From contig JAVEDP010000024.1 of NCBI GenBank assembly GCA_030841085.1, forward strand, positions 1 through 64,000: 64,000 bases of DNA, in the 5' to 3' direction. The notes below the pieces were generated by a model, which was not told where the DNA came from, searched no databases, and saw only the letters and a program-made list of their open reading frames with translations. Of the stretch, positions 1 through 64,000 are shown piece by piece. Position 1 is the first letter of the stretch, and every line of letters begins with the position of its first letter. The position numbers and the translations under genes were made by a program. The stretch comes from Pyrinomonadaceae bacterium (GTDB taxonomy: Bacteria; Acidobacteriota; Blastocatellia; Pyrinomonadales; Pyrinomonadaceae).

Positions 1-33
1 ATCGGCACAGACTAAAGTCTATGCCACGGCCAA
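1..33. repeat. Family B repeat, right arm only
   Basis: A cacagactaaagtctatgcc-type arm lies at the window edge. It matches the right arms at 8343-8368, 10052-10075, 11754-11777 and 16277-16300. The arm is a small hairpin by itself (cagact/agtcta with a 3-base loop). The left arm would be outside the window. Confidence 0.75.
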
Positions 34-75
34 GCATCTGCAGGTCTAGACAGCGAAACAATTTGAGGATCCGAT

Positions 76-462
76 GTGAACGCCCAACGCCCAATCCTGA
101 AAGTGTTGTCGCGCGCTTTTAGCTTGCGCTGCCCAGCCTGCGGAAAATCATCGCTCATCGAACGCCCGTTTCATATCAGGCACCACTGTCCCGAATGCCG
201 TTCGCTGTTCAAACGAGAAGAAGGTTTCTTCGTTGGCGCCATTCTGGCAAACGTCATCACCACGGAATTCATAATCCTGGTTGTATGCCTGTTTTCGTTG
301 TTGGTGGTGGGCGCCAGCTACGAGAAAGTTTTGATCGGGTTGTTCCTCGTGGCGGTAACGTTTCCGCTTTTGTTCTTCCATCACAGTTGGAGTTTGTGGC
401 TGGCGTTCGACTACCTGATTGAATCGCTGCCGAAGTACGACGAATCCAAGCGGCGACGATAA
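76..462 (+). CDS. DUF983 family membrane protein
   Basis: A 128-residue protein starting at a GTG; the ATG two bases earlier runs straight into a stop in another frame. Residues about 19-41 hold two CxxC pairs (CPAC and CPEC) forming a zinc ribbon. Two hydrophobic stretches follow (about 50-80 and 84-102), then a basic C-terminus (KRRR). This matches the DUF983 layout: a cytoplasmic zinc ribbon followed by two membrane helices. The biochemical role of the family is not established. The gene stands alone between a family B and a family A repeat. Confidence 0.85.
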   Translation: MNAQRPILKVLSRAFSLRCPACGKSSLIERPFHIRHHCPECRSLFKREEGFFVGAILANVITTEFIILVVCLFSLLVVGASYEKVLIGLFLVAVTFPLLFFHHSWSLWLAFDYLIESLPKYDESKRRR

Positions 463-475
463 TTGCTCGGTTGGT

Positions 476-584
476 GTAAAGCAAACTGTTAGTTTGCGGT
501 GGTGCGCTATTCAAAGTTGGGGGAGCCAGATTTTTTCGTTAACGATTTCGTTGCCATCGACCGCAAACTAACAGTTTGCTTTAC
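476..584. repeat. Family A REPIN-like element (copy A1)
   Basis: Left arm gtaaagcaaactgttagttt followed by gcggtggtg; inverted right arm ending in aacagtttgctttac. Each arm contains gcaaact-gtt-agtttgc, a 7-bp stem with a 3-base loop, so the element is two hairpins facing each other across about 60 bp. Confidence 0.9.
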
Positions 585-609
585 AAGTAAGGCATAGCCG
601 CCGGTGCAA

Positions 610-1359
610 TTACGCATCAAGCTCAACTTCGGCCAGCAACGGCAAATGATCCGACGCTCTCGTCTTAGCCGCTTCGCTTACCACTTCACAACTTAGCAAC
701 TGCGCGGCAAATTGTTTCGGCAGGAACACGTAATCGAGCCGCAGGTGTGGATCCCAAACGGGAAACGTATAGCCTTTCTCATCAGGGTGTAGCGTTCGGT
801 AACCGTCGATGTAACCTGAGTCGCGCATTAGCTGAATCGTCGCGCGCTGAATGTCGCGACCGCTCAACCACACAAGCCCACGAATCCATGCCGGCATGCG
901 GCGCACGTCGAGAATCTCGCCCGGCGCCAGCGTGTTAAAGTCACCCACCAAAACGTGAAAACCTTCCTGATGCCGTTTGATGCTGGCCAGCAGCGATGTG
1001 ATCTCGCGCACCCTGCGGCGCTCGCTCCACTTTGAAAAGGTCGAACTCAGATGCAGACCAAAAATTCGCGCTTCGCTGCCTTGTAAAACAATTTCGAGAA
1101 ATGAGTGTTTGGCGCCGGCGGGATAATGCCATTCATGGTGGGCGATATCTAAACGACTGATGTAGCCGATCGAATGTTCCGGTCGCGCGGACCAAAACGG
1201 CAAGTTCGTTTCGTTCGCCAGGCGGCTGATGACTCGGGTGTCGGTCGCTTCCTGAAAGACCACCAGGTCGGGCGCGACGCTGCGAATCACCTGGGCCAAT
1301 TCCCTTTCGCGCCCGCGCCCGCCAAAGCGGATGTTATAGCTGAGCAGCTTAACGATCAC
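610..1359 (-). CDS. Endonuclease/exonuclease/phosphatase (EEP) family protein
   Basis: A 249-residue protein with the EEP fold motifs in order: an N-terminal SYNIRFGG strand, VVFQEATD carrying the metal-binding Glu (about residue 37), GDFNTLAPGE (about residue 140) and the C-terminal SDHLPLLAEVEL with the catalytic Asp-His pair. There is no signal peptide, so it is probably cytoplasmic. Substrates of this superfamily range from DNA to phosphodiesters and sphingomyelin, and nothing here picks one. Its start overlaps the end of the upstream gene (1356-1814) by four bases, so the two are translationally coupled. Confidence 0.88.
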   Translation of the reverse strand: MIVKLLSYNIRFGGRGRERELAQVIRSVAPDLVVFQEATDTRVISRLANETNLPFWSARPEHSIGYISRLDIAHHEWHYPAGAKHSFLEIVLQGSEARIFGLHLSSTFSKWSERRRVREITSLLASIKRHQEGFHVLVGDFNTLAPGEILDVRRMPAWIRGLVWLSGRDIQRATIQLMRDSGYIDGYRTLHPDEKGYTFPVWDPHLRLDYVFLPKQFAAQLLSCEVVSEAAKTRASDHLPLLAEVELDA

Positions 1360-1814
1360 GAAACTTTTTCTGGTTCTATGACTGTGTAAAAAGGCTCATC
1401 AAACAAAACGTCGCGCGAGTAGAGAATGAAGTTTGCGGTCGCCTGAAAGTTCACCGGTCGCTCAGCTAACTTTTGCAATTCCTCGCGCAGCGGATTTAGC
1501 GCCGGCGCCACCGACGGATCTTCGTCACAAAGCGGCTTGGTATGCAGAGACGGAATGTAATACGCGTCGGCATTCCAAAATTCCATGACCTTGGCGCCAA
1601 TAAGAGTAACGTCGAGATCGCTGGTGCCGCGGCCGCCCGCATCGAATGGCTTGCCATCTTCCCAGCGTTTGTTAGTGACTACGCTGCCACGCAAAGCCAC
1701 GCCGGTGCCGGCAGGCAAACCAGCTTTTAGCTTTCCCACGAACTCGCGAAACCTAAGCGCGTCCCCGTCGAACGCCAGTCTGGTGATTCGTTCCTCAATT
1801 TTCTCGTCCGTCAT
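1356..1814 (-). CDS. Nucleotidyltransferase-like small protein
   Basis: A 152-residue soluble protein. Residues about 42-72 read RGSVV, then GRGTSDLDVTLIG, which is the Gly-Ser plus Asp-x-Asp arrangement of the DNA polymerase beta-type nucleotidyltransferase fold, though the GS-to-DxD spacing is longer than usual. The rest matches no family I recognise. It is the first gene of a two-gene operon with the EEP-family gene (ATGA overlap). The nucleotidyltransferase assignment rests on that one motif. Confidence 0.6.
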   Translation of the reverse strand: MTDEKIEERITRLAFDGDALRFREFVGKLKAGLPAGTGVALRGSVVTNKRWEDGKPFDAGGRGTSDLDVTLIGAKVMEFWNADAYYIPSLHTKPLCDEDPSVAPALNPLREELQKLAERPVNFQATANFILYSRDVLFDEPFYTVIEPEKVS

Positions 1815-1841
1815 TTATCCTCCGCGAATTCAACTCTAAAG

Positions 1842-1967
1842 TGCAACCATTGCAGAACCGCGAGCGGTAGCGACCGGATGTTACATTCAATCCTTACGAC
1901 CGCTTGAATGCTCTATCTCATCGTCGACCGTAACATCCGGTCGCTACCGCTCGCGGTTCTGCATTGA
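1842..1967. repeat. Family C long inverted repeat (copy C1)
   Basis: A left arm near 1851-1882 (gcagaaccgcgagcggtagc, then gaccggatgttac) pairs almost perfectly with a right arm at 1928-1964, enclosing about 45 bp. The same element occurs at 30894-31020. The remaining 260 bp to the next gene show no coding signal. Confidence 0.88.
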
Positions 1968-2227
1968 GCGCGTTCGTGATTTCGTTAGGAGCAAAGTCGT
2001 CGAGTGCTCGATGGTTGTTGACGTATTCCGGTTGCACTTGAAACTTCTCCCCCCCTTTTACCCGGCGTTCGTTGGCGCCTGCTGGCGGCAGAACCAACTG
2101 GTATGATGCAGGTTGGATTTCACTACCAAAGAGCATCAGTATGTCTTTCGAGTTGCGATGAGTTTAGTGTTCGACTTATTTTATACCGCCGTTAACATTA
2201 ACTAGTCGAGCGGAGGGGACAAATAAG

Positions 2228-2737
2228 ATGTTTGCAGCCGGAAAATCTACTGTTGGCGAATGGAAAGCTTTTCTTGGCGAGTTTAAAGACACGTTGTCCG
2301 ACGCGACCCCCCGACTGCTGGCCATTTCAGAAGAACAAAGTGAAATCCCTCGCGCTGAAGATAAATGGTCAGCGAAGCAAATCGTGGGGCACCTGATCGA
2401 CTCCGCGGGAAACAATCATCAGCGTTTTGTGCGCGCGCAGTTCACCGACGATTTAATCTTTGCCGGTTACGAGCAAAACGAATGGGTGCGCGTGGAACAT
2501 TTCCAGGAAGAGCCCTGGCGCGATCTGGTCCAGTTTTGGCAACTGTACAATCAGCACATTCTGCACATCATGAAGCACGCGCCGGAAGACACGCGGACAA
2601 AACTGCGTCAGCGGCACAACCTTCATCAACTTGCTTCGGAACAGATCAAGGAAGACGAACCGGTAACGCTCGAGTTTTTCATGCGCGATTACGTCGATCA
2701 TATGAAGAAGCACTTGAGTCAGATATTTCAGACTTAA
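2228..2737 (+). CDS. DinB-like (YfiT/DinB superfamily) protein
   Basis: A 169-residue, probably four-helix-bundle protein. It starts at ATG 2228 behind a ggaggggac ribosome-binding site. The superfamily's metal-binding histidines are visible: one in KQIVGHLIDSAGNNHQRF (about residues 55-71) and an HxxxH pair near the C-terminus in DYVDHMKKHLSQ. Members are metal-dependent thiol transferases or proteins of unknown function, often stress-related. It is a single-gene unit flanked by repeats, so context gives no substrate. Confidence 0.82.
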   Translation: MFAAGKSTVGEWKAFLGEFKDTLSDATPRLLAISEEQSEIPRAEDKWSAKQIVGHLIDSAGNNHQRFVRAQFTDDLIFAGYEQNEWVRVEHFQEEPWRDLVQFWQLYNQHILHIMKHAPEDTRTKLRQRHNLHQLASEQIKEDEPVTLEFFMRDYVDHMKKHLSQIFQT

Positions 2738-2821
2738 AATACTTGAAATAACGAATAAGCCTAGAGTGGGGGGCAAGCGTCAAGCAGTTCAGAGTACAAC
2801 CTTCAGGTTGCTCTTGCGCAC

Positions 2822-2960
2822 GTAAAGCAAACTGTTAGTTTGCGGTGGTGGGCTATCATTTACCCCGCGATATTACGCGATGCTATAAATGAACTATTAG
2901 GCTGCTTTTCAAATCAGACTGTTTGCCAGCGGACGATCGCAAACTAACAGTTTGCTTTAC
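2822..2960. repeat. Family A REPIN-like element (copy A2)
   Basis: The arms are the same as in copy A1 (gtaaagcaaactgttagttt and its inverse) but around a longer, unrelated spacer of about 90 bp, so only the arms are conserved. Confidence 0.9.
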
Positions 2961-3000
2961 GGGGAAGAAGCAAGCTAAATCTTGGACTCTGAACTGCTTG

Positions 3001-3037
3001 ACTCTCGCTCAGCACTCAGCACTCAGTACTCAGCACT
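3001..3037. repeat. Family F simple repeat (CTCAGCA/CTCAGTA units)
   Basis: About four copies of the 7-mer ctcagca or ctcagta lie directly upstream of the ribosome-binding site of the next gene. The same unit recurs at 46757-46814 and 49796-49846. Confidence 0.85.
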
Positions 3038-3053
3038 TTTTTAAGGAGCAAAA

Positions 3054-3374
3054 ATGGAATACACATTCGAACAGCTAAAGCATAAGACCGTCGCCGAACT
3101 GCGTGAGATCGCCAAGGGCAATGAACACGAAGCGCTGCAAGGCTACACTCAGTTGAACAAGGACCACCTGCTGGTCGCGCTTTCCAAAGCGCTCGGCATT
3201 CAGCACGAACATCACGACGTCGTCGGTGTGGATAAGGCTGCGATCAAGGCGCAGATTCGTGAAGTGAAGAAGAAGCGTGACGAGGCTTTGACGGCGCACG
3301 ATCGCGCGCAGTTAAAGATTGCCCGTCGCACGATTCATCGCCTCAAGCGAAGAATTCATAAGGCGACGGTCTAG
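3054..3374 (+). CDS. Small basic protein with Rho N-terminal/SAP-like domain
   Basis: A 106-residue protein with start ATG 3054 behind aaggagcaaaa. Residues about 8-48 (LKHKTVAELREIAKG, then a loop, then DHLLVALSKALGI) fit the helix-loop-helix of the Rho-termination-factor N-terminal domain, a nucleic-acid-binding fold. The C-terminal half is a strongly basic helix ending in IHRLKRRIHK. Together these suggest a small nucleic-acid-binding protein rather than Rho itself, which is far larger. It is flanked on both sides by family A repeats. Confidence 0.65.
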   Translation: MEYTFEQLKHKTVAELREIAKGNEHEALQGYTQLNKDHLLVALSKALGIQHEHHDVVGVDKAAIKAQIREVKKKRDEALTAHDRAQLKIARRTIHRLKRRIHKATV

Positions 3375-3384
3375 GTCGATTATC

Positions 3385-3468
3385 GTAAAGCGAACTGTTA
3401 GTTTGCGGTGGTGGCCGCCTCTCGACGTGAGTGCTAACCGACGACCGCAAACTAACAGTTTGCTTTAC
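3385..3468. repeat. Family A REPIN-like element (copy A3)
   Basis: The shortest copy. The left arm carries one change (gcgaact for gcaaact) and the inverted right arm ends in gtttgctttac. It sits between two convergent genes. Confidence 0.88.
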
Positions 3469-3475
3469 AAGGACC

Positions 3476-5101
3476 TTAATTACCATTCTGCCGTGCTTCC
3501 GCTCGACCTTTGGCAATGAACGCTTCAATGTCCGCGATTTTTCGCGGCAGCGCTTCGGTCAACCATTTAACTCCGTCGGGCGTGACCAGCATGTCGTCTT
3601 CGATGCGAACGCCAATCCCTTTATATTTCTCAAACGCAGGCTTCACCGCGGTTTTGAATTTTTCCCATTCGGCGTCGCTCATGTTCGACGGTTTGTTGTC
3701 CAACGCGTCCGGCCTTACATAGATGCCGGGCTCGTTAGTGAAAACCATTCCCGGTTCCAGCTTGGATCCATAGCTCCCCACGTCGTGAACATTCATCCCC
3801 AGCCAGTGCGATGTTCCATGCATGAACCAGATGCGATATTGAGTCGAGTCGCGATCCGTAATCAGACCCAGTTTCAATAGTCCGTTCTTGATAACTTCGC
3901 TCGCCGCGCGATGCACGTCGGAAATCAGCGCTCCCGGTTTTGCTACTTTCGCCCCCGCTTCCTGCGCGTCGTAAACAATCTGGTAAACCTCGGCCTGGCT
4001 GGTTGAGAACCTTCCGTTGGCTGGAAAAGTCCTCGTAACATCCGCTGAGTAATGCTCGTATTCTGCGCCCACATCCATCAGCAACAAATTGCCCGACGTC
4101 ACCGGTCCTTGTGACTCTTCGTAATGCAAGGTGGTCGCGTTTGGCCCGCAGCCGACAATCGATGGATAGCCCCAATGATCCGCGTTACGCAGTTTGAAGG
4201 TGTAGGCGACCAGCGCATCAACTTCATATTCCCATTTCGCTGTAGCCGCTCCCAACCAAGCGCGCTCGTGCGCTTCGGTAGTGATGTCAATCGCGTGTTG
4301 CATGAACGCGATTTCCATTGGCGACTTTCTTTGCCGCAAATTATCAAACACCGGCGTAATGTTTTTTATGCCGAAGCCGGAAGCCGACCTGGACCAGTCG
4401 GCAGCAAAGCGCTGCTCGCGTTTGTACTCGCGGCTATCACTTTCACTTGGCACCAACAGATAAAGTTCTCCTTCATTCTTCGCTGCCGCGGCGAATAATT
4501 TTTCAAAACCTAACATTGAAACAGTACCAGCGTCCGCGGGCCTGGCCGAAAGCAAAATGTGTTCTGGCTTGGGACGATAAGGTTGGCGATTGCGCAGCGC
4601 GCTGAGAAAAGGCTCAAACTCGCTCGACTCCCAAATCTCTTTGATTCCCGATATCTGGCTGGCTTCCTCAGCGGAATACATGTGCCCCGTCCATGTTTCA
4701 AGGGCCGGATTGCGGCGCGGCATAAAAAGAATTTCGGAAAGTTGTTCATTGCCCGGCAACAAAACGACGGTCGCGTTATTCTGCTTCAGGCTCGTCAGGT
4801 AATAGAGATTGTTCTCCTGCCGGTATTCGTAGTTGACGTCGTTTGTATAAACGCGCGGCTCGGTGCTGAACAGAATGAGAATGCCTTTCGTACCAACTGC
4901 CTCAGCAACCCGCGCTCGCCGCCCAGCCAGTTCGGCCAGCCTGGTGCGATCGTCAAAGATCGGCGCCAGCGGCGCGATGCGAACAATCGAAGGCGTCGTT
5001 GGTTGTAGGTCGTTGTTCGCCGTCACGCTGGGCGTACGGAAACTTTCCAGGCCAATCAACAAGGAGCAGCAGATCAGAGATTTAATAACGAATGATTTCA
5101 T
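3476..5101 (-). CDS. Xaa-Pro aminopeptidase (aminopeptidase P, M24B), exported
   Basis: 541 residues. An N-terminal signal peptide (about residues 1-28) points to the periplasm. The N-terminal creatinase/AMP-N domain is followed by the M24 pita-bread domain, whose five metal ligands are all visible: Asp in LLMDVGAEYEH, Asp in SADVTRTFP, His in HGTSHWLGMNVHDVG, Glu in TNEPGIYV and Glu in VRIEDDMLVT. The family removes an N-terminal residue that precedes proline. The gene is monocistronic and reads away from UPF0182. Confidence 0.93.
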   Translation of the reverse strand: MKSFVIKSLICCSLLIGLESFRTPSVTANNDLQPTTPSIVRIAPLAPIFDDRTRLAELAGRRARVAEAVGTKGILILFSTEPRVYTNDVNYEYRQENNLYYLTSLKQNNATVVLLPGNEQLSEILFMPRRNPALETWTGHMYSAEEASQISGIKEIWESSEFEPFLSALRNRQPYRPKPEHILLSARPADAGTVSMLGFEKLFAAAAKNEGELYLLVPSESDSREYKREQRFAADWSRSASGFGIKNITPVFDNLRQRKSPMEIAFMQHAIDITTEAHERAWLGAATAKWEYEVDALVAYTFKLRNADHWGYPSIVGCGPNATTLHYEESQGPVTSGNLLLMDVGAEYEHYSADVTRTFPANGRFSTSQAEVYQIVYDAQEAGAKVAKPGALISDVHRAASEVIKNGLLKLGLITDRDSTQYRIWFMHGTSHWLGMNVHDVGSYGSKLEPGMVFTNEPGIYVRPDALDNKPSNMSDAEWEKFKTAVKPAFEKYKGIGVRIEDDMLVTPDGVKWLTEALPRKIADIEAFIAKGRAEARQNGN

Positions 5102-5437
5102 AGGGACCTCTTTCGCGCGTGAATTAGATTTTTAGACTTTGGCCCACGCCACCCTGTCCAAGTTGCTTAATCACGCGATATTGATTTTGAAGGACGAATC
5201 CGTAAGCGAGCATCGATAGTTCTTTCGTTACGACTTCGGGCGCAGTCGCTAGTGGATGCAGGGAGAATGCGAAAACCTTGCGTATTATACACGCGGCTTT
5301 GCCTACCAGGAACGAAAGGGAGATCGGTAATGCGTTAGTTAAATGTCCGATAAGCTTTAGCTTGTCGTAACGCGCGACAAACAATAAAGTTTACCCGACA
5401 TTGAGTGGACCACGGATAGAGCGTATGCTAGCCGCAC
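5102..5437. other. Divergent intergenic region with a family M palindrome
   Basis: 336 bp between divergent genes. It holds tgtccgataagctttagctt followed by gtcg at about 5344-5368, an imperfect palindrome recurring at 27443-27467 and, inverted, at 29378-29402. Promoters for both neighbours must lie here, but no convincing -35/-10 pair stands out. No open reading frame looks real. Confidence 0.6.
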
Positions 5438-8308
5438 ATGAGCGAAAGGTTCAGGTTGGCGGATAACGAAGTCATCGACGTAGGCCAGGGCAAGCGCCGT
5501 CACTGGCGTCGTTGGGTGTTGGGCGGAATCGTTTTGCTCTTGTTCATCCTTTCGCGCACCCTCGGCATTTATCTTTCGGCAGCCTGGTTTTCTTCACTCG
5601 GTTTTTCCCCGGTTTACTGGTACATCTTCAAACTAAAGCTGGGACTCTTCTTCGTTTTTCTGGTCGCCACTGCCGTTCTGTTGAGGGGCGCTTTTTGGTT
5701 GCTCGAAAGGCATTTCAAGGCCTACGCTCTCGAAAAGCGCACCATCATGGTAAATAATCAACCGGTTCAAATCTCTCCCGAGCGATTTGTGCGGCCCGCT
5801 TCCTGGGTAATCGCCATCCTGTTTGCACTCTTTTACGGATTGGCAATGAAAGGTGCCTGGCAAACCTTCGCCCTGTACTTCAATCAGGCGCAAGTCGGCA
5901 CACTGGATCCAATCTTTCATAAGCCGGTTAGCTTTTATCTTTTCTCGCTGCCATGGTTGGACCTGATTAGTTCCTGGCTGATCACTTTATCGTTCGTAGT
6001 TTTGTGTGCGTCGATAATCTATTCGCTGCTCGCGGCCCCACCAAAGGTTAGCAAGACAAATGGTGCAGCGAACGGCAAGCGCTCATTCGGCGCGGTATCC
6101 ATCTCGCTGGCAGTGTTTTTGGTTTTGCTCGCGTGGCAGACGTATCTCTCGCGCTATCCGTATCTCTGGGAAGATCACCAAACATTCACTGGCGTTAGTT
6201 TTTCGGAAGCTCAGTATCTGTTGCCGGCATTGCGGCTCGTCGCTATCGGTTTGCTGGTAGCCGCGGCGGTTGCACTGATAAACGCGTTCACGAAACGTGG
6301 ATTGAAGCTCATCTTGTTTGGCCTGGCGCTGCCGTTGGCGATTTTCATCGTTGGCGTGTTGCTGGTTCCGGCCTACGTGACGAGTTTTATCGTCAAGCCG
6401 AATGAACTGGGACGCGAAACTCCTTACATCGAGGAAAACATAACCTGGACGCGCCGTGCCTTCGGTCTCGAGCAGGTTGAGCTGCGAGAGTTTGAGGCTG
6501 ACAGCTCGGTCGAATCGCTGGATCTAAATGCGAATCGACCCACGCTCGACAACATCCGCCTTTGGGATTGGCACGCGCTGCAGGACACGCTGAAGCAAAT
6601 TCAGGCGATTAGAACTTATTACGATTTTCCCGACGTCGATGTCGATCGCTACAAACTTTCCGATACGACTCGGCAGATGATGATTGCCGCGCGCGAGATC
6701 GATCTCAAGAAACTTCCCGACGCCTCTCGCAATTGGATCAACGAGAAGTTGATCTACACGCATGGCTATGGAATTACGATGAACACCGCGAATGGCTTCA
6801 CTCCGGAAGGCATGCCGCGCTTCGTTGTTTCCGACATGCCGATTACTTCGTCGTCGCCGGAAGTAAAAGTAACTCGGCCGGAAATCTATTTTGGCCAGGA
6901 AACAAATTCCGACGTTTACGTGAAGACCAAACAGAAGGAGTTTGATTTTCCGCAAGGCGAGTCGAATACCTATACGACTTACGAAGGCACCGGCGGCATT
7001 CAAATCGGCGGACGTGCGCGACGTATGTTGCTTGCCTGGGCGCTGGGAGACCTTTCCCGACTTCCTTTTTCAGATGATGTGACGCCCGAAAGTCGCGTTC
7101 TGATCCACCGCAACATTCGCGAGCTGGTTAACGGCATTGCGCCTTTTCTAACTTACGATAACGATCCTTACATCGTCGTTAATTCTGAAGGTCGATTGTT
7201 TTGGATGCTCGACGCCTTTACCGAATCGGCAACCTACCCCTATTCCCGCCATCAGAACGTCGGGCAAAACAACATCAACTACATTCGCAATAGCGTGAAG
7301 GTAACAATCGATGCGTACAACGGATCTGTTCATTTTTACGTCTTTGATCCGAACGACCCGCTGATTCAAACCTTTAGAGCAACGTTCCCGGCTTTATTTG
7401 AGGATGCCGGTCAAATGCCGGCAGACTTGCGCGGCCACGTTCGCTACCCGGAAACATTGATTCGCGCTCAGGGCGAGATTTACGGCCTTTATCACACGCA
7501 AAGTCCGAAGGTTTTTTTCCAGCGCGAAGACGTTTGGAATGTGGCCCAGCAGATTTCGTTGGACGATCAAAATCGCAAGCAGGTCACGGCTATCGATCCG
7601 TATTTCGTGCTGATGCAATTGCCGGGTGAACAAATTCGCAACGAGTTTGTTTTGATTCTGCCCTTCACGCCTGCCAGCCGGAACAACATGATTGGCTGGA
7701 TGGCCGGGCGCTGCGATGGCGAGAACTATGGCAAGCTTTTGATTTACAACTTTCCCAAGTCGCGGCTTATAGATGGTCCACTGCAAATCGAAGCGCGCAT
7801 CGATCAGAATGCGCAACTGTCATCGCAGTTCACACTTTGGAACCAACAGGGCTCGCACGTGCTGCGCGGACATTTGCTGGTTATTCCGATTGGCAAATCG
7901 TTGCTATACGTGGAGCCGGTATATCTAAAAGCTGAAAGCAGTCCCATGCCTGAACTGCGCCTGGTCGTGTTGGCAATACAAGATCGGCTGGGCTATGGAA
8001 AGACTTTCGAAGAGGCAATGACAAATCTCTTTGGCGAAACCGGACCACCAGCGGAACAAAAACCGGGAGAGCAACCGGCAAAATCTGCAGAGACATCGGC
8101 CCAACCCGGAGCTTCGCCCGCAGCCTCGCCCGGTGCTTCGCCCACGCCCCGTCAAGACGCGCAGCAATTGATCAATAAGGCGGTGCAGGAATTGGAAGAC
8201 TATCAGCGGCTGACTTCACAGGGAAAACTTGGCGAAGCAGGTCAAAAACTGGAGCAGCACAAACGCACGATGGAAGAGTTGAAACGAATCAGCGTGAAGA
8301 GTCCTTAG
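5438..8308 (+). CDS. UPF0182 family membrane protein
   Basis: 956 residues, the usual UPF0182 size. About seven membrane helices occupy residues 25-325 (for example HWRRWVLGGIVLLLFILS). A large extracytoplasmic domain follows with the family's conserved stretches, such as NIRLWDWHALQDTLKQIQ (about residue 370) and YGITMNTANGFTPEGMP (about 445). The C-terminal tail is low-complexity (Pro/Ala/Ser with repeated GASPAASPGASP) and ends in a coiled-coil-like segment. The molecular function of the family is unknown. A family B repeat follows directly. Confidence 0.93.
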   Translation: MSERFRLADNEVIDVGQGKRRHWRRWVLGGIVLLLFILSRTLGIYLSAAWFSSLGFSPVYWYIFKLKLGLFFVFLVATAVLLRGAFWLLERHFKAYALEKRTIMVNNQPVQISPERFVRPASWVIAILFALFYGLAMKGAWQTFALYFNQAQVGTLDPIFHKPVSFYLFSLPWLDLISSWLITLSFVVLCASIIYSLLAAPPKVSKTNGAANGKRSFGAVSISLAVFLVLLAWQTYLSRYPYLWEDHQTFTGVSFSEAQYLLPALRLVAIGLLVAAAVALINAFTKRGLKLILFGLALPLAIFIVGVLLVPAYVTSFIVKPNELGRETPYIEENITWTRRAFGLEQVELREFEADSSVESLDLNANRPTLDNIRLWDWHALQDTLKQIQAIRTYYDFPDVDVDRYKLSDTTRQMMIAAREIDLKKLPDASRNWINEKLIYTHGYGITMNTANGFTPEGMPRFVVSDMPITSSSPEVKVTRPEIYFGQETNSDVYVKTKQKEFDFPQGESNTYTTYEGTGGIQIGGRARRMLLAWALGDLSRLPFSDDVTPESRVLIHRNIRELVNGIAPFLTYDNDPYIVVNSEGRLFWMLDAFTESATYPYSRHQNVGQNNINYIRNSVKVTIDAYNGSVHFYVFDPNDPLIQTFRATFPALFEDAGQMPADLRGHVRYPETLIRAQGEIYGLYHTQSPKVFFQREDVWNVAQQISLDDQNRKQVTAIDPYFVLMQLPGEQIRNEFVLILPFTPASRNNMIGWMAGRCDGENYGKLLIYNFPKSRLIDGPLQIEARIDQNAQLSSQFTLWNQQGSHVLRGHLLVIPIGKSLLYVEPVYLKAESSPMPELRLVVLAIQDRLGYGKTFEEAMTNLFGETGPPAEQKPGEQPAKSAETSAQPGASPAASPGASPTPRQDAQQLINKAVQELEDYQRLTSQGKLGEAGQKLEQHKRTMEELKRISVKSP

Positions 8309-8310
8309 GT

Positions 8311-8368
8311 AGTGGCATAGACTTCAGTCTGTGCCCCTTACGAAGCCACAGACTAAAGTCTGTGCCAC
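8311..8368. repeat. Family B REPIN-like element (copy B2)
   Basis: A complete two-arm copy: agtggcatagacttcagtct then gtgcc, a spacer of about 10 bp, then cacagactaaagtctgtgcc then act. Each arm folds on itself and the two arms are inverted relative to each other. It separates two convergent genes. Confidence 0.9.
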
Positions 8369-8384
8369 TTACGATCTGCGCCAC

Positions 8385-9188
8385 TTACAATTGAATCCTC
8401 TTCTCCAGCACCTTCGCGCCGGCCACGGCATCGTCGTATTCGGGAAGGTAATCAGCATCGGGCGTCATCTTAAGAATGAAATCAATTTGCTTTTGAGCAT
8501 CCTGATCACGACCCAGCGCGTGATAACCCTCAGCCAGCCGCAGACGCAGCAAGGCGTTGTTGCTTCCGAATCGTAAACCTTTCTCCAGGTACTCGACTGC
8601 CTTCTTGTTGTCACCTCCGAACACCTTTGGCGCTTTGAGGTAGAGTTGGCCCAAACCGAGATAGGCGCTCCCATCTGCATAACTTTCATCACGTTCGATG
8701 ACCTTCTCCATCTGCGTGCGGATGTCTTGAATGCTCGACAGACTTGCGAGGATGCTCAGCTCCGCGCTGCCTCCGTAGTTCGCACCTAACCAAAAGTGGC
8801 CATCGGCTTTGTTGTCCTGCAGCAGCACCGCACTCTTTCCGGCGTCAATGCCGTCGCGGAAAGCCGCGTCTCGTTCCCCGTCATCCTTTGAATGCGAACC
8901 CAAAAAGTAGTCGAGTCGTGCCAGTTTCCAAGCCGCCTCGTAGTTCCCCGTGTCGCGCGTCCGTGCCTGCCGCAAGGCAATGATTCCGCGGCGGACATTT
9001 GAAAGATCTTTACGCTGTACATAGTGAGCATCCGCTTCGGCAATGCTCTCAGCGGTGCTCTTTTCCGGCGAGGCATCTGCGCTTTCAGCTGGGTTAGCGG
9101 CGCGCTTTCGGCAAGCCGAACTCCCAGCAACGGCGAATACCGCCGACAAACAGCACAGTGCGACTATCAGTTTTAGGCCTATTTTCAC
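8385..9188 (-). CDS. TPR-repeat putative lipoprotein
   Basis: 267 residues. The N-terminus is a lipoprotein-type signal (hydrophobic stretch ending SSAC at about residue 26), followed by a Ser/Ala/Glu-rich linker. The rest is helical repeat: AAWKLARLDYFLG, SAYLGLGQLYLKAPK, KAVEYLEKGLRFG and LLRLRLAEGYHALGR resemble tetratricopeptide units. Probably an envelope-anchored scaffold protein. It is divergent from the HAD gene and no partner is evident. Confidence 0.75.
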   Translation of the reverse strand: MKIGLKLIVALCCLSAVFAVAGSSACRKRAANPAESADASPEKSTAESIAEADAHYVQRKDLSNVRRGIIALRQARTRDTGNYEAAWKLARLDYFLGSHSKDDGERDAAFRDGIDAGKSAVLLQDNKADGHFWLGANYGGSAELSILASLSSIQDIRTQMEKVIERDESYADGSAYLGLGQLYLKAPKVFGGDNKKAVEYLEKGLRFGSNNALLRLRLAEGYHALGRDQDAQKQIDFILKMTPDADYLPEYDDAVAGAKVLEKRIQL

Positions 9189-9356
9189 GAACTCTCCTCA
9201 AATTCGCCGATGATTGTCTGGCGTGACTATACACACAATTTGTTGATTACCACGAAACCAACAGTTTGGGTTATAGTGCTGCCCTTCATTAAATCAAACG
9301 CTCTGTGGCCCTGCGGAATTCACCGGGTCCTGGATACAAAAGCGACGGAGGCGGTC

Positions 9357-10019
9357 TTGGCAGCGGCGGCTTTTTACGATCTCGAAGGCACTCTGGTTAG
9401 CACGAACCTGGTCCATACGCTGGGCTTCTACGCGCGGAATGAGCCCGCGCTTTTCCGCAGTTTTAAGAAGAGCGCTTCGACGCTGCTTAGCCTACCCGTC
9501 TTCGCTATTACCGATCAATACAGCCGCAAAGTTTTCAACGATCTCTACTTTAAACGCTACAAAGGTGTGAAGGAAGATCGGCTGCGGTATTTGGCCGATG
9601 ATTTATTTCTTTCAGTGCTGAAGCCGGCGGTGTTTCCCGGAACTTATGAGCTGTTAGAGAAGTCGCGTCGTAACGGCTTGCGGCAGGTTGTGGTGACCGG
9701 CGCTCTCGATGTTTCCGTTAAACCATTGATGGCCCACCTGGGAATTGAAGACTACGTCGCGAACCGTTTGGAATTCGTCAACGGCGTTGCTACCGGTCGT
9801 CTGCTGCCGCCGGTAATGGCAGCGGCGACCAAAGCATCCTGGATCAGAGTGTTCGCCGAGCGCGAAGGTCTTAGCCTCAGCGACTCTTTTGCGTATACCG
9901 ACAGCATGAGCGATTTGCCGATGCTATCGATTGTCGGACATCCTGCCGTCATTAACCCTGACATGCGTTTGCGGCAAACGGCATTGCATCACGATTGGCC
10001 GATCTTGAATTTAAAGTAG
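9357..10019 (+). CDS. HAD-superfamily (SerB-like) phosphatase
   Basis: 220 residues from a TTG at 9357, chosen because ggagg lies five bases upstream and because the HAD motif I follows at once; an upstream in-frame ATG at 9210 adds 49 residues with no domain. Motif I reads FYDLEGTL: the nucleophile Asp is present but the second acid is Glu instead of Asp. Motif II is VVVTGAL, and motif IV is the TDSMSDLPML segment near residue 182. It is the first gene of the elb-like cluster and probably acts on a phosphorylated lipid intermediate (inferred). Confidence 0.8.
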   Translation: MAAAAFYDLEGTLVSTNLVHTLGFYARNEPALFRSFKKSASTLLSLPVFAITDQYSRKVFNDLYFKRYKGVKEDRLRYLADDLFLSVLKPAVFPGTYELLEKSRRNGLRQVVVTGALDVSVKPLMAHLGIEDYVANRLEFVNGVATGRLLPPVMAAATKASWIRVFAEREGLSLSDSFAYTDSMSDLPMLSIVGHPAVINPDMRLRQTALHHDWPILNLK

Positions 10020-10075
10020 CACGGACTTAGTCGGTGCGATTTCCCGAGTTAACACAGACTAAAGTCTGTGCCACT
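10020..10075. repeat. Family B element (copy B3, degenerate left arm)
   Basis: The left arm is diverged (gcacggacttagtcggtgc, still a hairpin), while the right arm acacagactaaagtctgtgc is intact. It fills the gap between the HAD and LarA-like genes. Confidence 0.8.
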
Positions 10076-10083
10076 AAAAACCT

Positions 10084-11682
10084 ATGGCCCTGCAACTAAG
10101 ACGAAAAACGCACGAGTCAGTTGTCTACATCGACCGCGATAGCGCGCCCCGCATCATTCCGTCCGGCGAAGACTTCATTCTCGAAGACCTCCCCATCGGC
10201 ACGCGGGTGATTTATCCGAACGCGCCCATCAAAGGTCTGCCAAACCGCGAAGCCGCGATTCGTTATGCGCTCAATCATCCGCATGGTTGCGACCCGTTGT
10301 TTGCGCAGCTCGAGCCCGGCATGCAAGTCACGGTCGCCGTTGACGACATCAGTTTGCCGTTGCCGCCAATGGCCACTCCGGACATTCGTCAAACCGTTCT
10401 TGAAATAGTTTTAGACATGCTTGCCGGCCATGGCGTCGATGATGTTCACATCATCATTGCCAATTCCCTGCACCGCAAGATGACTGAATGGGAAATGAAA
10501 CGGATGGTGGGAAAGAGGATTTTCGACGAATACTATCCCGATCGTTACTACAACCACGACGCGGAATGGCTCGACGGGCTGATCAAAATCGGCGAGACGA
10601 AACACAAAGAGCCGCTAACGCTCAACCGCCGGGCCGCGGAAAGTGATCTGTTGATTTATGTGAACATCAATTTGGTGCCGATGGATGGCGGGCATAAATC
10701 AGTTGCAGTCGGCCTATGCGACTACGAATCGTTGCGCGCGCATCACGAACCGCAAACGATTCGCGACTCGGATAGCTACATGGATCCGGCAAAGTCCGAG
10801 TTGAATCACAAGGTCCACCGCCTCGGCAAGATTGTTGACGAGCACCTGAACGTCTTTCACATCGAAACAGCCATCAACAATCGCATGTACAAAGGCGACA
10901 TGGATTTTCTGTTGAAGAATGAAGACGATTTCACCGCCTTTGATCGCATGAAGTTTGAAGCGATGCGTTACACGATGAGCAAATTGCCGCGTCCGGCGCG
11001 GCGAAAGCTGCTTCACTCAAAACCGGCGCAATACGAAATGATTGCCTGCCATGCCGGCAACACCGAACCGGTGCACGAAAAGATTATTGAGAAGGCTTTT
11101 GACCAATACGCCATCCCGGTGCGTGGGCAATGCGACATTCTTATCACCGGCATTCCGGATATTTCACCCTACAACGTTTATTCGGTGTTGAATCCGCTGC
11201 TGGTCCAGGTGATGGGTCTGGGTTATCACTTCAACTTTTATCGCAACAAGCCGCTGCTTAAGAAAGGCGGCGTGCTGATCATTCATCATCCCTGCTACGA
11301 CGAGTTTGATCACAAATTTCATCCTAGCTATATCGAGTTTTTCAATCGACTCTTGCCCGAGACCCGCGACGCATTTGTCCTGCGCGACAAATACGAACGC
11401 GAGTTTGCGAACAATCCCAGTTACGTCGAGATGTACCGGCGCGGCAACGCCTATCACGGCGCGCATCCGTTTTTCATGTGGTACTGGGGCGAGAATGGCC
11501 GTCAACATGTTGGCAAGGTGATCGCGGCGGGCGCCGAGAACGCGCATGTGCCGGCGATGCTGGGCTGGGACCGCGCCGACAATTTGACTGAGGCTATCGC
11601 GATGGCGCGCAGCTTCATGGGCAGCTCGGCGGAGATCACGATGCTGCATCAACCGATCATCGCCATCGCGGATATGGAATAG
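10084..11682 (+). CDS. LarA-like (DUF2088) lactate racemase-family protein
   Basis: 532 residues. The N-terminal DUF2088 domain is recognisable by [15 protein letters not shown] (about residues 80-95), the family His-Arg in [18 protein letters not shown] (about 121-140), [16 protein letters not shown] (about 158-173) and [11 protein letters not shown] (about 202-212). LarA uses a nickel-pincer cofactor for hydride-transfer racemisation of lactate and other 2-hydroxyacids. At 532 residues this one is longer than LarA (about 420). No pincer-cofactor genes are in view. In this cluster it more likely acts on a hydroxy-lipid or glycerol-derived intermediate than on lactate (inference). Confidence 0.82.
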
Positions 11683-11684
11683 AA

Positions 11685-11777
11685 AGTGGCATAGACTTCA
11701 GTCTGTGCTCGTGGAGCAAAATTCAACCCCCCGTGATCTGTATAGCGTGACAAGCACAGACTAAAGTCTATGCTACT
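11685..11777. repeat. Family B REPIN-like element (copy B4)
   Basis: The left arm at 11685-11709 and inverted right arm at 11754-11777 enclose a longer spacer than in copy B2. The right arm ends three bases before the start codon of the next gene, so this gene's ribosome-binding region lies inside the repeat. Confidence 0.88.
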
Positions 11778-11780
11778 AAG

Positions 11781-14700
11781 ATGAACCTATCGCCAACTGA
11801 AATCTATCGGGATCGAAAGATCTTCATTATTGGAAGCACCGGCTTCCTCGGAAAAGTGACGCTTAGCATGTTGCTGGATCGCTTTCCCGACGTGGGCCGC
11901 GTTTATGTAACCGTGCGCGCTCGCTCGCAGGAAGAATCGGAAACGCGCTTCTGGAACAACGTAATCACGGCGCCGCCTTTCGATCCTTTGCGTGACCGTT
12001 ACGGCAGCGCGCTTGACGGCTTCATTCGCGACAAGGTCGTAATCGTTGGCGGCGATATTGGCGATACGAACCTCGGCTACAGCGAAGAGCAGGCGCAGCA
12101 AATTGCGGACGACGTCGATGTTGTTCTGAACAGCGCCGGCAACGTTACCTTCAATCCGACCCTCGAAAGCGCGCTGCGCACAAACGTAGTTGGCACTCAG
12201 AACGTGATCGCCTTTGCCAAACGCATGAAACGGCCGGCGCTAATTCACGTCTCAACTTGCTTCGTCGCCGGCAACCGTTCCGGACCCGTATGGGAAAACG
12301 ATCCGGTCGTCGGATATTTCCCTCGCAAGGATGAGCTGAAAGGCGTCGAGTTTTCCGTTGAAGAAGAGATACGCGACTGCGCGAAACTCGCCGACCGAGT
12401 ACGTGAAGAGGCACGCGACGCGATGATGATCGCGCGTTTTCGCGAACTCGCCCGCAAGCGGTTGAATGAGGAAAATCGCGACGTTGACGATCCCGACGCG
12501 CTCGGATTGGCCGTTGCGCGCGAACGCAAGGTGTGGACACGCACGCGCCTGACTGAACTGGGCGTCGAGCGTTCTGCGTTTTGGGGCTGGCCAAATATTT
12601 ACACCTATACGAAGTCGCTCGGCGAACAACTCGTCGCTGCCGAAACAGGAATTGTTCGCAGCATTGTGCGGCCCAGCATTGTCGAGTCCGCGCTTGAATA
12701 TCCGTTTCCCGGCTGGAACGAAGGCTTTACCACCACAGCGCCGATTATTTTTCTCGTCCTGAAAGGTCAGATAAAGATTCCGGCAAGCGAGAAATTAATT
12801 CTTGATATCACGCCGGTCGATCAAGTTTCTTCCGTGATGCTGGCGGTCACCGCCCAGGCCTGCATTGAGCAGCCGGCACTGGTCCATCAGACGGCCACCG
12901 GCGATTCTAATCCCAACAGCATGGACCGCATTATCAGCCTGGTCGGACTCTACAAGCGTAAACATTTCCAGGAGAAAGAATCGGGCTTCAAACTCGCCAA
13001 CCAAATAGCCGCCCGCATGGAGCCGCGAGCGGTTTCCACTTCAAGTTTTGAAAAACTTTCGGTGCCGATGTTCAACTCAGCCGCGAAAAAAGCTTCGTCG
13101 TTACTTGAGCGCGCGCGACCAAAGTGGGGCGGCGGTCGCGCTGCCGAAGTTATCGATCGCTTAAAGTCGGGCGTGGATCGCGTTGAAGAAATAACGCACG
13201 AGACTTCAGAAGCATTTGATATGTTTCGCCCGTTCACAATTGAAAACGCTTACATCTTCCGTTCCGATAATGTGCGCGCATTGTTTGCGCGGTTAAGCGA
13301 AGACGAACAGGGACTGCTGAACTGGTCCCCGGAAAAGATTGACTGGTACGACTACTGGCTCACCAAACATTTGCCCGGGCTGAAGAAATGGGTCTTCCCC
13401 ACGCTGGAAGAGGACATGCGCGCCCAACCCAAGCGCATTTACACGTATCGCGATCTAATAGAGCTCTTCGAAACTTCGACCAAGCGCCACGCCACCCGAG
13501 TGGCTATGCGCATCGAACGCGACGGACGCAAAGAACAATACACTTACGCCGACCTCGGTGAACTGGCGAGACGCGCCGCCGGTTTTCTGGCAAGTGAAGG
13601 CGTCAAGCCTGGCGACCGCGTGATGCTTGTCAGTCACAACGCGCCTGAATGGGGCATGAGCTATTTCGGCGTGTTGAAGACTGGCGCGAGCTGCATTCCC
13701 GTCGACGCCGAAAGCTCAACTGAAGAAATCATTAATTTCGCGCGCGCCGGTGAGGCTGCCGGCATTGTCATCAGCGAGAAGCTCAACGAGGAGCATTCGG
13801 ATCTGGCCGAACGGCTTCGGAATGAAGGCTTGACAGTTTCCATTTGGACTTTTGATCAAGTGTTTGCGCTGCATGATGAAGCGACGGAAGACGAACGCAT
13901 CGCTCTGTTGCCGCAAAAAGTCACCGCGCAGACGGTCGCTTCGCTAATCTTTACTTCGGGAACAACCGGCCGGCCCAAAGGTGTGATGCTTTCACATCGC
14001 AACTTGACCAGCATGGTCTCAATGCTGTCGTCGGTTTTCGATATGAGCACCAAGGACGGCGTTCTGTCCGTCTTGCCGCTGCACCACACATTTGAATTCT
14101 CCACGGGATTTCTAACGCCTTTGAGCCGCGGCGCGCAGATTACTTATTTGCCTGAACTCACCGGCGAAGCGCTGGCCCGCGCGATAAAGAACGGTCACGT
14201 CACCGGCATGGTAGGCGTACCGGCATTGTGGGAGCTGCTGCATCGACGCATCAAGAACAGGCTTTACGAAAACAGCGACTGGATCGGCAAAACTGCCGAC
14301 GCAATGATCAAGGCGAACGCCTGGCTGAGAGATCGAATATCGCTCAATCTTGGACCACTCATTTTTTATCCGATTCATGAAGGCATGGGCGGGCGCATTC
14401 GTTATTTCATCAGCGGGGGTTCGGCGCTTAGCGAAAAACTGCAAAAGGATTTTCAGGGACTCGGCTTCACGGTGCTCGAAGGCTATGGCCTGACCGAAGC
14501 CTCGCCGGTATTGACGGTCACGCGGCCTGAGAATCGCATGTTGACTGGAAGCGTGGGCCGGCCACTGCCGGGAGTCGAGGTGAAGATTTCCGATCCGGAT
14601 GCGAGCGGCGTCGGTGAGGTAATTGCACGTGGTCCAAACGTAATGCTCGGTTACTACGCCGATGAAGATGCGACGCGCAGCACGCTCGTCGAGCGCTGGC

Positions 14701-16190
14701 TCTATACCGGCGACCTCGGCCGGCTGGACGAAGACGGCAATCTTTTTCTCGTTGGGCGTTCGAAAGAAATCATCGTTGATACGAACGGAAAAAACGTCTA
14801 TCCGGACGAGATCGAAGAAGTCTACGACACTTCTCCTTACGTGAAGGAGTTGAGCATCGTCGGTTTGGCTGACGGCATTGGCGAGAAAGTCGCCTGCCTA
14901 GTCGTGGCTGATGATGAATATGACATCACGCTTTCTCGATCCGAGTTGCGCCGCAAAGTTGAAGAACATTTTCGCGAAGTATCCGCATCGCTTCCCTATT
15001 ACAAGCGAGTAAAAGTTTTGCACTTCACCGATATCGAATTGCCGCGCACGGCGACTCGTAAAGTGAAGCGTGCCGAAGTGGTTACGATTCTTCAGGCGCT
15101 CGAAGAAACAGAAAAGTCCGGCCTGCCTGAATCAAGAGACAGTGTCATCGATTCTGAAAGCCGCTGGCTGATTGGGATTGTCGCCAACGTCAGCAATCGT
15201 TCGCGCGATGAGATCTCGATAAATTCGCGGCTCGCCGACCTCGGCTTTGACAGTCTCATGTTTGTCGAACTGGCGGCGGCGGTTGAAAACGCGGGCGGTT
15301 CAATTTCTGCTCCCGAACGTTTCAACGAAGTGCAGGACGTACGCGAGCTCGCCGGAGTTGTCAGCAGGCGGCCGGGCGCGGCGGCCGGGCGGGAAAGTGC
15401 GAAAACGGCAACAGCGGTCCGCGATGAAGGCGACGAAATCAAGGTTCCGTCCTTTGTTAGCGTTGCGGGCAACAAGGCAGCTGATGCGCTGCAATGGCTG
15501 TTCTATGACCGGTTTCTCGACACGCATTACGAAGGCCGCTCGAATATTCCGCCGCACACAAATTTCATCGTCGCTGCGAACCACTCTTCCCATCTTGACA
15601 TGGGCCTGACGAAGATGGCGCTGGGCGAAGCGGGCAAGGACATGGTTGCGCTCGCCGCGGCTGACTATTTCTTCGACAACAAATACAAGCGCGCCGTGAT
15701 GGAGAACTTTACGAACCTCGTTCCAATGGAGCGTACCGGGTCGTTGAGACAATCGCTGCGTCACGCGAGTTCATTTCTGGACCGTGGTTACAATGCTTTA
15801 ATTTTTCCCGAAGGCACCCGCTCTATAACCGGCGAGATAGCGGAATTCAAACCGATTATCGGGTATCTCTCGCTGCACGCGCGTGTTGGTATCCTGCCGA
15901 TTTATTTGGAAGGAACACACGACGCGATGCCGAAAGGCTCGACCATTCTCAAGAATCGGAAGATCGGCGCGCGCATCGGTCGCTACGTTTCGATCGAGGA
16001 ATTGGAAGGTATGACGCAGGGCATGCCGCGCGCCGAGGCTTACCGTTTGATTGCGGCCAGAATCAAACATGACGTTGAGAATTTGCGCGATTCAACGCGA
16101 CGAAGTTTTGACGCGAAGGAATTGCGAGCGCGCTGGAAAGCTGAACGGCGGACGCAGGTCGATGGACGCGAAGCCGCAGAAGAAATTTAG
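11781..16190 (+). CDS. elbD: Multidomain acyl reductase/AMP-ligase/carrier/acyltransferase (ElbD-like)
   Basis: 1469 residues with four domains. (1) Residues about 10-400: fatty-acyl reductase/Rossmann domain with GSTGFLGKV and YTYTK (YxxxK catalytic pair, about 274). (2) About 560-1110: adenylate-forming ligase with FTSGTTGRPKGVMLSH (about 724), GYGLTEASP (about 900) and YTGDLGRLDEDG (about 974). (3) About 1115-1195: carrier domain with LGFDSLMFVEL, the Ser being the phosphopantetheine site. (4) About 1215-1469: PlsC-type acyltransferase with NHSSHLD and FPEGTRS. This order matches the multifunctional ElbD of the Myxococcus xanthus ether-lipid locus as I recall it. It plausibly activates, carries, reduces and transfers a fatty acyl chain. 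Confidence 0.85.
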   Translation: MNLSPTEIYRDRKIFIIGSTGFLGKVTLSMLLDRFPDVGRVYVTVRARSQEESETRFWNNVITAPPFDPLRDRYGSALDGFIRDKVVIVGGDIGDTNLGYSEEQAQQIADDVDVVLNSAGNVTFNPTLESALRTNVVGTQNVIAFAKRMKRPALIHVSTCFVAGNRSGPVWENDPVVGYFPRKDELKGVEFSVEEEIRDCAKLADRVREEARDAMMIARFRELARKRLNEENRDVDDPDALGLAVARERKVWTRTRLTELGVERSAFWGWPNIYTYTKSLGEQLVAAETGIVRSIVRPSIVESALEYPFPGWNEGFTTTAPIIFLVLKGQIKIPASEKLILDITPVDQVSSVMLAVTAQACIEQPALVHQTATGDSNPNSMDRIISLVGLYKRKHFQEKESGFKLANQIAARMEPRAVSTSSFEKLSVPMFNSAAKKASSLLERARPKWGGGRAAEVIDRLKSGVDRVEEITHETSEAFDMFRPFTIENAYIFRSDNVRALFARLSEDEQGLLNWSPEKIDWYDYWLTKHLPGLKKWVFPTLEEDMRAQPKRIYTYRDLIELFETSTKRHATRVAMRIERDGRKEQYTYADLGELARRAAGFLASEGVKPGDRVMLVSHNAPEWGMSYFGVLKTGASCIPVDAESSTEEIINFARAGEAAGIVISEKLNEEHSDLAERLRNEGLTVSIWTFDQVFALHDEATEDERIALLPQKVTAQTVASLIFTSGTTGRPKGVMLSHRNLTSMVSMLSSVFDMSTKDGVLSVLPLHHTFEFSTGFLTPLSRGAQITYLPELTGEALARAIKNGHVTGMVGVPALWELLHRRIKNRLYENSDWIGKTADAMIKANAWLRDRISLNLGPLIFYPIHEGMGGRIRYFISGGSALSEKLQKDFQGLGFTVLEGYGLTEASPVLTVTRPENRMLTGSVGRPLPGVEVKISDPDASGVGEVIARGPNVMLGYYADEDATRSTLVERWLYTGDLGRLDEDGNLFLVGRSKEIIVDTNGKNVYPDEIEEVYDTSPYVKELSIVGLADGIGEKVACLVVADDEYDITLSRSELRRKVEEHFREVSASLPYYKRVKVLHFTDIELPRTATRKVKRAEVVTILQALEETEKSGLPESRDSVIDSESRWLIGIVANVSNRSRDEISINSRLADLGFDSLMFVELAAAVENAGGSISAPERFNEVQDVRELAGVVSRRPGAAAGRESAKTATAVRDEGDEIKVPSFVSVAGNKAADALQWLFYDRFLDTHYEGRSNIPPHTNFIVAANHSSHLDMGLTKMALGEAGKDMVALAAADYFFDNKYKRAVMENFTNLVPMERTGSLRQSLRHASSFLDRGYNALIFPEGTRSITGEIAEFKPIIGYLSLHARVGILPIYLEGTHDAMPKGSTILKNRKIGARIGRYVSIEELEGMTQGMPRAEAYRLIAARIKHDVENLRDSTRRSFDAKELRARWKAERRTQVDGREAAEEI

Positions 16191-16241
16191 TTAAATTGAA
16201 TTTCTGGTACCCGGCTCGAGCACAGTGTTCATGGCCCGCGT

Positions 16242-16300
16242 AGTGGCATAGACTTTAGTCTGTGGCTTCGTAAGGCGCACAGACTGAAGTCTATGCCACT
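16242..16300. repeat. Family B REPIN-like element (copy B5)
   Basis: agtggcatagactttagtct at the left and cacagactgaagtctatgcc at the right. Relative to copy B2 the loop base changes (ttt/gaa against ttc/aaa) while the stems are kept. It fills the gap between the elbD-like and SDR genes. Confidence 0.9.
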
Positions 16301-16323
16301 AATCCGGGCGCTTATATCTTTTT

Positions 16324-17427
16324 ATGGCCACAACGAAGAACAACTCGACCAAACGCACCGCGCGCATCACACCCGCAAAGCCCGGCACCAAGCGGCGTGC
16401 GGCGATCGAAAAGCGACCCCGTGCAACTACTTTGATAACTGGGGGTACAGGTTTCCTCGGTTCCCATCTCGTCAAGCAGTTGGTCGCTGACGGCGAAAAA
16501 GATCTTCGCGTGATGGCGACGTCCATTCCCGATTGGCTGGTGGGCCTGGGAGTGGAAACTTTCGCCGGCTCAATCACCAATGAAAAAGACATCAAGCAAG
16601 CGGTTGACGGCATCGCGCAGATTTATCATCTGGCCGGAAAAGTTTCGCGCGAACGCGAAGACGCGCAAGAAATGTACAAAGTCCATGTTGAAGGAACGCG
16701 CCTGCTCTGCGACGCAGCGAAAGCCGCTGACGTGAAAACGATCGTGCTTGCTTCAACCAGCGGCACAATCGCGGTCACCGAAGATGGTGAACTGCTGCCG
16801 GACGAGTCGTACCCGACCCCGCTCGACATCATTGCGCGCTGGCCCTATTACGCCAGCAAGACTTATCAGGAAATGGCCGCGCTCGAACGATTCAACGGCA
16901 AGGGAGCGCGTGTGGTGATAATGAATCCCAGCCTTTTGCTTGGTCCGGAAGATGAGCGGCTGAGCTCGACAAAAATAGTGCTGGACTTTATGGCGCGAAA
17001 GATTGGCGCGGTGCCGACGGGTGGTTTGAGTTTTGTCGATGTGCGCGACGCGGCGAAATCATTTCGCGCCGGCATGAAGAAAGGCCGGCACGGCGAGCGG
17101 TACTTGCTCGGCGCAGCCAACTGGACGTTTTCCAAATTTTTTGGGCGGTTGGAAAGACTGACAAAGATCTCGGCGCCAAAGCTTGCCTTGCCTTCGCGGT
17201 TCGCCATTAGCAGTTCGAAGTTGATCGATTCCTTTTTCAAGCAATGGGACATGACCTCGCCTGTCGAGCCAGGCGCGATCGAGATGGCCCAGTACTATTG
17301 GTACCTCAACTGCGCCAAAGCGTCGCGTGAATTGGGCTTTCGTCCGCGCGATCCGGGCGAGACACTGCATGACACCGTCACCTACGTCCGCCAGAACTTC
17401 CTCGGCGCCGATGTCTTTGGGAAGTAA
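16324..17427 (+). CDS. NAD-dependent epimerase/dehydratase (extended SDR)
   Basis: 367 residues. A basic, Lys/Arg-rich N-terminal extension (about 1-35) precedes the Rossmann motif TLITGGTGFLGSH (about 37-49). Further SDR landmarks are IYHLAGKVS (about 99), the catalytic YYASK (about 175) and FVDVRDAAKSF (about 239). Closest in style to NAD-dependent epimerase/dehydratase and dihydroflavonol-reductase-like enzymes. It is the last gene of the elb-like cluster and is expected to reduce or oxidise a carbonyl or hydroxyl intermediate of lipid synthesis (inferred). Confidence 0.85.
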   Translation: MATTKNNSTKRTARITPAKPGTKRRAAIEKRPRATTLITGGTGFLGSHLVKQLVADGEKDLRVMATSIPDWLVGLGVETFAGSITNEKDIKQAVDGIAQIYHLAGKVSREREDAQEMYKVHVEGTRLLCDAAKAADVKTIVLASTSGTIAVTEDGELLPDESYPTPLDIIARWPYYASKTYQEMAALERFNGKGARVVIMNPSLLLGPEDERLSSTKIVLDFMARKIGAVPTGGLSFVDVRDAAKSFRAGMKKGRHGERYLLGAANWTFSKFFGRLERLTKISAPKLALPSRFAISSSKLIDSFFKQWDMTSPVEPGAIEMAQYYWYLNCAKASRELGFRPRDPGETLHDTVTYVRQNFLGADVFGK

Positions 17428-17555
17428 GATTTGCCGCGGATTACGCGGATAAACGCGGATCTGAAAAAAGCAAGAAACTGCACCAGCTAGCCAACTCTAC
17501 GTTTCATTTTTTTTATCCGGGTGACTCCGCGTTAATCCGCGGCAAATAATCTTAC
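17427..17555. repeat. Inverted repeat (gccgcggattacgcggat type)
   Basis: taagatttgccgcggatta at 17425-17443 is mirrored by taatccgcggcaaataatct at 17533-17552, around about 90 bp. It lies between two convergent genes and may act as a bidirectional terminator, although the spacer is long for one. Confidence 0.8.
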
Positions 17556-17559
17556 TTAC

Positions 17560-19407
17560 CTATTCTCCAAGCGCTGCGTATTTGAACACCCGGAAACGAT
17601 ACCGCTGCTGGTCGCGAATGTTCTTTGCCACCGCGCCATGCAGATTCTCATCCCAGGTTGTGTACTGATCGATGAATCGATCGGCCGCAGCCTTGTCGCC
17701 GCCGTACTGGACTTCTAAAACTTTCGCGAGCAGCTTGCCGACTACGCTGTGATATTTGTCATAGTGAATACGCAAGGTATGAGTCGACTGATCGAATGTC
17801 AGCAGTCCATTTTCCAAAAAGTAATTCCACTGCATTAGCTGCATCGTGTTGTAAGGCTGATCGCGCCGCGGCTTGTTGTTCTGCAACACGCGCAAGACGC
17901 CGCCGGCATAAACACTCTTGAGTTGTGCCTCGGTGTAATAACCCTGTTTGCGCAGCGCGTCGGCAACGAACAAAGAAACCAGATCCGCCTTCATTTCTTC
18001 GAGCAGGCTCGAATCTTCCTGCAGCGCATCGTCCAGTTCGCGATTGTCCTTAGTGCGGTCAACGCCAAGATAGTGACCAACTTCGTGCCATAGCGTGCGG
18101 TAGAAATTGCCTTCGTTAGTTAAATCCTTCGCCTGCTCAGCGCCGACTGCCGCTGCCAGATTGTTCGACGTGCTCTCAAAAATACTGGTGTCGCGCATAA
18201 TATTGGCGCGCAACAGAATCGTGCGGCCGTACCGGCGCGCAAGATAACTTTCATTCGGCAGGATGGTGGCAGTATTGCCGCCGCGCGTCTGGCCAAAATC
18301 GGCGACCACGTCGTAAACGCCTACGGGAATATCTTCACGCACGCGCTTGTGATGATCGTACGGCAGCGAATCCTCCAGCGCCTGCAGTCCTTTCATCGCC
18401 TGGCGCAAGGCGGTCGTTTCCTGCTGGCGCGTTGCCAGCAAACTGAAACCAAAGAACGACTTCACACCGTAAAGCTCATCGTCGTACGTTTCATAAGAAC
18501 CGATCTGCGCATTTAAGTTTTTGAAGTGGCCGGTGACCCAGGCGGCGTCGCCCGACTCATAATCGTCGGACAACAGATCGCGTGCGCGATTGCGCAGATA
18601 CCTGGCGAACTCTTCGTCGTCCTTCACCACTAAATCGGCGGCCTCGTTCAGCAGGGCATACACCTTCATCAATTCGTCAGCATAAGCAAGCGAATAAGGG
18701 ATGGCGTAAAACTTTTGCCCAGCACGCGGCACCGACATGCGAGATCCCGAACGCAGCTTTGCGCCAACAAGTTCACTCAAATTATCCTGAAGTCCGGGAT
18801 GAAGCGTCGCCAGCACCGAATATTTTTTGAGCTTTAGCAAATCTTCAGAAAGGTTCTGCTGCGTGGCGGCACGCACCACACTGCGCAAGTCGAGAATCTT
18901 ATCCCGCTCTTCGGGATGGGCGGCCAACTCGGCATCGACATCCTCTTTTTTTACCGCCCAGGGGTACACATTCTTGCCTGGCTCGATGCCGGGAACGGGC
19001 AGAAATGGTTCGCGTTTGTTTTCCAGCGTCGTCGCAATTGGGCCCTGGCTTAGCCGGTAAAGCGTCAACAAGTTCTGCGTTGCCGCAGTCGAGCCCATTC
19101 GCTTATCGACCTGGACCAGATCGCGATATGACGAGAGCGCATCGGGATGCCGCTGCTTTTCGTAAAGCGATTGAAAGATTTTTCCAACTTCCAAGAGCTT
19201 CTCAACAGCACTGCGTTCGCCGGCAGTTAACTGAGATAAAGCTGGATCGAGACGAATCGTCTGCGTCTTGTCGATGATCTGCTGGCTCTTTGCGAGCGGC
19301 CAATAACCGGGCGGCAGGGTGGTTGGATTTTTCATGCGAGATGCACTTTGTGCGAATGCCAAAACACAAAAACTAAACAGCAGCGCGATACTTGCCAGTC
19401 TAATCAT
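17560..19407 (-). CDS. Putative M49-like zinc metallopeptidase, exported
   Basis: 615 residues. A signal peptide occupies residues 1-20 (ends LAFAQS). A zinc-site motif LWHEVGHYLGV lies at about residue 440, followed about 30 residues later by LLEEMKADLVSLF, whose Glu could be the third zinc ligand. This HExxH ... EExxAD layout resembles the dipeptidyl-peptidase III (M49) group, where the first motif is one residue longer (HELLGH); here it is HEVGH. Expected to be a periplasmic or outer-envelope peptidase. The family is assigned on motif only, so substrate use is open. Confidence 0.72.
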   Translation of the reverse strand: MIRLASIALLFSFCVLAFAQSASRMKNPTTLPPGYWPLAKSQQIIDKTQTIRLDPALSQLTAGERSAVEKLLEVGKIFQSLYEKQRHPDALSSYRDLVQVDKRMGSTAATQNLLTLYRLSQGPIATTLENKREPFLPVPGIEPGKNVYPWAVKKEDVDAELAAHPEERDKILDLRSVVRAATQQNLSEDLLKLKKYSVLATLHPGLQDNLSELVGAKLRSGSRMSVPRAGQKFYAIPYSLAYADELMKVYALLNEAADLVVKDDEEFARYLRNRARDLLSDDYESGDAAWVTGHFKNLNAQIGSYETYDDELYGVKSFFGFSLLATRQQETTALRQAMKGLQALEDSLPYDHHKRVREDIPVGVYDVVADFGQTRGGNTATILPNESYLARRYGRTILLRANIMRDTSIFESTSNNLAAAVGAEQAKDLTNEGNFYRTLWHEVGHYLGVDRTKDNRELDDALQEDSSLLEEMKADLVSLFVADALRKQGYYTEAQLKSVYAGGVLRVLQNNKPRRDQPYNTMQLMQWNYFLENGLLTFDQSTHTLRIHYDKYHSVVGKLLAKVLEVQYGGDKAAADRFIDQYTTWDENLHGAVAKNIRDQQRYRFRVFKYAALGE

Positions 19408-19485
19408 AGATTACCTCAGCCAGGATCTTTCGGATCATTTTGATTTCCGATCATACCGAATAGCGGAGGATTTCGGCTAGCGCGT

Positions 19486-19605
19486 GTAAAGCAATCTGTT
19501 AGATTGCGGTGGCACGGCGGGGTGAACTGCAATCCAACAACGTAACGGTTCGCATTCCGGCAATCATCACGCAGGTTGCGACCGCAAACTAACAGTTTGC
19601 TTTAC
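19486..19605. repeat. Family A REPIN-like element (copy A4, covariant left arm)
   Basis: The left arm reads gtaaagcaatctgttagatt then gcggtgg. Compared with copies A1-A3 both sides of the stem changed together (gcaaact/agtttgc to gcaatct/agattgc). The right arm keeps the original sequence. Confidence 0.88.
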
Positions 19606-19606
19606 A

Positions 19607-19962
19607 GTGTCCGAGGATTCTTGCAGCCAACGATGTAAAGCAATCTGTTAGATTGCGGTCGCACGGGATGCGAGTGCAATCCAATGATTCATACCGCAAA
19701 CCAGTTTGGATGGACAACATTACGGTACGCGCTTCGGCGATCATCAATCTAGACTGCCACCGCAAACTAACAGTTTGCTCTACGGTGTCCGAGCATTCTT
19801 GCAGCCAACGATGTAAAGCAATCTGTTAGATTGCGGTCGCACGGGATGCGAGTGCAATCCAATGATTCATACCTCAAAGCAGTTTGGATGGACAACATTA
19901 CGGTACGCGCTTCGGCGATCATCAATCTAGACTGCCACCGCAAACTAACAGTTTGCTTTACA
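19607..19962. repeat. Tandem duplication of about 178 bp containing copies A5 and A6
   Basis: Two almost identical units (about 19607-19784 and 19785-19962) each contain tgtccgagcattcttgcagc, then caacgatg and a family A element (19635-19783 and 19813-19961). They differ at only a few bases (for example accgcaaaccag against acctcaaagcag). A third copy of the leading 25 bp starts at about 19963. With A4 this makes a gene-free stretch of 676 bp (19408-20083) that is nearly all repeat. Confidence 0.88.
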
Positions 19963-20083
19963 CTGTCCGAGCATTCTTGCAGCCAACGGTCATGAAATTG
20001 TCGCGCCGCTTTTCAACTGCCGGTTCATTTGTGCAGTTTTTCTGCTTTGATCGCGCGGCATTAAGCTTGCACCTCACGGCAGC

Positions 20084-20809
20084 ATGTTGGAACCATCATT
20101 CTTAAACTCCCATTCACCGGCCTATTCGCCATACGTCATCGGACCACCGCTGCCGCGCTACGGAACATCGCTCGATGTGGCGGACGCCAGGCGTGGCGGT
20201 AGCATTCTTGCCGGGCTTTTGCGCAGACTTCGTCGCGAGCGCCGCCGACGAAAAGTCGGGCGCGCCTACGATATGGCATTGGAAATTGCGCGAGCGATTC
20301 CCAATGCGTATGAGATTCTGGATGTCGGTTGCGGCAATGGCTTCATAGCCCAGCACCTCGCGGGACTACTCGGCAGTTACGTTTTGGGAATCGATGTGGA
20401 CGGCCAGCCTGAAGCGCCGGTGAATTTCCGCCGTTACGATGGCAAACACTTCCCCGCCGGCGATCATTCATTCGAGGCAGTGCTGTTCTGTTACGTGCTG
20501 CATCACGCGCAGGATATCGGCGCTATTCTCAGCGAACTAAAGCGCGTGCTAAAAGATGATGGATCGGTGGTGGTTTACGAGGACATTCCGGCGACGTGGT
20601 GGGACCGTTTTCTTTGCGGCGTTCATAACCGCCAGTGGCGCGGACGTACTGGCGAATGCACGTTTCGCGGTGAAGCTGAATGGCGCGACACGTTTCAAGC
20701 TGCGGGTTTTGAGATCGTGCAACAGCGGTCGCTGTCACGCTGGCGGAACTTCGCGCATCCGGTTTGTCGAAAATTCTTTGTATTGAGACTGAGCAAGGCG
20801 CAAAATTAA
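20084..20809 (+). CDS. Class I SAM-dependent methyltransferase
   Basis: 241 residues. Motif I, EILDVGCGNGFIAQHLAG, lies at residues about 79-96; the acidic end of beta-2 is VLGIDVDG (about 103); the post-motif strand is FEAVLFCYVLHHAQD (about 129), typical of the Methyltransf_11 group. The N-terminal 60 residues are basic and unassigned. The substrate cannot be inferred; neighbours are repeats and a toxin remnant. Its stop codon overlaps the end of the convergent toxin remnant by four bases. Confidence 0.88.
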   Translation: MLEPSFLNSHSPAYSPYVIGPPLPRYGTSLDVADARRGGSILAGLLRRLRRERRRRKVGRAYDMALEIARAIPNAYEILDVGCGNGFIAQHLAGLLGSYVLGIDVDGQPEAPVNFRRYDGKHFPAGDHSFEAVLFCYVLHHAQDIGAILSELKRVLKDDGSVVVYEDIPATWWDRFLCGVHNRQWRGRTGECTFRGEAEWRDTFQAAGFEIVQQRSLSRWRNFAHPVCRKFFVLRLSKAQN

Positions 20810-21125
20810 GGGTAGACATCTGTCACTTCCCCGCTCGGAATGGTTGAAAGCAGCTCGACAACTTTCGGCATCAAAGGCTGTGTATCTCGTAATTGGGTGC
20901 CAGGCGCATGAAGGACAATAACAGCTATACGGAAACGGTGCAGATCTTGCTGGAAAGTAAGATTGCGGTCTCCCGTAAGAAAGACGTCAAACGACGCCTC
21001 CCCCTTTTCTAAAAGGCCCCGTTCGCGAGACCTGTCCAACCCATCTTTTGCACCGAAGTACAATCGTGAGTTATGAGTGCACGGCAAAGTCTCCAGTCGA
21101 GACATTCATCGATCAATATTCGCAT
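20806..21125 (-). pseudogene. Frameshifted DUF5615-type (PIN-like) toxin
   Basis: Starting at ATG 21125, nine bases after the antitoxin stop, the frame reads MRILIDECLDWRLCRALI ... and hits a TAG at 21009-21011 after 38 residues. The adjacent frame then continues the family sequence: LLEKGEASFDVFLTGDRN ... VIVLHAPG, to a stop at 20806. Together the pieces would make about 106 residues, the normal size of DUF5615 PIN-like toxins. The break lies in a homopolymer-rich spot (ggggccttttagaaaagg), so a true frameshift mutation and a sequencing error are both possible. Confidence 0.75.
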
Positions 21126-21134
21126 TGGACCAGC

Positions 21135-21356
21135 TTAGACGTTTTCTAGCATCTTCAGCTTACCCGCTTCGATAACTGCGATCGCTTGTTCACGTCTCAC
21201 GCTGGGAAAGCCTTCAAGAAATTCTTCTACAGATTCGCCGCCTTCAAGGGAATCAATCAAGTTCTGCAGCGGCACACGCGTGCCGACAAAGACGGGCGCG
21301 CCGCCCATGATTGCGGGATCGGAGTGAACGATACCTTTGAGTTCCTGTTCCGTCAT
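21135..21356 (-). CDS. DUF433 antitoxin (VapB-like)
   Basis: 73 residues from ATG 21356 (MTEQELKGIVHSDP). An ATG 29 codons upstream adds residues with no family match. The core IMGGAPVFVGTRVPLQNLID (about residues 17-36) followed by LEGFPSVRREQAIAVIEAG is the DUF433 helix-turn-helix domain, which pairs with PIN/DUF5615 toxins. It is the first gene of the pair; the downstream toxin is broken, so this is an orphaned antitoxin if the frameshift is real. Confidence 0.88.
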   Translation of the reverse strand: MTEQELKGIVHSDPAIMGGAPVFVGTRVPLQNLIDSLEGGESVEEFLEGFPSVRREQAIAVIEAGKLKMLENV

Positions 21357-21399
21357 AGTTACCAATGTTACCAATAAAGTCTTTGCTTCAGAAGGATGA

Positions 21400-21753
21400 T
21401 TACTCTTCAACCAGATCTGCCGACATAGGCGAGCTTTCGCCACTGCTTGTCACCGCGGATTTGATCAGCGCAAGTAGCTTGTCCGTCTGTTCTTCATTCA
21501 ATTCAACGAACTGCACGCCAAAGCCGCGGCCGGCGCTGTAGTGTCTGACTTCGCCTTCCAGATATAACCAATCGTCGTCCGGCAGCAGAATGCGAAAGCC
21601 AACTATCTCACCGAGGCGCACTTCGCCGACCGAATCGAGAAAGCAGCCGCCTTCCGACAGATCGGTGACGCGCGCGCTGTGGGCTTCGGTTGAGCTGTCC
21701 CACATCGCATCGAGGCTTACGCGCAGCCGAGGTTTTGAGCGTCGATCATCCAT
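21400..21753 (-). CDS. PilZ domain protein
   Basis: 117 residues, essentially a single PilZ domain. The c-di-GMP signature is present: basic RRSKPRLR at residues about 4-11 and VTDLSEGGCFLDS (DxSxxG) at about 29-41. The strands that follow (GEIVGFRILLPDDDWLYLEG) complete the barrel. Such stand-alone PilZ proteins are c-di-GMP receptors for motility or envelope outputs. It lies just downstream of the small membrane protein gene (gap 10 bp), so the two may be co-transcribed. Confidence 0.9.
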   Translation of the reverse strand: MDDRRSKPRLRVSLDAMWDSSTEAHSARVTDLSEGGCFLDSVGEVRLGEIVGFRILLPDDDWLYLEGEVRHYSAGRGFGVQFVELNEEQTDKLLALIKSAVTSSGESSPMSADLVEE

Positions 21754-21763
21754 CGCTCAATCT

Positions 21764-22108
21764 CTATTCGGAATCCTTTACATGGAATTTGTGCAACAGG
21801 CGATGAGCAACGGGCGTCAGTAACAACCCCATCAGTGCTATGAAAACAACGCCGCTGAAAAGCGCGTATGCCGAGGCGAAGAGTTTTGCGCTGGATGTAG
21901 TGAGCGGATTGATGGGACCCATGCCGCCCAGAATCATTGATGCTTCGAGCAGTGAGTCAATCCAGTCGAGACCGGCAATCCAGTGGTAGCCGCCCATTCC
22001 GATGAACAAGGCAATTACTAGCATTCCCAGCGCCAGCCCCGCCGATCCGATCATCCTTTTGAGAAAGACCGACAGCGGAACTACTTTTTCATGCATGTGT
22101 TCGAACAT
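21764..22108 (-). CDS. Small membrane protein with 2TM-channel-like layout
   Basis: 114 residues with one helix at about 20-42 and another at about 80-103. Between them lies a short amphipathic segment WIDSLLEASMILGGMGPIN followed by PLTTSSAKLFASAYALFSG. That resembles the pore helix, filter and second helix of two-helix cation channels (TVGYGD ... T..gk.fa..ysl.g), but the filter position reads GGMGP rather than GYGD. It could be a degenerate channel relative or an unrelated membrane protein. Ten bases upstream of the PilZ gene. Confidence 0.6.
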   Translation of the reverse strand: MFEHMHEKVVPLSVFLKRMIGSAGLALGMLVIALFIGMGGYHWIAGLDWIDSLLEASMILGGMGPINPLTTSSAKLFASAYALFSGVVFIALMGLLLTPVAHRLLHKFHVKDSE

Positions 22109-22127
22109 ATGAATACCTGAGGTCAGA

Positions 22128-22272
22128 AGTCAGAGATCAGAGATCTAAATATGAGGATATACGAAGATTTGAAAGCTTTTATGGACCAGAATGATCATTA
22201 ACGTGCATCTAACCCTGCCCCTCACTTGAAATATCTGACCTCTGACTTCTGACTTCTGACCTCTGACCTCTA
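22128..22272. repeat. Family G simple repeats (CTGACCT/CTGACTT units), inverted pair
   Basis: gaggtcagaagtcagagatc at 22129-22148 faces a longer run of ctgacctctgacttctgact units at 22229-22271, around about 80 bp. It occupies the whole gap upstream of the ferritin-like gene's end. Confidence 0.85.
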
Positions 22273-22278
22273 TCGTTT

Positions 22279-22740
22279 TTATCCCGCAAACTGCGTTATC
22301 TCGCCGGGCTTGCGCAACATTTTGTTGACTTCGCCCAGATGCGTTTCTTCTTCAGCGATCATCTTGCGCGCGTAGTCTTCCAAGAGCACCGAACGATCTT
22401 TCGCGAGTTCATACAGCTGCTTGTAAAGTTCAAGTCCCTGCTTCTCCGCTTCCAACGATTCCAGCAGGATGTCGTTAATGCCATGCTTATGTGTTTCCAG
22501 CAGCGCGCCAATTCTAAGCGACGGATGCTCGCCGAGATGGGTGACAAGCTCGCCCGCTTCGTTCGCGTGTGTAAGACAGGTTGTGGCCTCACTACGCAGC
22601 CAACTAACAATCGGTATGCGACTATGACCAAAAACCATTAGCGCATAATGGGTGTACCTGCAAACGCCTGCGAGTTCTGTTTCCAGAATCTCATTCAATA
22701 AAGTAACCGCTGCTGCGTTATCCAATTCTTGTCCTGCCAT
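22279..22740 (-). CDS. Bacterioferritin/ferritin-like diiron protein
   Basis: 153 residues, four-helix bundle. Start ATG 22740 has ccggaggcg just upstream. Helix A holds LLNEILETELAGVCRYTHY with a ligand Glu at about 18-20; helix B has EATTCLTHANEAGELVTHLG (E ... HxxE, about 51-70); helix C has LLESLEAEKQGLELYKQL; helix D has MIAEEETHLGEVNKML (ExxH, about 128-143). The length matches bacterioferritin and Dps-like families. It may store iron or act as a ferroxidase. No bacterioferredoxin gene is beside it. Confidence 0.88.
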   Translation of the reverse strand: MAGQELDNAAAVTLLNEILETELAGVCRYTHYALMVFGHSRIPIVSWLRSEATTCLTHANEAGELVTHLGEHPSLRIGALLETHKHGINDILLESLEAEKQGLELYKQLYELAKDRSVLLEDYARKMIAEEETHLGEVNKMLRKPGEITQFAG

Positions 22741-22820
22741 CTTCGCCTCCGGAAAATTTTGCTACGCCATTCGTTTCGAAGTCGAGCGCCTAATTGATAT
22801 GCAGTAGAATGCTCTCATTG

Positions 22821-23114
22821 ATGAGCAATAGGCAAACGAATTTTCCAAAACGCCAGGTGATCTTGTACACGCGCCCGGGCTGTCATCTCTGTGATGAAGC
22901 GAAGCAGCAGATGCACGCCGCGGCCTGCAAGGACGAATATACGCTTCAGGAAATTGATATTGAAAGCGACGGGGAGTTGCTGGGACGTTACCAGTATGAC
23001 ATTCCAGTCATCACCGTTGATGGAGTCGAGGCGTTCAGACACCGGCTAACTTCTGAGATGTTTCGTGAGAGCTTGCGCAACAGAGCGGGGGCATGCCCGC
23101 CTTCCCGACCATGA
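22821..23114 (+). CDS. Glutaredoxin/DUF836-like thioredoxin-fold protein
   Basis: 97 residues from ATG 22821 (MSNRQTNF); an ATG nine codons upstream has no better ribosome-binding site. The redox motif is RPGCHLCDEAKQQM (CxxC, about residues 20-23) and the cis-Pro loop is YDIPVITVDG (about 62). This is the short glutaredoxin-like family of DUF836. The last nine residues (AGACPPSRP) are encoded by the family D repeat, so the native C-terminus may have been replaced. Confidence 0.85.
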   Translation: MSNRQTNFPKRQVILYTRPGCHLCDEAKQQMHAAACKDEYTLQEIDIESDGELLGRYQYDIPVITVDGVEAFRHRLTSEMFRESLRNRAGACPPSRP

Positions 23115-23218
23115 GATGACTGGGAAACTGACTCCCGAAGTTTAGTTAGAAAGCTTTCCAGCATTTAACTCAAGCTGGGGAAATTTGCAGGTCAGGAAGG
23201 GTGGCTTGCCCCCGCTCT
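23092..23218. repeat. Family D inverted repeat (copy D1), running into two genes
   Basis: The left arm gagcgggggcatgcccgcct then tcccgacc at 23093-23110 mirrors aggaagggtggcttgccccc then gctc at 23194-23217. Both arms lie inside convergent reading frames and encode their C-terminal tails. Other copies are at 35264-35383 and 49110-49187. Confidence 0.85.
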
Positions 23219-25606
23219 TTCAACCTGCAAATTCGACAACCGCGAATACTCTTCGATCGACTCAAACAATCGCTCGCGCTCGTCATCTTTGTCAGTTTGC
23301 CGGTACGACATTACTAAATCTTTGAGCGTCGCGAGTTCGCGGTAGACGCCGGCGTTTTCCATTGGCGGCGTCAAATAGGAGATGAGTTCCGCGTAGGAAC
23401 GCCGCTTGGCGATCGTGCCCTCCGAAGGATTGTTGACACTGTAGAGGTAAACATTCGGCAGCTCGTCAATCAACCTGTCCGGCCAGCACTCGCCCGAAAG
23501 TCCCACTTGTTTTCCGGGCATGAATTCCATCGCGCCATGGGTGCCGACATGGACCACTGCGTCGGCATTCAGAATTTTCGAGTGATAGGTGTAGAAGGCC
23601 ATGAACCCGTGATGCGGCGCTCCGCTGCGCGCCATCATCAGTCGCATCGGATCGCCTTCAAAACCAAATGTAGGCTGCACGCCAATAAAGACCTTGCCTA
23701 ACTGAATTCCCTGAATCATCAACTCGCCGTCAAACGAATTGAGGTTGCCGGGCGCAACGCCCCACTCGCGCTCAATCTCATTCACGTACGGACAATGCCG
23801 GCGATACTCGTCCACCGTCATGCGATACCCGACGTTGGCAGTGGAACCAAACTCACCGGCGTTGCCATTGATTAATCGCTCGCGCAACACGTCGGCGTTT
23901 TCAGGTAGTTCAACGTCGTAGCCATCGTCCTTCAGTTTCCGGAGCGCCTGCCAGACACTGGGAAAGACATCAAGGTCAGCGGCCGTGCCGATGTTTCCTT
24001 TGTTTGGCGGAAAACAAAAAACCACCAGCGCGATATTCAATTCGTTGCGTGGCGCTGTCTGCAAACGATTCCAACGTTTGAGACGTCGCGCATATCGCCG
24101 GCAACGATCGTCCAGCGCGATGGGCTCGACGCCACGCTCGGGCAGGCCGCCATAAATAAAAGGCTCCGTCGCGCCGTCGATTTCCGGGATTGCGATCTGC
24201 ATTCCCGCCTGGACCGGATTAAGTCCCGTTTGCGATGCGCGCCATGAATCAATCGTCTGCATATCCAAACTCACCGCCGAACGGTACGGACGATTCAACT
24301 CGGACAAAAACGCCGCAGCGGCCTCACTATCGTTCATTGCCGGCCCGCCAACAAAACTAAATCCGGTAAGGGAAACGATCTGGCTGACTCGGGAACAGTC
24401 AGTGGTCAGTGGTTCGTTGTCAGTTGTTTGGCCTTCGGGCTTTGGTCTTTGGTCTTTGGTTTTTGGTCTTTGGTCTTTGCTTTTGACTTTGGACCTTGGA
24501 CTTTGGACTTTGGACTGGTCTTTACCGACGAAGAATTTGCCGACCGCTTCACGATTGTCCATCAACGTGGAAAGCGCCGGGATAACGCTCAAGCCTTCCG
24601 CTTCGATCGCGCGAATCAGCGCGTTGTAATGTTTGGTCGTCTGACTTACAACCTGCGGCCGCATCAATAACAAGCCGATCGTCGCGGAAGGATCGAGAAC
24701 CGATTCCGAGGACTTTGGACTTTGGACTTTGGACTTTGGTCCCTGGTCTTTGAAATCTGGAATTTGGAATTTGGAATTTGGACTCTTTGTTATGTACCAG
24801 TTCCGATACTCCGCAAACGTTTCAAACAACTGCGATGCGTCCGGATGATAAATCGCGACTGACGGCATATGCTCCGGCGCCGGAATTTTAATTCCCGCCT
24901 GCGCCAGCCGCGCGTCGGGTACATATTCCTTCAGCGCACACAGAACCATCGCTTGAATGTTTGCCGGCGTAGGCTGGAGAAAGTAGCAGAAAATATTGAG
25001 ATAATTCTTGACGTCGCGCATCGCGCCTACGCCCGGCACGAATTTCAGGATGCCCGGCAAGCGATCAACCAGTTTCAGATACTGACCGTGATCGTGTTTG
25101 GAACCGTTGCCATTCTTTGCACCGTTTCCGCCGCCGTCTGCCGCACTCTTCATTGCGGTAGTTGAGTGCCCGCGAGTCTGTCTGCCTATCCACGAACTGG
25201 CAGTTCCAAACAAACGCAGCGCACGTTTTGATTTACTCCCGTGCGTCTCTCCATTTGGCGCGAAGGCTCCGGCCAACTTTGAAACATCCAGTTTGCCCAT
25301 GCGCGTTCGGCGCATGAGTTCGGGCATGCAGTTGATCACAATCACCGCAGCGTGCCGCGTCTTATAGTTTTCGAGTGAAGCTAAAAGGCGCGCAGCATTT
25401 TCGCCGTCCATTACGTGAATGACAAAAACAACATTTGCCTGCGACAGATCGTGCTCAACTTCGTACCAACCATCGTCATCTAATACCGCGCCAAAGTTAT
25501 ACGCGGCGATGCGCAGATCGAGATTGTAGGCACGATTGATTTCCCGCTCCGCGTCTCGAAGCGGCGCGAGCAAACTCGATCCCACATAAAGCACAGTAAC
25601 ATTCAT
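23192..25606 (-). CDS. bchH: Magnesium chelatase subunit H-like, N-terminal half (split BchH/CobN)
   Basis: 804 residues covering the N-terminal and middle parts of the BchH/CobN large subunit. It opens with VTVLYVGSSLLAPLRDAERE and carries the family's central block: HVGTHGAMEFMPGKQVGLSG, PNVYLYSVNNPSEGTIAKRR and SYLTPPMENAGVYREL, with residues numbered about 665-755. It ends just where the C-terminal half would begin. Two Lys/Pro/Ser-rich inserts (about residues 272-300 and 362-405) are translations of family E simple repeats. The last residues (GASHPS) come from the family D repeat. The large subunit binds the tetrapyrrole and inserts a metal with an AAA+ partner, which is not in this window. 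It starts with an ATGA overlap after the other half. Confidence 0.85.
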   Translation of the reverse strand: MNVTVLYVGSSLLAPLRDAEREINRAYNLDLRIAAYNFGAVLDDDGWYEVEHDLSQANVVFVIHVMDGENAARLLASLENYKTRHAAVIVINCMPELMRRTRMGKLDVSKLAGAFAPNGETHGSKSKRALRLFGTASSWIGRQTRGHSTTAMKSAADGGGNGAKNGNGSKHDHGQYLKLVDRLPGILKFVPGVGAMRDVKNYLNIFCYFLQPTPANIQAMVLCALKEYVPDARLAQAGIKIPAPEHMPSVAIYHPDASQLFETFAEYRNWYITKSPNSKFQIPDFKDQGPKSKVQSPKSSESVLDPSATIGLLLMRPQVVSQTTKHYNALIRAIEAEGLSVIPALSTLMDNREAVGKFFVGKDQSKVQSPRSKVKSKDQRPKTKDQRPKPEGQTTDNEPLTTDCSRVSQIVSLTGFSFVGGPAMNDSEAAAAFLSELNRPYRSAVSLDMQTIDSWRASQTGLNPVQAGMQIAIPEIDGATEPFIYGGLPERGVEPIALDDRCRRYARRLKRWNRLQTAPRNELNIALVVFCFPPNKGNIGTAADLDVFPSVWQALRKLKDDGYDVELPENADVLRERLINGNAGEFGSTANVGYRMTVDEYRRHCPYVNEIEREWGVAPGNLNSFDGELMIQGIQLGKVFIGVQPTFGFEGDPMRLMMARSGAPHHGFMAFYTYHSKILNADAVVHVGTHGAMEFMPGKQVGLSGECWPDRLIDELPNVYLYSVNNPSEGTIAKRRSYAELISYLTPPMENAGVYRELATLKDLVMSYRQTDKDDERERLFESIEEYSRLSNLQVERAGASHPS
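24395..24520. repeat. Family E simple repeat inside the chelatase reading frame (copy E1)
   Basis: A run of about ten ctttggt/ctttgga-type 7-mers plus gtcagtggtcagtgg units. It is read in the antisense direction as a Lys-Asp-Gln-Arg-Pro-Lys repeat in the protein. The same unit forms intergenic runs at 30811-30860 and, inverted, at 31116-31151. Confidence 0.88.
24707..24790. repeat. Family E simple repeat inside the chelatase reading frame (copy E2)
   Basis: ggactttggactttggactt then tggtccctggtctttg, followed by a second unit type, gaatttggaatttgg. The total length keeps the reading frame open. It is translated as a Pro-Lys-Ser-Lys-Val-Gln-rich linker. Confidence 0.88.
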
Positions 25607-27330
25607 GCTATTTGTTCGCGCTCGGGTTCGAAGTTATTCAAACGTTCACGCAACGTTTCGAGTACGTCCTCGTCGGGATTCCAATAGCCGCGCTCATGCG
25701 CCTCAAGCAAACGCTTCATGAGTGAACGTACGGAATGCGGATTCAGCTCGACCAACCGCTGGAACATGATCGGATCCAACAGGAACGTCTTGGAAATCTC
25801 AGTATAAATCCAGGGGTCGACCGCATCCGCCGTCGCGCTCCAGCCAAACGTATTCGCAACGTGGTTTTCGATTTCAGCGACGCCGCGAAACCCGTGTTTC
25901 AGCATTCCTTCGTACCACTTTGGGTTGAGCGTCTTCGCACGCGTCTCCAACCGGACCGTCTCTTGCAACGTGCGAACTTTGACTTGGGGCGAAAGCGAAT
26001 CAGACAGGTAGATAGCGGGACGAGATTTACTGCGCGTCTCTACTGCCTTGGAGACTCCGCCGAGATACTCGAAATAGTGATCGACATCGGTGATGCCGAT
26101 TTCGAATGAGTCAATGTTTTGATAGGTGGCTTCAACTCTTGAGAGCGCGTCGTTCATCAAGTGTGGCGCTTCGCGGCCCTCAACGCTTCGTCCCTTCGAG
26201 TCGCGCGTGTACGCAAAGCATTTGCGCGTAACAAACAGATCGCCAAGGGTCGCCTCGCTTTCCCACTGCGAATCCATCACCATGAAATTCACATTCGAGC
26301 CGTAGTTACCGGGCGCATTCGAAAACACGCGAGTCACCGCGTCATCAAAATCACAAGGCTCAGCGGCCGCCATCTTTTCCTGAACGTTGCGCCGCACGTA
26401 GTTCATGTCAAACGGCTCGTCGAGCGTCGCGACGCGGCGCACTGCTTTGTCAAGCAAGGCCATCGTCGGCGCAAACAGATCGCGAAAGATTCCGGACACA
26501 GTCATGACCACGTCGATGCGCGGACGCTGTAGTTCTTCCAAGGGTATGACTTCGATTTCAGTAGCGCGATTAAGCGCATCCCGAACCGGCCGCACGCCAA
26601 GGAGCCAAAGCGCCTGCGCCACGCCGTCGCCCTGCGTTTTAATATTGTCCAAGCCCCAAAGCACCAACGCCATCGCGCGCGGATAGTGGCCCTGCTCTTC
26701 CAAACAGCGCTGCAGCAAGGCGGCGGCAGTGTGTTGTGCACGTGCGAACGCCAGTTGCGACGGCACTGAATAAGGATTGACTGCGTGCGTGTTTCGGCCG
26801 GTCGGAAGGACCATGGGATTCTGGACAATGTCGGCGCCGGGACCAGGCTCGATGTACTCGCCGCGCAAGGCCTTCATCAATGAATCGAGTTCAGTATTCG
26901 AATCGAGTTGTTCCGCAACTTTTGTCAGCAGTGAAAAAGTCGGAATCGATTTGTCGGGTTCGACACCCGCGTGCGAATTTAACCAATCGGCTGCTGAGTC
27001 AGCACCGGATTCGCAAAACTTCTGCACCGCCTGGCTGACAAGTCCGTCGATAACCTCTTTGGTTTCGGAAGGCGAAGAGTCGTTCAGAAGCGCGTCGTAG
27101 TTTTCAATTCGCAGCGCTTCGGCTACGAGTTTCGGCAGAGCGCGCGTGCCATGCTCGGGACGATCAAACGACGCGACCATGCGCAGCAGATCGGCTTTTT
27201 CCTGCAGCTCAGCCGCTTGGCCGAACACGTGCAGGCCGGTGGGAATCAGCCGCTGTTCAATCTCCAGCAGTTGTTCATAGAGCCGCATGACGCGAGCGTC
27301 GCGCTCCTGAGAATTGAGCTTGGATGTCAT
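25603..27330 (-). CDS. bchH: Magnesium chelatase subunit H-like, C-terminal half (split BchH/CobN)
   Basis: 575 residues that align only with the C-terminal half of BchH/CobN. The start, LLEIEQRLIPTGLHVFG (about residues 20-36), is the family segment immediately after the point where the other half stops. Further landmarks are VLPTGRNTHAVNPYSVPS (about 170), VLWGLDNIKTQGDG (about 223; the LWGxDNIKT form is BchH-like rather than CobN-like), RPIDV-type RPRIDVVMTVSGIFRDLF (about 272) and GVAEIENHVANTFGWSATA (about 490). It is transcribed first and overlaps the N-terminal half by four bases, so the gene order is the reverse of the protein order. Confidence 0.85.
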   Translation of the reverse strand: MTSKLNSQERDARVMRLYEQLLEIEQRLIPTGLHVFGQAAELQEKADLLRMVASFDRPEHGTRALPKLVAEALRIENYDALLNDSSPSETKEVIDGLVSQAVQKFCESGADSAADWLNSHAGVEPDKSIPTFSLLTKVAEQLDSNTELDSLMKALRGEYIEPGPGADIVQNPMVLPTGRNTHAVNPYSVPSQLAFARAQHTAAALLQRCLEEQGHYPRAMALVLWGLDNIKTQGDGVAQALWLLGVRPVRDALNRATEIEVIPLEELQRPRIDVVMTVSGIFRDLFAPTMALLDKAVRRVATLDEPFDMNYVRRNVQEKMAAAEPCDFDDAVTRVFSNAPGNYGSNVNFMVMDSQWESEATLGDLFVTRKCFAYTRDSKGRSVEGREAPHLMNDALSRVEATYQNIDSFEIGITDVDHYFEYLGGVSKAVETRSKSRPAIYLSDSLSPQVKVRTLQETVRLETRAKTLNPKWYEGMLKHGFRGVAEIENHVANTFGWSATADAVDPWIYTEISKTFLLDPIMFQRLVELNPHSVRSLMKRLLEAHERGYWNPDEDVLETLRERLNNFEPEREQIA

Positions 27331-28093
27331 TGCAAGTCGCTGCTTCGAGTGGTCGCGCTATTTGGATAACCAGGAAAGGTTTTAGCTGAAAAGATGAATG
27401 GGGGCAACCCGGAAGTTTGCGCGTGGGCGGTTCGCCGCAAGTGTCCGATAAACTTTAGTTTGTCGCGTCAGGCTTTGCCTCATAAGTCGGATTATGAGGC
27501 AAATAGCACTTCTGCCTCAAAAACATTTTTAATAGTTCCGCAAGGCAGACGGCTTCCAATCGCGTCGTTGACTTTGTTGCGCAGCTTCATGCGACCGGCG
27601 GCATGTTCCCAGGAAGACATCACCAGGAATCACGCCTTCAATTGACGCCAAACTTGGTGCTACACAAACGCTGGTGCTTACCTTGGGGACATTGAGCGCC
27701 AGCGCAGCCGAAACGGAAGGCGTACTTATTCCCCGACACCAAGGGCCGTCGCGATCATGGCGGGCGGCCAGCTCGAAATCTTGGAGTGGTAGAGACTATC
27801 CTTGAGCACCGCGTTTTTAAAGAAACAGTTAGGCTCTATCTTACCCAAGCTGGCAGCCCCGAACATCGATGAAGTAATTGAGATCATGCGAGAAGCTGGT
27901 CTACGGCTGGACCAGGGCGGAACAACCCACGATCCGAAGACGTGCAGAAACAGTGCTGGCTTGGGTTGACTGGTTGATGAGGTTGACCCGCCGAAAAGAA
28001 CCGTAATGCACACTTTTTGCATAAACCGCACTCACGCTTTTTCCCACCCAACCTTGACTGGTTTCTAAATTGAACTAAGATCCTGTCTATTAG
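27331..28093. other. Gene-free, probably decayed region
   Basis: 763 bp without a convincing gene. It holds one family M palindrome (tgtccgataaactttagttt at about 27443) and a small palindromic stretch, tgcctcataagtcggattat then gaggca (27475-27500). Short stretches look like worn coding sequence (a frame reading DEVIEIMREAGLRL at about 27870), but no start, length or family supports a gene. Confidence 0.6.
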
Positions 28094-28435
28094 GCTCTTG
28101 GTTGCTGGGTCAGCGGTGGCAATGGTGACGGCAAGATCGACAACCGCGATCCGATTTTCTCAAGACTGCGTTTGTGGCAGGACAGGAACCACAACGGCGT
28201 TTCTGAATCATCGGAGTTGTCTGCGCTTCCGGATTTGGGCATCGATTCATTATCGCTCGATTTCAAGTTGTCGAACCATATTGATGAATTTGGCAATCAA
28301 TTCAAATATCGCGCAAAGGTTGATGATGCTAAGCACAAGCGCGTGGGCCGGTGGGCTTGGGATGTGTTTCTTGTCAGCGAGCCATCCGCGGACACCATCA
28401 ACAGTAACGGCCCAACGAGCAAGTGTAGCCTGGGT
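28094..28435 (+). pseudogene. C-terminal fragment of a large calcium-repeat-type surface protein
   Basis: The open frame begins right after a stop at 28091 and has no start codon near it. It reads [20 protein letters not shown] ... [20 protein letters not shown], an EF-hand/dockerin-like calcium loop pattern. It then reads [20 protein letters not shown] and [12 protein letters not shown], a tail I associate with very large secreted proteins of Acidobacteriota. Only this tail remains, so it is a deletion remnant. The open frame runs on to 28507 through the next gene's start, without meaning. Confidence 0.6.
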
Positions 28436-28463
28436 TATCGCTCTTTACTGAAATGGAGAACCT

Positions 28464-29009
28464 ATGAAAAGAATAATAGTGGCCTTAACTTTTCTGTTGG
28501 CGATTAGCAGCGCGGCATCGGCGCAATTCGCTCCGACCAAGGAAAACTTGCGTGGACTCCCCGGAGTCCGAGTCATAGTCATGTTCGCTCGCGCAGACGG
28601 GCTGCCGGATGAAGCACAGCGAGCAGAATTATTAAAGACGCTCGAAGCTGACACGAAGACCCAGCTTCAAGAAGCCGGCATACCGTTCTCTAAGTCTAAA
28701 TACGCCGACGATCTTGGAAAGGCTCGACTCGTAATATTGGTCACGTTGGACCAGCTAAACGGTTTCGTTCACCCGATTGTGACCGAGGTGCAGCTAGTGC
28801 AAAGAGTCCATCTCGCACGCGACCCGTCTATAGAACTGGATGCTGTTACCTGGAGTCGCGATGGCGTGGGCGGACCAAAGCTTGAAATACCGATGATCCG
28901 GGACCAAATTGGCCGCCTAATTGACCGATTTATCCGGGATTACCGGTCGGTGAATCCGACGCAATCGGCTAGCTCGCGCAAGGATAGCTCCAAGGATACC
29001 AAACGCTAA
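28464..29009 (+). CDS. Small secreted protein of unknown function
   Basis: 181 residues from ATG 28464 behind tggagaacct. Residues 1-20 are a clear signal peptide ending SSAASAQ. The mature part has a strand-helix pattern ([20 protein letters not shown], then [16 protein letters not shown], then [15 protein letters not shown]) and a charged Ser/Lys tail ([12 protein letters not shown]). No family recognised. A periplasmic or secreted location is the only claim supported. Confidence 0.8.
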
Positions 29010-29488
29010 ATTCCTTTGACGGTTACTGGGTAAATCTGGCACTCAAAAAAGTGAAGTTAAGTCAATCTCATCCCCGGTATACACACACAAATTGCTAACA
29101 ATCCGAAAACGCTTCGCCGAGCTTTCCTAAATACAGCTCACGAAGTACCTAAAAGTTTCACACGTGCCAAGCCGGCACGTAAATCCGCCGGCGAATACTC
29201 GGCGGGCACTACTTAGCCGAACGACCACCTCGCGCACGGACGTTCGTTTCAAACTCAACAAATCGGTTTAAGCCCACGACTTTTCCGCACGATTTTCCTA
29301 GCCCAAAAACGTTTACCGATCAAAAGTGAGGTTTATGGATCTAAAACGGTATGTGGATCAAAGCCGTCGCGTCAGTACGACAAGCTAAAGCTCATCGGAC
29401 ATCAGACTACATCGCTACCAGGTTATCCACGCATGACAATGTCGTCGCTACTCGGTTATGATCCCTTGGAATTCAATTACCGCACACC
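29010..29488. other. Intergenic region before the ccm operon
   Basis: 479 bp with no gene. It contains a small palindrome, gccggcacgtaaatccgccggc, at about 29170 and an inverted family M unit (cgacaagctaaagctcatcgg, 29378 onward). The ccm promoter should lie in the last 150 bp, but I see no strong consensus pair. Confidence 0.55.
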
Positions 29489-29509
29489 TTGAAGGAAATC
29501 CGTCAAAGC

Positions 29510-30127
29510 ATGTTGGAAGTCACAAACCTCGACTGCATACGCGGGGAGCGCAAGATCTTCGGTGACATCAACCTGTCGTTAAAGCCGGGAACGTTTTTGC
29601 AAGTTCAGGGCGCGAACGGCAGCGGCAAGACCAGCTTGCTGCGTATTTTGTGCGGCTTGCTTGCGCCCGCGCGCGGCGAAGTGCGTTGGCAAGGTGCGAA
29701 CATTCGCTCGCTGGGTGAGGATTTTTTCACAGCGGTAACTTACATTGGCCATCGCAGCGCGGTTAAGGACGAGCTGACTGCACTCGAAAATCACCGCATC
29801 AATAACGGACTTGCCGGTGTGGAATTAACGAAAGAAGCTGCGACTGAGCACTTAGGAGAGATGGGTCTCGCCGGCCGTGAAAATCTCCCAGCACGTTTAT
29901 TGTCTGAAGGCCAACGACGACGCCTGGCGCTGTCGCGTTTGCTTTCGTCCTCGACGCGTTTGTGGCTGCTGGATGAAGTGCTGACTTCACTCGACCGAGC
30001 GGCAGTAACTTTGATTACGTCGGTCATCGAAGCGCATTTGAAAAGCGGAGGGATGGCGGTGGTTGCCACTCACCAGGAATTGAATCTTGCCGCAGGTTCG
30101 TTTGAGCGGCTGCAACTTACGCTGTGA
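29510..30127 (+). CDS. ccmA: Haem exporter ATP-binding subunit CcmA
   Basis: 205 residues from ATG 29510 (MLEVTNLDCIRG); the TTG seven codons upstream lacks support. The ABC ATPase motifs are Walker A GANGSGKTS (about residues 34-42), signature LSEGQRRRLALSR (about 128) and Walker B LWLLDEVLTSLD (about 149). With CcmB it forms the ABC part of the System I complex that releases holo-CcmE after haem loading. It is the first gene of ccmABCDEFGHI and overlaps ccmB by four bases (GTGA). Confidence 0.93.
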   Translation: MLEVTNLDCIRGERKIFGDINLSLKPGTFLQVQGANGSGKTSLLRILCGLLAPARGEVRWQGANIRSLGEDFFTAVTYIGHRSAVKDELTALENHRINNGLAGVELTKEAATEHLGEMGLAGRENLPARLLSEGQRRRLALSRLLSSSTRLWLLDEVLTSLDRAAVTLITSVIEAHLKSGGMAVVATHQELNLAAGSFERLQLTL

Positions 30128-30807
30128 GCGCGCCCTCCATGTTGACGATGTTTCGTTGGATCGTCTGGCGCGATCTGACTTTGGCGTGGCGACGCCGGGC
30201 GGATGTTTTATCAACGCTCTTTTTCTTTGTCATCGTGGTCAGCTTGTTTCCCTTGGGCATCGGACCGGAATCGCAATTGCTCCGATCGATTGCCCCAGGC
30301 GTTGTTTGGGTGGCGGCGCTGCTGGCTTCGATGCTTTCGCTAAGCAGGGTCTTTGAAAACGATTACCACGACGGCACGCTGGAGCAGATGTTGCTAACTC
30401 CACAACCGCTGTTCCTCGTGGTACTCGGGAAAGTTTTAGCGCAGTGGTTGGTGTCAGAAGTTCCGCTGGCGTTGATCGCGCCGCTTTTAGGTGTACAGTT
30501 TGATCTCGAACCGCACACGCTTTGGATCCTGTTCATTTCCCTTTTGATCGGAACGCCGATTCTAAGTTTGATTGGATCTATCGGCGCCGCATTAACACTG
30601 GGGCTGCGCGGCGGCGGCGTATTGATTGCGGTTTTGATATTACCGTTGTATGTGCCGGTATTGATTTTTGGGGCGGGCGCGGTTGACGCAAGTATTACCG
30701 GCGGAAACATTCAAGCCAACATTTACTTGCTGGCAGCGTTTTTCTTGCTGGCACTTGTTTTCTCCCCCTGGGCAACTTCAGCCGCGCTGCGGATATCGTT
30801 AGAATAA
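30124..30807 (+). CDS. ccmB: Haem exporter membrane subunit CcmB
   Basis: 227 residues with six hydrophobic helices, for example VLSTLFFFVIVVSLFPLGIG (about 30-49) and VVWVAALLASMLSLSRVF. FENDYHDGTLEQMLLTPQPL (about 77-96) is the conserved CcmB loop. The start is taken as the GTG overlapping the ccmA stop; an ATG five codons later is also possible. It is the permease of the CcmAB transporter. It is separated from ccmC by 350 bp of repeats. Confidence 0.93.
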   Translation: MSAPSMLTMFRWIVWRDLTLAWRRRADVLSTLFFFVIVVSLFPLGIGPESQLLRSIAPGVVWVAALLASMLSLSRVFENDYHDGTLEQMLLTPQPLFLVVLGKVLAQWLVSEVPLALIAPLLGVQFDLEPHTLWILFISLLIGTPILSLIGSIGAALTLGLRGGGVLIAVLILPLYVPVLIFGAGAVDASITGGNIQANIYLLAAFFLLALVFSPWATSAALRISLE

Positions 30808-30810
30808 GAC

Positions 30811-31151
30811 GGTCTTTGGTCTTTGGTCTTTGGTCTTTGGTCTTTGGTTTTTAGTTTTTGAGGTCGTCGCCCTTGAGAGGAGGAGTCGTTGAAGTGCAGC
30901 CTTTGCGGAACCGCGAGCGGTAGCGACCGGATGCTACCATCGACGATGAAAAGAGCATTCGAGCAGCCTTCAACATTGACGGATAGCGTCCGGTCGCTAC
31001 CGCTCGTGGTTCCGCATTGAGGAATGGTCCGGCGCTTTGCCAGCAATGAGGCGCCGGTGAGCGTTGCTATCGCGCTAATACTGGCTGCACTTCAACTTGA
31101 AGTCGCGAGACATTAGTTCCAAAGACCCAAGACCAAAGTCCTAAGACCAAT
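30811..31151. repeat. Family E run, family C element C2 and inverted family E run between ccmB and ccmC
   Basis: 30811-30860 is a run of ctttggt units. 30894-31020 is a second copy of the family C inverted repeat (gcggaaccgcgagcggtagc, then gaccggatgc, facing gcgtccggtcgctaccgctc then gtggttccgc). 31116-31151 holds the reverse-complement unit (caaagaccc, caagaccaaagtcc). So a family C hairpin is nested between two inverted family E strings. The gap has no gene. Confidence 0.85.
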
Positions 31152-31157
31152 TAAGAA

Positions 31158-31883
31158 ATGAACCTATACAAATACGCATCGCCCACGGCGTTTTATCCGC
31201 TTGCCGGCAAAATGATTCCCTGGTTCGCTGTTGCCGCGGCGCTACTTTTTGTCGCCGGTCTGTACGTCGGTTTCTTTGTAGCGCCCACTGATTTTCAACA
31301 AGGCGACGCTTACCGGATAATGTTTATTCATGTGCCGGCGGCTTGGATGGGAATGTTGCTTTATGTGCTGATGGCTTTTTATGCGGCCATTGGCTGGGCG
31401 TTTAATGCGCGGCTCGCGTCGATGATGGCATCGTCGATTTCGATTACCGGCGCGCTGTTTACATTGATCTCGCTGGTCACTGGCTCGCTTTGGGGCAAGC
31501 CGACCTGGGGCACGTGGTGGGTTTGGGACGCGCGCATGACCTCCACGCTCATACTCTTGTTTCTATACATTGGATTCATTTCGTTGCAATCGGCCATCGA
31601 TGAACCACGTCGCGCGGATCGTGCCGGCGCGGTGCTGGCAGTAGTCGGCGTAATCAACGTGCCGATAATTTATTTTTCAGTGCAATGGTGGAACACGCTG
31701 CATCAGGGCGCGACCATTCGAATACTGAATAAACCAACTATCGCGCCGCCAATGCTCGCCGCTTTGCTGATCATGCTGGCGGCGTGCTGGTTATATTCGA
31801 TCGCGGTGGTGCTGGTTCGGCTCCGCTATATCATTTTGGAGAGGGAGCAAAACGCGGCGCGGGTTGCCGCGATGGCGGTTTAG
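31158..31883 (+). CDS. ccmC: Haem exporter protein CcmC
   Basis: 241 residues with six helices. The haem-handling WWD motif is WGKPTWGTWWVWDARMTS (about residues 113-130) and the conserved flanking histidines are in MFIHVPAAWMGM (about 56) and WWNTLHQGATI (about 177). CcmC transfers haem to CcmE in the periplasm. The canonical start is ATG 31158, eight bases after a purine-poor leader. It is followed by ccmD after two bases. Confidence 0.93.
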   Translation: MNLYKYASPTAFYPLAGKMIPWFAVAAALLFVAGLYVGFFVAPTDFQQGDAYRIMFIHVPAAWMGMLLYVLMAFYAAIGWAFNARLASMMASSISITGALFTLISLVTGSLWGKPTWGTWWVWDARMTSTLILLFLYIGFISLQSAIDEPRRADRAGAVLAVVGVINVPIIYFSVQWWNTLHQGATIRILNKPTIAPPMLAALLIMLAACWLYSIAVVLVRLRYIILEREQNAARVAAMAV

Positions 31884-31885
31884 TT

Positions 31886-32023
31886 ATGTCACAATTTTTC
31901 TACCTGGGCGGTTACGGCTTTTATGTTTGGGGCTCGTACCTCGCGACCCTCATCGTGCTCGGTGCAGAAGTCTTGCAATTGCTGAGGCGCAAGAAAAGCT
32001 TGCGGGCACAAAATCGCAAATAG
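31886..32023 (+). CDS. ccmD: Haem exporter small subunit CcmD
   Basis: 45 residues from ATG 31886, two bases after the ccmC stop. One membrane helix (GFYVWGSYLATLIVLGAEVLQ by position about 10-30, preceded by the family's FYLGGYGFYVW) and a basic cytoplasmic tail (RRKKSLRAQNRK) are the CcmD signature. CcmD helps release haem-loaded CcmE from CcmC. Easily missed because of its size. Confidence 0.9.
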   Translation: MSQFFYLGGYGFYVWGSYLATLIVLGAEVLQLLRRKKSLRAQNRK

Positions 32024-32035
32024 GATTTTATTGGA

Positions 32036-32500
32036 ATGGTAATGAAACGGCGTCATAAACGAATTGCTTTTATCGTTCTCGGCTTGTGCGGGCTGGGCAT
32101 TGCAGCGGCGTTGGCGCTAAGCGCATTCCAGCAAAATCTTGTTTTCTTTTTCAGCCCTTCGCAGGTGGTGGCGAAAGAAGCGCCAGTGGGCCGAACGTTT
32201 CGCGTCGGCGGCCTGGTGGAAAAAGGATCGCTCAATCGCGCTAACGATGGGCTGACAACGCGCTTCGTCGTTACCGACACAGCCAAGAGCATTCCCGTCG
32301 TCTACAAAGGAATTCTTCCCGACCTGTTCAAGGAAGGACGCGGTTGCGTGGCGCAGGGACATATAGAAACTGACGGAGTCTTCTACGCCGATCAAGTGCT
32401 GGCGAAGCATGACGAGAACTACATGCCGCCGCAGGCAGGCCAGGCGATTGATGCGGCGAAGCACGAGAAGGAAGCGGCGAAGACAGTGGTTGGACCGTGA
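32036..32500 (+). CDS. ccmE: Cytochrome c maturation haem chaperone CcmE
   Basis: 154 residues with an N-terminal anchor (about 8-28) and the CcmE beta-barrel: FRVGGLVEKGSL (about 55-66), FVVTDTAKSIPVVYKGILPDLF (split here as FVVTDT and PVVYKGILPDLF) and EGRGCVAQGHI. The haem-binding motif is AKHDENYMP (about 122-130), with the covalent His and the partner Tyr of HxxxY. ATG 32036 is followed two codons later by a second Met. Palindromic repeats lie downstream. Confidence 0.93.
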   Translation: MVMKRRHKRIAFIVLGLCGLGIAAALALSAFQQNLVFFFSPSQVVAKEAPVGRTFRVGGLVEKGSLNRANDGLTTRFVVTDTAKSIPVVYKGILPDLFKEGRGCVAQGHIETDGVFYADQVLAKHDENYMPPQAGQAIDAAKHEKEAAKTVVGP

Positions 32501-32504
32501 TCTT

Positions 32505-32668
32505 TTTGGACTGCGGCGGCTTGACGCCGCTTTGGAGCGCGGCGGCTTGACGCCGCTTTTGGAGCGCGGCGGCTTGAGGCCGGTGTCGTGATGCAGTGGG
32601 TCGAGGTTTTTTTTACTGGGCACCGATGCCAACCTGAAAAGCGCCGTCAAGCCGGCGCAGTCCAAATT
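32505..32668. repeat. Repeat block between ccmE and ccmF (gcggcggcttgacgccgc type)
   Basis: Three head-to-tail copies of gcggcggcttgacgccgctt or near variants (32513-32581), and an inverted partial copy (gcgccgtcaagccggcgcag then tccaaa) at 32641-32668. The outer ends tttttggactgcgg and cagtccaaatt also pair. Each unit is itself a hairpin. Confidence 0.82.
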
Positions 32669-32672
32669 AATC

Positions 32673-34685
32673 ATGATTCCTGAGATCGGACAATTCGCAT
32701 TAATCCTCGCGCTTCTATTGGCGCTGACGCAGGCGACCTTGCCATTGATTGGCGCCGCGCGCGGCAATCGGGCCTGGATTGCTCTCGCCGCGCCCGCCGG
32801 CCAGGCACAATTCATTTTCGTAGCCATCGCCATTTGTTGTCTTGGGTATTCATTCATTACTAACGACTTCTCGGTCCTCAACGTCGCCACGAATTCGAAT
32901 TCGCAGTTGCCGCTTCACTATCGCCTCGCCGCAACCTGGGGCTCGCATGAAGGTTCGCTCTTGCTCTGGACTTTCATGCTGGGCATTTGGACTGTAGCCG
33001 TCTCATTATTCAGCAGACATCTTCCGGATGAAATGGTTGCGCGCGTGTTGAGCGTGATGGGCATCGTCAGCGTTGGCTTTCTACTTTTCATGCTGCTGAC
33101 CTCGAATCCGTTTGCGCGCCTGATTCCCGCGGCGCCCGATGGCCGCGACCTCAATCCTCTGCTCCAGGATCCGGCAATGGTTGCGCATCCGCCGATGCTC
33201 TACATGGGCTACGTTGGATTTTCCGTCGCGTTTGCGTTTGCTATTTCGGCATTGATTTCGGGCCGGCTCGATGCAACCTGGGCGCGCTGGTCGCGGCCAT
33301 GGACCACGGTCGCCTGGATGTTTCTGACAGTTGGCATTGCGCTGGGAAGTTGGTGGGCTTATTACGAACTGGGTTGGGGTGGCTGGTGGTTTTGGGATCC
33401 GGTGGAGAACGCTTCGTTCATGCCCTGGCTGGTGGGCACCGCTTTGATCCATTCACTTGCTGTTACAGAAAAGCGCGGCGGCTTTAAAAGCTGGACGGTG
33501 TTACTTGCAATCGCCGCCTTCTCATTAAGCTTGTTGGGAACTTTTTTGGTGCGCTCCGGCGTGTTGACGTCGGTTCACGCATTCGCAACCGATCCCAAGC
33601 GCGGCATTTTTATCCTGGCGTTTCTGGTGTTCGTTATTGGCGGCTCGCTGCTGCTCTATGCCTGGCGCGCGAAACAGGTTGGCCTGGGCGGCAAGTTTGA
33701 TCTGGTTTCGCGCGAATCGTTTTTGCTTTCAAACAATGTGCTGTTGACGGTTGCGGCCGGGTCAGTTTTGTTGGGTACGCTTTACCCGCTGATTATCGAC
33801 GCGCTGGGCATGGGAAAACTATCGGTTGGTCCACCCTACTTCAATAGCGTGTTTGTGCCGTTGATGGTTCCCGCCGTGTTCCTAATGGGGGTTGGTCCAA
33901 TCGCGCGTTGGAAAAAGGCAAGCCTGCCGGAACTGGCTGTGCGACTACGTTGGGCGTTCCTTGCCGCAGTGATGACGGCCTTGATACTTCCCTTCGTATT
34001 GGGCAAATGGAAGCCGCTCGTTTCACTCGGTCTAATGCTGGCGCTTTGGATCGTTTTCACTGCCGGCTTAAATATTTGGGAGCGCGTTAAGCCGACGTCG
34101 GGCCAACTCAGCATTTTTCAAAAGTTAAGAACGCAGACGCGCAGTTACTATGGCATGCACCTGGCCCATCTTGGCGTGGCTGTATTCATAGTTGGTGTGA
34201 CGCTTGTGACTGGTTACCAATCCGAACAGGACGTGCGCATGGATGTTGGCGACACGGTGAACGCCGGTAACTATACTTTTCGTCTGCTAGGCGTCACGAA
34301 TGTTCTCGGACCAAACTATCGCGCCGCGCGTGCCGACATTGAAGTCAGCAAGAACGGCAACGTCGTCAATCACATGTTTCCGGAGAAGCGATCATACATC
34401 GCCACCGAAAACGTAATGACCGAAACGGCGATCGACACGGGTTTGTTTCGCGATCTTTACATCTCGCTCGGTGAGCCGGTCAACGGCGGCGCCTGGAGCG
34501 TGCGCGTTTATTACAAACCATTCGTCGATTGGATTTGGGGTGGGGCGTTGCTAATGGCGATGGGCGGCGGCCTGGCGCTCAGCGATCGTCGCTATGCACT
34601 CGTGGCGCGCAAACAACGCGAAACGTTGCGGACAACAACAGCGCCTGCGATTCCCGCGATGGCAACCGCGGCGAAGGAATCATGA
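32673..34685 (+). CDS. ccmF: Cytochrome c haem lyase subunit CcmF
   Basis: 670 residues with about 15 membrane helices, standard length. The WWD motif reads ELGWGGWWFWDPVENASF (about residues 231-248). Conserved histidines are in TWGSHEGSLLLW (about 90) and LLQDPAMVAHPPMLYMGYVG (about 168-187). The periplasmic C-terminal domain spans about 510-640. CcmF with CcmH ligates haem to the CxxCH motifs of apocytochromes. Its stop overlaps the ccmG start (ATGA at 34682). Confidence 0.95.
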   Translation: MIPEIGQFALILALLLALTQATLPLIGAARGNRAWIALAAPAGQAQFIFVAIAICCLGYSFITNDFSVLNVATNSNSQLPLHYRLAATWGSHEGSLLLWTFMLGIWTVAVSLFSRHLPDEMVARVLSVMGIVSVGFLLFMLLTSNPFARLIPAAPDGRDLNPLLQDPAMVAHPPMLYMGYVGFSVAFAFAISALISGRLDATWARWSRPWTTVAWMFLTVGIALGSWWAYYELGWGGWWFWDPVENASFMPWLVGTALIHSLAVTEKRGGFKSWTVLLAIAAFSLSLLGTFLVRSGVLTSVHAFATDPKRGIFILAFLVFVIGGSLLLYAWRAKQVGLGGKFDLVSRESFLLSNNVLLTVAAGSVLLGTLYPLIIDALGMGKLSVGPPYFNSVFVPLMVPAVFLMGVGPIARWKKASLPELAVRLRWAFLAAVMTALILPFVLGKWKPLVSLGLMLALWIVFTAGLNIWERVKPTSGQLSIFQKLRTQTRSYYGMHLAHLGVAVFIVGVTLVTGYQSEQDVRMDVGDTVNAGNYTFRLLGVTNVLGPNYRAARADIEVSKNGNVVNHMFPEKRSYIATENVMTETAIDTGLFRDLYISLGEPVNGGAWSVRVYYKPFVDWIWGGALLMAMGGGLALSDRRYALVARKQRETLRTTTAPAIPAMATAAKES

Positions 34686-35206
34686 CAAGATTTGCAATAC
34701 CGCTGGTGCTCTTCATTCTGCTGGTGGCGTTTCTGGCGATCGGCTTGCGCCACGATCCGCACGAAGTTCCATCGCCGTTGATCGATAAGCCCGCGCCCGC
34801 TTTTCAATTGGCACAGCTCAGGGATCCTTCCCAGACTTTTTCTGCCGCGGACATGCGCGGTAAAGTTTGGTTACTGAACGTCTGGGCATCGTGGTGCGTT
34901 ACCTGCCGCGACGAGCATCCTTTGCTTTTGCAGTACGCGCGTTCAGGGGCGTTGCCGATCTATGGCCTAAACTATAAAGACAAGCGCGAAGATGCGCTTT
35001 CGTGGTTGGGCGAACTGGGCGATCCGTACGTCTTGAGCGTTTCGGACAACGATGGAAGAGTCGGCATTGATTACGGTGTTTACGGCGCCCCGGAAACCTA
35101 TCTAATCGATCGCGACGGTATCATTCGCTTCAAACAGATTGGACCAGTCACGCCGGACATTTGGCAGAAGACAATCCTGCCGCTGGCCCAGAAGTTGAAC
35201 GAGTGA
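34682..35206 (+). CDS. ccmG: Thiol:disulfide interchange protein CcmG/DsbE
   Basis: 174 residues from ATG 34682, overlapping ccmF by four bases. An N-terminal anchor (RFAIPLVLFILLVAFLAIG) is followed by a thioredoxin-like domain with LLNVWASWCVTCRDEHPLL, the WCxxC pair at about residues 67-70, and the cis-Pro loop YGVYGAPETYLIDRDG (about 133-148). It keeps apocytochrome cysteines reduced, via CcmH. The active-site dipeptide VT differs from the commoner xP. Confidence 0.93.
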   Translation: MTRFAIPLVLFILLVAFLAIGLRHDPHEVPSPLIDKPAPAFQLAQLRDPSQTFSAADMRGKVWLLNVWASWCVTCRDEHPLLLQYARSGALPIYGLNYKDKREDALSWLGELGDPYVLSVSDNDGRVGIDYGVYGAPETYLIDRDGIIRFKQIGPVTPDIWQKTILPLAQKLNE

Positions 35207-35263
35207 AGTTGAGCAATCGAAAGAGAATTGATAGGACAGGAATTTCAGCAAGTCAATAACTCG

Positions 35264-35383
35264 AGCTGGGTAACCTCTCAGGTTGGGAAGGGTGGCTTGC
35301 CCCCGCTCAGATTAGGAGCCATTTAGCCTGAGCACGGCAAGCCACCCTTCCCAAACTGAGAGACTTTCAGTCTGAGCTGGAAC
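35264..35383. repeat. Family D inverted repeat (copy D2)
   Basis: ttgggaagggtggcttgccc then ccgctc at 35283-35308 faces gagcacggcaagccaccctt then ccc at 35330-35352. Outer arms are cctctcag and ctgagagac. It lies between ccmG and ccmH, so a possible ribosome-binding or processing region of ccmH is close to it. Confidence 0.88.
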
Positions 35384-35394
35384 TACAGACGAGG

Positions 35395-35883
35395 ATGACC
35401 AAACAACTGCGATTCGTAGTCTTCGGCTTAGTGCTCTTAAGCACTGCCGGCCCAACCCTTTCAGCCAAAGAGGCGCAGCCTTCCGCGGCCGATCCAGTCC
35501 TGGAACAGCGCGTGATGAAGCTGTCGCGAGAATTGCGCTGCCTCGTTTGTCAGAACGAAACGCTGGCGGATTCGCGCGCCGACCTGGCGGAAGATCTGCG
35601 CACGCAGATTCGCGAGCAGATGAAAGCCGGCAAGAGCGACAAAGAGATAATCAACTATCTCACCACTCGTTACGGAAAGTTCATTCTCTACAATCCACCG
35701 GTTGATCCAACCACGTACTTGCTATGGTTTGGTCCATTTGTTTTGTTGCTTGCCGGGCTGTTCTTATTGTTCCGTTATGTGAAACAGCGCAGCGGCCTGA
35801 TTGCCGAATCGCCTTTGTCGGCGGAAGAGCGACGCCAGGCGGAAGCGTTGCTTGCCGCCGAAAGCGGAAAGGAGACGGCGTGA
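35395..35883 (+). CDS. ccmH: Cytochrome c maturation protein CcmH (CcmL-type)
   Basis: 162 residues. Signal peptide about 1-24 (ending LSAKE). The redox motif LRCLVCQNETLADSRADLAEDL (in two parts: LRCLVCQN at about 49-56 and ETLADSRADL) is diagnostic, followed by LRTQIREQMKAGKSDKEI and YLTTRYGKFILYNPP. One membrane helix (about 108-126) ends the periplasmic domain. It reduces apocytochrome disulfides together with CcmG. Overlaps ccmI by four bases. Confidence 0.94.
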   Translation: MTKQLRFVVFGLVLLSTAGPTLSAKEAQPSAADPVLEQRVMKLSRELRCLVCQNETLADSRADLAEDLRTQIREQMKAGKSDKEIINYLTTRYGKFILYNPPVDPTTYLLWFGPFVLLLAGLFLLFRYVKQRSGLIAESPLSAEERRQAEALLAAESGKETA

Positions 35884-36767
35884 TTCTTTTCTCGGTAATA
35901 GCCGTCGTCATGGTTGCCATCGCGCTGGCGTTTGTGCTCCCGCCGCTGCTTGCGGGTGATGACATCAAGCCGATGGAGGAAAGCAAAGAATCCAATGTCA
36001 GAGTTTATCGCGGTCAACTAGCTGAACTTGAAGCTGACCTGCGCAACGGAATCATCGCTGAGGACCAGTATCAGCAGGATCGTGATGCAATCGAGCGCCG
36101 CATGCTGGAAGATGTTTCGATTATCAATGACACTGCGCCCAAACCCGCGCCCGGCAATTCGGATCGCCGCACCGCGTACGCAGTCGCATTCGCTATTCCT
36201 GTGCTCGCGATAGTGCTTTATTTGCAAATCGGCAATCCGCGATTGCAGCCGCAGGGTCGTCCCGGGCCGCCGCCCAACTCGCCCACCGCTGACAGTTCTC
36301 AGCCTGACTCGCAAATGACGCAGCCGAACATAGAAGCGAATGTCGCCAAGCTGGCGAAGCGTCTGGAACAGAATCCAAATTATGTTCAGGGCTGGACCAT
36401 GTTGGGTCGCTCGTACACGAGCATGGAAAAATATCAGGAAGCGAGCGACGCTTATGCTAAGGCTACGGCTTTGAAAACAGACGATGCCGACCTGTGGGCC
36501 GACTACGCGTTCACACTGGCGATGGCCAACGGCAGCAGTCTACAAGGAAAGCCGCAAGAACTGATCGCGAAGGCGTTACAGTTAGATCCGGACAACGCCA
36601 AGGGACTGGAACTCGCGGGCAGCGCTGCGTTTGAAATAAAAAACTACAAGCAAGCGATTGATTATTGGCAGCGCCTCTTGGCGAAAACGCCGGCTGGTTC
36701 CGAGTTAGCACAGACGATTACGCAAAGAATTGACCAGGCCAAAAAATTGGCTTCGGAGAACGATTAG
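35880..36767 (+). CDS. ccmI: Cytochrome c maturation TPR protein CcmI
   Basis: 295 residues from a GTG at 35880 overlapping the ccmH stop. The N-terminus is a membrane helix (ILFSVIAVVMVAIALAFVLP) and a second helix lies at about 105-124, with the CcmI_1 linker VRVYRGQLAELEADLRNGII between. Residues about 155-295 are TPR repeats (GWTMLGRSYTSMEKYQEASD, ADLWADYAFTLAMANG, AKGLELAGSAAFEIKNYKQA). It presents the apocytochrome C-terminus to CcmFH. Last gene of the set. Confidence 0.92.
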   Translation: MILFSVIAVVMVAIALAFVLPPLLAGDDIKPMEESKESNVRVYRGQLAELEADLRNGIIAEDQYQQDRDAIERRMLEDVSIINDTAPKPAPGNSDRRTAYAVAFAIPVLAIVLYLQIGNPRLQPQGRPGPPPNSPTADSSQPDSQMTQPNIEANVAKLAKRLEQNPNYVQGWTMLGRSYTSMEKYQEASDAYAKATALKTDDADLWADYAFTLAMANGSSLQGKPQELIAKALQLDPDNAKGLELAGSAAFEIKNYKQAIDYWQRLLAKTPAGSELAQTITQRIDQAKKLASEND

Positions 36768-36878
36768 CGAAACCAGGTGGCATGAGGTCAGTACCACATC
36801 GCGGTAGCGAGTAGGTAAACTGGTCCATATCACACGCCTAACGAAAGCGTTGCTCACCATTAACAAAAGGAGTTTCAA

Positions 36879-37076
36879 ATGTCGGACCAAACTCGAAAAG
36901 TTGTTGATTGCAGGCTTCATCCCAGCGAGAAAAACTGCACGCTGAGCATTGAAGGAACGCAAGATGAAGTATTGGAAGCAGCCACCCAACATGCGATTAC
37001 TGCTCACGGCCACACCAATAGTCCGGAGCTGCGCGAACAAATCAAAACTATTATGAAAGACGCCGGCGAAAAATAA
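36879..37076 (+). CDS. DUF1059 family small protein
   Basis: 65 residues, start ATG 36879 behind aaaaggagtttcaa. The sequence RKVVDCRLHPSEKNCTLSIE and AATQHAITAHGHTNSPELRE fits DUF1059, a small alpha/beta protein with conserved Cys and His-xxx-His residues. The function is not established. It is followed by the TPR gene with a one-base overlap (taatga). Confidence 0.85.
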   Translation: MSDQTRKVVDCRLHPSEKNCTLSIEGTQDEVLEAATQHAITAHGHTNSPELREQIKTIMKDAGEK

Positions 37077-37678
37077 TGACTCGAGACAATCTTCTTTTTG
37101 CAATTATCGGTGTGCTGCTCGGCTTCATTGTTGGGTTCATCTTTGCCAGCACGATGAGCCAACGCTATGGGCCAACCGCCACTCCGGCGACGGCAGCCAA
37201 CCAAACTCTGCCTGCGGATCATCCTCCGATTGAGGGCGCCGGCGCGGACCAGCAGAATCCGCAACAAGTGTTCGCACAAGTGCAGGCGGCTCTCGCGAAA
37301 GCGCGCAGCAATCCCAAGGATTTTGACGCGCAGGTGACCGCCGCAAAACTTGAGTATCAGGTGCAGCGTTACGATCAGACAGCGGAGTTTTTATTGAAGG
37401 CGAATCAACTCCAACCCAACAACTATGAAGTGTTAGCGATGTTGGGCGAAGCAAATATGGAATCCGCGCACTATGATCAGGCTGAGACCTGGTACAAAGC
37501 GGCGCTGGCAAAGAAGCCCGGCGATGTCAGTTTGCTTGCCAGTTTGGCGTACATGTACCTACAGAAAGGCGATGCAAAAGCGGCTGAGAAAGCAATCGGC
37601 GATCTGGAGAAAGCTGATCCCGGTAATCAGGACCTGCCGCAGTTTCGCGATAAGCTGGCGAGTTTGAAATCGAAGTAG
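37076..37678 (+). CDS. Membrane-anchored TPR protein
   Basis: 200 residues. An N-terminal helix (NLLFAIIGVLLGFIVGFIFA, about 4-23) is followed by a Pro/Ala linker and TPR units (DFDAQVTAAKLEYQVQRYDQ, YEVLAMLGEANMESAHYDQA, VSLLASLAYMYLQKGDAKAA). It resembles CcmI-type or TadD-like TPR proteins. Coupled to DUF1059 and near the ccm set, it may serve a periplasmic assembly role (inferred from position only). Confidence 0.82.
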   Translation: MTRDNLLFAIIGVLLGFIVGFIFASTMSQRYGPTATPATAANQTLPADHPPIEGAGADQQNPQQVFAQVQAALAKARSNPKDFDAQVTAAKLEYQVQRYDQTAEFLLKANQLQPNNYEVLAMLGEANMESAHYDQAETWYKAALAKKPGDVSLLASLAYMYLQKGDAKAAEKAIGDLEKADPGNQDLPQFRDKLASLKSK

Positions 37679-37679
37679 G

Positions 37680-38019
37680 ACAGACATTCCTGTCTGTCTT
37701 TTCTTTAACTTTGGTGGTGTGGCGGCTCAACGGGGCTAACTCGAGGACGGCTACGGCTATGCCGCCTGATGTGCGGCGGTGGCTATGCCCCGCCGTTAGG
37801 TTAGGTTGGGAATCGGGCTATGCCCGTAAAATTCGCCAGGTCGTATTCGAGATTCAAAGAAAGGCATCTCCAGACAGGACAAGTCTCTCTGCCTTTGAGC
37901 TGCCGAGAAGCGCGTACCTGGGCCTAGCCCAAAAACATTCAAGAACATTCCGGAAGGTCAGAGACCTTCCGCACATCAGACGGCATAGCCGAGACCACGC
38001 GAGCGTGAAGGAAGCCTAA
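37680..38019. repeat. Composite repeat region
   Basis: 340 bp of GC-rich short palindromes: gacagacattcctgtctgtc (37679-37698), ggctacggctatgccgcc and gcggtggctatgccccgcc (37750-37795), then gaaggtcagagaccttccgc (37954-37973). An open frame across it has no start signal or family and is not counted as a gene. Confidence 0.7.
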
Positions 38020-38028
38020 CAAAGACAC

Positions 38029-39093
38029 TCAAGGCGCGATCGACATGCGCACGATGTTCGCCAACTGCACTCTTTCGACCTTTCCGTCTTTCCCCAGAAT
38101 CACAACCAAACCGTTTTCAACTGTGACGCGGCGCACGCTGCTCATGTAGTGTTCGATCAACGTGCCGTCATCGGTTTCAATTACCAAACGCGGGCCCGTG
38201 TTCGGCTCGGGCTCTGGCGCTGGTTCAGTCTTGCGAGCTGTCGCACTTCTTCGCGAACCGCGTCGCCGCGGCGTCGGCTTACTCTCGATCGCAGGCTCGG
38301 CGGGAGTTTCGCTTGAAGTCGCGGCCGGTGATTCTGTCGCAACGGCTTCGGCGGTTTGGTCTGGCTTCGTTGTCGTCGTGCTCCTGCTGCCGCGTGCGCC
38401 CCGGCGTTTGCGCGGGTTGCGCGCAGTCTTTGCGGTCGCCGGTTTTGTTGCTTCAGTGGGTTGCTCGGGCGTCGGCTCAGGTGTTGGTGCGGCTGCAACC
38501 GTTGGCTCAGGAGCTTCCTCGATGCGCGCACCGACCGAGGAAACTCTTCTTCCCTTCTTACCGGTGTTAGCGCCCGGGGCAGCGGGTTCCGTCGAATTGT
38601 TTTCGTTTTCAGAGACCAATGGCCCACCGGCTACCGGCTCAAAAGCGCCGCCAAAATGAATGCGATAAATCGCGTCGTCATCGTTTGGCGTGCGCGCCTC
38701 GACACGCAGGATCAGATCCAGTCGCTGGCGCAGGTAAACGCTTTTTGTAATTAGCGCTGACGCACCTTCATAAATTGTAAATTTCAAAAGCGGCCGCAAG
38801 CCTATTGCGGTAAACACATCCACGTCGCCGTTCATGTTATGGCTGTCAACCGTGATCAGCAGATCACCCGGCGTTCCGGTAAACGCATAAAAGTGATCCG
38901 TAAGACGCGAATCACCAAGGTCACGCGCCGCGATCGTCGCGCTGACTTCATTGCTACGCACCGGCACGGGCGTGGCGATATCGGTTGATTGTGCGTGAGC
39001 GACCAGTAAGGGCGTTACCAAAGAAACAAACAACAATAGTACACGTAGTGTGATTCTGATCTTGTAAGTCTGCAAAGCTCTTTTCATAAGCAT
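38029..39093 (-). CDS. Exported protein with PPC-like domain and Pro/Thr-rich linker
   Basis: 354 residues. Signal peptide about 1-34 (ending VAHAQS). Residues about 45-160 (DLGDSRLTDHFYAFTGTPGD ... LLITVDSHNMNGDVDVFT) resemble the bacterial pre-peptidase C-terminal (PPC) beta-sandwich. Residues about 165-290 are low-complexity Pro/Ala/Thr/Glu with basic RKRRGARGSR and RRRGSRRS blocks. The last 60 form a short beta domain (VENGLVVILGKDGKVERVQL). It is probably an envelope protein of unknown role. The linker is high-GC and repetitive. Confidence 0.75.
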   Translation of the reverse strand: MLMKRALQTYKIRITLRVLLLFVSLVTPLLVAHAQSTDIATPVPVRSNEVSATIAARDLGDSRLTDHFYAFTGTPGDLLITVDSHNMNGDVDVFTAIGLRPLLKFTIYEGASALITKSVYLRQRLDLILRVEARTPNDDDAIYRIHFGGAFEPVAGGPLVSENENNSTEPAAPGANTGKKGRRVSSVGARIEEAPEPTVAAAPTPEPTPEQPTEATKPATAKTARNPRKRRGARGSRSTTTTKPDQTAEAVATESPAATSSETPAEPAIESKPTPRRRGSRRSATARKTEPAPEPEPNTGPRLVIETDDGTLIEHYMSSVRRVTVENGLVVILGKDGKVERVQLANIVRMSIAP

Positions 39094-39182
39094 TGTCTGA
39101 TAAATGGACTTCAGAGTTAATGACCCTAATTACTCCGCCCAAGAATATCAGATTTGAACTTCGAACCGAACGTGACCTTGCG

Positions 39183-39347
39183 GCAACGTGACGCGCGCGG
39201 CTCTGCCGCCTTCCTTGCGGTGAGGCTCAGCCTCACCGGCAACCCGTCACCAAAGTTTTCGCGAGGCTCAGCCTCGCGAAGATCACTTTAAATGGCAGGC
39301 CGGTAAGCCATAGGCTTTACCGCACGGAAAGCGGCGCAGCCGCGACC
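39183..39347. repeat. Short palindromes (gaggctcagcctc type)
   Basis: tgaggctcagcctca at 39221-39235 and gcgaggctcagcctcgcgaa at 39261-39280 are perfect small hairpins with related stems, followed by ggtaagccataggctttacc (39302-39321). All lie upstream of the beta-propeller gene. Confidence 0.8.
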
Positions 39348-39397
39348 GCCACGAAATTGAAGGGAGTAGTTTGAGTGTTTCCTGCTATCCTTACCGA

Positions 39398-41293
39398 ATG
39401 CGAAAGATTTTGTTTCTTTTACTCTTCTGCTTTTCATTCGCTCCCCAAACGCACGCACAAACCTGGACCGCCAAACTCGATAAGACCGTCCGCTTTTATC
39501 AGACCACGGACATGGGCGTTGTAATCGTCGGCACTGAAAAATCTATTTACGCTGTGGATGGCGCAACTGGCGACGTGCTTTGGCGGCGCAAGGATGTTGA
39601 GCTTGATGAAAACGACGTCGCGCCCGTGCCGGGTTCGGATTTACTTCTGCTCAGTTTTGAAAAGGGCGAACGCACGCGCATCGAAGCGGTCGACATCATG
39701 ACCGGCAACCGCATTTGGCGCAGCGACAAAATAAAAGGCGCCGTAATGCAGATGGCTGTTGAGCCCGAAGCGAATCTGCTTGCGCTCGTGCTCGCCAAAG
39801 ACGCGAAAGGCCACGCGAACGACAGCATCAAACGACATCCGCTCTTGCACGTGCTTGATCTTAGTTCCGGCGACGAGCGTTGGAAAAATGAAGTGGGCGA
39901 AGTGGAGTTAATGGCTTCGCGTTGGCCCGACGGCAACAGCGAGGTTGAATTTACGCTCGACAACTACCACGCGCCGGTTTTTGCCGGCGGCCGGCTATAT
40001 GTTTTCTATGAAGGGTTGACTTCGTTCGATGCGCAGACAGGAAACTCGCGGCTGCGCGAGAAGTTTCGCGTGAACGAAGAAGGCTTGGCGTTGACAGAAG
40101 CCGATCCGATTTTCACGGAGGGCCTTATTTACACCTCGAGTCACGGACGTGTGCGCGCCATCTCGCGCGAGAGCGGCGACACCGTTTGGGAAGCGAAGGA
40201 TCTTGGTCTGACTCCCGAAATGATTCTGGTTGGCGAAACGTTGTATGTCCGCACGGGCGGTCAATTCACTCGCCTGAAAGACGGCGAGACGGTTGAGCGC
40301 GGGCCTTATGGCGTCAGCGCAATCGACACGCGCAAAGGCAAAGTTCTCTGGCGCTACAAAGGCGCGGACAAAGGGATTACGAATCTGGTGTTGCCGGACG
40401 CGCAAACGATCATGATTGCCGATCGCGACGACTTAATATCTATTGACGCCGCGACCGGCAAAAGACGCGCCCATGTTCGCCATGGGATTGAGCGCGCGTC
40501 CTTCGGCCTGCTCAATGAAGGCGGCAACGTGGTCATAGGCGGACAAAACGAGCTCGCTGCTTTTGAGCCATCGTCCGGTCGGGAGCTTTGGCGCGCGCGC
40601 CACACGCCACCGGGCCGCGGCATCCTGCGAACAGTTGCGGCTGTCGCGGCGCGTGCGGCCTCGCTGTATTTTCGTTATGGCGGGACAGCCTCAACCGCGT
40701 TTCGTGGAATACAAATCGCGCGAGTCGCAAGCAGCTTGAGTCTTTCAGGACTGGTGGCGCGAACTTCTATGTCTAATTTACAGGCGCTGGCAACGGGTGC
40801 AGCTCGCAACTACGCAACGCGTTATGCCGCATCCAGGTTCCGCACCTTCGGCATGCTCGCGCGCGTGCGTGGTCTATCAAACGGCTCGGGCTTGCCTAAC
40901 TTGCCGTCGATTTCGGCGACTCCCTCGCTGCCTTCAGCAGGCGACTTGGTGCGGGACCGCACCGTTGACATCGCACGCAACCGCACATCAGATGTCGACG
41001 AACGCTTACTAGATCGGCTTGACCCGGCGCACCAACTCGATCGGCTCTCTCGTTTTCTATGGCACCGTGATCGGCTGGCCGCGCTGCGCGGGCAGTGGAT
41101 GTACTTCTATACCGATCTTAGGAGTCGCGACGGCAATGGCCTGGCTGGGGTGAACATCAACAACGGCCAAACAGATCGCGAAATCCGCTTGCGCGATCTC
41201 GACGAACGGTTCATCACCGACGAGCCGTTGGGATTGATGTTCGTCTCTTCCGGAAATCGCATGCTGGCGTATTCAGTTACCAACGCACGTTAG
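39398..41293 (+). CDS. PQQ-type beta-propeller repeat protein, exported
   Basis: 631 residues from ATG 39398, giving a clean signal peptide (MRKILFLLLFCFSFAPQ, cleavage near THAQ). Blades of the pyrroloquinoline-quinone/BamB-type propeller recur: YAVDGATGDVLWRRKD (about 47), VLDLSSGDERWKNEVG (about 150), RAISRESGDTVWEAKD (about 255), SAIDTRKGKVLWRYKG (about 310) and AAFEPSSGRELWRARH (about 390). Residues about 410-560 are an Ala/Arg/Ser-rich insert unlike the blades. It probably serves as a scaffold or binding protein; no PQQ ligand set is recognisable. Confidence 0.85.
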   Translation: MRKILFLLLFCFSFAPQTHAQTWTAKLDKTVRFYQTTDMGVVIVGTEKSIYAVDGATGDVLWRRKDVELDENDVAPVPGSDLLLLSFEKGERTRIEAVDIMTGNRIWRSDKIKGAVMQMAVEPEANLLALVLAKDAKGHANDSIKRHPLLHVLDLSSGDERWKNEVGEVELMASRWPDGNSEVEFTLDNYHAPVFAGGRLYVFYEGLTSFDAQTGNSRLREKFRVNEEGLALTEADPIFTEGLIYTSSHGRVRAISRESGDTVWEAKDLGLTPEMILVGETLYVRTGGQFTRLKDGETVERGPYGVSAIDTRKGKVLWRYKGADKGITNLVLPDAQTIMIADRDDLISIDAATGKRRAHVRHGIERASFGLLNEGGNVVIGGQNELAAFEPSSGRELWRARHTPPGRGILRTVAAVAARAASLYFRYGGTASTAFRGIQIARVASSLSLSGLVARTSMSNLQALATGAARNYATRYAASRFRTFGMLARVRGLSNGSGLPNLPSISATPSLPSAGDLVRDRTVDIARNRTSDVDERLLDRLDPAHQLDRLSRFLWHRDRLAALRGQWMYFYTDLRSRDGNGLAGVNINNGQTDREIRLRDLDERFITDEPLGLMFVSSGNRMLAYSVTNAR

Positions 41294-41515
41294 CCCGCGG
41301 CAGCGGGCGACGGCATAAAGCCTGGGGTGGAGCGCAGCGGAACCCCAGGAACCGTGGACCTCTAGGCCGCAGCCCGCGGTAGCGGGCGTATAGCCCGAGG
41401 TAGTTAACACTGTCGCCCGCGCCGCGGGCTGTCATTATTTTTGCACCGTTACCCTGGGGGTTCCGCTTCGCTCCACCCCAGGCTCTATGCCGTCACCCGC
41501 TGCGCGGGCTCAGAA
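41294..41515. repeat. Large imperfect inverted repeat (cccgcggcagcggg / cctggggt type)
   Basis: agcccgcggcagcgggcgac then ggcataaagcctggggtgga at 41292-41331 mirrors ccaccccaggctctatgccg then tcacccgctgcgcgggct at 41473-41510. The inner gtggagcgcagcggaacccc also pairs with ggggttccgcttcgctccac. It covers the whole gap before the MFS gene. Confidence 0.85.
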
Positions 41516-41530
41516 CTCGATACTAACCTG

Positions 41531-43147
41531 ATGTCACTGCAACGTGAGAGATTGAATGATTCCCGCAACTCCGCATCAGCTTGGAGTCCGCTGCGCAACT
41601 CCGTCTTCCGCGCGCTTTGGATCGCGACCGTCGTGTCCAACATCGGTACCTGGATGCAGGATGTCGGCGAGTCGTGGTTGATGACTTCGTTGTCAGCTTC
41701 GCCTGTGCTCGTCGCGCTGGTGGAAACAGCCGGCGCTTTGCCCGTGGTGTTGGTGGCGCTGCCAGCGGGAGCGCTCGCAGACATTGTCGATCGCCGTCGC
41801 TTATTGCTTTTCATGCAAGGCTGGATGGTTGTCGCCGCAGGCGCGATGGGCGTCCTGGCGTTGATGGGCCAGATGACTCCCAGCCGTTTGCTCTCGCTCA
41901 CTTTTCTGCTGGGCATCGGAACGGCGATGAGCAATCCAGCCTGGCAAGCGATCACGCCCGAGTTAGTTCCCGCGGACGAATTGCCGGCGGCGATCGCGCT
42001 GAGCGGCGCCGGCATTAACATCGCGCGGGCAATTGGTCCGGCGTTGGGCGGCTTCATCGTTGCTGCATCTGGTCCATGGGCAGTCTTTTTCCTCAACGGA
42101 GTTTCATTCATCGCTATAATGATTGTCCTCTATCGTTGGCAACCTGCTCCACGAAAAAGCAAGCTACCTTCCGAAGAGATCGTCGGAGCTATGCGCACCG
42201 GCACGCGCTATCTGCGCCACTCGCCGGAACTGCAAACAGTCCTGATTCGCAGCGGCATCTTTGTTGTTTGCGCGAGCGCGTTGTGGGCGTTGCTGGCGCA
42301 GCAGGCTCGTAGACATTTAGGTCTGGGCTCGTTCGGTTACGGATTGCTATTGGGTTGTATTGGTTTCGGCGCCGTGGTCGGCACGTGGTTCTTGCCAAAG
42401 ATTCGCGAGCGGCTTTCAATGAATGCGTTGGTAGCGGCTGGCACTGTCGGGTTTGCCTTCGCTACAGTTTCCCTTGCCTACGTGCATGAATTCGCGGTGC
42501 TCGCTGTCGCGCTGGCAGTCGGTGGTGTCGCCTGGATTGCGGTATTGTCGAGCTTGAATGTAGCCGCGCAGATTGTTACGCCTTCCTGGGTACGGGCGCG
42601 GGTGATGGCTGTTTATTTGCTGGTCTTCTTTGGTGGACTCGCCGGCGGCAGCGCCGTATGGGGTTTTGCGGCCGCCCGCGTCGGTGTTTCAACCGCGCTC
42701 TTGTTCGGCGCGGTTGGACTGCTCGTCGGTCTCATGGCAAGTTGGCGCTATCGTCTCGTTGGCGATGAAGATTTGTCGCTGACGCCTTCGATGCACTGGC
42801 CGGAACCAATTGTCATGATCGACGCGGAGCCAGAGGAGGGACCAGCAATCACTGTTATGGAATATCGAATCGATCCCAAAACCGCTGACGGGTTTTTGCA
42901 GGCAATGAAGGAGATGAAGCGGATACGTCAGCGCGACGGCGCGATTCGTTGGAACTTAAGTCGTGACACCGCGGACCCCGAAAGATATGTTGAAACCTTC
43001 GTGACTGAATCGTGGGCCGAGCATCTGCGCCAGCACGAACGAGTGACCGCCGAAGATCGCGAAGCCGAGCAACGCGCCCGCGCCTTTCATCTCGGCCCCG
43101 AGCCACCCAAGATAACCCACCTGATCGCTGAACAATTACCGAAGTGA
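41531..43147 (+). CDS. MFS transporter (EntS/MFS_3-type) with C-terminal monooxygenase-like domain
   Basis: 538 residues from ATG 41531, the first Met before the family sequence; earlier codons lie in the repeat. Twelve helices span about 25-410, with ATVVSNIGTWMQDVGESWLM in helix 1 and LADIVDRRRLLLF as the MFS loop 2-3 signature. The C-terminal 110 residues (VMEYRIDPKTADGFLQAMKE ... WNLSRDTADPERYVETFVTE) form an antibiotic-biosynthesis-monooxygenase-like ferredoxin fold. That fusion is usual in this MFS_3 subgroup. A drug or siderophore export role is likely; the substrate is unknown. Confidence 0.88.
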   Translation: MSLQRERLNDSRNSASAWSPLRNSVFRALWIATVVSNIGTWMQDVGESWLMTSLSASPVLVALVETAGALPVVLVALPAGALADIVDRRRLLLFMQGWMVVAAGAMGVLALMGQMTPSRLLSLTFLLGIGTAMSNPAWQAITPELVPADELPAAIALSGAGINIARAIGPALGGFIVAASGPWAVFFLNGVSFIAIMIVLYRWQPAPRKSKLPSEEIVGAMRTGTRYLRHSPELQTVLIRSGIFVVCASALWALLAQQARRHLGLGSFGYGLLLGCIGFGAVVGTWFLPKIRERLSMNALVAAGTVGFAFATVSLAYVHEFAVLAVALAVGGVAWIAVLSSLNVAAQIVTPSWVRARVMAVYLLVFFGGLAGGSAVWGFAAARVGVSTALLFGAVGLLVGLMASWRYRLVGDEDLSLTPSMHWPEPIVMIDAEPEEGPAITVMEYRIDPKTADGFLQAMKEMKRIRQRDGAIRWNLSRDTADPERYVETFVTESWAEHLRQHERVTAEDREAEQRARAFHLGPEPPKITHLIAEQLPK

Positions 43148-43294
43148 GAGCGCGACCTACTCTGTGTTCTAACTTCCGATTCAATAACCGGGAAAATCCT
43201 TACCTGTTTCGCGATACGCTGCTGCGCCTTTTGCAAACGTCGAACCTTGAATACAAAACTCTCACGAAAGATCAGCATACAAACAGGAAGTTAA

Positions 43295-44776
43295 TTACCG
43301 CGATTTATGTCCGATAGCTATTGCTGCTTCGACGAAGCCTGAAAAACAACTGCCTTGATGGGATACACCACCTAAATCTAAGCGATCCTCTCCAATAAGA
43401 ATCGGTGAGTACCCTTGGTAGTAAAACTGTCCAAGGACTTTTATCGCGCGCGGGTTTAAATATCTAACGAAAAGGACTATTTGATCACTGCCGTTTAGCA
43501 CATACAAAGTCTGAGCATCCGGACTAAATGCTTCGTAATCTAGCGACTCGGCATGAAATACATTACGGGTGATAGTAGCAACGACTTTGTAAGTAGGGTC
43601 GCGAATAGTGGCACTAATCAACATCCCGTCAGAAGTTTTCTCAACGTAACACAACTTCTCGTCTCCAATCTCTACTACAGCGAACGAGGCAGATGTCGTA
43701 CTCGCGACGTTAGAGCTGCCTAAATAAACTGCCACAGCACTCGCTGCCATTGGGCAGTCTGTGAGCGGGCTTGGATCGTTTCCGGGGATCAGTATGCCTC
43801 TTAACTTGGTATGACCTTCACGGGGTATTTCCTTGGCGAGTTCCGCCGCAATTTCCTTGGCGCTCGGTGGTAATGGTTGCGGCTCTGGTCGCGTTTGTTG
43901 CCACACGTAAAAGAGACCACAGAAGAGGCCGACGTACATTACGGAATTGCCGAATTTTCGCAGCGACTTATGAAGGCTATTGCTAAAAAGCTCTAATTCC
44001 GACACGAGCATAACTAATAAGCCCCAGCCACCAAGTACCAACAGGAACGACAAGATCGTATTTCGAAGTTGAGTTCCAGCAATCACAGCGATAACGCCAA
44101 AAATTCCCTCGGCGAGCTTCTTGTATTTTTGGGATTGTTGCTTGGGAGGCACCCGACGACTGGCACGTTTGCCGCTGGGAAGCCTCTTATCGGCTTTTAG
44201 GAGGCCCCTTTTAACTTCGGGAGTAGGTTCTGGCCACAACGACATGAAAGGCGTGTGAGGCTTGAATACTTCGCGCCCGAAATCGCGAACTTTTTGATCA
44301 AGCCTCTCTTGATCTTTCGCCAAGTCTTCTCCGAACTTAAGTAAGGAGTCATTAACGCGACTAATATCTGGCTGCGAAATAGTGGAATCGTTTTCAGTTT
44401 CAGCTTGTTTGAAAAGTTCCGATGCGTCTCCTGCTTTAAGGCCTGAACCTTCGGGCTTGTTGTCCGGTGAAGTGAACGTCTGCGCTTTGCGAGCAGCGGC
44501 CTTGCGATCCTTTTTCCACTTGCGCCGGTAAAAGTTAAGGATGCCTTCTCGGTTTTCACCGCGTTGGTAATGATCCCAATTAGTGTCGCCCATAACCTGC
44601 TTGAGTTCCGCTTCGTTTGGATCAGGAATACTGCGCCAACAATCTTCGAGTTGTTCCCAAAATTTTACGCGCTCTTCTGCTGTTCCTTGCTGGGTATCCC
44701 AGTAGGCGCGCTGATCCTCATCCATGAAGTCATTAATGTCGTCGTGAGAAGGATCGGGCGAAACGAGAAGAACCAT
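43295..44776 (-). CDS. Unknown membrane protein of an accessory region
   Basis: 493 residues from ATG 44776 (MVLLVSPDPSHD); a TTG seven codons upstream also exists. Residues 1-200 are hydrophilic and charged (EDQRAYWDTQQGTAEERVKF). Three membrane helices lie at about 230-300 (GIFGVIAVIAGTQL, ILSFLLVLGGWGLLVMLV, VMYVGLFCGLFYVW). The C-terminal domain (about 315-493) ends in beta-rich sequence (DAQTLYVLNGSDQIVLFVRY). No family recognised. The DNA looks poorer in GC than its neighbours, which suggests acquisition. Confidence 0.7.
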   Translation of the reverse strand: MVLLVSPDPSHDDINDFMDEDQRAYWDTQQGTAEERVKFWEQLEDCWRSIPDPNEAELKQVMGDTNWDHYQRGENREGILNFYRRKWKKDRKAAARKAQTFTSPDNKPEGSGLKAGDASELFKQAETENDSTISQPDISRVNDSLLKFGEDLAKDQERLDQKVRDFGREVFKPHTPFMSLWPEPTPEVKRGLLKADKRLPSGKRASRRVPPKQQSQKYKKLAEGIFGVIAVIAGTQLRNTILSFLLVLGGWGLLVMLVSELELFSNSLHKSLRKFGNSVMYVGLFCGLFYVWQQTRPEPQPLPPSAKEIAAELAKEIPREGHTKLRGILIPGNDPSPLTDCPMAASAVAVYLGSSNVASTTSASFAVVEIGDEKLCYVEKTSDGMLISATIRDPTYKVVATITRNVFHAESLDYEAFSPDAQTLYVLNGSDQIVLFVRYLNPRAIKVLGQFYYQGYSPILIGEDRLDLGGVSHQGSCFSGFVEAAIAIGHKSR

Positions 44777-44893
44777 GCCGCGAATTTTACCGCGCAATAT
44801 GCCCCGCGTGAAGTATAATTACCGAAGTTTCCGACAACAAATACACTGCCCAACGATTACTTTGCTCAAGGCTGCTGGCTGCTTCGTTTCCAT

Positions 44894-45029
44894 CCCAGCC
44901 TACTTCGGCAGCTGACTGCGTTGGCTCGGGATGTCGCCGTTGAATTCAAAATTGGCGACGACGATAATTGGTTTGTCTGAAGTAACTCTCACGCTGATCG
45001 CAACGTTAGTAATGCTGTCTGGTATCCAC
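44894..45029 (-). pseudogene. Truncated tail of a collagen-like protein paralogue
   Basis: This stretch is highly similar to the 3' end of the collagen-like gene (45823 onward): translated on the minus strand it gives NVAISVRVTSDKPI ... ANFEFNGDIPSQ and ends LPK like its neighbour. Homology starts abruptly next to the HigBA module and includes bases past the stop codon. It is a partial duplicate without a start, separated from the intact gene by the toxin-antitoxin pair. Confidence 0.8.
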
Positions 45030-45030
45030 T

Positions 45031-45405
45031 TCATGAAACTTGATCTCGCTTTTGTTTGCGGCGAACGGCGCCGCGAGCAGCCGCGACGCTCCTACCATTT
45101 TTCTTGCGCTTTGCTTCCTCAGGTACAAAGGTTACGCGCACCCGCGCGTCAAGGGCGCCGGCAACGCGTCGCAGGTTTGCCAGAGAGTGTCCTTCGTAAC
45201 CGGGCGACTCGAGGCGGCTAATGTGCTGTTGCGAGGTCTTTAAGCGACGAGCCAGTTCCTTCTGCGAAAGCCCAGCCTCCTCTCGGAGAGCGGCGAGCTG
45301 GACCGCTACATCCCAAGCGTCGCCTGCCCGCTGAAAACGAGCCGCAAACGCCGGGTCTTTCATCTGCTCTTTCAGATATTGATCGAAATTAGTTTTTTTC
45401 ATCAC
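45031..45405 (-). CDS. higA: HigA-type XRE antitoxin
   Basis: 124 residues. The helix-turn-helix is LREEAGLSQKELARRLKTSQ then QHISRLES (about residues 37-64), followed by NLRRVAGALDARVRVTFVPE. A basic C-terminal tail (RKKNGR ... RRKQKRD) is unusual for antitoxins of this size. The antitoxin neutralises and represses the upstream toxin. It overlaps the toxin gene by four bases (ATGA), in the toxin-first order typical of HigBA. Confidence 0.88.
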   Translation of the reverse strand: MMKKTNFDQYLKEQMKDPAFAARFQRAGDAWDVAVQLAALREEAGLSQKELARRLKTSQQHISRLESPGYEGHSLANLRRVAGALDARVRVTFVPEEAKRKKNGRSVAAARGAVRRKQKRDQVS

Positions 45406-45752
45406 TTCCCTCTCTTAATCCAATCAGCCATCCGTTCGTGCGCCGTTCGTAGGTCGTGGGCCGGGATAGCCTGGCCTTTGTTTCGAATGGCATGAACCGC
45501 GACGATGCGCCGCCCCTTCATAAAGAACCAAATCACACGTGTGTTGAGTTTGCCTACATGTCGCAACTCGAATAAGCCATCGCCTAGCGCCTTTGATAGC
45601 GGTTCGGCGTGATAGCGCCGGTTTCGCAACTTGCCAAGACCGGCAAGTACCGTCGCAAAGTCGCCCGGATCACTCCGTTTGAGTTCATCCAGGAAGTCTT
45701 GCACCGGACACTTTCCGGCGACAGTTTCATAGAATTCTACACTGAATTCCAT
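45402..45752 (-). CDS. higB: HigB/Gp49-type RelE-superfamily toxin
   Basis: 116 residues, typical length. KCPVQDFLDELKRSD (about 14-28), KALGDGLFELRHVGKLNTRV (about 54-73) and IVAVHAIRNKGQAIPAHDL (about 81-99) match the phage-Gp49-like branch of RelE toxins, ribosome-dependent mRNA endonucleases. The conserved basic residues of the fold (R in ELR, RVIWFF, K in RNKGQ) are present. First gene of the module. Confidence 0.88.
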   Translation of the reverse strand: MEFSVEFYETVAGKCPVQDFLDELKRSDPGDFATVLAGLGKLRNRRYHAEPLSKALGDGLFELRHVGKLNTRVIWFFMKGRRIVAVHAIRNKGQAIPAHDLRTAHERMADWIKRGK

Positions 45753-45822
45753 CAGGAGGCAACATCAATATTGATGTATGGAAAAATGGTTCCGGTGTCT
45801 AAACTATTTCAGCTTGTGCAAA

Positions 45823-46527
45823 TCACTTCGGCAGCAAACTGCACTGGCTCGGGATGTCGCCATTGAATTCAAAATTGGCGCCTACAACAATTGGTTTGTC
45901 CGAAGTCACTCTTACCGAAATCGCAACGTTAGTGATGCCATCGAAGCCTGGACCACTTGTCGTCGGCATCACCCAGTCAACGTCGCGCGTGTGAGCCGCA
46001 GCCAGGGCGACGGTGGTCGCGCCGGTTTCACCGGGGTAAGTGCGCGCGGGGCTAGAGCCGGGAATGGTGATTCCAGCGAGATTCGTCCCATTTCTATCGA
46101 GAATGTTCACGGCGATATTCGCCGTACTGCTGCTGCCGTTAAAGACGTAAACATCATCACGAGGACTGCCACCCGCCAATGGACGATGCGCAGGCGTGCA
46201 AACCCAAACGTAAGGTGGCCCAACGCCTGATCCGGGAGCGCCGGCAGGTCCTATTGGTCCAGCAGGACCAGCAGGGCCGGCAGCGCCTGCTGGGCCAGTT
46301 GGGCCAGTTGGGCCAGCGGGACCCGCGAGGTTCCACGTCACTCGTTTCTCGTTGTGGCGGCAAGTGGTGCTCGCGTCGACCATTCGCATGTTTCCATTCA
46401 CCTTGTTAACGCAGGCCTCCAGCGTTGGAGGTGGTGGCGCGGTTAGCGCGGTCGGAACTATCAATGCGGAGCAGGCGAGAAAAAATATACTTGCGATTAC
46501 ACCTCTACGGCCAAACTTGCTATGCAT
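45823..46527 (-). CDS. Secreted collagen-like protein
   Basis: 234 residues from ATG 46527, directly behind ggaaggagaaacacc. Signal peptide about 1-29 (ending PTALTAP). A short N-terminal domain contains Cys pairs (EACVNKVNGNMRMVDASTTC). Residues about 71-101 are ten Gly-Pro-x/Gly-x-Ala triplets (GPAGPTGPTGPAGAAGPAGP ...), a collagen-like stalk. The C-terminal beta domain (AISVRVTSDKPIVVGANFEF) is shared with the truncated copy at 44894-45029. Likely a surface fibre or trimeric protein. Confidence 0.85.
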   Translation of the reverse strand: MHSKFGRRGVIASIFFLACSALIVPTALTAPPPPTLEACVNKVNGNMRMVDASTTCRHNEKRVTWNLAGPAGPTGPTGPAGAAGPAGPAGPIGPAGAPGSGVGPPYVWVCTPAHRPLAGGSPRDDVYVFNGSSSTANIAVNILDRNGTNLAGITIPGSSPARTYPGETGATTVALAAAHTRDVDWVMPTTSGPGFDGITNVAISVRVTSDKPIVVGANFEFNGDIPSQCSLLPK

Positions 46528-46816
46528 GGTGTTTCTCCTTCCGGGGTTTGAAGAGGTTAGTGGTTTGTATTCGCTCCGGAGGAGCGAGATGTTTATAGCA
46601 ATGGAAGCCCACTAAGAAATATCGCTCCGTTAGGAGCGAAACCCGGCAACGCAACCTTTGCCGTTCGGACAAAGGGGTTTCGCTGCTACGGAGCTAAGAA
46701 CAAGAAAAGGATCGCGAGGCTACAAACATCACGCCCCTCTGGGGCGAAGAACAGAACTCAGCATTCAGCCCTAAGCACTCAGTACTCAGTACTCAGTACT
46801 CAGTACTCAGTACTTA
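46528..46816. repeat. Mixed repeats: gctccgg palindromes and family F run
   Basis: 46567-46690 contains palindromes such as cgctccggaggagcg and cgctccgttaggagcg (46623-46638). 46757-46814 is a run of actcagt/gctcagc 7-mers (family F), ending next to the molybdenum hydroxylase stop codon. No gene. Confidence 0.8.
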
Positions 46817-46819
46817 TGC

Positions 46820-49024
46820 TCAAACGTCAACCAGCGGCAACGAGCGATAGGCTTTGCCGGTCAACTTAGTCAGTGCATTAACGACCGCCGGTGAGATTAC
46901 CGGCACCGGCGGTTCGCCGCAGCCGGTTGGCGCTTCAGCGCTGGGCACGATGTGAACGTCGACTGTGACCGGCGCATCCATAATGTAGGGCGGCACATAG
47001 CCGTCAAAATTTCGCTGCTCAACGCGTCCTTCCTTCAAAGTGATCTCGCCTTTCGCCATTAACTGCGAAAGCCCGAAACCGACGCCTGCCTGAAATTGAC
47101 TCTCAATCGTCAACGGATTAACCGCAACACCACAATCGAGAGCAATCGTCACCCGATGAATTTTCGGTCGATCGTTTTTGATTGAAACGTCGACAGCGCA
47201 AGCGACTCCAGTTCCGAAAGCTTCATGCAGCGCAAATCCGACTGCGTGGCCTGCCGGAAGCCGGCGACGCCAAACAGCGCTCTTTGTATCCATCAGATCC
47301 AGCGCGGCGCGCAGTTTCTTTGCGTCGGGCTTTAATAGTTTGCGGCGATAGGCAATCGGATCCATCTTCGCGCGCGCCGCAAGCTCTTCAATCAACGTCT
47401 CCATTACATAAGCCGTATGAGTGTTGCCCACCGAGCGCCACCAAAGCACCGGCACGTTGATTGTCGGGTTATGGACCGACACGTGAAGATTCGGCAGGTT
47501 GTAATTGGTATCCGCAACGCCTTCGACTGTCGTCGGATCGATGCCATCTTTCATCATCATCGCGAACGGAGTGCCCGCCATAATCGATTGGCCCACGATC
47601 ACGTGCCGCCACGCGGACGGAAAACCATCCGCGCCGATTGCGACTTCGACTCGATGGGCGTGCATGGGCCGGTAATAACCGCCTCGGATGTCGTCTTCGC
47701 GCGTCCAGATTAACTTGACCGGCGTGCCGCGAAAGCGTTTGGCAATAACCGCGGCTTCGCGCTGCACATGTGAATCAGGAACTGCGCGCCGCCCAAAACC
47801 ACCGCCGGCCATCTCGGTATGAAACGTGACTTTCTCCGGCTTCAATCCGAGCACTTGAGCGATCGCCATTTGATCGAAAGTTTGAAACTGCGAACCAGCC
47901 CAGGCTTCGGCGCTGTCGCCATCGAATCGTATCGTCGTGTTCAGCGGCTCCATAGGTGCGTGCGGCAGATAAGGAAACTCATACTCAGCAACGATGAGGT
48001 TCGCTGCCGCAGTGTTCGCAATCGATTTCACGTCGCCAACCGTCTTCGCTACCTTGCCCTCAGTGCGCGCGAGTTGTTTGTAGTTTTCGCGGAGTTGTGA
48101 GCTGTCGGCGTGATCAAGCCCGGTCGCGTCCCAATTAATCTTGAGCAGATCGCGCGCTTGTTTTGCGGTCCAGAATTTGTCGGCGACCACGGCGACGCCG
48201 GAGCCCTTAGCAAGCGGAATCTCAAACACGTCGCGTACGCCCGCGAGTTTGCTTGCCTCCTTATCATCGAAATCTTTCACACGCGCCGCGAAGACTGGTG
48301 GATGAGCAACGACGGCGACTTTCATTCCAGGTTGTTGCAGATCAAGACCAAACTTCAACGAGCCATCGCACTTTGGCCGGCTATCGAGCCGCTTTATTCT
48401 TTTGCCGACGAGTCGAAACTCCGAAGCGTTTTTTAGTTTCACAGTCGCCGGCACGGGCAGGAGCGCAGCCGCGCCCGCAAGTTCCGCGTAGGTCGCCGAC
48501 TTCCCGGCTGGTCCATAGACTCTGCTGGCTTCGGTGCGGCATTGATCCGCGGAGACATTCAAAAGCGCAGCCGCGGCCGCGACTAACATCGCCCGAGTCT
48601 TCGCGCCCAGCTCGCGATACTGCTGGTACGAATGCGCGATGGAACCGGAGCCACCCACCATCTGAATGCCAAATACCGGGTCCCTGTAAATATCCGCGGC
48701 GGGAGCGAGCTCGGAAACAACCTGCGACCAATCGGCGTCCATCTCGTCGGCAAGAATCATCGGCAATGCGGTATGCACGCCCTGACCGAACTCGAGACGG
48801 TTAACCGTGATGTGAATTTTTCCATCGGGCTTGATGTGGACGAAGGCGTCGGGTGGATACGCTTTCGCCGGCGGCTGCTGTCGCTGGTTGCCGGCGCCTT
48901 CCTGCGCAGCCGTAGGCCGATCGAGATAAAGTGAAACTAAGAGTCCGCCCGCTGCGGTTGCGGAGACGCGCAGGAAACCGCGGCGGTTCAGTTGGGTCTT
49001 TTGCTTCTTTGTTGCAGTGGACAT
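46820..49024 (-). CDS. Molybdopterin-binding subunit of an isoquinoline 1-oxidoreductase-like hydroxylase
   Basis: 734 residues from ATG 49024, six bases after aaaagga (an ATG two codons upstream is too close). A Tat signal, NRRGFLRVSATAAGG (about 12-26), marks folded export. The xanthine-dehydrogenase-family large-subunit blocks are present: GQGVHTALPMILADEMDADW (about 85), GGGFGRRAVPD (about 395), the RxxG-type region WWRSVGNTHTAYVMETLIEE (about 525) and GEPPVPVISPAVVNALTKLTG at the end, which includes the catalytic Glu region. It needs the 2Fe-2S subunit encoded next door. The substrate, probably an N-heterocycle or aldehyde, is not determined. Confidence 0.9.
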   Translation of the reverse strand: MSTATKKQKTQLNRRGFLRVSATAAGGLLVSLYLDRPTAAQEGAGNQRQQPPAKAYPPDAFVHIKPDGKIHITVNRLEFGQGVHTALPMILADEMDADWSQVVSELAPAADIYRDPVFGIQMVGGSGSIAHSYQQYRELGAKTRAMLVAAAAALLNVSADQCRTEASRVYGPAGKSATYAELAGAAALLPVPATVKLKNASEFRLVGKRIKRLDSRPKCDGSLKFGLDLQQPGMKVAVVAHPPVFAARVKDFDDKEASKLAGVRDVFEIPLAKGSGVAVVADKFWTAKQARDLLKINWDATGLDHADSSQLRENYKQLARTEGKVAKTVGDVKSIANTAAANLIVAEYEFPYLPHAPMEPLNTTIRFDGDSAEAWAGSQFQTFDQMAIAQVLGLKPEKVTFHTEMAGGGFGRRAVPDSHVQREAAVIAKRFRGTPVKLIWTREDDIRGGYYRPMHAHRVEVAIGADGFPSAWRHVIVGQSIMAGTPFAMMMKDGIDPTTVEGVADTNYNLPNLHVSVHNPTINVPVLWWRSVGNTHTAYVMETLIEELAARAKMDPIAYRRKLLKPDAKKLRAALDLMDTKSAVWRRRLPAGHAVGFALHEAFGTGVACAVDVSIKNDRPKIHRVTIALDCGVAVNPLTIESQFQAGVGFGLSQLMAKGEITLKEGRVEQRNFDGYVPPYIMDAPVTVDVHIVPSAEAPTGCGEPPVPVISPAVVNALTKLTGKAYRSLPLVDV

Positions 49025-49109
49025 GGGCATTTCCTTTTCAGGTTTACCGACCTATCAATTACAGAAACTGGCGACGCAGCAAGACAATAGTTCAAGAGAC
49101 ATAACCTCG

Positions 49110-49187
49110 TGGTTGGGAAGGGTGGCTTGCCCCCGCTCGTTGAATGCAATCCGATCTGAGCGTGGGCAAGCCACCGTTCCTAACTTG
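49110..49187. repeat. Family D inverted repeat (copy D3)
   Basis: gttgggaagggtggcttgcc then cccgctcg at 49111-49138 faces gagcgtgggcaagccaccgt then tccta at 49157-49182. It sits between the two hydroxylase subunit genes, which would otherwise be adjacent in one operon. Confidence 0.88.
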
Positions 49188-49216
49188 GAGCTTACGTTTA
49201 TCGAGTGATCCATTTT

Positions 49217-49681
49217 CTACGTCAAACGCTGCGAAGCCAGGTCGATTGCCTCGCGGATACGCACGTAGGTGGCGCAGCGGCAGATGTTGCCGCCCATCGA
49301 TTCTTCAATGTTTGTTTCAGTTGGTTTCGCTGTCGCTTTTAGTAATGCGACCGCGCTCATGATTTGACCGCTCTGGCAATAACCGCATTGCACTACATCT
49401 TTTTCCACCCAGGCATCCTGGACCACGCGCCCGATCGGATCGCTTGCCATCGCCTCGATCGTCACGACCGGCCGATTGCCCAGCAGCGATATCGGCAACA
49501 TGCATGAACGCGTCGCGACGCCGTCAACATGGACGGTGCACGCGCCGCACGCGCTAACACCGCAGCCGTACTTTGTGCCAGTCATGTCCAACTCTTCGCG
49601 CAACACCCACAGCAGCGGCGTGGAAGGATCAACCGCGACCTCTTTGGGCTGTCCGTTAACGGTCAATTTATAAGTAGCCAT
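49217..49681 (-). CDS. 2Fe-2S subunit of the molybdenum hydroxylase (IorA-like)
   Basis: 154 residues from ATG 49681 behind gaggaggaag. The plant-type 2Fe-2S cluster ligands are in KYGCGVSACGACTVHVDG (about 37-54) with a fourth Cys in TRSCMLPIS. The second, all-alpha cluster domain has QCGYCQSGQIMSAVALL (about 97) and GNICRCATYVRIREAI (about 131). It passes electrons from the molybdenum centre to the acceptor, here plausibly the adjacent c-type cytochrome. Confidence 0.93.
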   Translation of the reverse strand: MATYKLTVNGQPKEVAVDPSTPLLWVLREELDMTGTKYGCGVSACGACTVHVDGVATRSCMLPISLLGNRPVVTIEAMASDPIGRVVQDAWVEKDVVQCGYCQSGQIMSAVALLKATAKPTETNIEESMGGNICRCATYVRIREAIDLASQRLT

Positions 49682-49702
49682 GCTTCCTCCTCAGCGGCGT
49701 AA

Positions 49703-49846
49703 ATCGTGAATCGCCCAACCCGGTAAATCGTGAATCGTAAATCGTAAATCGTAAGAACCGGCAACGATCATTTCCTATCGATCAGATCCGTCACACTCAG
49801 TACTCAGTACTCAGTACTCAGCACTCAGTACTCAGTACTCAGCACT
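49703..49846. repeat. Family H (aaatcgt) and family F (ctcagta) simple repeats
   Basis: 49705-49755 holds several gtaaatcgtgaatcgtaaat units. 49796-49846 holds about seven actcagt/actcagc 7-mers, abutting the cytochrome stop codon. No gene. Confidence 0.85.
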
Positions 49847-49848
49847 AG

Positions 49849-50508
49849 TCATCTCGGGCAAGGCGTGCCGGCATCGACCCAACGCTGCGTCGCCGCAACA
49901 AACTCGTCATGCGTTAGCGGCGGCACGGTGCGCATCGTGCCGTCAGGCCGTCGACCAGGGTTCCAGGCCCAAAGCACCAGCAGCGCTTCCTGATGATGTT
50001 TCAACAGCGCCGCACCATCCATGTTCTCGTTGCGCCGGCGATCAGTCACCGCGCGACAAACGGCGGAGCTCGGCAACGGCCGGTCGTTCGTGTCCTGCCA
50101 GCGCATCGACAACGGCGCGAGATGCCAATCGTGGCCGCCCGGCACACCGGTGCTGTCCGCATTCGCTTCCTGATGGCAAGCGTGGCAGGTAAACGCAGGG
50201 ACGCCCTTGCCCGCCGGCCCACGGATGACGTTCGCAAAATGACGATGTCGATCGTCGCCCTGCTGTGGATAGTTAGTCGCAGTGTGACAGTTAATGCAGC
50301 GCGGATGAGTAAGAACTGAGTACATCTGCTGCCACGCATCAAGGCCCTGCTGGGTGTTGGCGCTTAGCCTGGCCGGGGCACCGGTGCGTGTTGTACGGGT
50401 TGTTTGGCCGGAGGTGACAGAGTACGTGGACCAAATGGCGATTGAGAAAAGAAACGCGAGAATGACGGCGACGGTGCTGCCGGATTTTCCGCGGCGATTC
50501 GACTGCAT
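49849..50508 (-). CDS. Diheme c-type cytochrome-like protein, exported
   Basis: 219 residues from ATG 50508, behind gaggaggatcg; ATGs upstream lack such a site. An N-terminal anchor or signal (VAVILAFLFSIAIWSTYSVT) is followed by two haem-attachment motifs, RCINCHTA (about residue 67) and FTCHACHQEA (about 103). The C-terminal part (VPPLTHDEFVAATQRWVDAG) is a motif seen in cytochrome-like partners of isoquinoline-1-oxidoreductase-type hydroxylases. Haem attachment would depend on the Ccm system in this window. It is the first gene of the three-gene hydroxylase unit. Confidence 0.85.
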   Translation of the reverse strand: MQSNRRGKSGSTVAVILAFLFSIAIWSTYSVTSGQTTRTTRTGAPARLSANTQQGLDAWQQMYSVLTHPRCINCHTATNYPQQGDDRHRHFANVIRGPAGKGVPAFTCHACHQEANADSTGVPGGHDWHLAPLSMRWQDTNDRPLPSSAVCRAVTDRRRNENMDGAALLKHHQEALLVLWAWNPGRRPDGTMRTVPPLTHDEFVAATQRWVDAGTPCPR

Positions 50509-50685
50509 AAACGATCCTCCTCTGCGTTTCGGATCGACTGCTTGTTTTGCCAGTGCAGATTTCTGTTTAGTTAAAACGTATGGCGGAAGTATGTGACTGC
50601 GGAAGGGTGCTGTCAATACTGCGTGAAGGGGCTTTTGCCGCTCTGGCTCAGGAAAGTTTCAACCTGGTGGAGGAAATGAGGAGGA

Positions 50686-50711
50686 TGGTGCCGAAGGGGG
50701 GATACGAACTC
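50686..50711 (-). other. tRNA 3'-end remnant, putative island attachment site
   Basis: Read on the minus strand the stretch gives gagttcgtatccccccttcg then gcacca, the T-arm, acceptor strand and CCA of a tRNA. No matching acceptor 5' strand, D-arm or anticodon arm is found on the far side. The T-loop position normally A reads T. It looks like a displaced tRNA end of the kind left by integration of an island into a tRNA gene; it marks a change from housekeeping genes to accessory genes. Confidence 0.5.
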
Positions 50712-50798
50712 ATTCAATGTCGAGATCGCTAAATTTGCTAAGAAATTCGGAGAATCTGTGGATTCGCTCGGTTTTCCGTCCTCAGGTAAATTTCTCTT

Positions 50799-50868
50799 TA
50801 GTCTCTATAATTCTCTATATTCTCTCCCGTGCTCTCTCGTAATAGACACCAAACAGACACCAAACCCC
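50799..50868. repeat. Short direct repeats near the island edge
   Basis: ctctataattctctatattc then tctccc (50801-50827) carries repeated tctctat units. agacaccaaacagacaccaa then acccc (50844-50868) carries two copies of agacaccaa. Such doublets are common beside integrated elements. No integrase gene is in view. Confidence 0.55.
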
Positions 50869-50879
50869 TCACTACGGTT

Positions 50880-52103
50880 CTACTCGGCTATGCTGGGTAC
50901 CACTGCTGGCTCACGGTCGGGGAAGAATGCAGGAGTGGCAGTGAGATTCAGTCGCATTCTCTCCCTCATTTCTTCGTCGAGACGTACCGATAGACGCGAC
51001 TCGATATGCTCGATAAGAAACATCAAATCACGACAATAAACAGTCGGAGAGTTGAATCCCAACGCTGGGTGGTAACGATGAGGCACATAACCTCCGCCAC
51101 AGGCCTTGACTAATCTACAGTGTTGACAGGTTTTTGACAGGTTCTCGAATCGTTCAAATCTTGAGGCGACCAAGTGCTCACTGAGAATATCGTTGAAAGA
51201 ATGAGCGAATATGTTCTTTGCGGTCGAGACCGCCCCGTCGTAAGTTGATTTTAGAGAATCGACTGCCTCATATGCTCCATCGGTTTGAACGACGGCCAGC
51301 TGGACCGCAGACAGCCCATAAGACTCAACCGCATGCCTACCGCCGATCATAAGGTGCATTAGGTCTTCAAAGGTTCTTATCTTGATTTCGTGAACATCAT
51401 TGCCCCACCAATGATCGAATACTCGAGAAAGCCATAGGCCGTAACCGTAACCATGGTTTTGATCAAAAGCGGAAGGTGGTGTCCGTTCGTGGTTAAAATG
51501 AGGAAAAAGAAAATCAACTGGAATTCGACCGAACCTCCTAAACCAATTCAAGAGTTCCACCGGGTCGGAGTCCGGCTGAATAACGCATAACAGGCCACCT
51601 TTTATTTCAGCGTACTCTGGCTCAGAGAGTATTTTGATTGCATTCACAACTTGGTGATAAGTGGACTGTCCGCGATGGTCTAATCTGTGCTGATCGTTAA
51701 GCTCCCTATAACCATCGATGCTTATCCCGACGCCGATTTTCAAGCGCAGTAGTAGTTCGGCCCAGCCGTCATCTAGCAGAACACCGTTGGACTGCATGCC
51801 AAATTTGACCGTGCATACTTTTCCCAAAGTCTTTTTGATTTCAGGAACTGCATATTCAAAAAACTTTTTACCAGCTAGCAAAGGCTCGCCGCCATGGAAG
51901 ATAATCGAGATCGACTTCAGATCATGCGCAAGAACATGCTCTCTGATTCTTCGGATCGCTTGGTCGAGGACGTCAATTGACATCCGGGAGGGTTTCGTTC
52001 GCCAGGATTGGTCAGCTAGTTCGTACTCGTAGCAGTAATCACACTTGATGTTACACCTAGCCGCAACCTTTAAGAGGAAGGTTCTTATAAGTGCGTTTTC
52101 CAC
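50880..52103 (-). CDS. FxsB-type radical SAM/SPASM peptide maturase
   Basis: 407 residues from GTG 52103, six bases after the second precursor's stop; aaaggga lies upstream. The radical-SAM cluster motif is ARCNIKCDYCYEYELADQSW (CxxxCxxC, about residues 13-32). The following ADQSWRTKPSRMS is characteristic of the FxsB branch, and IIFHGGEPLLAG is the SAM-binding GGE. The SPASM end has CQHCRLVKACGGGYVPHRYH (about 343-362) and a later Cys (VYCRD) for auxiliary cluster ligands. FxsB enzymes install crosslinks (cyclophane type) in ribosomal peptides. It probably modifies the two peptides encoded just upstream. Confidence 0.85.
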   Translation of the reverse strand: MENALIRTFLLKVAARCNIKCDYCYEYELADQSWRTKPSRMSIDVLDQAIRRIREHVLAHDLKSISIIFHGGEPLLAGKKFFEYAVPEIKKTLGKVCTVKFGMQSNGVLLDDGWAELLLRLKIGVGISIDGYRELNDQHRLDHRGQSTYHQVVNAIKILSEPEYAEIKGGLLCVIQPDSDPVELLNWFRRFGRIPVDFLFPHFNHERTPPSAFDQNHGYGYGLWLSRVFDHWWGNDVHEIKIRTFEDLMHLMIGGRHAVESYGLSAVQLAVVQTDGAYEAVDSLKSTYDGAVSTAKNIFAHSFNDILSEHLVASRFERFENLSKTCQHCRLVKACGGGYVPHRYHPALGFNSPTVYCRDLMFLIEHIESRLSVRLDEEMRERMRLNLTATPAFFPDREPAVVPSIAE

Positions 52104-52109
52104 GTCCCT

Positions 52110-52313
52110 TTACGGAGTATAAGTATCAGAGTGATCCTGGAAAGCGGTATGGTTGACATGAGGTCCGTCCTCAACCTCATTTTCAAATCGCTCCCGCACT
52201 CGCTTGAGGATCTTGTCACCGTCCTGAAACGGGAGATGTGACAGAGACTGAATCTTATTCTCAGTTGCAGGGTCCGTCTCAATCACGCCGTCACTGTGTC
52301 TTGAGTTTTTCAT
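52110..52313 (-). CDS. RiPP precursor peptide 2
   Basis: 67 residues from ATG 52313, two bases after the stop of precursor 1. A leader-like helix (GDKILKRVRERFENEVEDG, about 32-50) precedes a C-terminal core NHTAFQDHSDTYTP (about 54-67). Leader and core both align with precursor 1. It ends six bases before the radical SAM start. No similarity outside this pair is known to me. Confidence 0.75.
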   Translation of the reverse strand: MKNSRHSDGVIETDPATENKIQSLSHLPFQDGDKILKRVRERFENEVEDGPHVNHTAFQDHSDTYTP

Positions 52314-52315
52314 GG

Positions 52316-52516
52316 TTATCCGCTGACATTCGTATGTTCGGTAAACGCGGTGTGATTGTCGAACTCCGTATGTTGTTCAGCAAGGAACCTGTCGCTTTGC
52401 GCACTAAGCTCACTGTCATACCGCAACATCACGCGTTCGAGAATCTTGTTTACATGTTCGACCGCGACAACAGTTTTCGGAGAATCCGGAGCGTTAGTGG
52501 TCGTCGAGGTGTCCAT
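52316..52516 (-). CDS. RiPP precursor peptide 1
   Basis: 66 residues from ATG 52516. The N-terminal 18 residues are Thr/Pro/Ser-rich. A helical leader (VNKILERVMLRYDSELSAQS, about 22-41) precedes the core NHTAFTEHTNVSG (about 54-66). It shares NHTAFxxH with precursor 2, and the KILxRVxxR(Y/F)xxE leader. It is the first gene after a strong promoter only nine bases upstream of the start codon. Confidence 0.75.
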   Translation of the reverse strand: MDTSTTTNAPDSPKTVVAVEHVNKILERVMLRYDSELSAQSDRFLAEQHTEFDNHTAFTEHTNVSG

Positions 52517-52525
52517 AATGCTGTG

Positions 52526-52553
52526 ATTCTAATCCAAGGAGCTTTTTTGTCAA
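52526..52553 (-). promoter_or_regulatory. Sigma-70-type promoter for the RiPP locus
   Basis: On the minus strand, TTGACA (52553-52548), a 16-bp spacer and TAGAAT (52531-52526). The -10 ends nine bases before the precursor 1 ATG, so transcription should start at or within one or two bases of the start codon. No ribosome-binding site can fit, which suggests leaderless translation. Confidence 0.7.
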
Positions 52554-52657
52554 TAAAAATGGCATGGACAGACTGGTGAATTCGCCTTTGAATGCTATTT
52601 CGATTTCAACTGTCGCATTAGCCTCCAAAGGCGTTCCCTCACTTCCCACTAAGGCTT

Positions 52658-53380
52658 CTAGTCGTTAATTCTGCTGCGTAACTCCCCAATGCTAAGCCAC
52701 GTTTGACTCCTATGTAGCATACGGTGGCAGTTTGCGCACACGATGGCGAGATCTGCTAGCCTCGTCCGTCGCGTAGCGTCCGTTGCCGAGAGTGGCAAAA
52801 CGTGATGACACTCTGCGTACCCATCACCAATGGAGCCGTAGAACTCTGAGAAATCGAACCCACAGACCTCACAGGCGAGTTTGCCGAACGCCGCCAGTGC
52901 TTCCCGTTTTTTCCGTCGGACTACCGTAAGATTTCGTTCTCGCCATTTGTGCAAACCAAACAGCAAACGCCCCTCACGAAATTGAAGCCCGTCGTCGCCT
53001 CTACTCTCGATCCAGGCCTGCGCAACAACAGATGGCGCGCTGTTATTGCTAACTCGGATTGCCTGAGCGGTGTTATGAATCAACGACTGATTCGACGCGA
53101 AGTCGTCCCAGACAATTTTCTCCAGGCTCCCACCTCGGCCCAATCCAGCGCCTGGAAACGTGGGATCGAGCCGGCAAAGATTACGAAGCTTCATGTGCAC
53201 ACCACTTGGATTACGAAATGCTGGAGTTCTGGAATTGAAAGGATGAATCGGCAACTTGTTCAAGAATGTGCTCAATTCAACGACCTTAGGCGTGCGCTTG
53301 CTTACCCTCGTCATGTCAACGCTAAAGTAGACATCAAGCAAAAGAATCAGTTCATCGCGTGTCCAGTCAGGATTTTTCAT
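52658..53380 (-). CDS. HNH endonuclease, McrA-like
   Basis: 240 residues. The N-terminal 110 residues (WTRDELILLLDVYFSVDMTR ... GVHMKLRNLCRLDPTF) match the N-terminal domain found in McrA-like restriction nucleases. The HNH site is C-terminal: CEVCGFDFSEFYG (about 171), AECHHVLPLS (about 193) and CANCHRMLHR (about 216), with two CxxC pairs holding zinc. McrA-like enzymes cut modified DNA; recognition here could be of phosphorothioate or methylated DNA given the neighbour. It is 22 bases downstream of the methyltransferase gene. Confidence 0.85.
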   Translation of the reverse strand: MKNPDWTRDELILLLDVYFSVDMTRVSKRTPKVVELSTFLNKLPIHPFNSRTPAFRNPSGVHMKLRNLCRLDPTFPGAGLGRGGSLEKIVWDDFASNQSLIHNTAQAIRVSNNSAPSVVAQAWIESRGDDGLQFREGRLLFGLHKWRERNLTVVRRKKREALAAFGKLACEVCGFDFSEFYGSIGDGYAECHHVLPLSATDATRRTRLADLAIVCANCHRMLHRSQTWLSIGELRSRIND

Positions 53381-53402
53381 ACCAATGTGGCAGTGCCAAG
53401 CA

Positions 53403-54866
53403 TCAAACCGTAACGGTGCGTGAGGTTTTTATCAATCGATGCCCTGAAAGAGTAAACCCTTTGCTGTTCAATACTCTCTCCCATCCGTCTTTTGTCCCGA
53501 TCGACTCAGGGTGTTCATAAAGTCCACACCGTTCTTCTTGTTCAGTAAGTCGTTCGAAGCGAGCACGAAGCGGGTGCCCCTGTGCTAGAAGGGTTTCTTT
53601 TCGGTGGAGAATAAAAGGATTCACCGATTCAGAGTATTCATTATACTTGATGCGAAAGTTGTTTAGCGGAACTACCAGTGAGCCAGCAAGGGCGGGGTGT
53701 GCCGTCTTCTCAAAATCAGGATAATAAAGGTAAGAGATTTGTGGTTTACTTACCTTTAGCTTGATAACGTTTGCGTTCTCGACAGAACCTATGTAGGCGC
53801 GCGCGCAACCCTCATAAACTCGTAACACTGAGGGCAAAGCGGGCAGAGCACTCGCATGTAAGTACAAAGCGTCCGGTAGTCGTTTGCCTACGGATGACGT
53901 CCGACAGGATTCGCTTATGAGTTCCCTTTTGCCCGCAGAGAATAATAACTGGTCTGCTAGCTCACAGGCCTTGCGGTAATTTGGGAAGAACGCCCGAACA
54001 TCTAACTGTAAATCGCGCGGGAGTTGAGAGAATCTAGGGCGCCCCGCGAAACGAGATAAGGCGAGATAAACCAAAAGATCTTGTGTTCGCTCCTCACGAA
54101 TCACCGCCCATTGTTCTGCGCCTGTTACTTTACGAATTATCGCGAAAGCTCGCGGTAGACTACCGATTTTTTCGCGAATCAAGTCCGCGACCGCGATCTC
54201 AGACTCATCGGGGAGACGGCCGCGAACCGTCAAAAAGCCCGTGAGAACGTCAAAAAGTTCGCTGTACCGCTCAAAAATTAGGTCGCTAAAGCGCTGCCGG
54301 GGAATTGCTGTTTTTCTTCTGTATCGCGAAGCATCAAAGGATTGCCGCAGCTCACTATCTCGGAATACGTAGAAGATGCCTGGCGCAATAGCCAGACTCT
54401 TAACATCTAATACGTCATCAATCCAACCGCCCAATTCGTGTTGGTCGTAGAACTTCTGAAATGTTCCTCGACTAGTAACGCAACCGTCTGAGTAAGGACT
54501 GCACAGACCTGAGCGGTTTGCCTCCAATGACAAACGAGCCGATACAATGAGGACTTTTTGAGTTAGAGACCATGCATCTTTTAAGACGTCGATACGCTCA
54601 GCCACGTCTTCGATTACATTAACTACATACCCTAAGTTAACAACATCAGCCGACCGTCGTTTACTCTCGGGCCGATGTAGCGGGTCCCAACCATCTACAT
54701 CAACTCCTTGCTGGTTGAGCCGACGAATGTCATCGCCCCGCCCACAGCCGTAATCAAAAACTGACGTGGACTGAGTGAGCAATCCGTGTTCGAGAGCTAA
54801 CTGAATTGGCCGAGAAAACTCGATTCGTTTTATGGCTGTTTTTTGCCTCTGGACGGATAGCCTCAC
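53403..54866 (-). CDS. DNA phosphorothioation-associated putative methyltransferase
   Basis: 487 residues. SVFDYGCGRGDDIRRLNQQG (about 39-58) is SAM motif I; VDVDGWDPLHRPES (about 58-71) and ADVVNLGYVVNVIEDVAERI (about 74-93) complete the Rossmann core. ALSRFAGRPRFSQLP and the long helical C-terminal part match the putative methyltransferase family found beside dnd clusters, recalled from the TIGR04096 group. The dndABCDE genes are not in the window. It heads the operon with the HNH gene and is divergent from the Mrr-type gene, with 116 bp between. Confidence 0.78.
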   Translation of the reverse strand: MRLSVQRQKTAIKRIEFSRPIQLALEHGLLTQSTSVFDYGCGRGDDIRRLNQQGVDVDGWDPLHRPESKRRSADVVNLGYVVNVIEDVAERIDVLKDAWSLTQKVLIVSARLSLEANRSGLCSPYSDGCVTSRGTFQKFYDQHELGGWIDDVLDVKSLAIAPGIFYVFRDSELRQSFDASRYRRKTAIPRQRFSDLIFERYSELFDVLTGFLTVRGRLPDESEIAVADLIREKIGSLPRAFAIIRKVTGAEQWAVIREERTQDLLVYLALSRFAGRPRFSQLPRDLQLDVRAFFPNYRKACELADQLLFSAGKRELISESCRTSSVGKRLPDALYLHASALPALPSVLRVYEGCARAYIGSVENANVIKLKVSKPQISYLYYPDFEKTAHPALAGSLVVPLNNFRIKYNEYSESVNPFILHRKETLLAQGHPLRARFERLTEQEERCGLYEHPESIGTKDGWERVLNSKGFTLSGHRLIKTSRTVTV

Positions 54867-54982
54867 GCTCTATATCCTAACTCACCAGAATAATAAAACC
54901 CGAGAAGTAGCGGCGTGGTTTGCTCTAAATTCCGCCGGACGTCGACCGATGTATATTTAAGCTTTGAAAGAGCGAGTTGCTT

Positions 54983-55852
54983 ATGAAAGATTTATCGCCC
55001 TCCTATGACGCCGTGGAGCTTACAGTCGATGGATTTATTTTGCGCGACGACGACTCCGACGAAGATCAATACATTGATGCCTTCGACTGGGCCATCCTTC
55101 CCGATTTTGATTTGTGCGTTTACTGCTCGCATCGTCTCGTAAAGGTCGAAGGCGAAGAGCAAGAAGACGGGCACCTACTAAGGGACTACTGTCTCTGGTA
55201 CTGCCGAAACTGTAGGTTTTGGCAGTCCCGGATTTATTCTGATCCCTACGGTGGTTGTATGCCAGGACCTGATAATTGGGCCTACATTTCGAAACTTCGC
55301 GAATTTCCCGGGGAGATACCAGACGGCTGCTCCAGCGAGTTCGCGTCATTCATAAGACGTAATCCAAATTTCCTGCACACATGCGACCCAACAAAGTTTG
55401 AAAAACTGGTCGCCGATGTCTTTAGAGCCAATTTCAAGAATAGCGAAGTTATTCACGTCGGTAAGCCTGATGATGGCGGCATTGACGTCGTCATGGTAGA
55501 CAGCGAGACTCAACAATGGCTAATTCAAGTCAAACGCCGCGGATCGGGGAGTGCATCGGAGGGTGTTGCGACAATTCGCGACATGTTAGGTTCAATGATA
55601 CTGAATGGGGCAGCGCAGGCAATTATCGTTTCGAACGTGAATCAGTTTTCGTTGCGAGCCAAACAAGCGACGGACAAAGCAAGGGGTCTCGGGCTGACAA
55701 TCCGGCTCGTCGACAAAGGCATTCTAAATCGAATGCTGGAGCCCGTGTTACCTGATAGGCCTTGGTTAGGGCCTATTCGCTCGGTCGACGAAGTTTTGGC
55801 TGCGCGACTCGAGCAAGAGATTCCTAGCGATCCAGAAATGCCGTTATGGTAG
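54983..55852 (+). CDS. Mrr-type restriction endonuclease with N-terminal zinc ribbon
   Basis: 289 residues from ATG 54983 (a TTG two codons earlier is less likely). A zinc ribbon lies at about residues 52-85: CVYCSHRL and WYCRNCRFW. The Mrr-type PD-(D/E)xK domain (about 145-275) has FEKLVADVFRANF, GKPDDGGIDVVMVDS with the catalytic Asp, and WLIQVKRRG with the Gln-x-Lys. RLVDKGILNRML closes it. The fold cuts DNA, often modified DNA. It is on the opposite strand to the genes on both sides and is convergent with the receiver-like gene (40 bp). Confidence 0.86.
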   Translation: MKDLSPSYDAVELTVDGFILRDDDSDEDQYIDAFDWAILPDFDLCVYCSHRLVKVEGEEQEDGHLLRDYCLWYCRNCRFWQSRIYSDPYGGCMPGPDNWAYISKLREFPGEIPDGCSSEFASFIRRNPNFLHTCDPTKFEKLVADVFRANFKNSEVIHVGKPDDGGIDVVMVDSETQQWLIQVKRRGSGSASEGVATIRDMLGSMILNGAAQAIIVSNVNQFSLRAKQATDKARGLGLTIRLVDKGILNRMLEPVLPDRPWLGPIRSVDEVLAARLEQEIPSDPEMPLW

Positions 55853-55892
55853 TGCGATTAGCCGACAAATAAGGAGAGGCTAAGAGGCCTAT

Positions 55893-57818
55893 CTAATCCT
55901 GCCTCGCATCATCGACTTCAAGCTCAGGAACTTCTAACTCAATGATTAACGGGCCATAGTCCCCCTTGATCACTCTCTCCTGATCAATTGGGTTCTTCTG
56001 GGGATCAACGTACGGTCCGACAACGGTAACGATATCGTAGCCCGAGTTTTTGAATGCTCGCTCTAATCGATCTCGTGAATAGGGGATTCCTTCTTCCATC
56101 TTCGAAAACAGCTCTCGCTGCTCTACGGAAGTTCGCCAACTTTCTCTTAGCTTCTCAGGAAGAGTGTCACTATCGACCTTAACCATCGCAACGCGAAGTT
56201 TCCCCACAATATCTGGGGCCAATATCAATCGGTCAATCAGAGCGTTCGTGCTTCGACCGATTAAAACAACAGCGCTTTGATCAGCAGGTTTAACAGAAAT
56301 CAGTTGATGTAGTTTTCCTTCATGATCTTTGTACGAAACTGTCGCGCCGGCGGCATGCTGCATAGGCGGCAGTACTGGCGTTCCAACCCGTGATAAAGAA
56401 CTTGTAAACAATTGTTGAAGCTGAATCGAAAAGGTAGATCTAAAGCGACGAACCCTCTGAAAGTTGTCGGACTTAATGTGGTTTGCCAGTTCACTTCTCG
56501 TCCACGTGACTGGATTGCCTAAGTCCCACTCGATAACATAATCTTTGCCGTCGTGAAATAATATTGGCGTCACCAACTCCTTGGGTTTTTTGTGAAGTAA
56601 TAATTCTGAGGGGCGTGCGACCCCAGTAATGAATAAGAATCGCTTTGCGTAGTCGTGCTGTAAATCACAAGCGGGTGTCAAGACAAGCAGGGCAATTCTC
56701 TCCCCCTTAGCGAACTCAACTACAGGCGCTACTCCTTCACCTAGAGCATCAACCCTCGTGGAAAAGAGTACCTCCCCAAACTCAAGGTCGAGATGCGCAA
56801 GTATCTTTGAACTTCGAAACAGCATCCCATCAGCAATACTGGCCGAAGCGGACGACGGCAGGAAATGAGGTGCCGGATAGTCGTCCCATTGCATCTCATT
56901 GAGTTGTAGCGCCGCAGTAGATAACCTCGTATCCTCTTCAAGTTCAAACTGAAAGTATTGTCCAAACACTTCGAGTAGATAGGCACCAATCAATTCTCCT
57001 TCGGCATTAAGTATGAGTGTATGCAGATCGGCATAATCCCGTAGATCCAGAAGGCGAACTGTCTTTAAGAACCTCGCCTTCGCGTCTTCTAGGGCTTTGC
57101 TCCACAACTCGAGAAAACCCGTTAGCTGTAATGTCTTGCGATAGGAAGAGGTGATCCGATAGAGAACTTCCTGCAGTTCAGGTGATTCCTCAAGCAATGT
57201 CTTTCGCATTGTCCGAAATTGAGAACCTACCAGTTCGGCTTCATCACGGAACTCGTCTTTCATGTCTTCTAAGCGAGTGCTCGAAGACATTAAAACAATC
57301 ATCGGCGGCGCTTCACGTCTGGGCGCGACTATTTCCTTCACTCGATTCATTGCTTTATCCCGTGCTTCCTGATCTTGTCGCGCACCGAGAAACAGATCTA
57401 CAAATATCAATTGCGCTTCAGCCGCTTTGCCTAATTGCTGTGAATCATAGGTGCCGCCTTGGAGAGTGAGTTCCTTAAATAAGAGATTGCTCAAAGGCTC
57501 CAGCTGTTTCTTACCTGCATTTTGGCGTGCGTCATACGAAGCGAAGAGAGCTTTAACCACACCACTTTCGTCCCTGCGATCCCATAAGAATTTCACGAAG
57601 GTGTCGTCTTGCTTTAGCTCTTCCAACCTGGTTTCTGCGTTGGTTATTCCGTAAGTTCGGAGAAGGTTGATTTCCGGCTCTGACAAGTCGTCCTGAAAGA
57701 AATTCCACGATTCCGCCTCGATGTCGGCGGATGACGGGATCTCATCATAAACATCGTCGATTATCGCTGCGGTAGTAATACCTTCGCGCGTCAATATTTC
57801 TCGCAATTCTTTAATCAT
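55893..57818 (-). CDS. Receiver-like protein with large unknown C-terminal region
   Basis: 641 residues. Residues about 15-220 look like a response-regulator receiver with an insertion: TAAIIDDVYDE (acid pair at about 20), AQLIFVDLFLGARQ with the candidate phospho-Asp at about 141, and MIVLMSSSTRLEDM with the conserved Ser/Thr at about 174. Residues 220-641 match nothing I know; LALVLTPACDLQHDYAKRF-type (RIALLVLTPACDLQHDY, about 372) is a notable conserved-looking segment. It overlaps the kinase gene by eight bases, so it is the probable output partner of the kinase. Confidence 0.7.
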   Translation of the reverse strand: MIKELREILTREGITTAAIIDDVYDEIPSSADIEAESWNFFQDDLSEPEINLLRTYGITNAETRLEELKQDDTFVKFLWDRRDESGVVKALFASYDARQNAGKKQLEPLSNLLFKELTLQGGTYDSQQLGKAAEAQLIFVDLFLGARQDQEARDKAMNRVKEIVAPRREAPPMIVLMSSSTRLEDMKDEFRDEAELVGSQFRTMRKTLLEESPELQEVLYRITSSYRKTLQLTGFLELWSKALEDAKARFLKTVRLLDLRDYADLHTLILNAEGELIGAYLLEVFGQYFQFELEEDTRLSTAALQLNEMQWDDYPAPHFLPSSASASIADGMLFRSSKILAHLDLEFGEVLFSTRVDALGEGVAPVVEFAKGERIALLVLTPACDLQHDYAKRFLFITGVARPSELLLHKKPKELVTPILFHDGKDYVIEWDLGNPVTWTRSELANHIKSDNFQRVRRFRSTFSIQLQQLFTSSLSRVGTPVLPPMQHAAGATVSYKDHEGKLHQLISVKPADQSAVVLIGRSTNALIDRLILAPDIVGKLRVAMVKVDSDTLPEKLRESWRTSVEQRELFSKMEEGIPYSRDRLERAFKNSGYDIVTVVGPYVDPQKNPIDQERVIKGDYGPLIIELEVPELEVDDARQD

Positions 57819-60189
57819 TGGATTGAGGAAGTTCCAATACGAAGGTGTTCAAGCGATTGGGGTGCACGGTATTCTCGTCCGACAAGTAGAGTTCAGCATC
57901 GTTGTAATGCGCACACTCGCGAGCGATATACAGGCCTAGTCCTTGTCGACGTCGACGGTCTTTGGTGGAAAAGAATGGTCTGAATACATCTTCTTTTAAG
58001 TCGCTGCTAATACCGGGACCATTGTCTTCAAAAAATATCTGACGCATCTTGGAGTCGACGACCACTGTAATCTTTGGCACAAACGAGTGATCTTCATCAG
58101 CTCGCCGTTTTAACCAGAAGACCGAATTCGAAGTCAAATTCTCTATGATCTGAACGTACATTCCTTTTACCCCGGTGACATCCAAGCGTCGCAAGCCTTT
58201 GGTTTTTAGCTGCGTTTTTAGCCGGTGACGTTGGAACTGCAGCTCATGTCCCTCAAAAATTTCTTCAATGAGGCTCACTAGATCGAATGTTTCACGACGC
58301 TGCCGTCCTGAGATACTTAGTGGATCGAGCACTCTCAGTCGCTTATTCATCGTTTTCATTTCGGCCCGTAATACCTTGAGCGTCGAGGCAATATTTCTAG
58401 GCAGGTTTTCTGTTTCCGCGTTTGCCAAGGACATCATTGCAGTCTCAGTGGATCGCGCCAATTCATGAGCAATAACTTCAAGCATCAGACCTATTCCAGC
58501 CAGCTGAATCAGTCGAGATCTTTCGTCTTCAGCCTGTTCTGCGAGTGCACGAGCTTGATCAAAATATTGTTTCATCTGATCAAATATTTCTTGCACGTCT
58601 TGTAGTTCAAGGCTGCTCTCAGGATGTCTGCTTTTTAATTGACGGATCGCCTGTCGTGCACGTGAATCAAACGCGGAAATACGTTCCTCAACTTGATCGA
58701 AATCAATTTCCACATGCCGTTGGCTACGATTGACCTCATCCATGAAATTCCGCAATAAGTTTTGAGTCACGTATCGAAGAATCTCAACAAAGACGTATTT
58801 TTCCGGAGTTTCTTTCAATCCCTCCCTATTCGTTTGGTCTATGAGGTCTGGATTTCCTAAACGGGAAATCTGCACCCGACCAATAAACTGGGCTTTATTG
58901 AGTTTATATCCAGGCGAGGCAAGCGCCTTACGATCCAATCCCAACCAATCGTCCTTATCTTCCCCGTACGGCAGCACGCGATACCCATCACGAAACAGCA
59001 TGATTCCTGACCAACGACGCTGAAGTTCTCGGACAGTATTGAGATTGCCGATAGAATCAATTCCTCGCAATTTTTGACGGTTGTACCAGTACGCCTCATA
59101 TTCGAAAGGGCCAACGGTATTAATTGCGTAGGCCGGAATCTCCTCATTTGCGTCGTCCGTCAAAACGGACAAATCAATGTTCGCGAAATGTAAATGTTTA
59201 TCCTCCTTCCTTTCCGGGCCTTTAAAAGTCATTTCTACGTCAAGAGATGGTGCTCCTCGACGGATCTTGTAGGACGCTTTCACCGTCGCATGAGCAGCAG
59301 CTAGGATCTCTCTGTCCATCCTCGGAATCTCAACTCGTTCACTGTTGAAAAAAATTGCAATTCGGAACCGGCGTTTTCCAAGAGAAAAGGGATCTGACAA
59401 TTTAGCGAATTCCCTTATTGCGATGTCCCTTATTCTGCGGGGCGACCAATTCCCTTTGAGGCCCGATATCTTGATATTCGTTCCGCTCCACTCCTTGCTT
59501 GGTTTTGGGCTTCCTATAGTCGGCTCAATGTCGATGTCTTGCAGATCCAGATCAAGGTCTTCGAAACGTCGCCAGTCTATCGTTAACTCGTTAAGGTTCT
59601 TTTCTCGCTCAGTCGCCGATTCCAAATACAGCATCCAACCAAGCCTCATAACGGACAGCCGTCCAACGCCTTTTTCGCCCAAATACGGAGAGGCTGGTGC
59701 TGCTCCGTTCCCGCTCGCCGCAAACTTAGCCTCTGCAGCTTCTATTTCCTTTTTTCGAGCTGGTGTTCCGATAACGAGATACTTTGTTTTAATGTCATCA
59801 GCGGACATCCCACTCCCGGTGTCTCGAATGTCGATCCAGTTAGTTTCGGAATAAATCCCTGGCAGCCTCTTTTTGAGAATCGGCAATGTCTTACAGAGCG
59901 CCAACTCGTGCTTAAGCCTGTTAAGGGCATCAGGCTCCGCCGTAGGCTCCGCATTGACTAAAAGCGAATCTTTTATTTCGTCAACCGGTCGAGGTTTGTC
60001 GCCGTCCAGTTCTCGCATCACTTCTAAGAAGCTGCTGTAAGACAGGCAAACGTGTAAAAGGATGTCTACGCCGGTCTTCGATTTCGCGTCGATGGCGTTC
60101 TTTACAAGCTCATAGATCGCCACTTCATCAGAGCTGATGAGCTCCGAACCAAGTTGTAGAACCGTCCTAGCGGAAACACGAAAATGCAT
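57811..60189 (-). CDS. Histidine kinase with additional N-terminal MORC/HSP90-like ATPase domain
   Basis: 792 residues with two GHKL ATPase modules. The N-terminal one (about 1-230) has AIYELVKNAIDAKS, DTGSGMSADDIK and YLGEKGVGRLSVMRLG, as in HSP90/MORC/MutL-type ATPases. The C-terminal one has ENLTSNSVFWLK (N box), FFEDNGPGISSDLKEDVF (G1) and RRQGLGLYIAREC (G2). Just before it, LMLEVIAHELARSTETAMM (about 565-583) resembles the phospho-acceptor H-box, with His at about 573. There is no membrane segment, so it is a cytoplasmic sensor. A coiled-coil stretch (about 470-550) joins the parts. Confidence 0.8.
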   Translation of the reverse strand: MHFRVSARTVLQLGSELISSDEVAIYELVKNAIDAKSKTGVDILLHVCLSYSSFLEVMRELDGDKPRPVDEIKDSLLVNAEPTAEPDALNRLKHELALCKTLPILKKRLPGIYSETNWIDIRDTGSGMSADDIKTKYLVIGTPARKKEIEAAEAKFAASGNGAAPASPYLGEKGVGRLSVMRLGWMLYLESATEREKNLNELTIDWRRFEDLDLDLQDIDIEPTIGSPKPSKEWSGTNIKISGLKGNWSPRRIRDIAIREFAKLSDPFSLGKRRFRIAIFFNSERVEIPRMDREILAAAHATVKASYKIRRGAPSLDVEMTFKGPERKEDKHLHFANIDLSVLTDDANEEIPAYAINTVGPFEYEAYWYNRQKLRGIDSIGNLNTVRELQRRWSGIMLFRDGYRVLPYGEDKDDWLGLDRKALASPGYKLNKAQFIGRVQISRLGNPDLIDQTNREGLKETPEKYVFVEILRYVTQNLLRNFMDEVNRSQRHVEIDFDQVEERISAFDSRARQAIRQLKSRHPESSLELQDVQEIFDQMKQYFDQARALAEQAEDERSRLIQLAGIGLMLEVIAHELARSTETAMMSLANAETENLPRNIASTLKVLRAEMKTMNKRLRVLDPLSISGRQRRETFDLVSLIEEIFEGHELQFQRHRLKTQLKTKGLRRLDVTGVKGMYVQIIENLTSNSVFWLKRRADEDHSFVPKITVVVDSKMRQIFFEDNGPGISSDLKEDVFRPFFSTKDRRRRQGLGLYIARECAHYNDAELYLSDENTVHPNRLNTFVLELPQSND

Positions 60190-60302
60190 AAAAATAAATT
60201 AGCCGATTACGAAATCAATCAGGAAGGACACCTGTGCCCTTCCTGTTATCATCACGCCATTTTCACTATTCACGTAGTAGTATCTCGCAAGCTCTTTCGT
60301 TT

Positions 60303-63300
60303 TTAGGTATTGGTTTGGATCCCTTCAGAGATGGCGCGGACCGCCCTCTCCATAAATTCGCTCTCAACAAATGGCACTTGAGCATACGTGAGTGGTGCGC
60401 CTTCAAGCTTTGCCAGGAGATGTCCTCGACCGAGCAATCGCTCAGCTCCTTTTTCACCTAATGCGATATCCGACGTTCCTTCAGAGTCAACGCGCAAAAT
60501 TAGCCGGTTTCCTAGGTTGGATCGTAACTGCATCGGCATGACATTCGCATCCGGTCTTTGGGCTGCGAAAATCAAGTAAATGCCGGCGGCCCGTGCCTTG
60601 ACGCCCAGCCGTCCAACTAATGCAGTTACCTCCTCTTTGTAGTCATCGACCATCATCCATTCAGCAAATTCATCATGTATCACCCAAATGACCGGGAGGC
60701 GCTCGTTCGGCGAAACATTCCGGTTATAAACCATTAGACTATTGGCTTTTGCGCTCTTGAGCTTACCGTAACGTCTGTCCATTTCAGTCACCAGCGACCG
60801 TAGCTTTTCAAGGGCGACATTCTGCTCATCTATCACTCCACCGTCCAGATGCGGTAAGTCATCAAAATGAAAATAATCGACGCCTTGTTTAGGATCGATA
60901 AGCGTTACTCTCGCTTGCGCTGGCGTATTTGTAGCAGCTATCGCCAGAATTATGTTTTGCATCAGCACGGACTTCCCGCTTCCAGTCGATCCCGCAATCA
61001 AAGTATGAGGAGCATGTTCTCTAGCCGGAGAAATAAACAGCAAACTTCCGTCGTCCTCCCTTACTGCTATTAGCAACTCCTGATTACCATCGGTGGAGGA
61101 TGGCTGCCATCGTTGCCATACATCTTGAAGGAGAATAACTTTCCGGCGTTCGCGTTCAACTGAAATTGAGACAAGTCCAGGTTCTGGACGGACCGCAATT
61201 AGATTCAGCCCATGAGTGGTCAAGAATTCCGAGCGGCGCTTTAGTACCTGGTCTACCGTAAGGTTTGCACTTCCCTCGAACTTCAACAACGCCGAGTTGG
61301 GCGTCAAAATGCTGCTTAATAACTTGGACCGTAACTGGAATTGTTGAAGAGCGCCTTTCGTTCTACCTTCGACTTGCTTGAGCCAGGCTAAATCTTCAGA
61401 TGAATCCAACTGTTCATTGACTTCGGGTGAAAGTAGTTGGGTTATCTGCGGGAATGCCCATGATCCGTGGCTTTCCGATGCTTGAACTACGGGAGTAAAC
61501 TCAATCGCTGAGTCGGGCGCGGTTGGCTCTTGCTCGATTGGGGCCACCAGCTCCGCATCCGATTCTTTTTCGGCTGGCAGAATCTCCTCAGGGGCGGGCT
61601 TCGTTACGGCACCCGAAGGCCGGCGGTAGACTCGTTTCTTCCAGGCATTACTATCCGCCGCTTTCTCACGAACCTCAATGGGATCTTGATCGGAGTAATA
61701 CTTCATCACGAGTTCACGCACGCGCGACCTCCCAAACACCTCTTGATATGAGTTTTCTAGGTCAGCGACCTCAACGAAATCTGATGAGTCTGGAGCGTCG
61801 CTAGGACCAGAGACAAAAACGTGTGAATAGCCTCTGACGAAAATGTCGCAGTTACCCTCACGTATCGCTCGTCTCCAATCAGTTAGACTGAGGTTCGCGC
61901 TTGCCGGGAAGCGAATTCCGTCTAGTATCAGATCGGACAGTCTTGACAGCCAAAGATCTCGATCCAGACGTTCTGGGTTTCCGAACAGAGCGTCATTGAT
62001 TCGCTTAACTGTATCCCGGAGTTGCTTTTGTGATTCCTTACTCTTGGCCGCGACACTTGCCGCGTCAATGTATTTCGCCTCAGTAATTATGACCGCCAAT
62101 TGCAACGAACCTTTTGCGTCCAGTTCAGGACTGAGAACAAGAATGTCAGCAGTTTGTTCTTCGCGTTGGCCCAACCAGTCGGCGTAATCGTCGAGGAAAT
62201 ACCAACCCAAATACTTATCGGTGCCCAACTCATGCTGGACTAAGAATCTGCTGAGGACAACACCCATCAACTCACTGGCATTCCGTCCACGCTTCGCAGC
62301 ACGAAGAACAATGTCACCCGAGATGTCTTTGGCATCATTTATGAACCGCTCAGATAGTGCCTTAAGGCTCGATTCATCTAGTTCTAAGTTCAAAGCCTTG
62401 ATCCGGCTCAGCACCATCGACTGGAGCAAGCCTAACGGTGCTTTCGACGAGATTATTAGATTCCGGCCATGAGTAGATGAGTGTTTATATCGAATTACGC
62501 GAACATCTTGGTTAAGTAATTGTCGTCGGTCTAGTAGCTCGTCGTAGTTTACAACCCAATTTCCCAAGTTATGAGTTTCCTCGAAGATTCGCGCCGTCGT
62601 ATTATCGCGAAAATCCAGTTGCCGAGCTGGCAGAAGTCTCTGACCTTCGACGCCATCCCAGTTCCCCTTAACAAAAGTAGTTAGAGCTGTTAGATAGGCC
62701 CAACCTTCTGCTGTTTGAACGGGACAGCAAAGGTAAACAACAGACTTCATGTCATCAAAAGCTGCCGGTCGTCGTTTAGACCATCTGGCAGGGACAAATG
62801 AATTTCGGACTGCGGGCCGCGCATTTTCCAAAAACCATTCAACCCTCGCATGTCGGGCTATGACGTCTTGCGAGAAAACTATGTCCGTCGGAAGGCCTTC
62901 CTTCTTCGATGGCGGCGGTGCCTGATCGGCCATGATGCCAATCCTGAGTCGCGCCATGAAGTCTCGGGTGGCCTCGCTGGCATTGAAGCTGTCCGCATCT
63001 CCGTCTGAGGTTTCAACAATCTTCTCGTACAAACTACGAAGCCGTTTTGGGTCTCGGTGCCTAAGGATCACCTGACATCGGATCTCGTCTTCCAATTCGT
63101 GAAGCGCACCAATCTTCTCGACCACCGCTTGCGGCAACCGTGCTGAGTCACAGTTGTAAAGTACTATTTGCAGATTGGCTTGTTCGTGAGGCTGCAGCTC
63201 CAGATATCGTTGCACCAATTCAACAACTTGGCTCGCAGCTTCGGCTGGGTTTTCATTGGTATCGTCGATCCCGTCATTGCTGATGGTCGGAAGCTCATGC

Positions 63301-63998
63301 AGGCTGTAATCACCCACCGCATCAGTTAAGGACAAAAGAACAGGCTCGTTCTCCTGCCAGCCAAGGACTAACTCGGGATAAAAAGGATGGCTCATCTCCA
63401 TTTCTGTGTCCCGGAAAAACAGTCTGGGATCGCCAAAATCCACTTCTCTGGTCACCAACAAACGCTTCACTAATTCCGCGACTCTTCCTGCCTTGATAGC
63501 AATTGCCGCAATTCGAAGCGGATGCCAGGGAGCAACAATCGACGTCGCTCGACCGCCTTCGACCGCGACAACGCCTAGGTGAAGCAAGGGGCGCAAGAGC
63601 AAGTCGCGATTGCGGTCGCCCTTCCCGTCGCGACACACGGCCGTCAGGAGTTCTCCATAAGCTGTCGCTTGATCCAGCAACGCGATATGTGCCAAGCCTT
63701 CGTCGGCGATTGCGCCGATCGCATCAGTGTATTTAGTTCGAAATTCTTCGAAGAGATCTTTCAGTTTCGTAGCGACATCAGAGGAAACTAGCCGTTGCTC
63801 CCGCGCAGTATCTAAATTCTTGATCCAGATCCGTCCTATGTCATTCGCCGTCTTGTATACGGCAACAAACGATCCTCGATCCTTGCCAAACACCGGCACA
63901 AACGTCCGCACATTCGAAAGGTCTACGGTCTGGAACTGCCCTTTGGCACTCAACGTTTCACGATTGGCGACACAGTAGACCATCGGGTGTTCAACCAA
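60303..63998 (-). CDS. FtsK/HerA-like ATPase, DptH-like (5' end outside window)
   Basis: 1231 residues are visible; the start lies beyond the window. The C-terminal third is the motor: TLIAGSTGSGKSVLMQNII (Walker A, about residue 1003), VTLIDPKQGVDYFHF and VIWVIHDEFAEWM (Walker B, about 1110), with AAGIYLIFAAQRPDANVMPM (sensor, about 1150). The long N-terminal part has no clear motif; about 770-830 is a Glu/Pro/Ala-rich linker. The motor resembles FtsK and the DptH ATPase of phosphorothioation-dependent restriction, from memory. It is separated from the kinase gene by 113 bp. Confidence 0.8.
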   Translation of the reverse strand: MVEHPMVYCVANRETLSAKGQFQTVDLSNVRTFVPVFGKDRGSFVAVYKTANDIGRIWIKNLDTAREQRLVSSDVATKLKDLFEEFRTKYTDAIGAIADEGLAHIALLDQATAYGELLTAVCRDGKGDRNRDLLLRPLLHLGVVAVEGGRATSIVAPWHPLRIAAIAIKAGRVAELVKRLLVTREVDFGDPRLFFRDTEMEMSHPFYPELVLGWQENEPVLLSLTDAVGDYSLHELPTISNDGIDDTNENPAEAASQVVELVQRYLELQPHEQANLQIVLYNCDSARLPQAVVEKIGALHELEDEIRCQVILRHRDPKRLRSLYEKIVETSDGDADSFNASEATRDFMARLRIGIMADQAPPPSKKEGLPTDIVFSQDVIARHARVEWFLENARPAVRNSFVPARWSKRRPAAFDDMKSVVYLCCPVQTAEGWAYLTALTTFVKGNWDGVEGQRLLPARQLDFRDNTTARIFEETHNLGNWVVNYDELLDRRQLLNQDVRVIRYKHSSTHGRNLIISSKAPLGLLQSMVLSRIKALNLELDESSLKALSERFINDAKDISGDIVLRAAKRGRNASELMGVVLSRFLVQHELGTDKYLGWYFLDDYADWLGQREEQTADILVLSPELDAKGSLQLAVIITEAKYIDAASVAAKSKESQKQLRDTVKRINDALFGNPERLDRDLWLSRLSDLILDGIRFPASANLSLTDWRRAIREGNCDIFVRGYSHVFVSGPSDAPDSSDFVEVADLENSYQEVFGRSRVRELVMKYYSDQDPIEVREKAADSNAWKKRVYRRPSGAVTKPAPEEILPAEKESDAELVAPIEQEPTAPDSAIEFTPVVQASESHGSWAFPQITQLLSPEVNEQLDSSEDLAWLKQVEGRTKGALQQFQLRSKLLSSILTPNSALLKFEGSANLTVDQVLKRRSEFLTTHGLNLIAVRPEPGLVSISVERERRKVILLQDVWQRWQPSSTDGNQELLIAVREDDGSLLFISPAREHAPHTLIAGSTGSGKSVLMQNIILAIAATNTPAQARVTLIDPKQGVDYFHFDDLPHLDGGVIDEQNVALEKLRSLVTEMDRRYGKLKSAKANSLMVYNRNVSPNERLPVIWVIHDEFAEWMMVDDYKEEVTALVGRLGVKARAAGIYLIFAAQRPDANVMPMQLRSNLGNRLILRVDSEGTSDIALGEKGAERLLGRGHLLAKLEGAPLTYAQVPFVESEFMERAVRAISEGIQTNT

Positions 63999-64000
63999 TC

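Follow-up and report, generated by a model that had tools for sequence, protein, structure and literature searches.

Our analysis indicates that the Pyrinomonadaceae sequence studied here (64,000 nucleotides, hereafter the window) probably carries a minimal triceptide-type RiPP unit, in which two small peptides, P1 and P2, would be the substrates of an adjoining FxsB-family radical SAM maturase that may close up to five cyclophanes in the one and four in the other (Table 1). The genes run P1, P2, maturase along the minus strand, with gaps of 2 nt between the precursors (junction TAA-CC-ATG) and 6 nt before the maturase (TAA-AGGGAC-GTG). All three frames are intact and tightly spaced. This confirms the layout described in an earlier, sequence-only reading (two frames of 66 to 67 residues, 2 nt apart and 6 nt from a radical SAM gene), to which we add the strand. 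Given the short distance from the sigma-70-like site to the P1 ATG, a transcript would be nearly leaderless if the site is used; the regional count of such sites is not above that in shuffles. A scan of the stretches surrounding the cassette found neither tRNA genes nor Rfam elements.

Table 1. Coordinates of the cassette, its surroundings and related loci (positions refer to the window unless another sequence is named)
Feature	Location	Strand	Remarks
Candidate precursor P1	52316-52516	-	66 aa; leader KILERVMLRYDSEL, core HTE-FDN-HTA-FTE-HTN-VSG
Candidate precursor P2	52110-52313	-	67 aa; leader KILKRVRERFENEV, core HVN-HTA-FQD-HSD-TYTP
Predicted radical SAM peptide maturase, FxsB-family	50880-52103	-	407 aa, GTG start
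Sigma-70-like promoter TTGACA-16-TAGAAT	52526-52553	-	11/12 match; 9 nt between its end and the P1 ATG
Oxidoreductase operon	46820-50616		three genes
Ssp phosphorothioation defence set	window 52658-64000 and G000:C22 60303-74229		missing from the corresponding site of three relatives
Overlapping gene pair	55893-60189	-	between Ssp genes and Mrr nuclease
Likely toxin-antitoxin pair	45031-45752	-	
Protein with collagen-like repeat	45823-46527	-	repeat GPAGPTGPTGPAG
Long FxsB-type precursor	L054 1721-2863		Rhizobium plasmid
Long FxsB-type precursor	L202 986-2884		Rhizobium plasmid
Precursor beside FxsB-type maturase	L188 2702-2920	-	Bacteroidota
Precursor beside FxsB-family maturase	L199 1889-2233		Streptomycetaceae plasmid
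ORF upstream of FxsB-type maturase	L206 946-1386		contig classed viral

P1 and P2 are diverged duplicates under selection at the protein level. They align with a BLASTP E value of 7e-5, and only the leader KILxRVxxR and the core NHTAFx[DE]H are conserved between them. Six residues of NHTAFxxH are common to both, and five of the six codons differ synonymously, which argues for selection acting on the protein. Exact matches to NHTAFx[DE]H occur twice in the window and never in 100 shuffles of it; elsewhere in the 4.69-Mb genome there are none, both genomic matches being P1 and P2 themselves. Chance is a very poor explanation of these motifs, and the matching leader and core that the earlier reading had noticed are real. 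It could be argued that the two frames encode regulators or arose by chance next to the maturase, as short ORFs are common and no curated precursor family matches these; the synonymous divergence at the conserved motifs, the duplicate architecture, the leader match and the triads described below make this very improbable.

Within the common leader, I-L-x-R-V is the motif of YhhA and HaaA precursors. When a position matrix was built from YhhA and HaaA leaders only, leaving out the window peptides, its best site was KILxRV in both P1 and P2, with scores reached in 1 of 20,000 shuffles for P2 and in 444 of 20,000 for P1, the P1 score being weak by itself. A small ORF with Omega-x-x triads often lies upstream of related maturases; for several of these enzymes no triad peptide was found there. 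Gene order, a leader of the family type and a triad core make it very likely that P1 and P2 serve as maturase substrates, in support of the earlier proposal.

Read in threes, the P1 core contains five consecutive His/Phe-x-x triads and the P2 core four, a series that, judged from sequence, marks substrates of three-residue cyclophane (triceptide) formation. The earlier description of NHTAFxxH followed by variable tails thus holds for the motif but not for the extent of the core, which is wider and forms a continuous period-3 His/Phe series. A run of five was reached in 35 of 200,000 shuffles of P1 and a run of four in 820 of 200,000 shuffles of P2, two tests that are not independent, since part of the core is common to both peptides. 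Among about 30 related loci, the P1 run is the longest and the P2 run equals the longest found elsewhere. Like triceptide loci, this one pairs Omega-x-x precursors with a radical SAM enzyme of the cyclophane-forming type.

Enzymes that form three-residue cyclophanes join aromatic residue i to the beta carbon of residue i+2, and the published crosslinks run from Trp to Arg, Asn or Asp, from Phe to Asn or Ser, from Tyr to Asp or Arg, and from His to Ala or Arg (PMC11002830). The His-Thr-Ala of P1 and P2 hence corresponds to the His-x-Ala link made by HaaB and ScaB; His-x-Glu, Phe-x-Glu and Phe-x-Asp links are absent from the crosslinks reviewed in that article. The chemistry is most likely of this known type, with C-C links from i to i+2 and a loss of 2 Da each, so that the earlier suggestion of a possibly new product class was too strong. 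TIGR04269 moreover covers precursors other than the F-x-S type (HaaA-type, with YhhA a close sister), and crosslinks of the kinds His-x-Ala, His-x-Arg, Phe-x-Asn and Phe-x-Ser are published. The core thus resembles ordinary triceptide triads, in a run of unusual length.

In the mechanism that we propose, the I-L-x-R-V leader of P1 and P2 would be recognised by the maturase, and a 5'-deoxyadenosyl radical would abstract a hydrogen at C-beta of the third position in each triad. This carbon would then bond to the first residue's aromatic ring, yielding a three-residue cyclophane. Up to five consecutive rings could form in P1 and four in P2, at -2.016 Da per ring; the unmodified C-terminal tryptic fragments have calculated masses of 2631.163 Da for P1 (FLAEQHTEFDNHTAFTEHTNVSG) and 2885.216 Da for P2 (FENEVEDGPHVNHTAFQDHSDTYTP). 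The reaction, its positions and the role of both peptides as substrates are what we infer here from characterised relatives.

It is a real possibility, if short of an even chance, that only one or two triads are closed (e.g., HTA and Fx[DE]), with the other histidines serving, for example, in metal binding and the period-3 run being partly incidental. Only NHTAFx[DE]H[ST][ND] is common to both cores, the outer triads differing, and many relatives have one to three triads, as partial closure would lead one to expect. Against it, the P1 register extends two triads further upstream, both peptides keep the register downstream and five triads in a row are rare in shuffles. At the other extreme, we entertain only tentatively, and consider rather unlikely, a new triceptide family in which a single maturase closes every triad, giving up to five back-to-back cyclophanes of alternating His and Phe (with links from His/Phe to Glu, Asp and Asn); the product would be a rigid rod derived from two paralogous precursors, and a phosphorothioation defence island would carry it as cargo. 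P1 and P2 might also be substrates of a different radical SAM/SPASM reaction, given that the reaction type is not readable from sequence alone and that no relative found shares more than 40% identity with the enzyme. Any outcome other than an Omega-x-x cyclophane is nevertheless improbable for an enzyme that scores above the FxsB cut-off and branches among cyclophane formers; thioether (ranthipeptide) chemistry in particular was rejected, as the core contains no cysteine.

Profile and tree place the enzyme among the FxsB-family radical SAM peptide maturases. Its score of 395 bits with TIGR04269 (NCBIfam FxsB) exceeds the curated cut-off of 370, and its 371 bits with the YhhB model fall below the cut-off of 445. 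The cluster motif CNIKCDYC is intact, and C17, C21 and C24, as well as the C-terminal cluster cysteines C326, C329, C335 and C357, are invariant in the alignment. The ADQSW segment, present as YELADQSW, is shared with ChlB and with FxsB/YhhB-type relatives and hence marks the branch. The FxsB type assigned before is borne out. In a 39-row tree, the maturase falls into a clade with actinobacterial FxsB/HaaB-type and YhhB-type enzymes (support 98/96), on a long branch of its own, to which a Paraburkholderia protein is weakly sister (91/83). Its best identities to relatives are 39 to 40% (40% in plasmids), and in close-homologue searches of five phylum-level samples no identity exceeded about 36%. 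Among solved structures, the radical SAM domain of ChlB comes closest (PDB 9gm3, 282 bits). A viperin identity was rejected, the PADLOC match reflecting the shared radical SAM core only.

Comparison with named systems shows both shared and differing features. FxsB-family loci (TIGR04269), among them the HaaA/HaaB-type loci of actinobacteria, share the family model, the clade and a small upstream precursor, whose leader VVLDRVAVRV resembles KILxRVxxR; the window cassette differs in having two precursors, a core that is neither FxSxx nor HaaA, and no TPR, TIR/AP-ATPase, zincin or acetyltransferase partner. YhhA/YhhB (NF041705 / NF041707), from a close sister clade, likewise combine an LxR(L/V) leader with multiple His-containing triads. 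Their core follows Y-x-R..H-x-R-H-N-R (e.g., YDRMHHRHNR), whereas that of the window reads His/Phe-x-(N/D/E/A), and the cassette has neither an HExxH fusion nor a 2OG oxygenase next to it. ChlB (PDB 9gm3, 9gmc), named a multiple cyclophane synthase in the title of a cited work, aligns end to end with the same cysteine layout and ADQSW segment; it belongs to the fused radical SAM-HExxH proteins, whereas the window enzyme stands alone. A Bacteroidota locus (L188) has four unbroken Omega-x-x triads (WTQHSSWTKHSK) and a maturase 35% identical to ours, but uses Trp/His rather than Phe/His, a GG-type leader and other third-position residues. FxSxx-COOH / VMAP-type conflict systems have cores ending in F-x-S-x-x and zincin and TIR/AP-ATPase neighbours (PMC7159879). 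Such neighbours are absent here, and a plain F-x-S peptide was rejected because the cores end in HTNVSG and HSDTYTP.

Related FxsB-type loci offered observations of their own. Two Rhizobium plasmids encode very long precursors whose cores repeat MHDQTHSE or MHGQTHSS many times; a radical SAM gene and a separate HExxH gene come after them. The Bacteroidota precursor has no NCBIfam match. The Streptomycetaceae plasmid precursor carries about six GFSS(Y/H)V repeats, and a 146-aa ORF with SYNSFS and SYNGF segments lies 2 nt upstream of an FxsB-type maturase on a contig classed as viral.

On present evidence, the P1/P2 precursor family looks new, a singleton within a known enzyme family. Neither peptide matched the precursor families of NCBIfam, Pfam or PHROGs. 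The cut-offs of the YhhA/YhhB models (NF041707, NF041705) were not reached, with no match for the precursors, and the HaaA model NF041708 gave none either (control L198, 101 bits); YhhA, HaaA and XyeA control precursors match their own models strongly. The search for the NHTAF core beside FxsB homologues, proposed in the sequence-only reading, returned this genome and no further locus: no other case of NHTAFx[DE]H next to a homologous maturase turned up in about 85,000 species genomes and 2.9 million viral contigs, in a scan of the exact motif on contigs of at least 3 kb that may miss homologues with drifted cores. The motif's 112 genome and 11 viral stretches were rejected as chance frames, none lying beside an FxsB homologue. 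Narrow single-protein patterns matched nothing in the genome and viral contig scans, tblastn with P1 found no relative in plasmids, and no further precursor copy was found in the genome. Of 162 genomes from the class, this one alone carries the maturase, apart from one YhhA/B-type locus at 35% identity. Homologues without NHTAF, which the same reading had taken as grounds for refutation, do exist (all relatives, at 30 to 40% identity). They have different precursor families within the same enzyme superfamily, which confines the NHTAF family to one known genome and leaves the RiPP interpretation standing.

The absence of an adjacent protease or transporter, remarked upon earlier, was borne out, and no HExxH/2OG hydroxylase adjoins the cassette either; a finished, exported product is therefore not evident. 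This lack of partners, together with the occurrence in a single genome of the class, could point to a decayed or orphan remnant, with an intact maturase and a cassette that is unexpressed or deprived of essential partners. Three intact, tight frames, conserved catalytic residues and a strong promoter-like site upstream argue otherwise, and several YhhA/B loci also lack an adjacent dedicated protease or transporter, so we consider a remnant quite unlikely.

Within an accessory island of low GC, the cassette forms the outermost same-strand unit. To its left lies the oxidoreductase operon, kept at 65 to 82% identity in three relatives, in which no island gene follows it; from the operon side into the island, GC falls from 0.541 to 0.488. 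The island comprises SspB, SspC, SspD, SspF, SspG, SspH, a TIGR04096 phosphorothioation-associated methyltransferase, an HNH protein and a divergent Mrr-type nuclease (for the SspABCD-SspFGH system, see PMC8092258). The overlapping pair within it is a candidate uncharacterised defence pair; one gene encodes 792 aa with GHKL ATPase/histidine-kinase-like domains, the other 641 aa with no Pfam, NCBIfam or PADLOC match. Beyond the operon, a Gp49/HigB-like phage-derived protein (116 aa) overlaps a helix-turn-helix antitoxin (124 aa), a likely toxin-antitoxin pair by eye, next to a protein with a collagen-like repeat.

In actinobacteria, FxSxx peptide systems are known to lie beside conflict systems (PMC7159879), and the place at a defence-island edge may hint at a role of the cassette against phage or in conflict between strains. 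Because the partners that define FxSxx conflict systems are missing here, this role is only a lead. The position at the Ssp island edge likewise offers a lead, though no evidence, on how cyclophane peptides may figure in conflict systems. The cassette itself would add a precursor family with dense, continuous ring-forming triads. With two peptides and one enzyme, it forms a small, easily testable set, useful for asking how a radical SAM enzyme iterates along its substrate and tolerates varied third residues.

Follow-up and report, generated by a model that had tools for sequence, protein, structure and literature searches.

A three-gene unit lies on the minus strand of the window (the whole stretch of DNA that was analysed, 64,000 nt from a Pyrinomonadaceae bacterium, contig JAVEDP010000024.1), and its two short precursor genes, A and B, together with a radical SAM maturase gene probably make ring-stiffened peptides of repeated three-residue loops. 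The unit looks like a member of the triceptides, a peptide class that is already known. We are fairly confident in the reading as a whole, namely a minimal triceptide-type RiPP unit with multi-triad cross-linking, carried as cargo of an integrative element and giving a released peptide. The genes, their operon layout, the maturase family, the triad array, and the element context can be read in the sequence itself, and their coordinates are collected in Table 1.

Table 1. Features of the precursor–maturase unit and its surroundings (window coordinates unless a contig position is given)
Feature	Position	Strand	Description	Basis
Partial copy of tRNA-Leu(GAG) 3' end	50686-50709		22 of 24 bases match contig 119700-119723, same orientation; likely attachment site	Sequence match
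Radical SAM/SPASM maturase gene	50880-52103	minus	407 aa; GTG start (52103), 6 nt past B	TIGR04269; ChlB match
Precursor gene B	52110-52313	minus	67 aa; starts 2 nt past A (gap CC)	ORF
Core array of B	52125-52160	minus	HVN-HTA-FQD-HSD, four contiguous Omega-x-x triads, then tail TYTP	
Precursor gene A	52316-52516	minus	66 aa; opens the three-gene unit	ORF; homologous to B; changes relative to B at the invariant core positions synonymous only
Core array of A	52328-52372	minus	HTE-FDN-HTA-FTE-HTN, five contiguous Omega-x-x triads, then tail VSG	
Sigma-70-like promoter	52526-52553	minus	TTGACA-16-TAGAAT, 11/12 matches	Predicted
HNH endonuclease-like gene	52658-53380	minus	Directly upstream of the unit	PF01844, E 2.6e-6; PADLOC HNH / mREase_IV
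DNA phosphorothioation-associated putative methyltransferase gene	53403-54866	minus		TIGR04096, 602 bits
SspH, part of SspBCD-FGH	60303-63998 (runs to contig 65549)	minus		PADLOC, 1665 bits

The genes follow one another in the order A, B, maturase with gaps of only 2 nt and 6 nt, and AAAGGGAC stands upstream of the GTG start of the maturase. The -10 box of the predicted promoter ends 9 nt upstream of the ATG of A; although sigma-70-like sites in the region are about as frequent as expected (three found versus 2.6), this one outscores the others by a wide margin and stands where a promoter of A should. No Shine-Dalgarno-like sequence was seen between it and the ATG, so the mRNA from which A is read probably has little or no leader. 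With a promoter-like site of its own, the unit is probably independent of the HNH gene upstream, which is probably a separate transcription unit. Neither the unit nor the element proteins scanned (a subset of the ORFs) included an exporter, peptidase, or immunity gene.

The translations of the precursors are MDTSTTTNAPDSPKTVVAVEHVNKILERVMLRYDSELSAQSDRFLAEQHTEFDNHTAFTEHTNVSG for A and MKNSRHSDGVIETDPATENKIQSLSHLPFQDGDKILKRVRERFENEVEDGPHVNHTAFQDHSDTYTP for B. An earlier, sequence-only reading of this DNA had described two ORFs here that share NHTAF-x-x-H and had called them a duplicated gene, and both points hold: the two are present on the minus strand, and they form a diverged duplication whose local alignment score of 52 was equalled in only 2 of 5000 shuffles. 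The leaders alone score 38 (equalled in 13 of 5000) and have the motif KIL[EK]RV--R[YF]---[LV] in common. Within NHTAF-x-x-H, the codons for N, H, A, F, and the second H differ synonymously between the genes and the T codon is identical, giving five synonymous, no non-synonymous, and one identical codon at the six invariant positions; every codon flanking these positions is altered in meaning. The core is thus constrained at the protein level, for which this comparison of two sequences is direct evidence, and the proposal of selection on the core is supported. The differences that the cores do have are non-random, being E/D and N/D exchanges at triad position 3. Conservation confined to the leader, with random changes in the core, had been named as the pattern that would speak against the proposal, and the A/B pair does not show it. 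The core is conserved as was claimed, but so are the leaders.

Beyond A and B themselves, searching every fetched locus by profile and by single sequence gave no precursor homologue, and B had no relative when searched by tblastn against plasmids (best E 7). Similarly, A and B matched no Pfam family model and, at E up to 1, none of the NCBIfam RiPP precursor models, including that of YhhA (NF041705); for comparison, a YhhA of known type scored 49.6 bits. A weak resemblance of both leaders to the family leader profile (10 and 17 of 1000 shuffles equal the score, for segments picked by eye) is no more than suggestive.

The organization of the core is best appreciated in register. Aromatic residues recur with a period of three, in five successive triads of A and in four of B; a run of five triads arises in 0.03% of shuffles of the same sequence for A, and a run of four in 0.8% for B. 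In all four triads that can be aligned between the precursors, position 1 stays aromatic and the residues at position 3 are conservative, and HTA is the sole triad that is fully identical. A short precursor with a leader and C-terminal Omega-x-x motifs, placed beside a maturase, is the arrangement by which triceptides are recognized, and A and B both show it.

In three-residue cyclophanes, according to the available portion of PMC11002830, an aromatic residue i is linked to the beta carbon of residue i+2. The acceptor precedents described there are His-Ala (HaaB, ScaB), Phe-Asn (XncB, OscB), Tyr-Asp (YxdB), and His-Arg (YhhB), and the linked pairs also include Phe-Ser and Tyr-Arg; a Glu acceptor, which HTE and FTE of A would need, is absent among the cross-links described in that portion. 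This geometry changes how the shared motif is to be read. The sequence-only reading had fitted Phe-x-x-His and His-xx-Phe to rings, whereas the known rings span i to i+2 (PMC11002830, same portion), so that Phe-x-x-His is the step between neighbouring rings and no ring itself. It was right that NHTAF-x-x-H is constrained, but the period-3 array extends further than that stretch. Its invariant Asn is indeed invariant, but is position 3 of the triad before HTA, which is FDN in A and HVN in B, and the seemingly free x-x includes the presumed acceptor, E or D.

The maturase passes a single family cut-off, that of TIGR04269 (FxsB), with 395.2 bits against 370; its score with NF041707 (YhhB) is 371.2 bits, under the cut-off of 445. 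The closest solved structure, by sequence and by fold, is ChlB (PDB 9gm3, E 7.5e-83 in the sequence comparison), an enzyme called a “multiple cyclophane synthase” in the title of a reference cited in PMC12636437. An AlphaFold2 model of the maturase (pLDDT 89.8) aligns with ChlB in Foldseek at TM scores of 0.86-0.87 (normalized to the query) and 0.94-0.95 (normalized to the target); the solved-structure sequences did not yield the ChlA chain. The radical-SAM cysteines C17, C21, and C24 are invariant among 37 maturase relatives, as are C326, C329, C335, and C357. By family model and predicted fold, the protein can be placed in the radical SAM/SPASM group that forms three-residue cyclophanes, which supports the earlier suggestion that A and B are RiPP precursors of such a maturase.

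Used alone as the query in a direct scan of genome contigs, the maturase gave no match, and an alignment-based scan gave 80 relatives, none more than 42% identical; viral contigs held distant maturases only (best 37%). In a tree of 92 maturases, the branch of the window protein is long and solitary (1.24 changes per column; best identity 42%). Its closest neighbours by path, with weakly supported placement, are the maturases of Microcoleus (L017) and Trichodesmium (L020). Precursors from these two and three further cyanobacterial genomes also have the contiguous-triad layout, with cores such as HES-HSS-HAE-FHQ, HES-HSS-HGE-FNQ, HTK-HTS-HSS-HSK-YSS, and HPK-HSS-YSS-YTK-HSK, in which the same triad places are filled by other aromatics. 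Over 13 triads in three precursor pairs, positions 1, 2, and 3 changed four, eight, and three times, respectively, and all four changes at position 1 were from aromatic to aromatic (H, F, Y). In these small numbers, the pattern lies in the direction that the triad model predicts. As for closer kin, 15 listed genomes of the same genus had no such maturase, and 119 genomes searched in the same family had only one other, 35% identical; this rarity fits horizontal arrival. A Spirosoma plasmid (L008:2594-3001) carries a maturase with two different small ORFs upstream and a peptidase-type ABC transporter downstream, and is a possible second two-precursor unit.

The three-gene unit sits at the left end of an element of ~69 kb, as its last cargo. 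The element spans window position 50686 to contig position 119723 (L094-L096) and ends in a tRNA-Leu(GAG) gene (contig 119700-119784), beside which lie a tyrosine integrase (PF00589) and a small HTH protein. ARAGORN sees no complete tRNA within the window, and the tRNA-like piece at 50686 is therefore a partial copy. Between the repeats are a TrwB/TraG-type coupling protein, a lytic transglycosylase, and SspB, C, D, F, G, and H. A direct repeat of a tRNA end, a tyrosine integrase, a coupling protein, and conjugation genes together characterize an integrative and conjugative element; no relaxase was identified in it, and its mobility is predicted. Within the window, the G+C content of the island portion is 0.49, compared with 0.54 outside it. 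The element also encodes an ArdC-like anti-restriction protein adjoining a 1188-aa CHAT-domain/TPR protein (L096:3866-4816 and L096:5040-8606, contig 106666-111406). Elsewhere in the window (44900-45034 and 45823-46527), a short ORF of its own repeats the C-terminal portion of a collagen-like-repeat protein (ITNVAISVRVTSDKPI...) and is apparently a duplication remnant.

Upstream of the unit, the phosphorothioate defence genes SspH, G, F, D, C, and B form one run (contig 60303-74228; window 60303-63998, then L094:1-11228), with no SspA seen directly beside SspB. An Mrr-type restriction endonuclease gene at 54977-55852 is on the plus strand, opposed to its neighbours. Between SspH and the phosphorothioation-associated methyltransferase, two overlapping genes lie at 55893-60189, one for a 792-aa GHKL/HATPase protein with two matches of HATPase type and the other for a protein of 641 aa that no Pfam model matched.

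For the choice of triads, leader recognition, processing, and role, we infer the following scheme. One promoter would drive two diverged precursors and one FxsB-family maturase, which would recognize the leader of A and that of B and work along the contiguous Omega-x-x array, five triads in A and four in B. In several triads, a bond would run from the His or Phe at position 1 to the beta carbon of the residue at position 3 (Asn, Ala, Asp/Glu), so that the product would be a string of three-residue rings, one directly after the other. Constraint would fall on positions 1 and 3 of each triad, with position 2 and the final residues freer. Processing and export may be supplied by genes elsewhere, and the product is most likely a released peptide for competition or signalling.

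Other explanations should be weighed at each level of this scheme. That the short ORFs are no genes and their shared motif an accident may draw on how common short ORFs are and on the absence of a family model matching A or B; it is largely refuted, and we give it almost no credence, by the alignment score against shuffles, the purely synonymous changes at the invariant core positions, the tight gaps, and a maturase directly downstream whose family needs such precursors. As to the chemistry, cross-links from Phe to His (i to i+3), or only among the invariant Asn, His, Phe, and His, would agree with the invariance of these residues between A and B. We hold them to be very improbable, since all products of this enzyme group described in the available portion of PMC11002830 link i to i+2, and the period-3 array of A exceeds the invariant stretch and recurs in relatives with other aromatics. 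A more restrained version, in which one or two triads (e.g., HTA, FxD/E) are modified and the rest serve recognition or are coincidence, is possible, if doubtful. HTA alone is fully identical in the two precursors, and in many precursors of FxsB type there is just one motif, for example FNSFID; against this, all four aligned triads keep the aromatic position 1 and a conservative position 3, and the title given to ChlB (in the reference cited in PMC12636437) speaks of multiple cyclophanes.

The surroundings raise the question of whether the unit is a working part of the Ssp phosphorothioate defence, for example as an effector peptide. Its neighbours are the genes for the HNH nuclease and the phosphorothioation-associated methyltransferase, which share its strand and its element, and an excess of lanthipeptide clusters close to defence genes has been reported (PMC12715929). 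We nevertheless consider this unlikely: the unit has a promoter-like site of its own and a 141-nt gap to the HNH gene, unrelated cargo is typically placed, like the unit, at the end of an element, and in 91 loci around maturase relatives no relative turned up for any of the six island proteins that were tested. Slightly less credible still is an intracellular role for the modified twin peptides, in phosphorothioate-based defence or element maintenance, which would make them a component of defence or addiction and not an exported natural product.

If the triceptide reading is right, one maturase takes two precursors with alternating His and Phe triads and with Asn, Ala, Asp, and possibly Glu as acceptors, and in the A/B pair nature has already set up an experiment on the rules by which three-residue cyclophane enzymes select their substrates. 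The period-3 register would then explain the division of the core into fixed and free residues, and would predict mass shifts that can be tested. The reading would also place a triceptide unit on a defence-carrying integrative element, in a genus whose other sampled genomes are without it.

Several known systems can be set beside the unit. YhhA/YhhB and ChlA/ChlB are like it in maturase family, fold, and radical SAM domain length, and in having several neighbouring His triads per core (YDRVHNRHNR in relatives). They differ in their Arg acceptors, where the unit has Asn, Ala, Asp, or Glu; the unit has two precursors and longer contiguous arrays, misses the NF041707 cut-off, and is without a fused or adjacent HExxH hydroxylase domain. 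HaaA/HaaB and ScaB share with it the His-x-Ala triad, seen as HTA in both A and B; HaaB and ScaB join His C2 to Ala C-beta (PMC11002830, available portion). However, HTA is only one of four or five triads here, the unit is without the haaT/haaN-type genes of the Haa locus L011, and the tree, in which both maturases sit on unsupported forks, offers no close grouping of the two. Actinobacterial FxsA/FxsB systems have in common with the unit the TIGR04269 assignment, yet FxsA cores end in Phe-x-Ser-type motifs and often have an HEXXH protein nearby, and the unit has neither. The Microcoleus/Trichodesmium-type units (L017, L020, L144-L146) differ in maturase (40% identity), unrelated leaders, Ser/Lys acceptors, and a single precursor each, which belongs to no named precursor family, but they are like the unit in the four to five contiguous, His-first triads of their cores.
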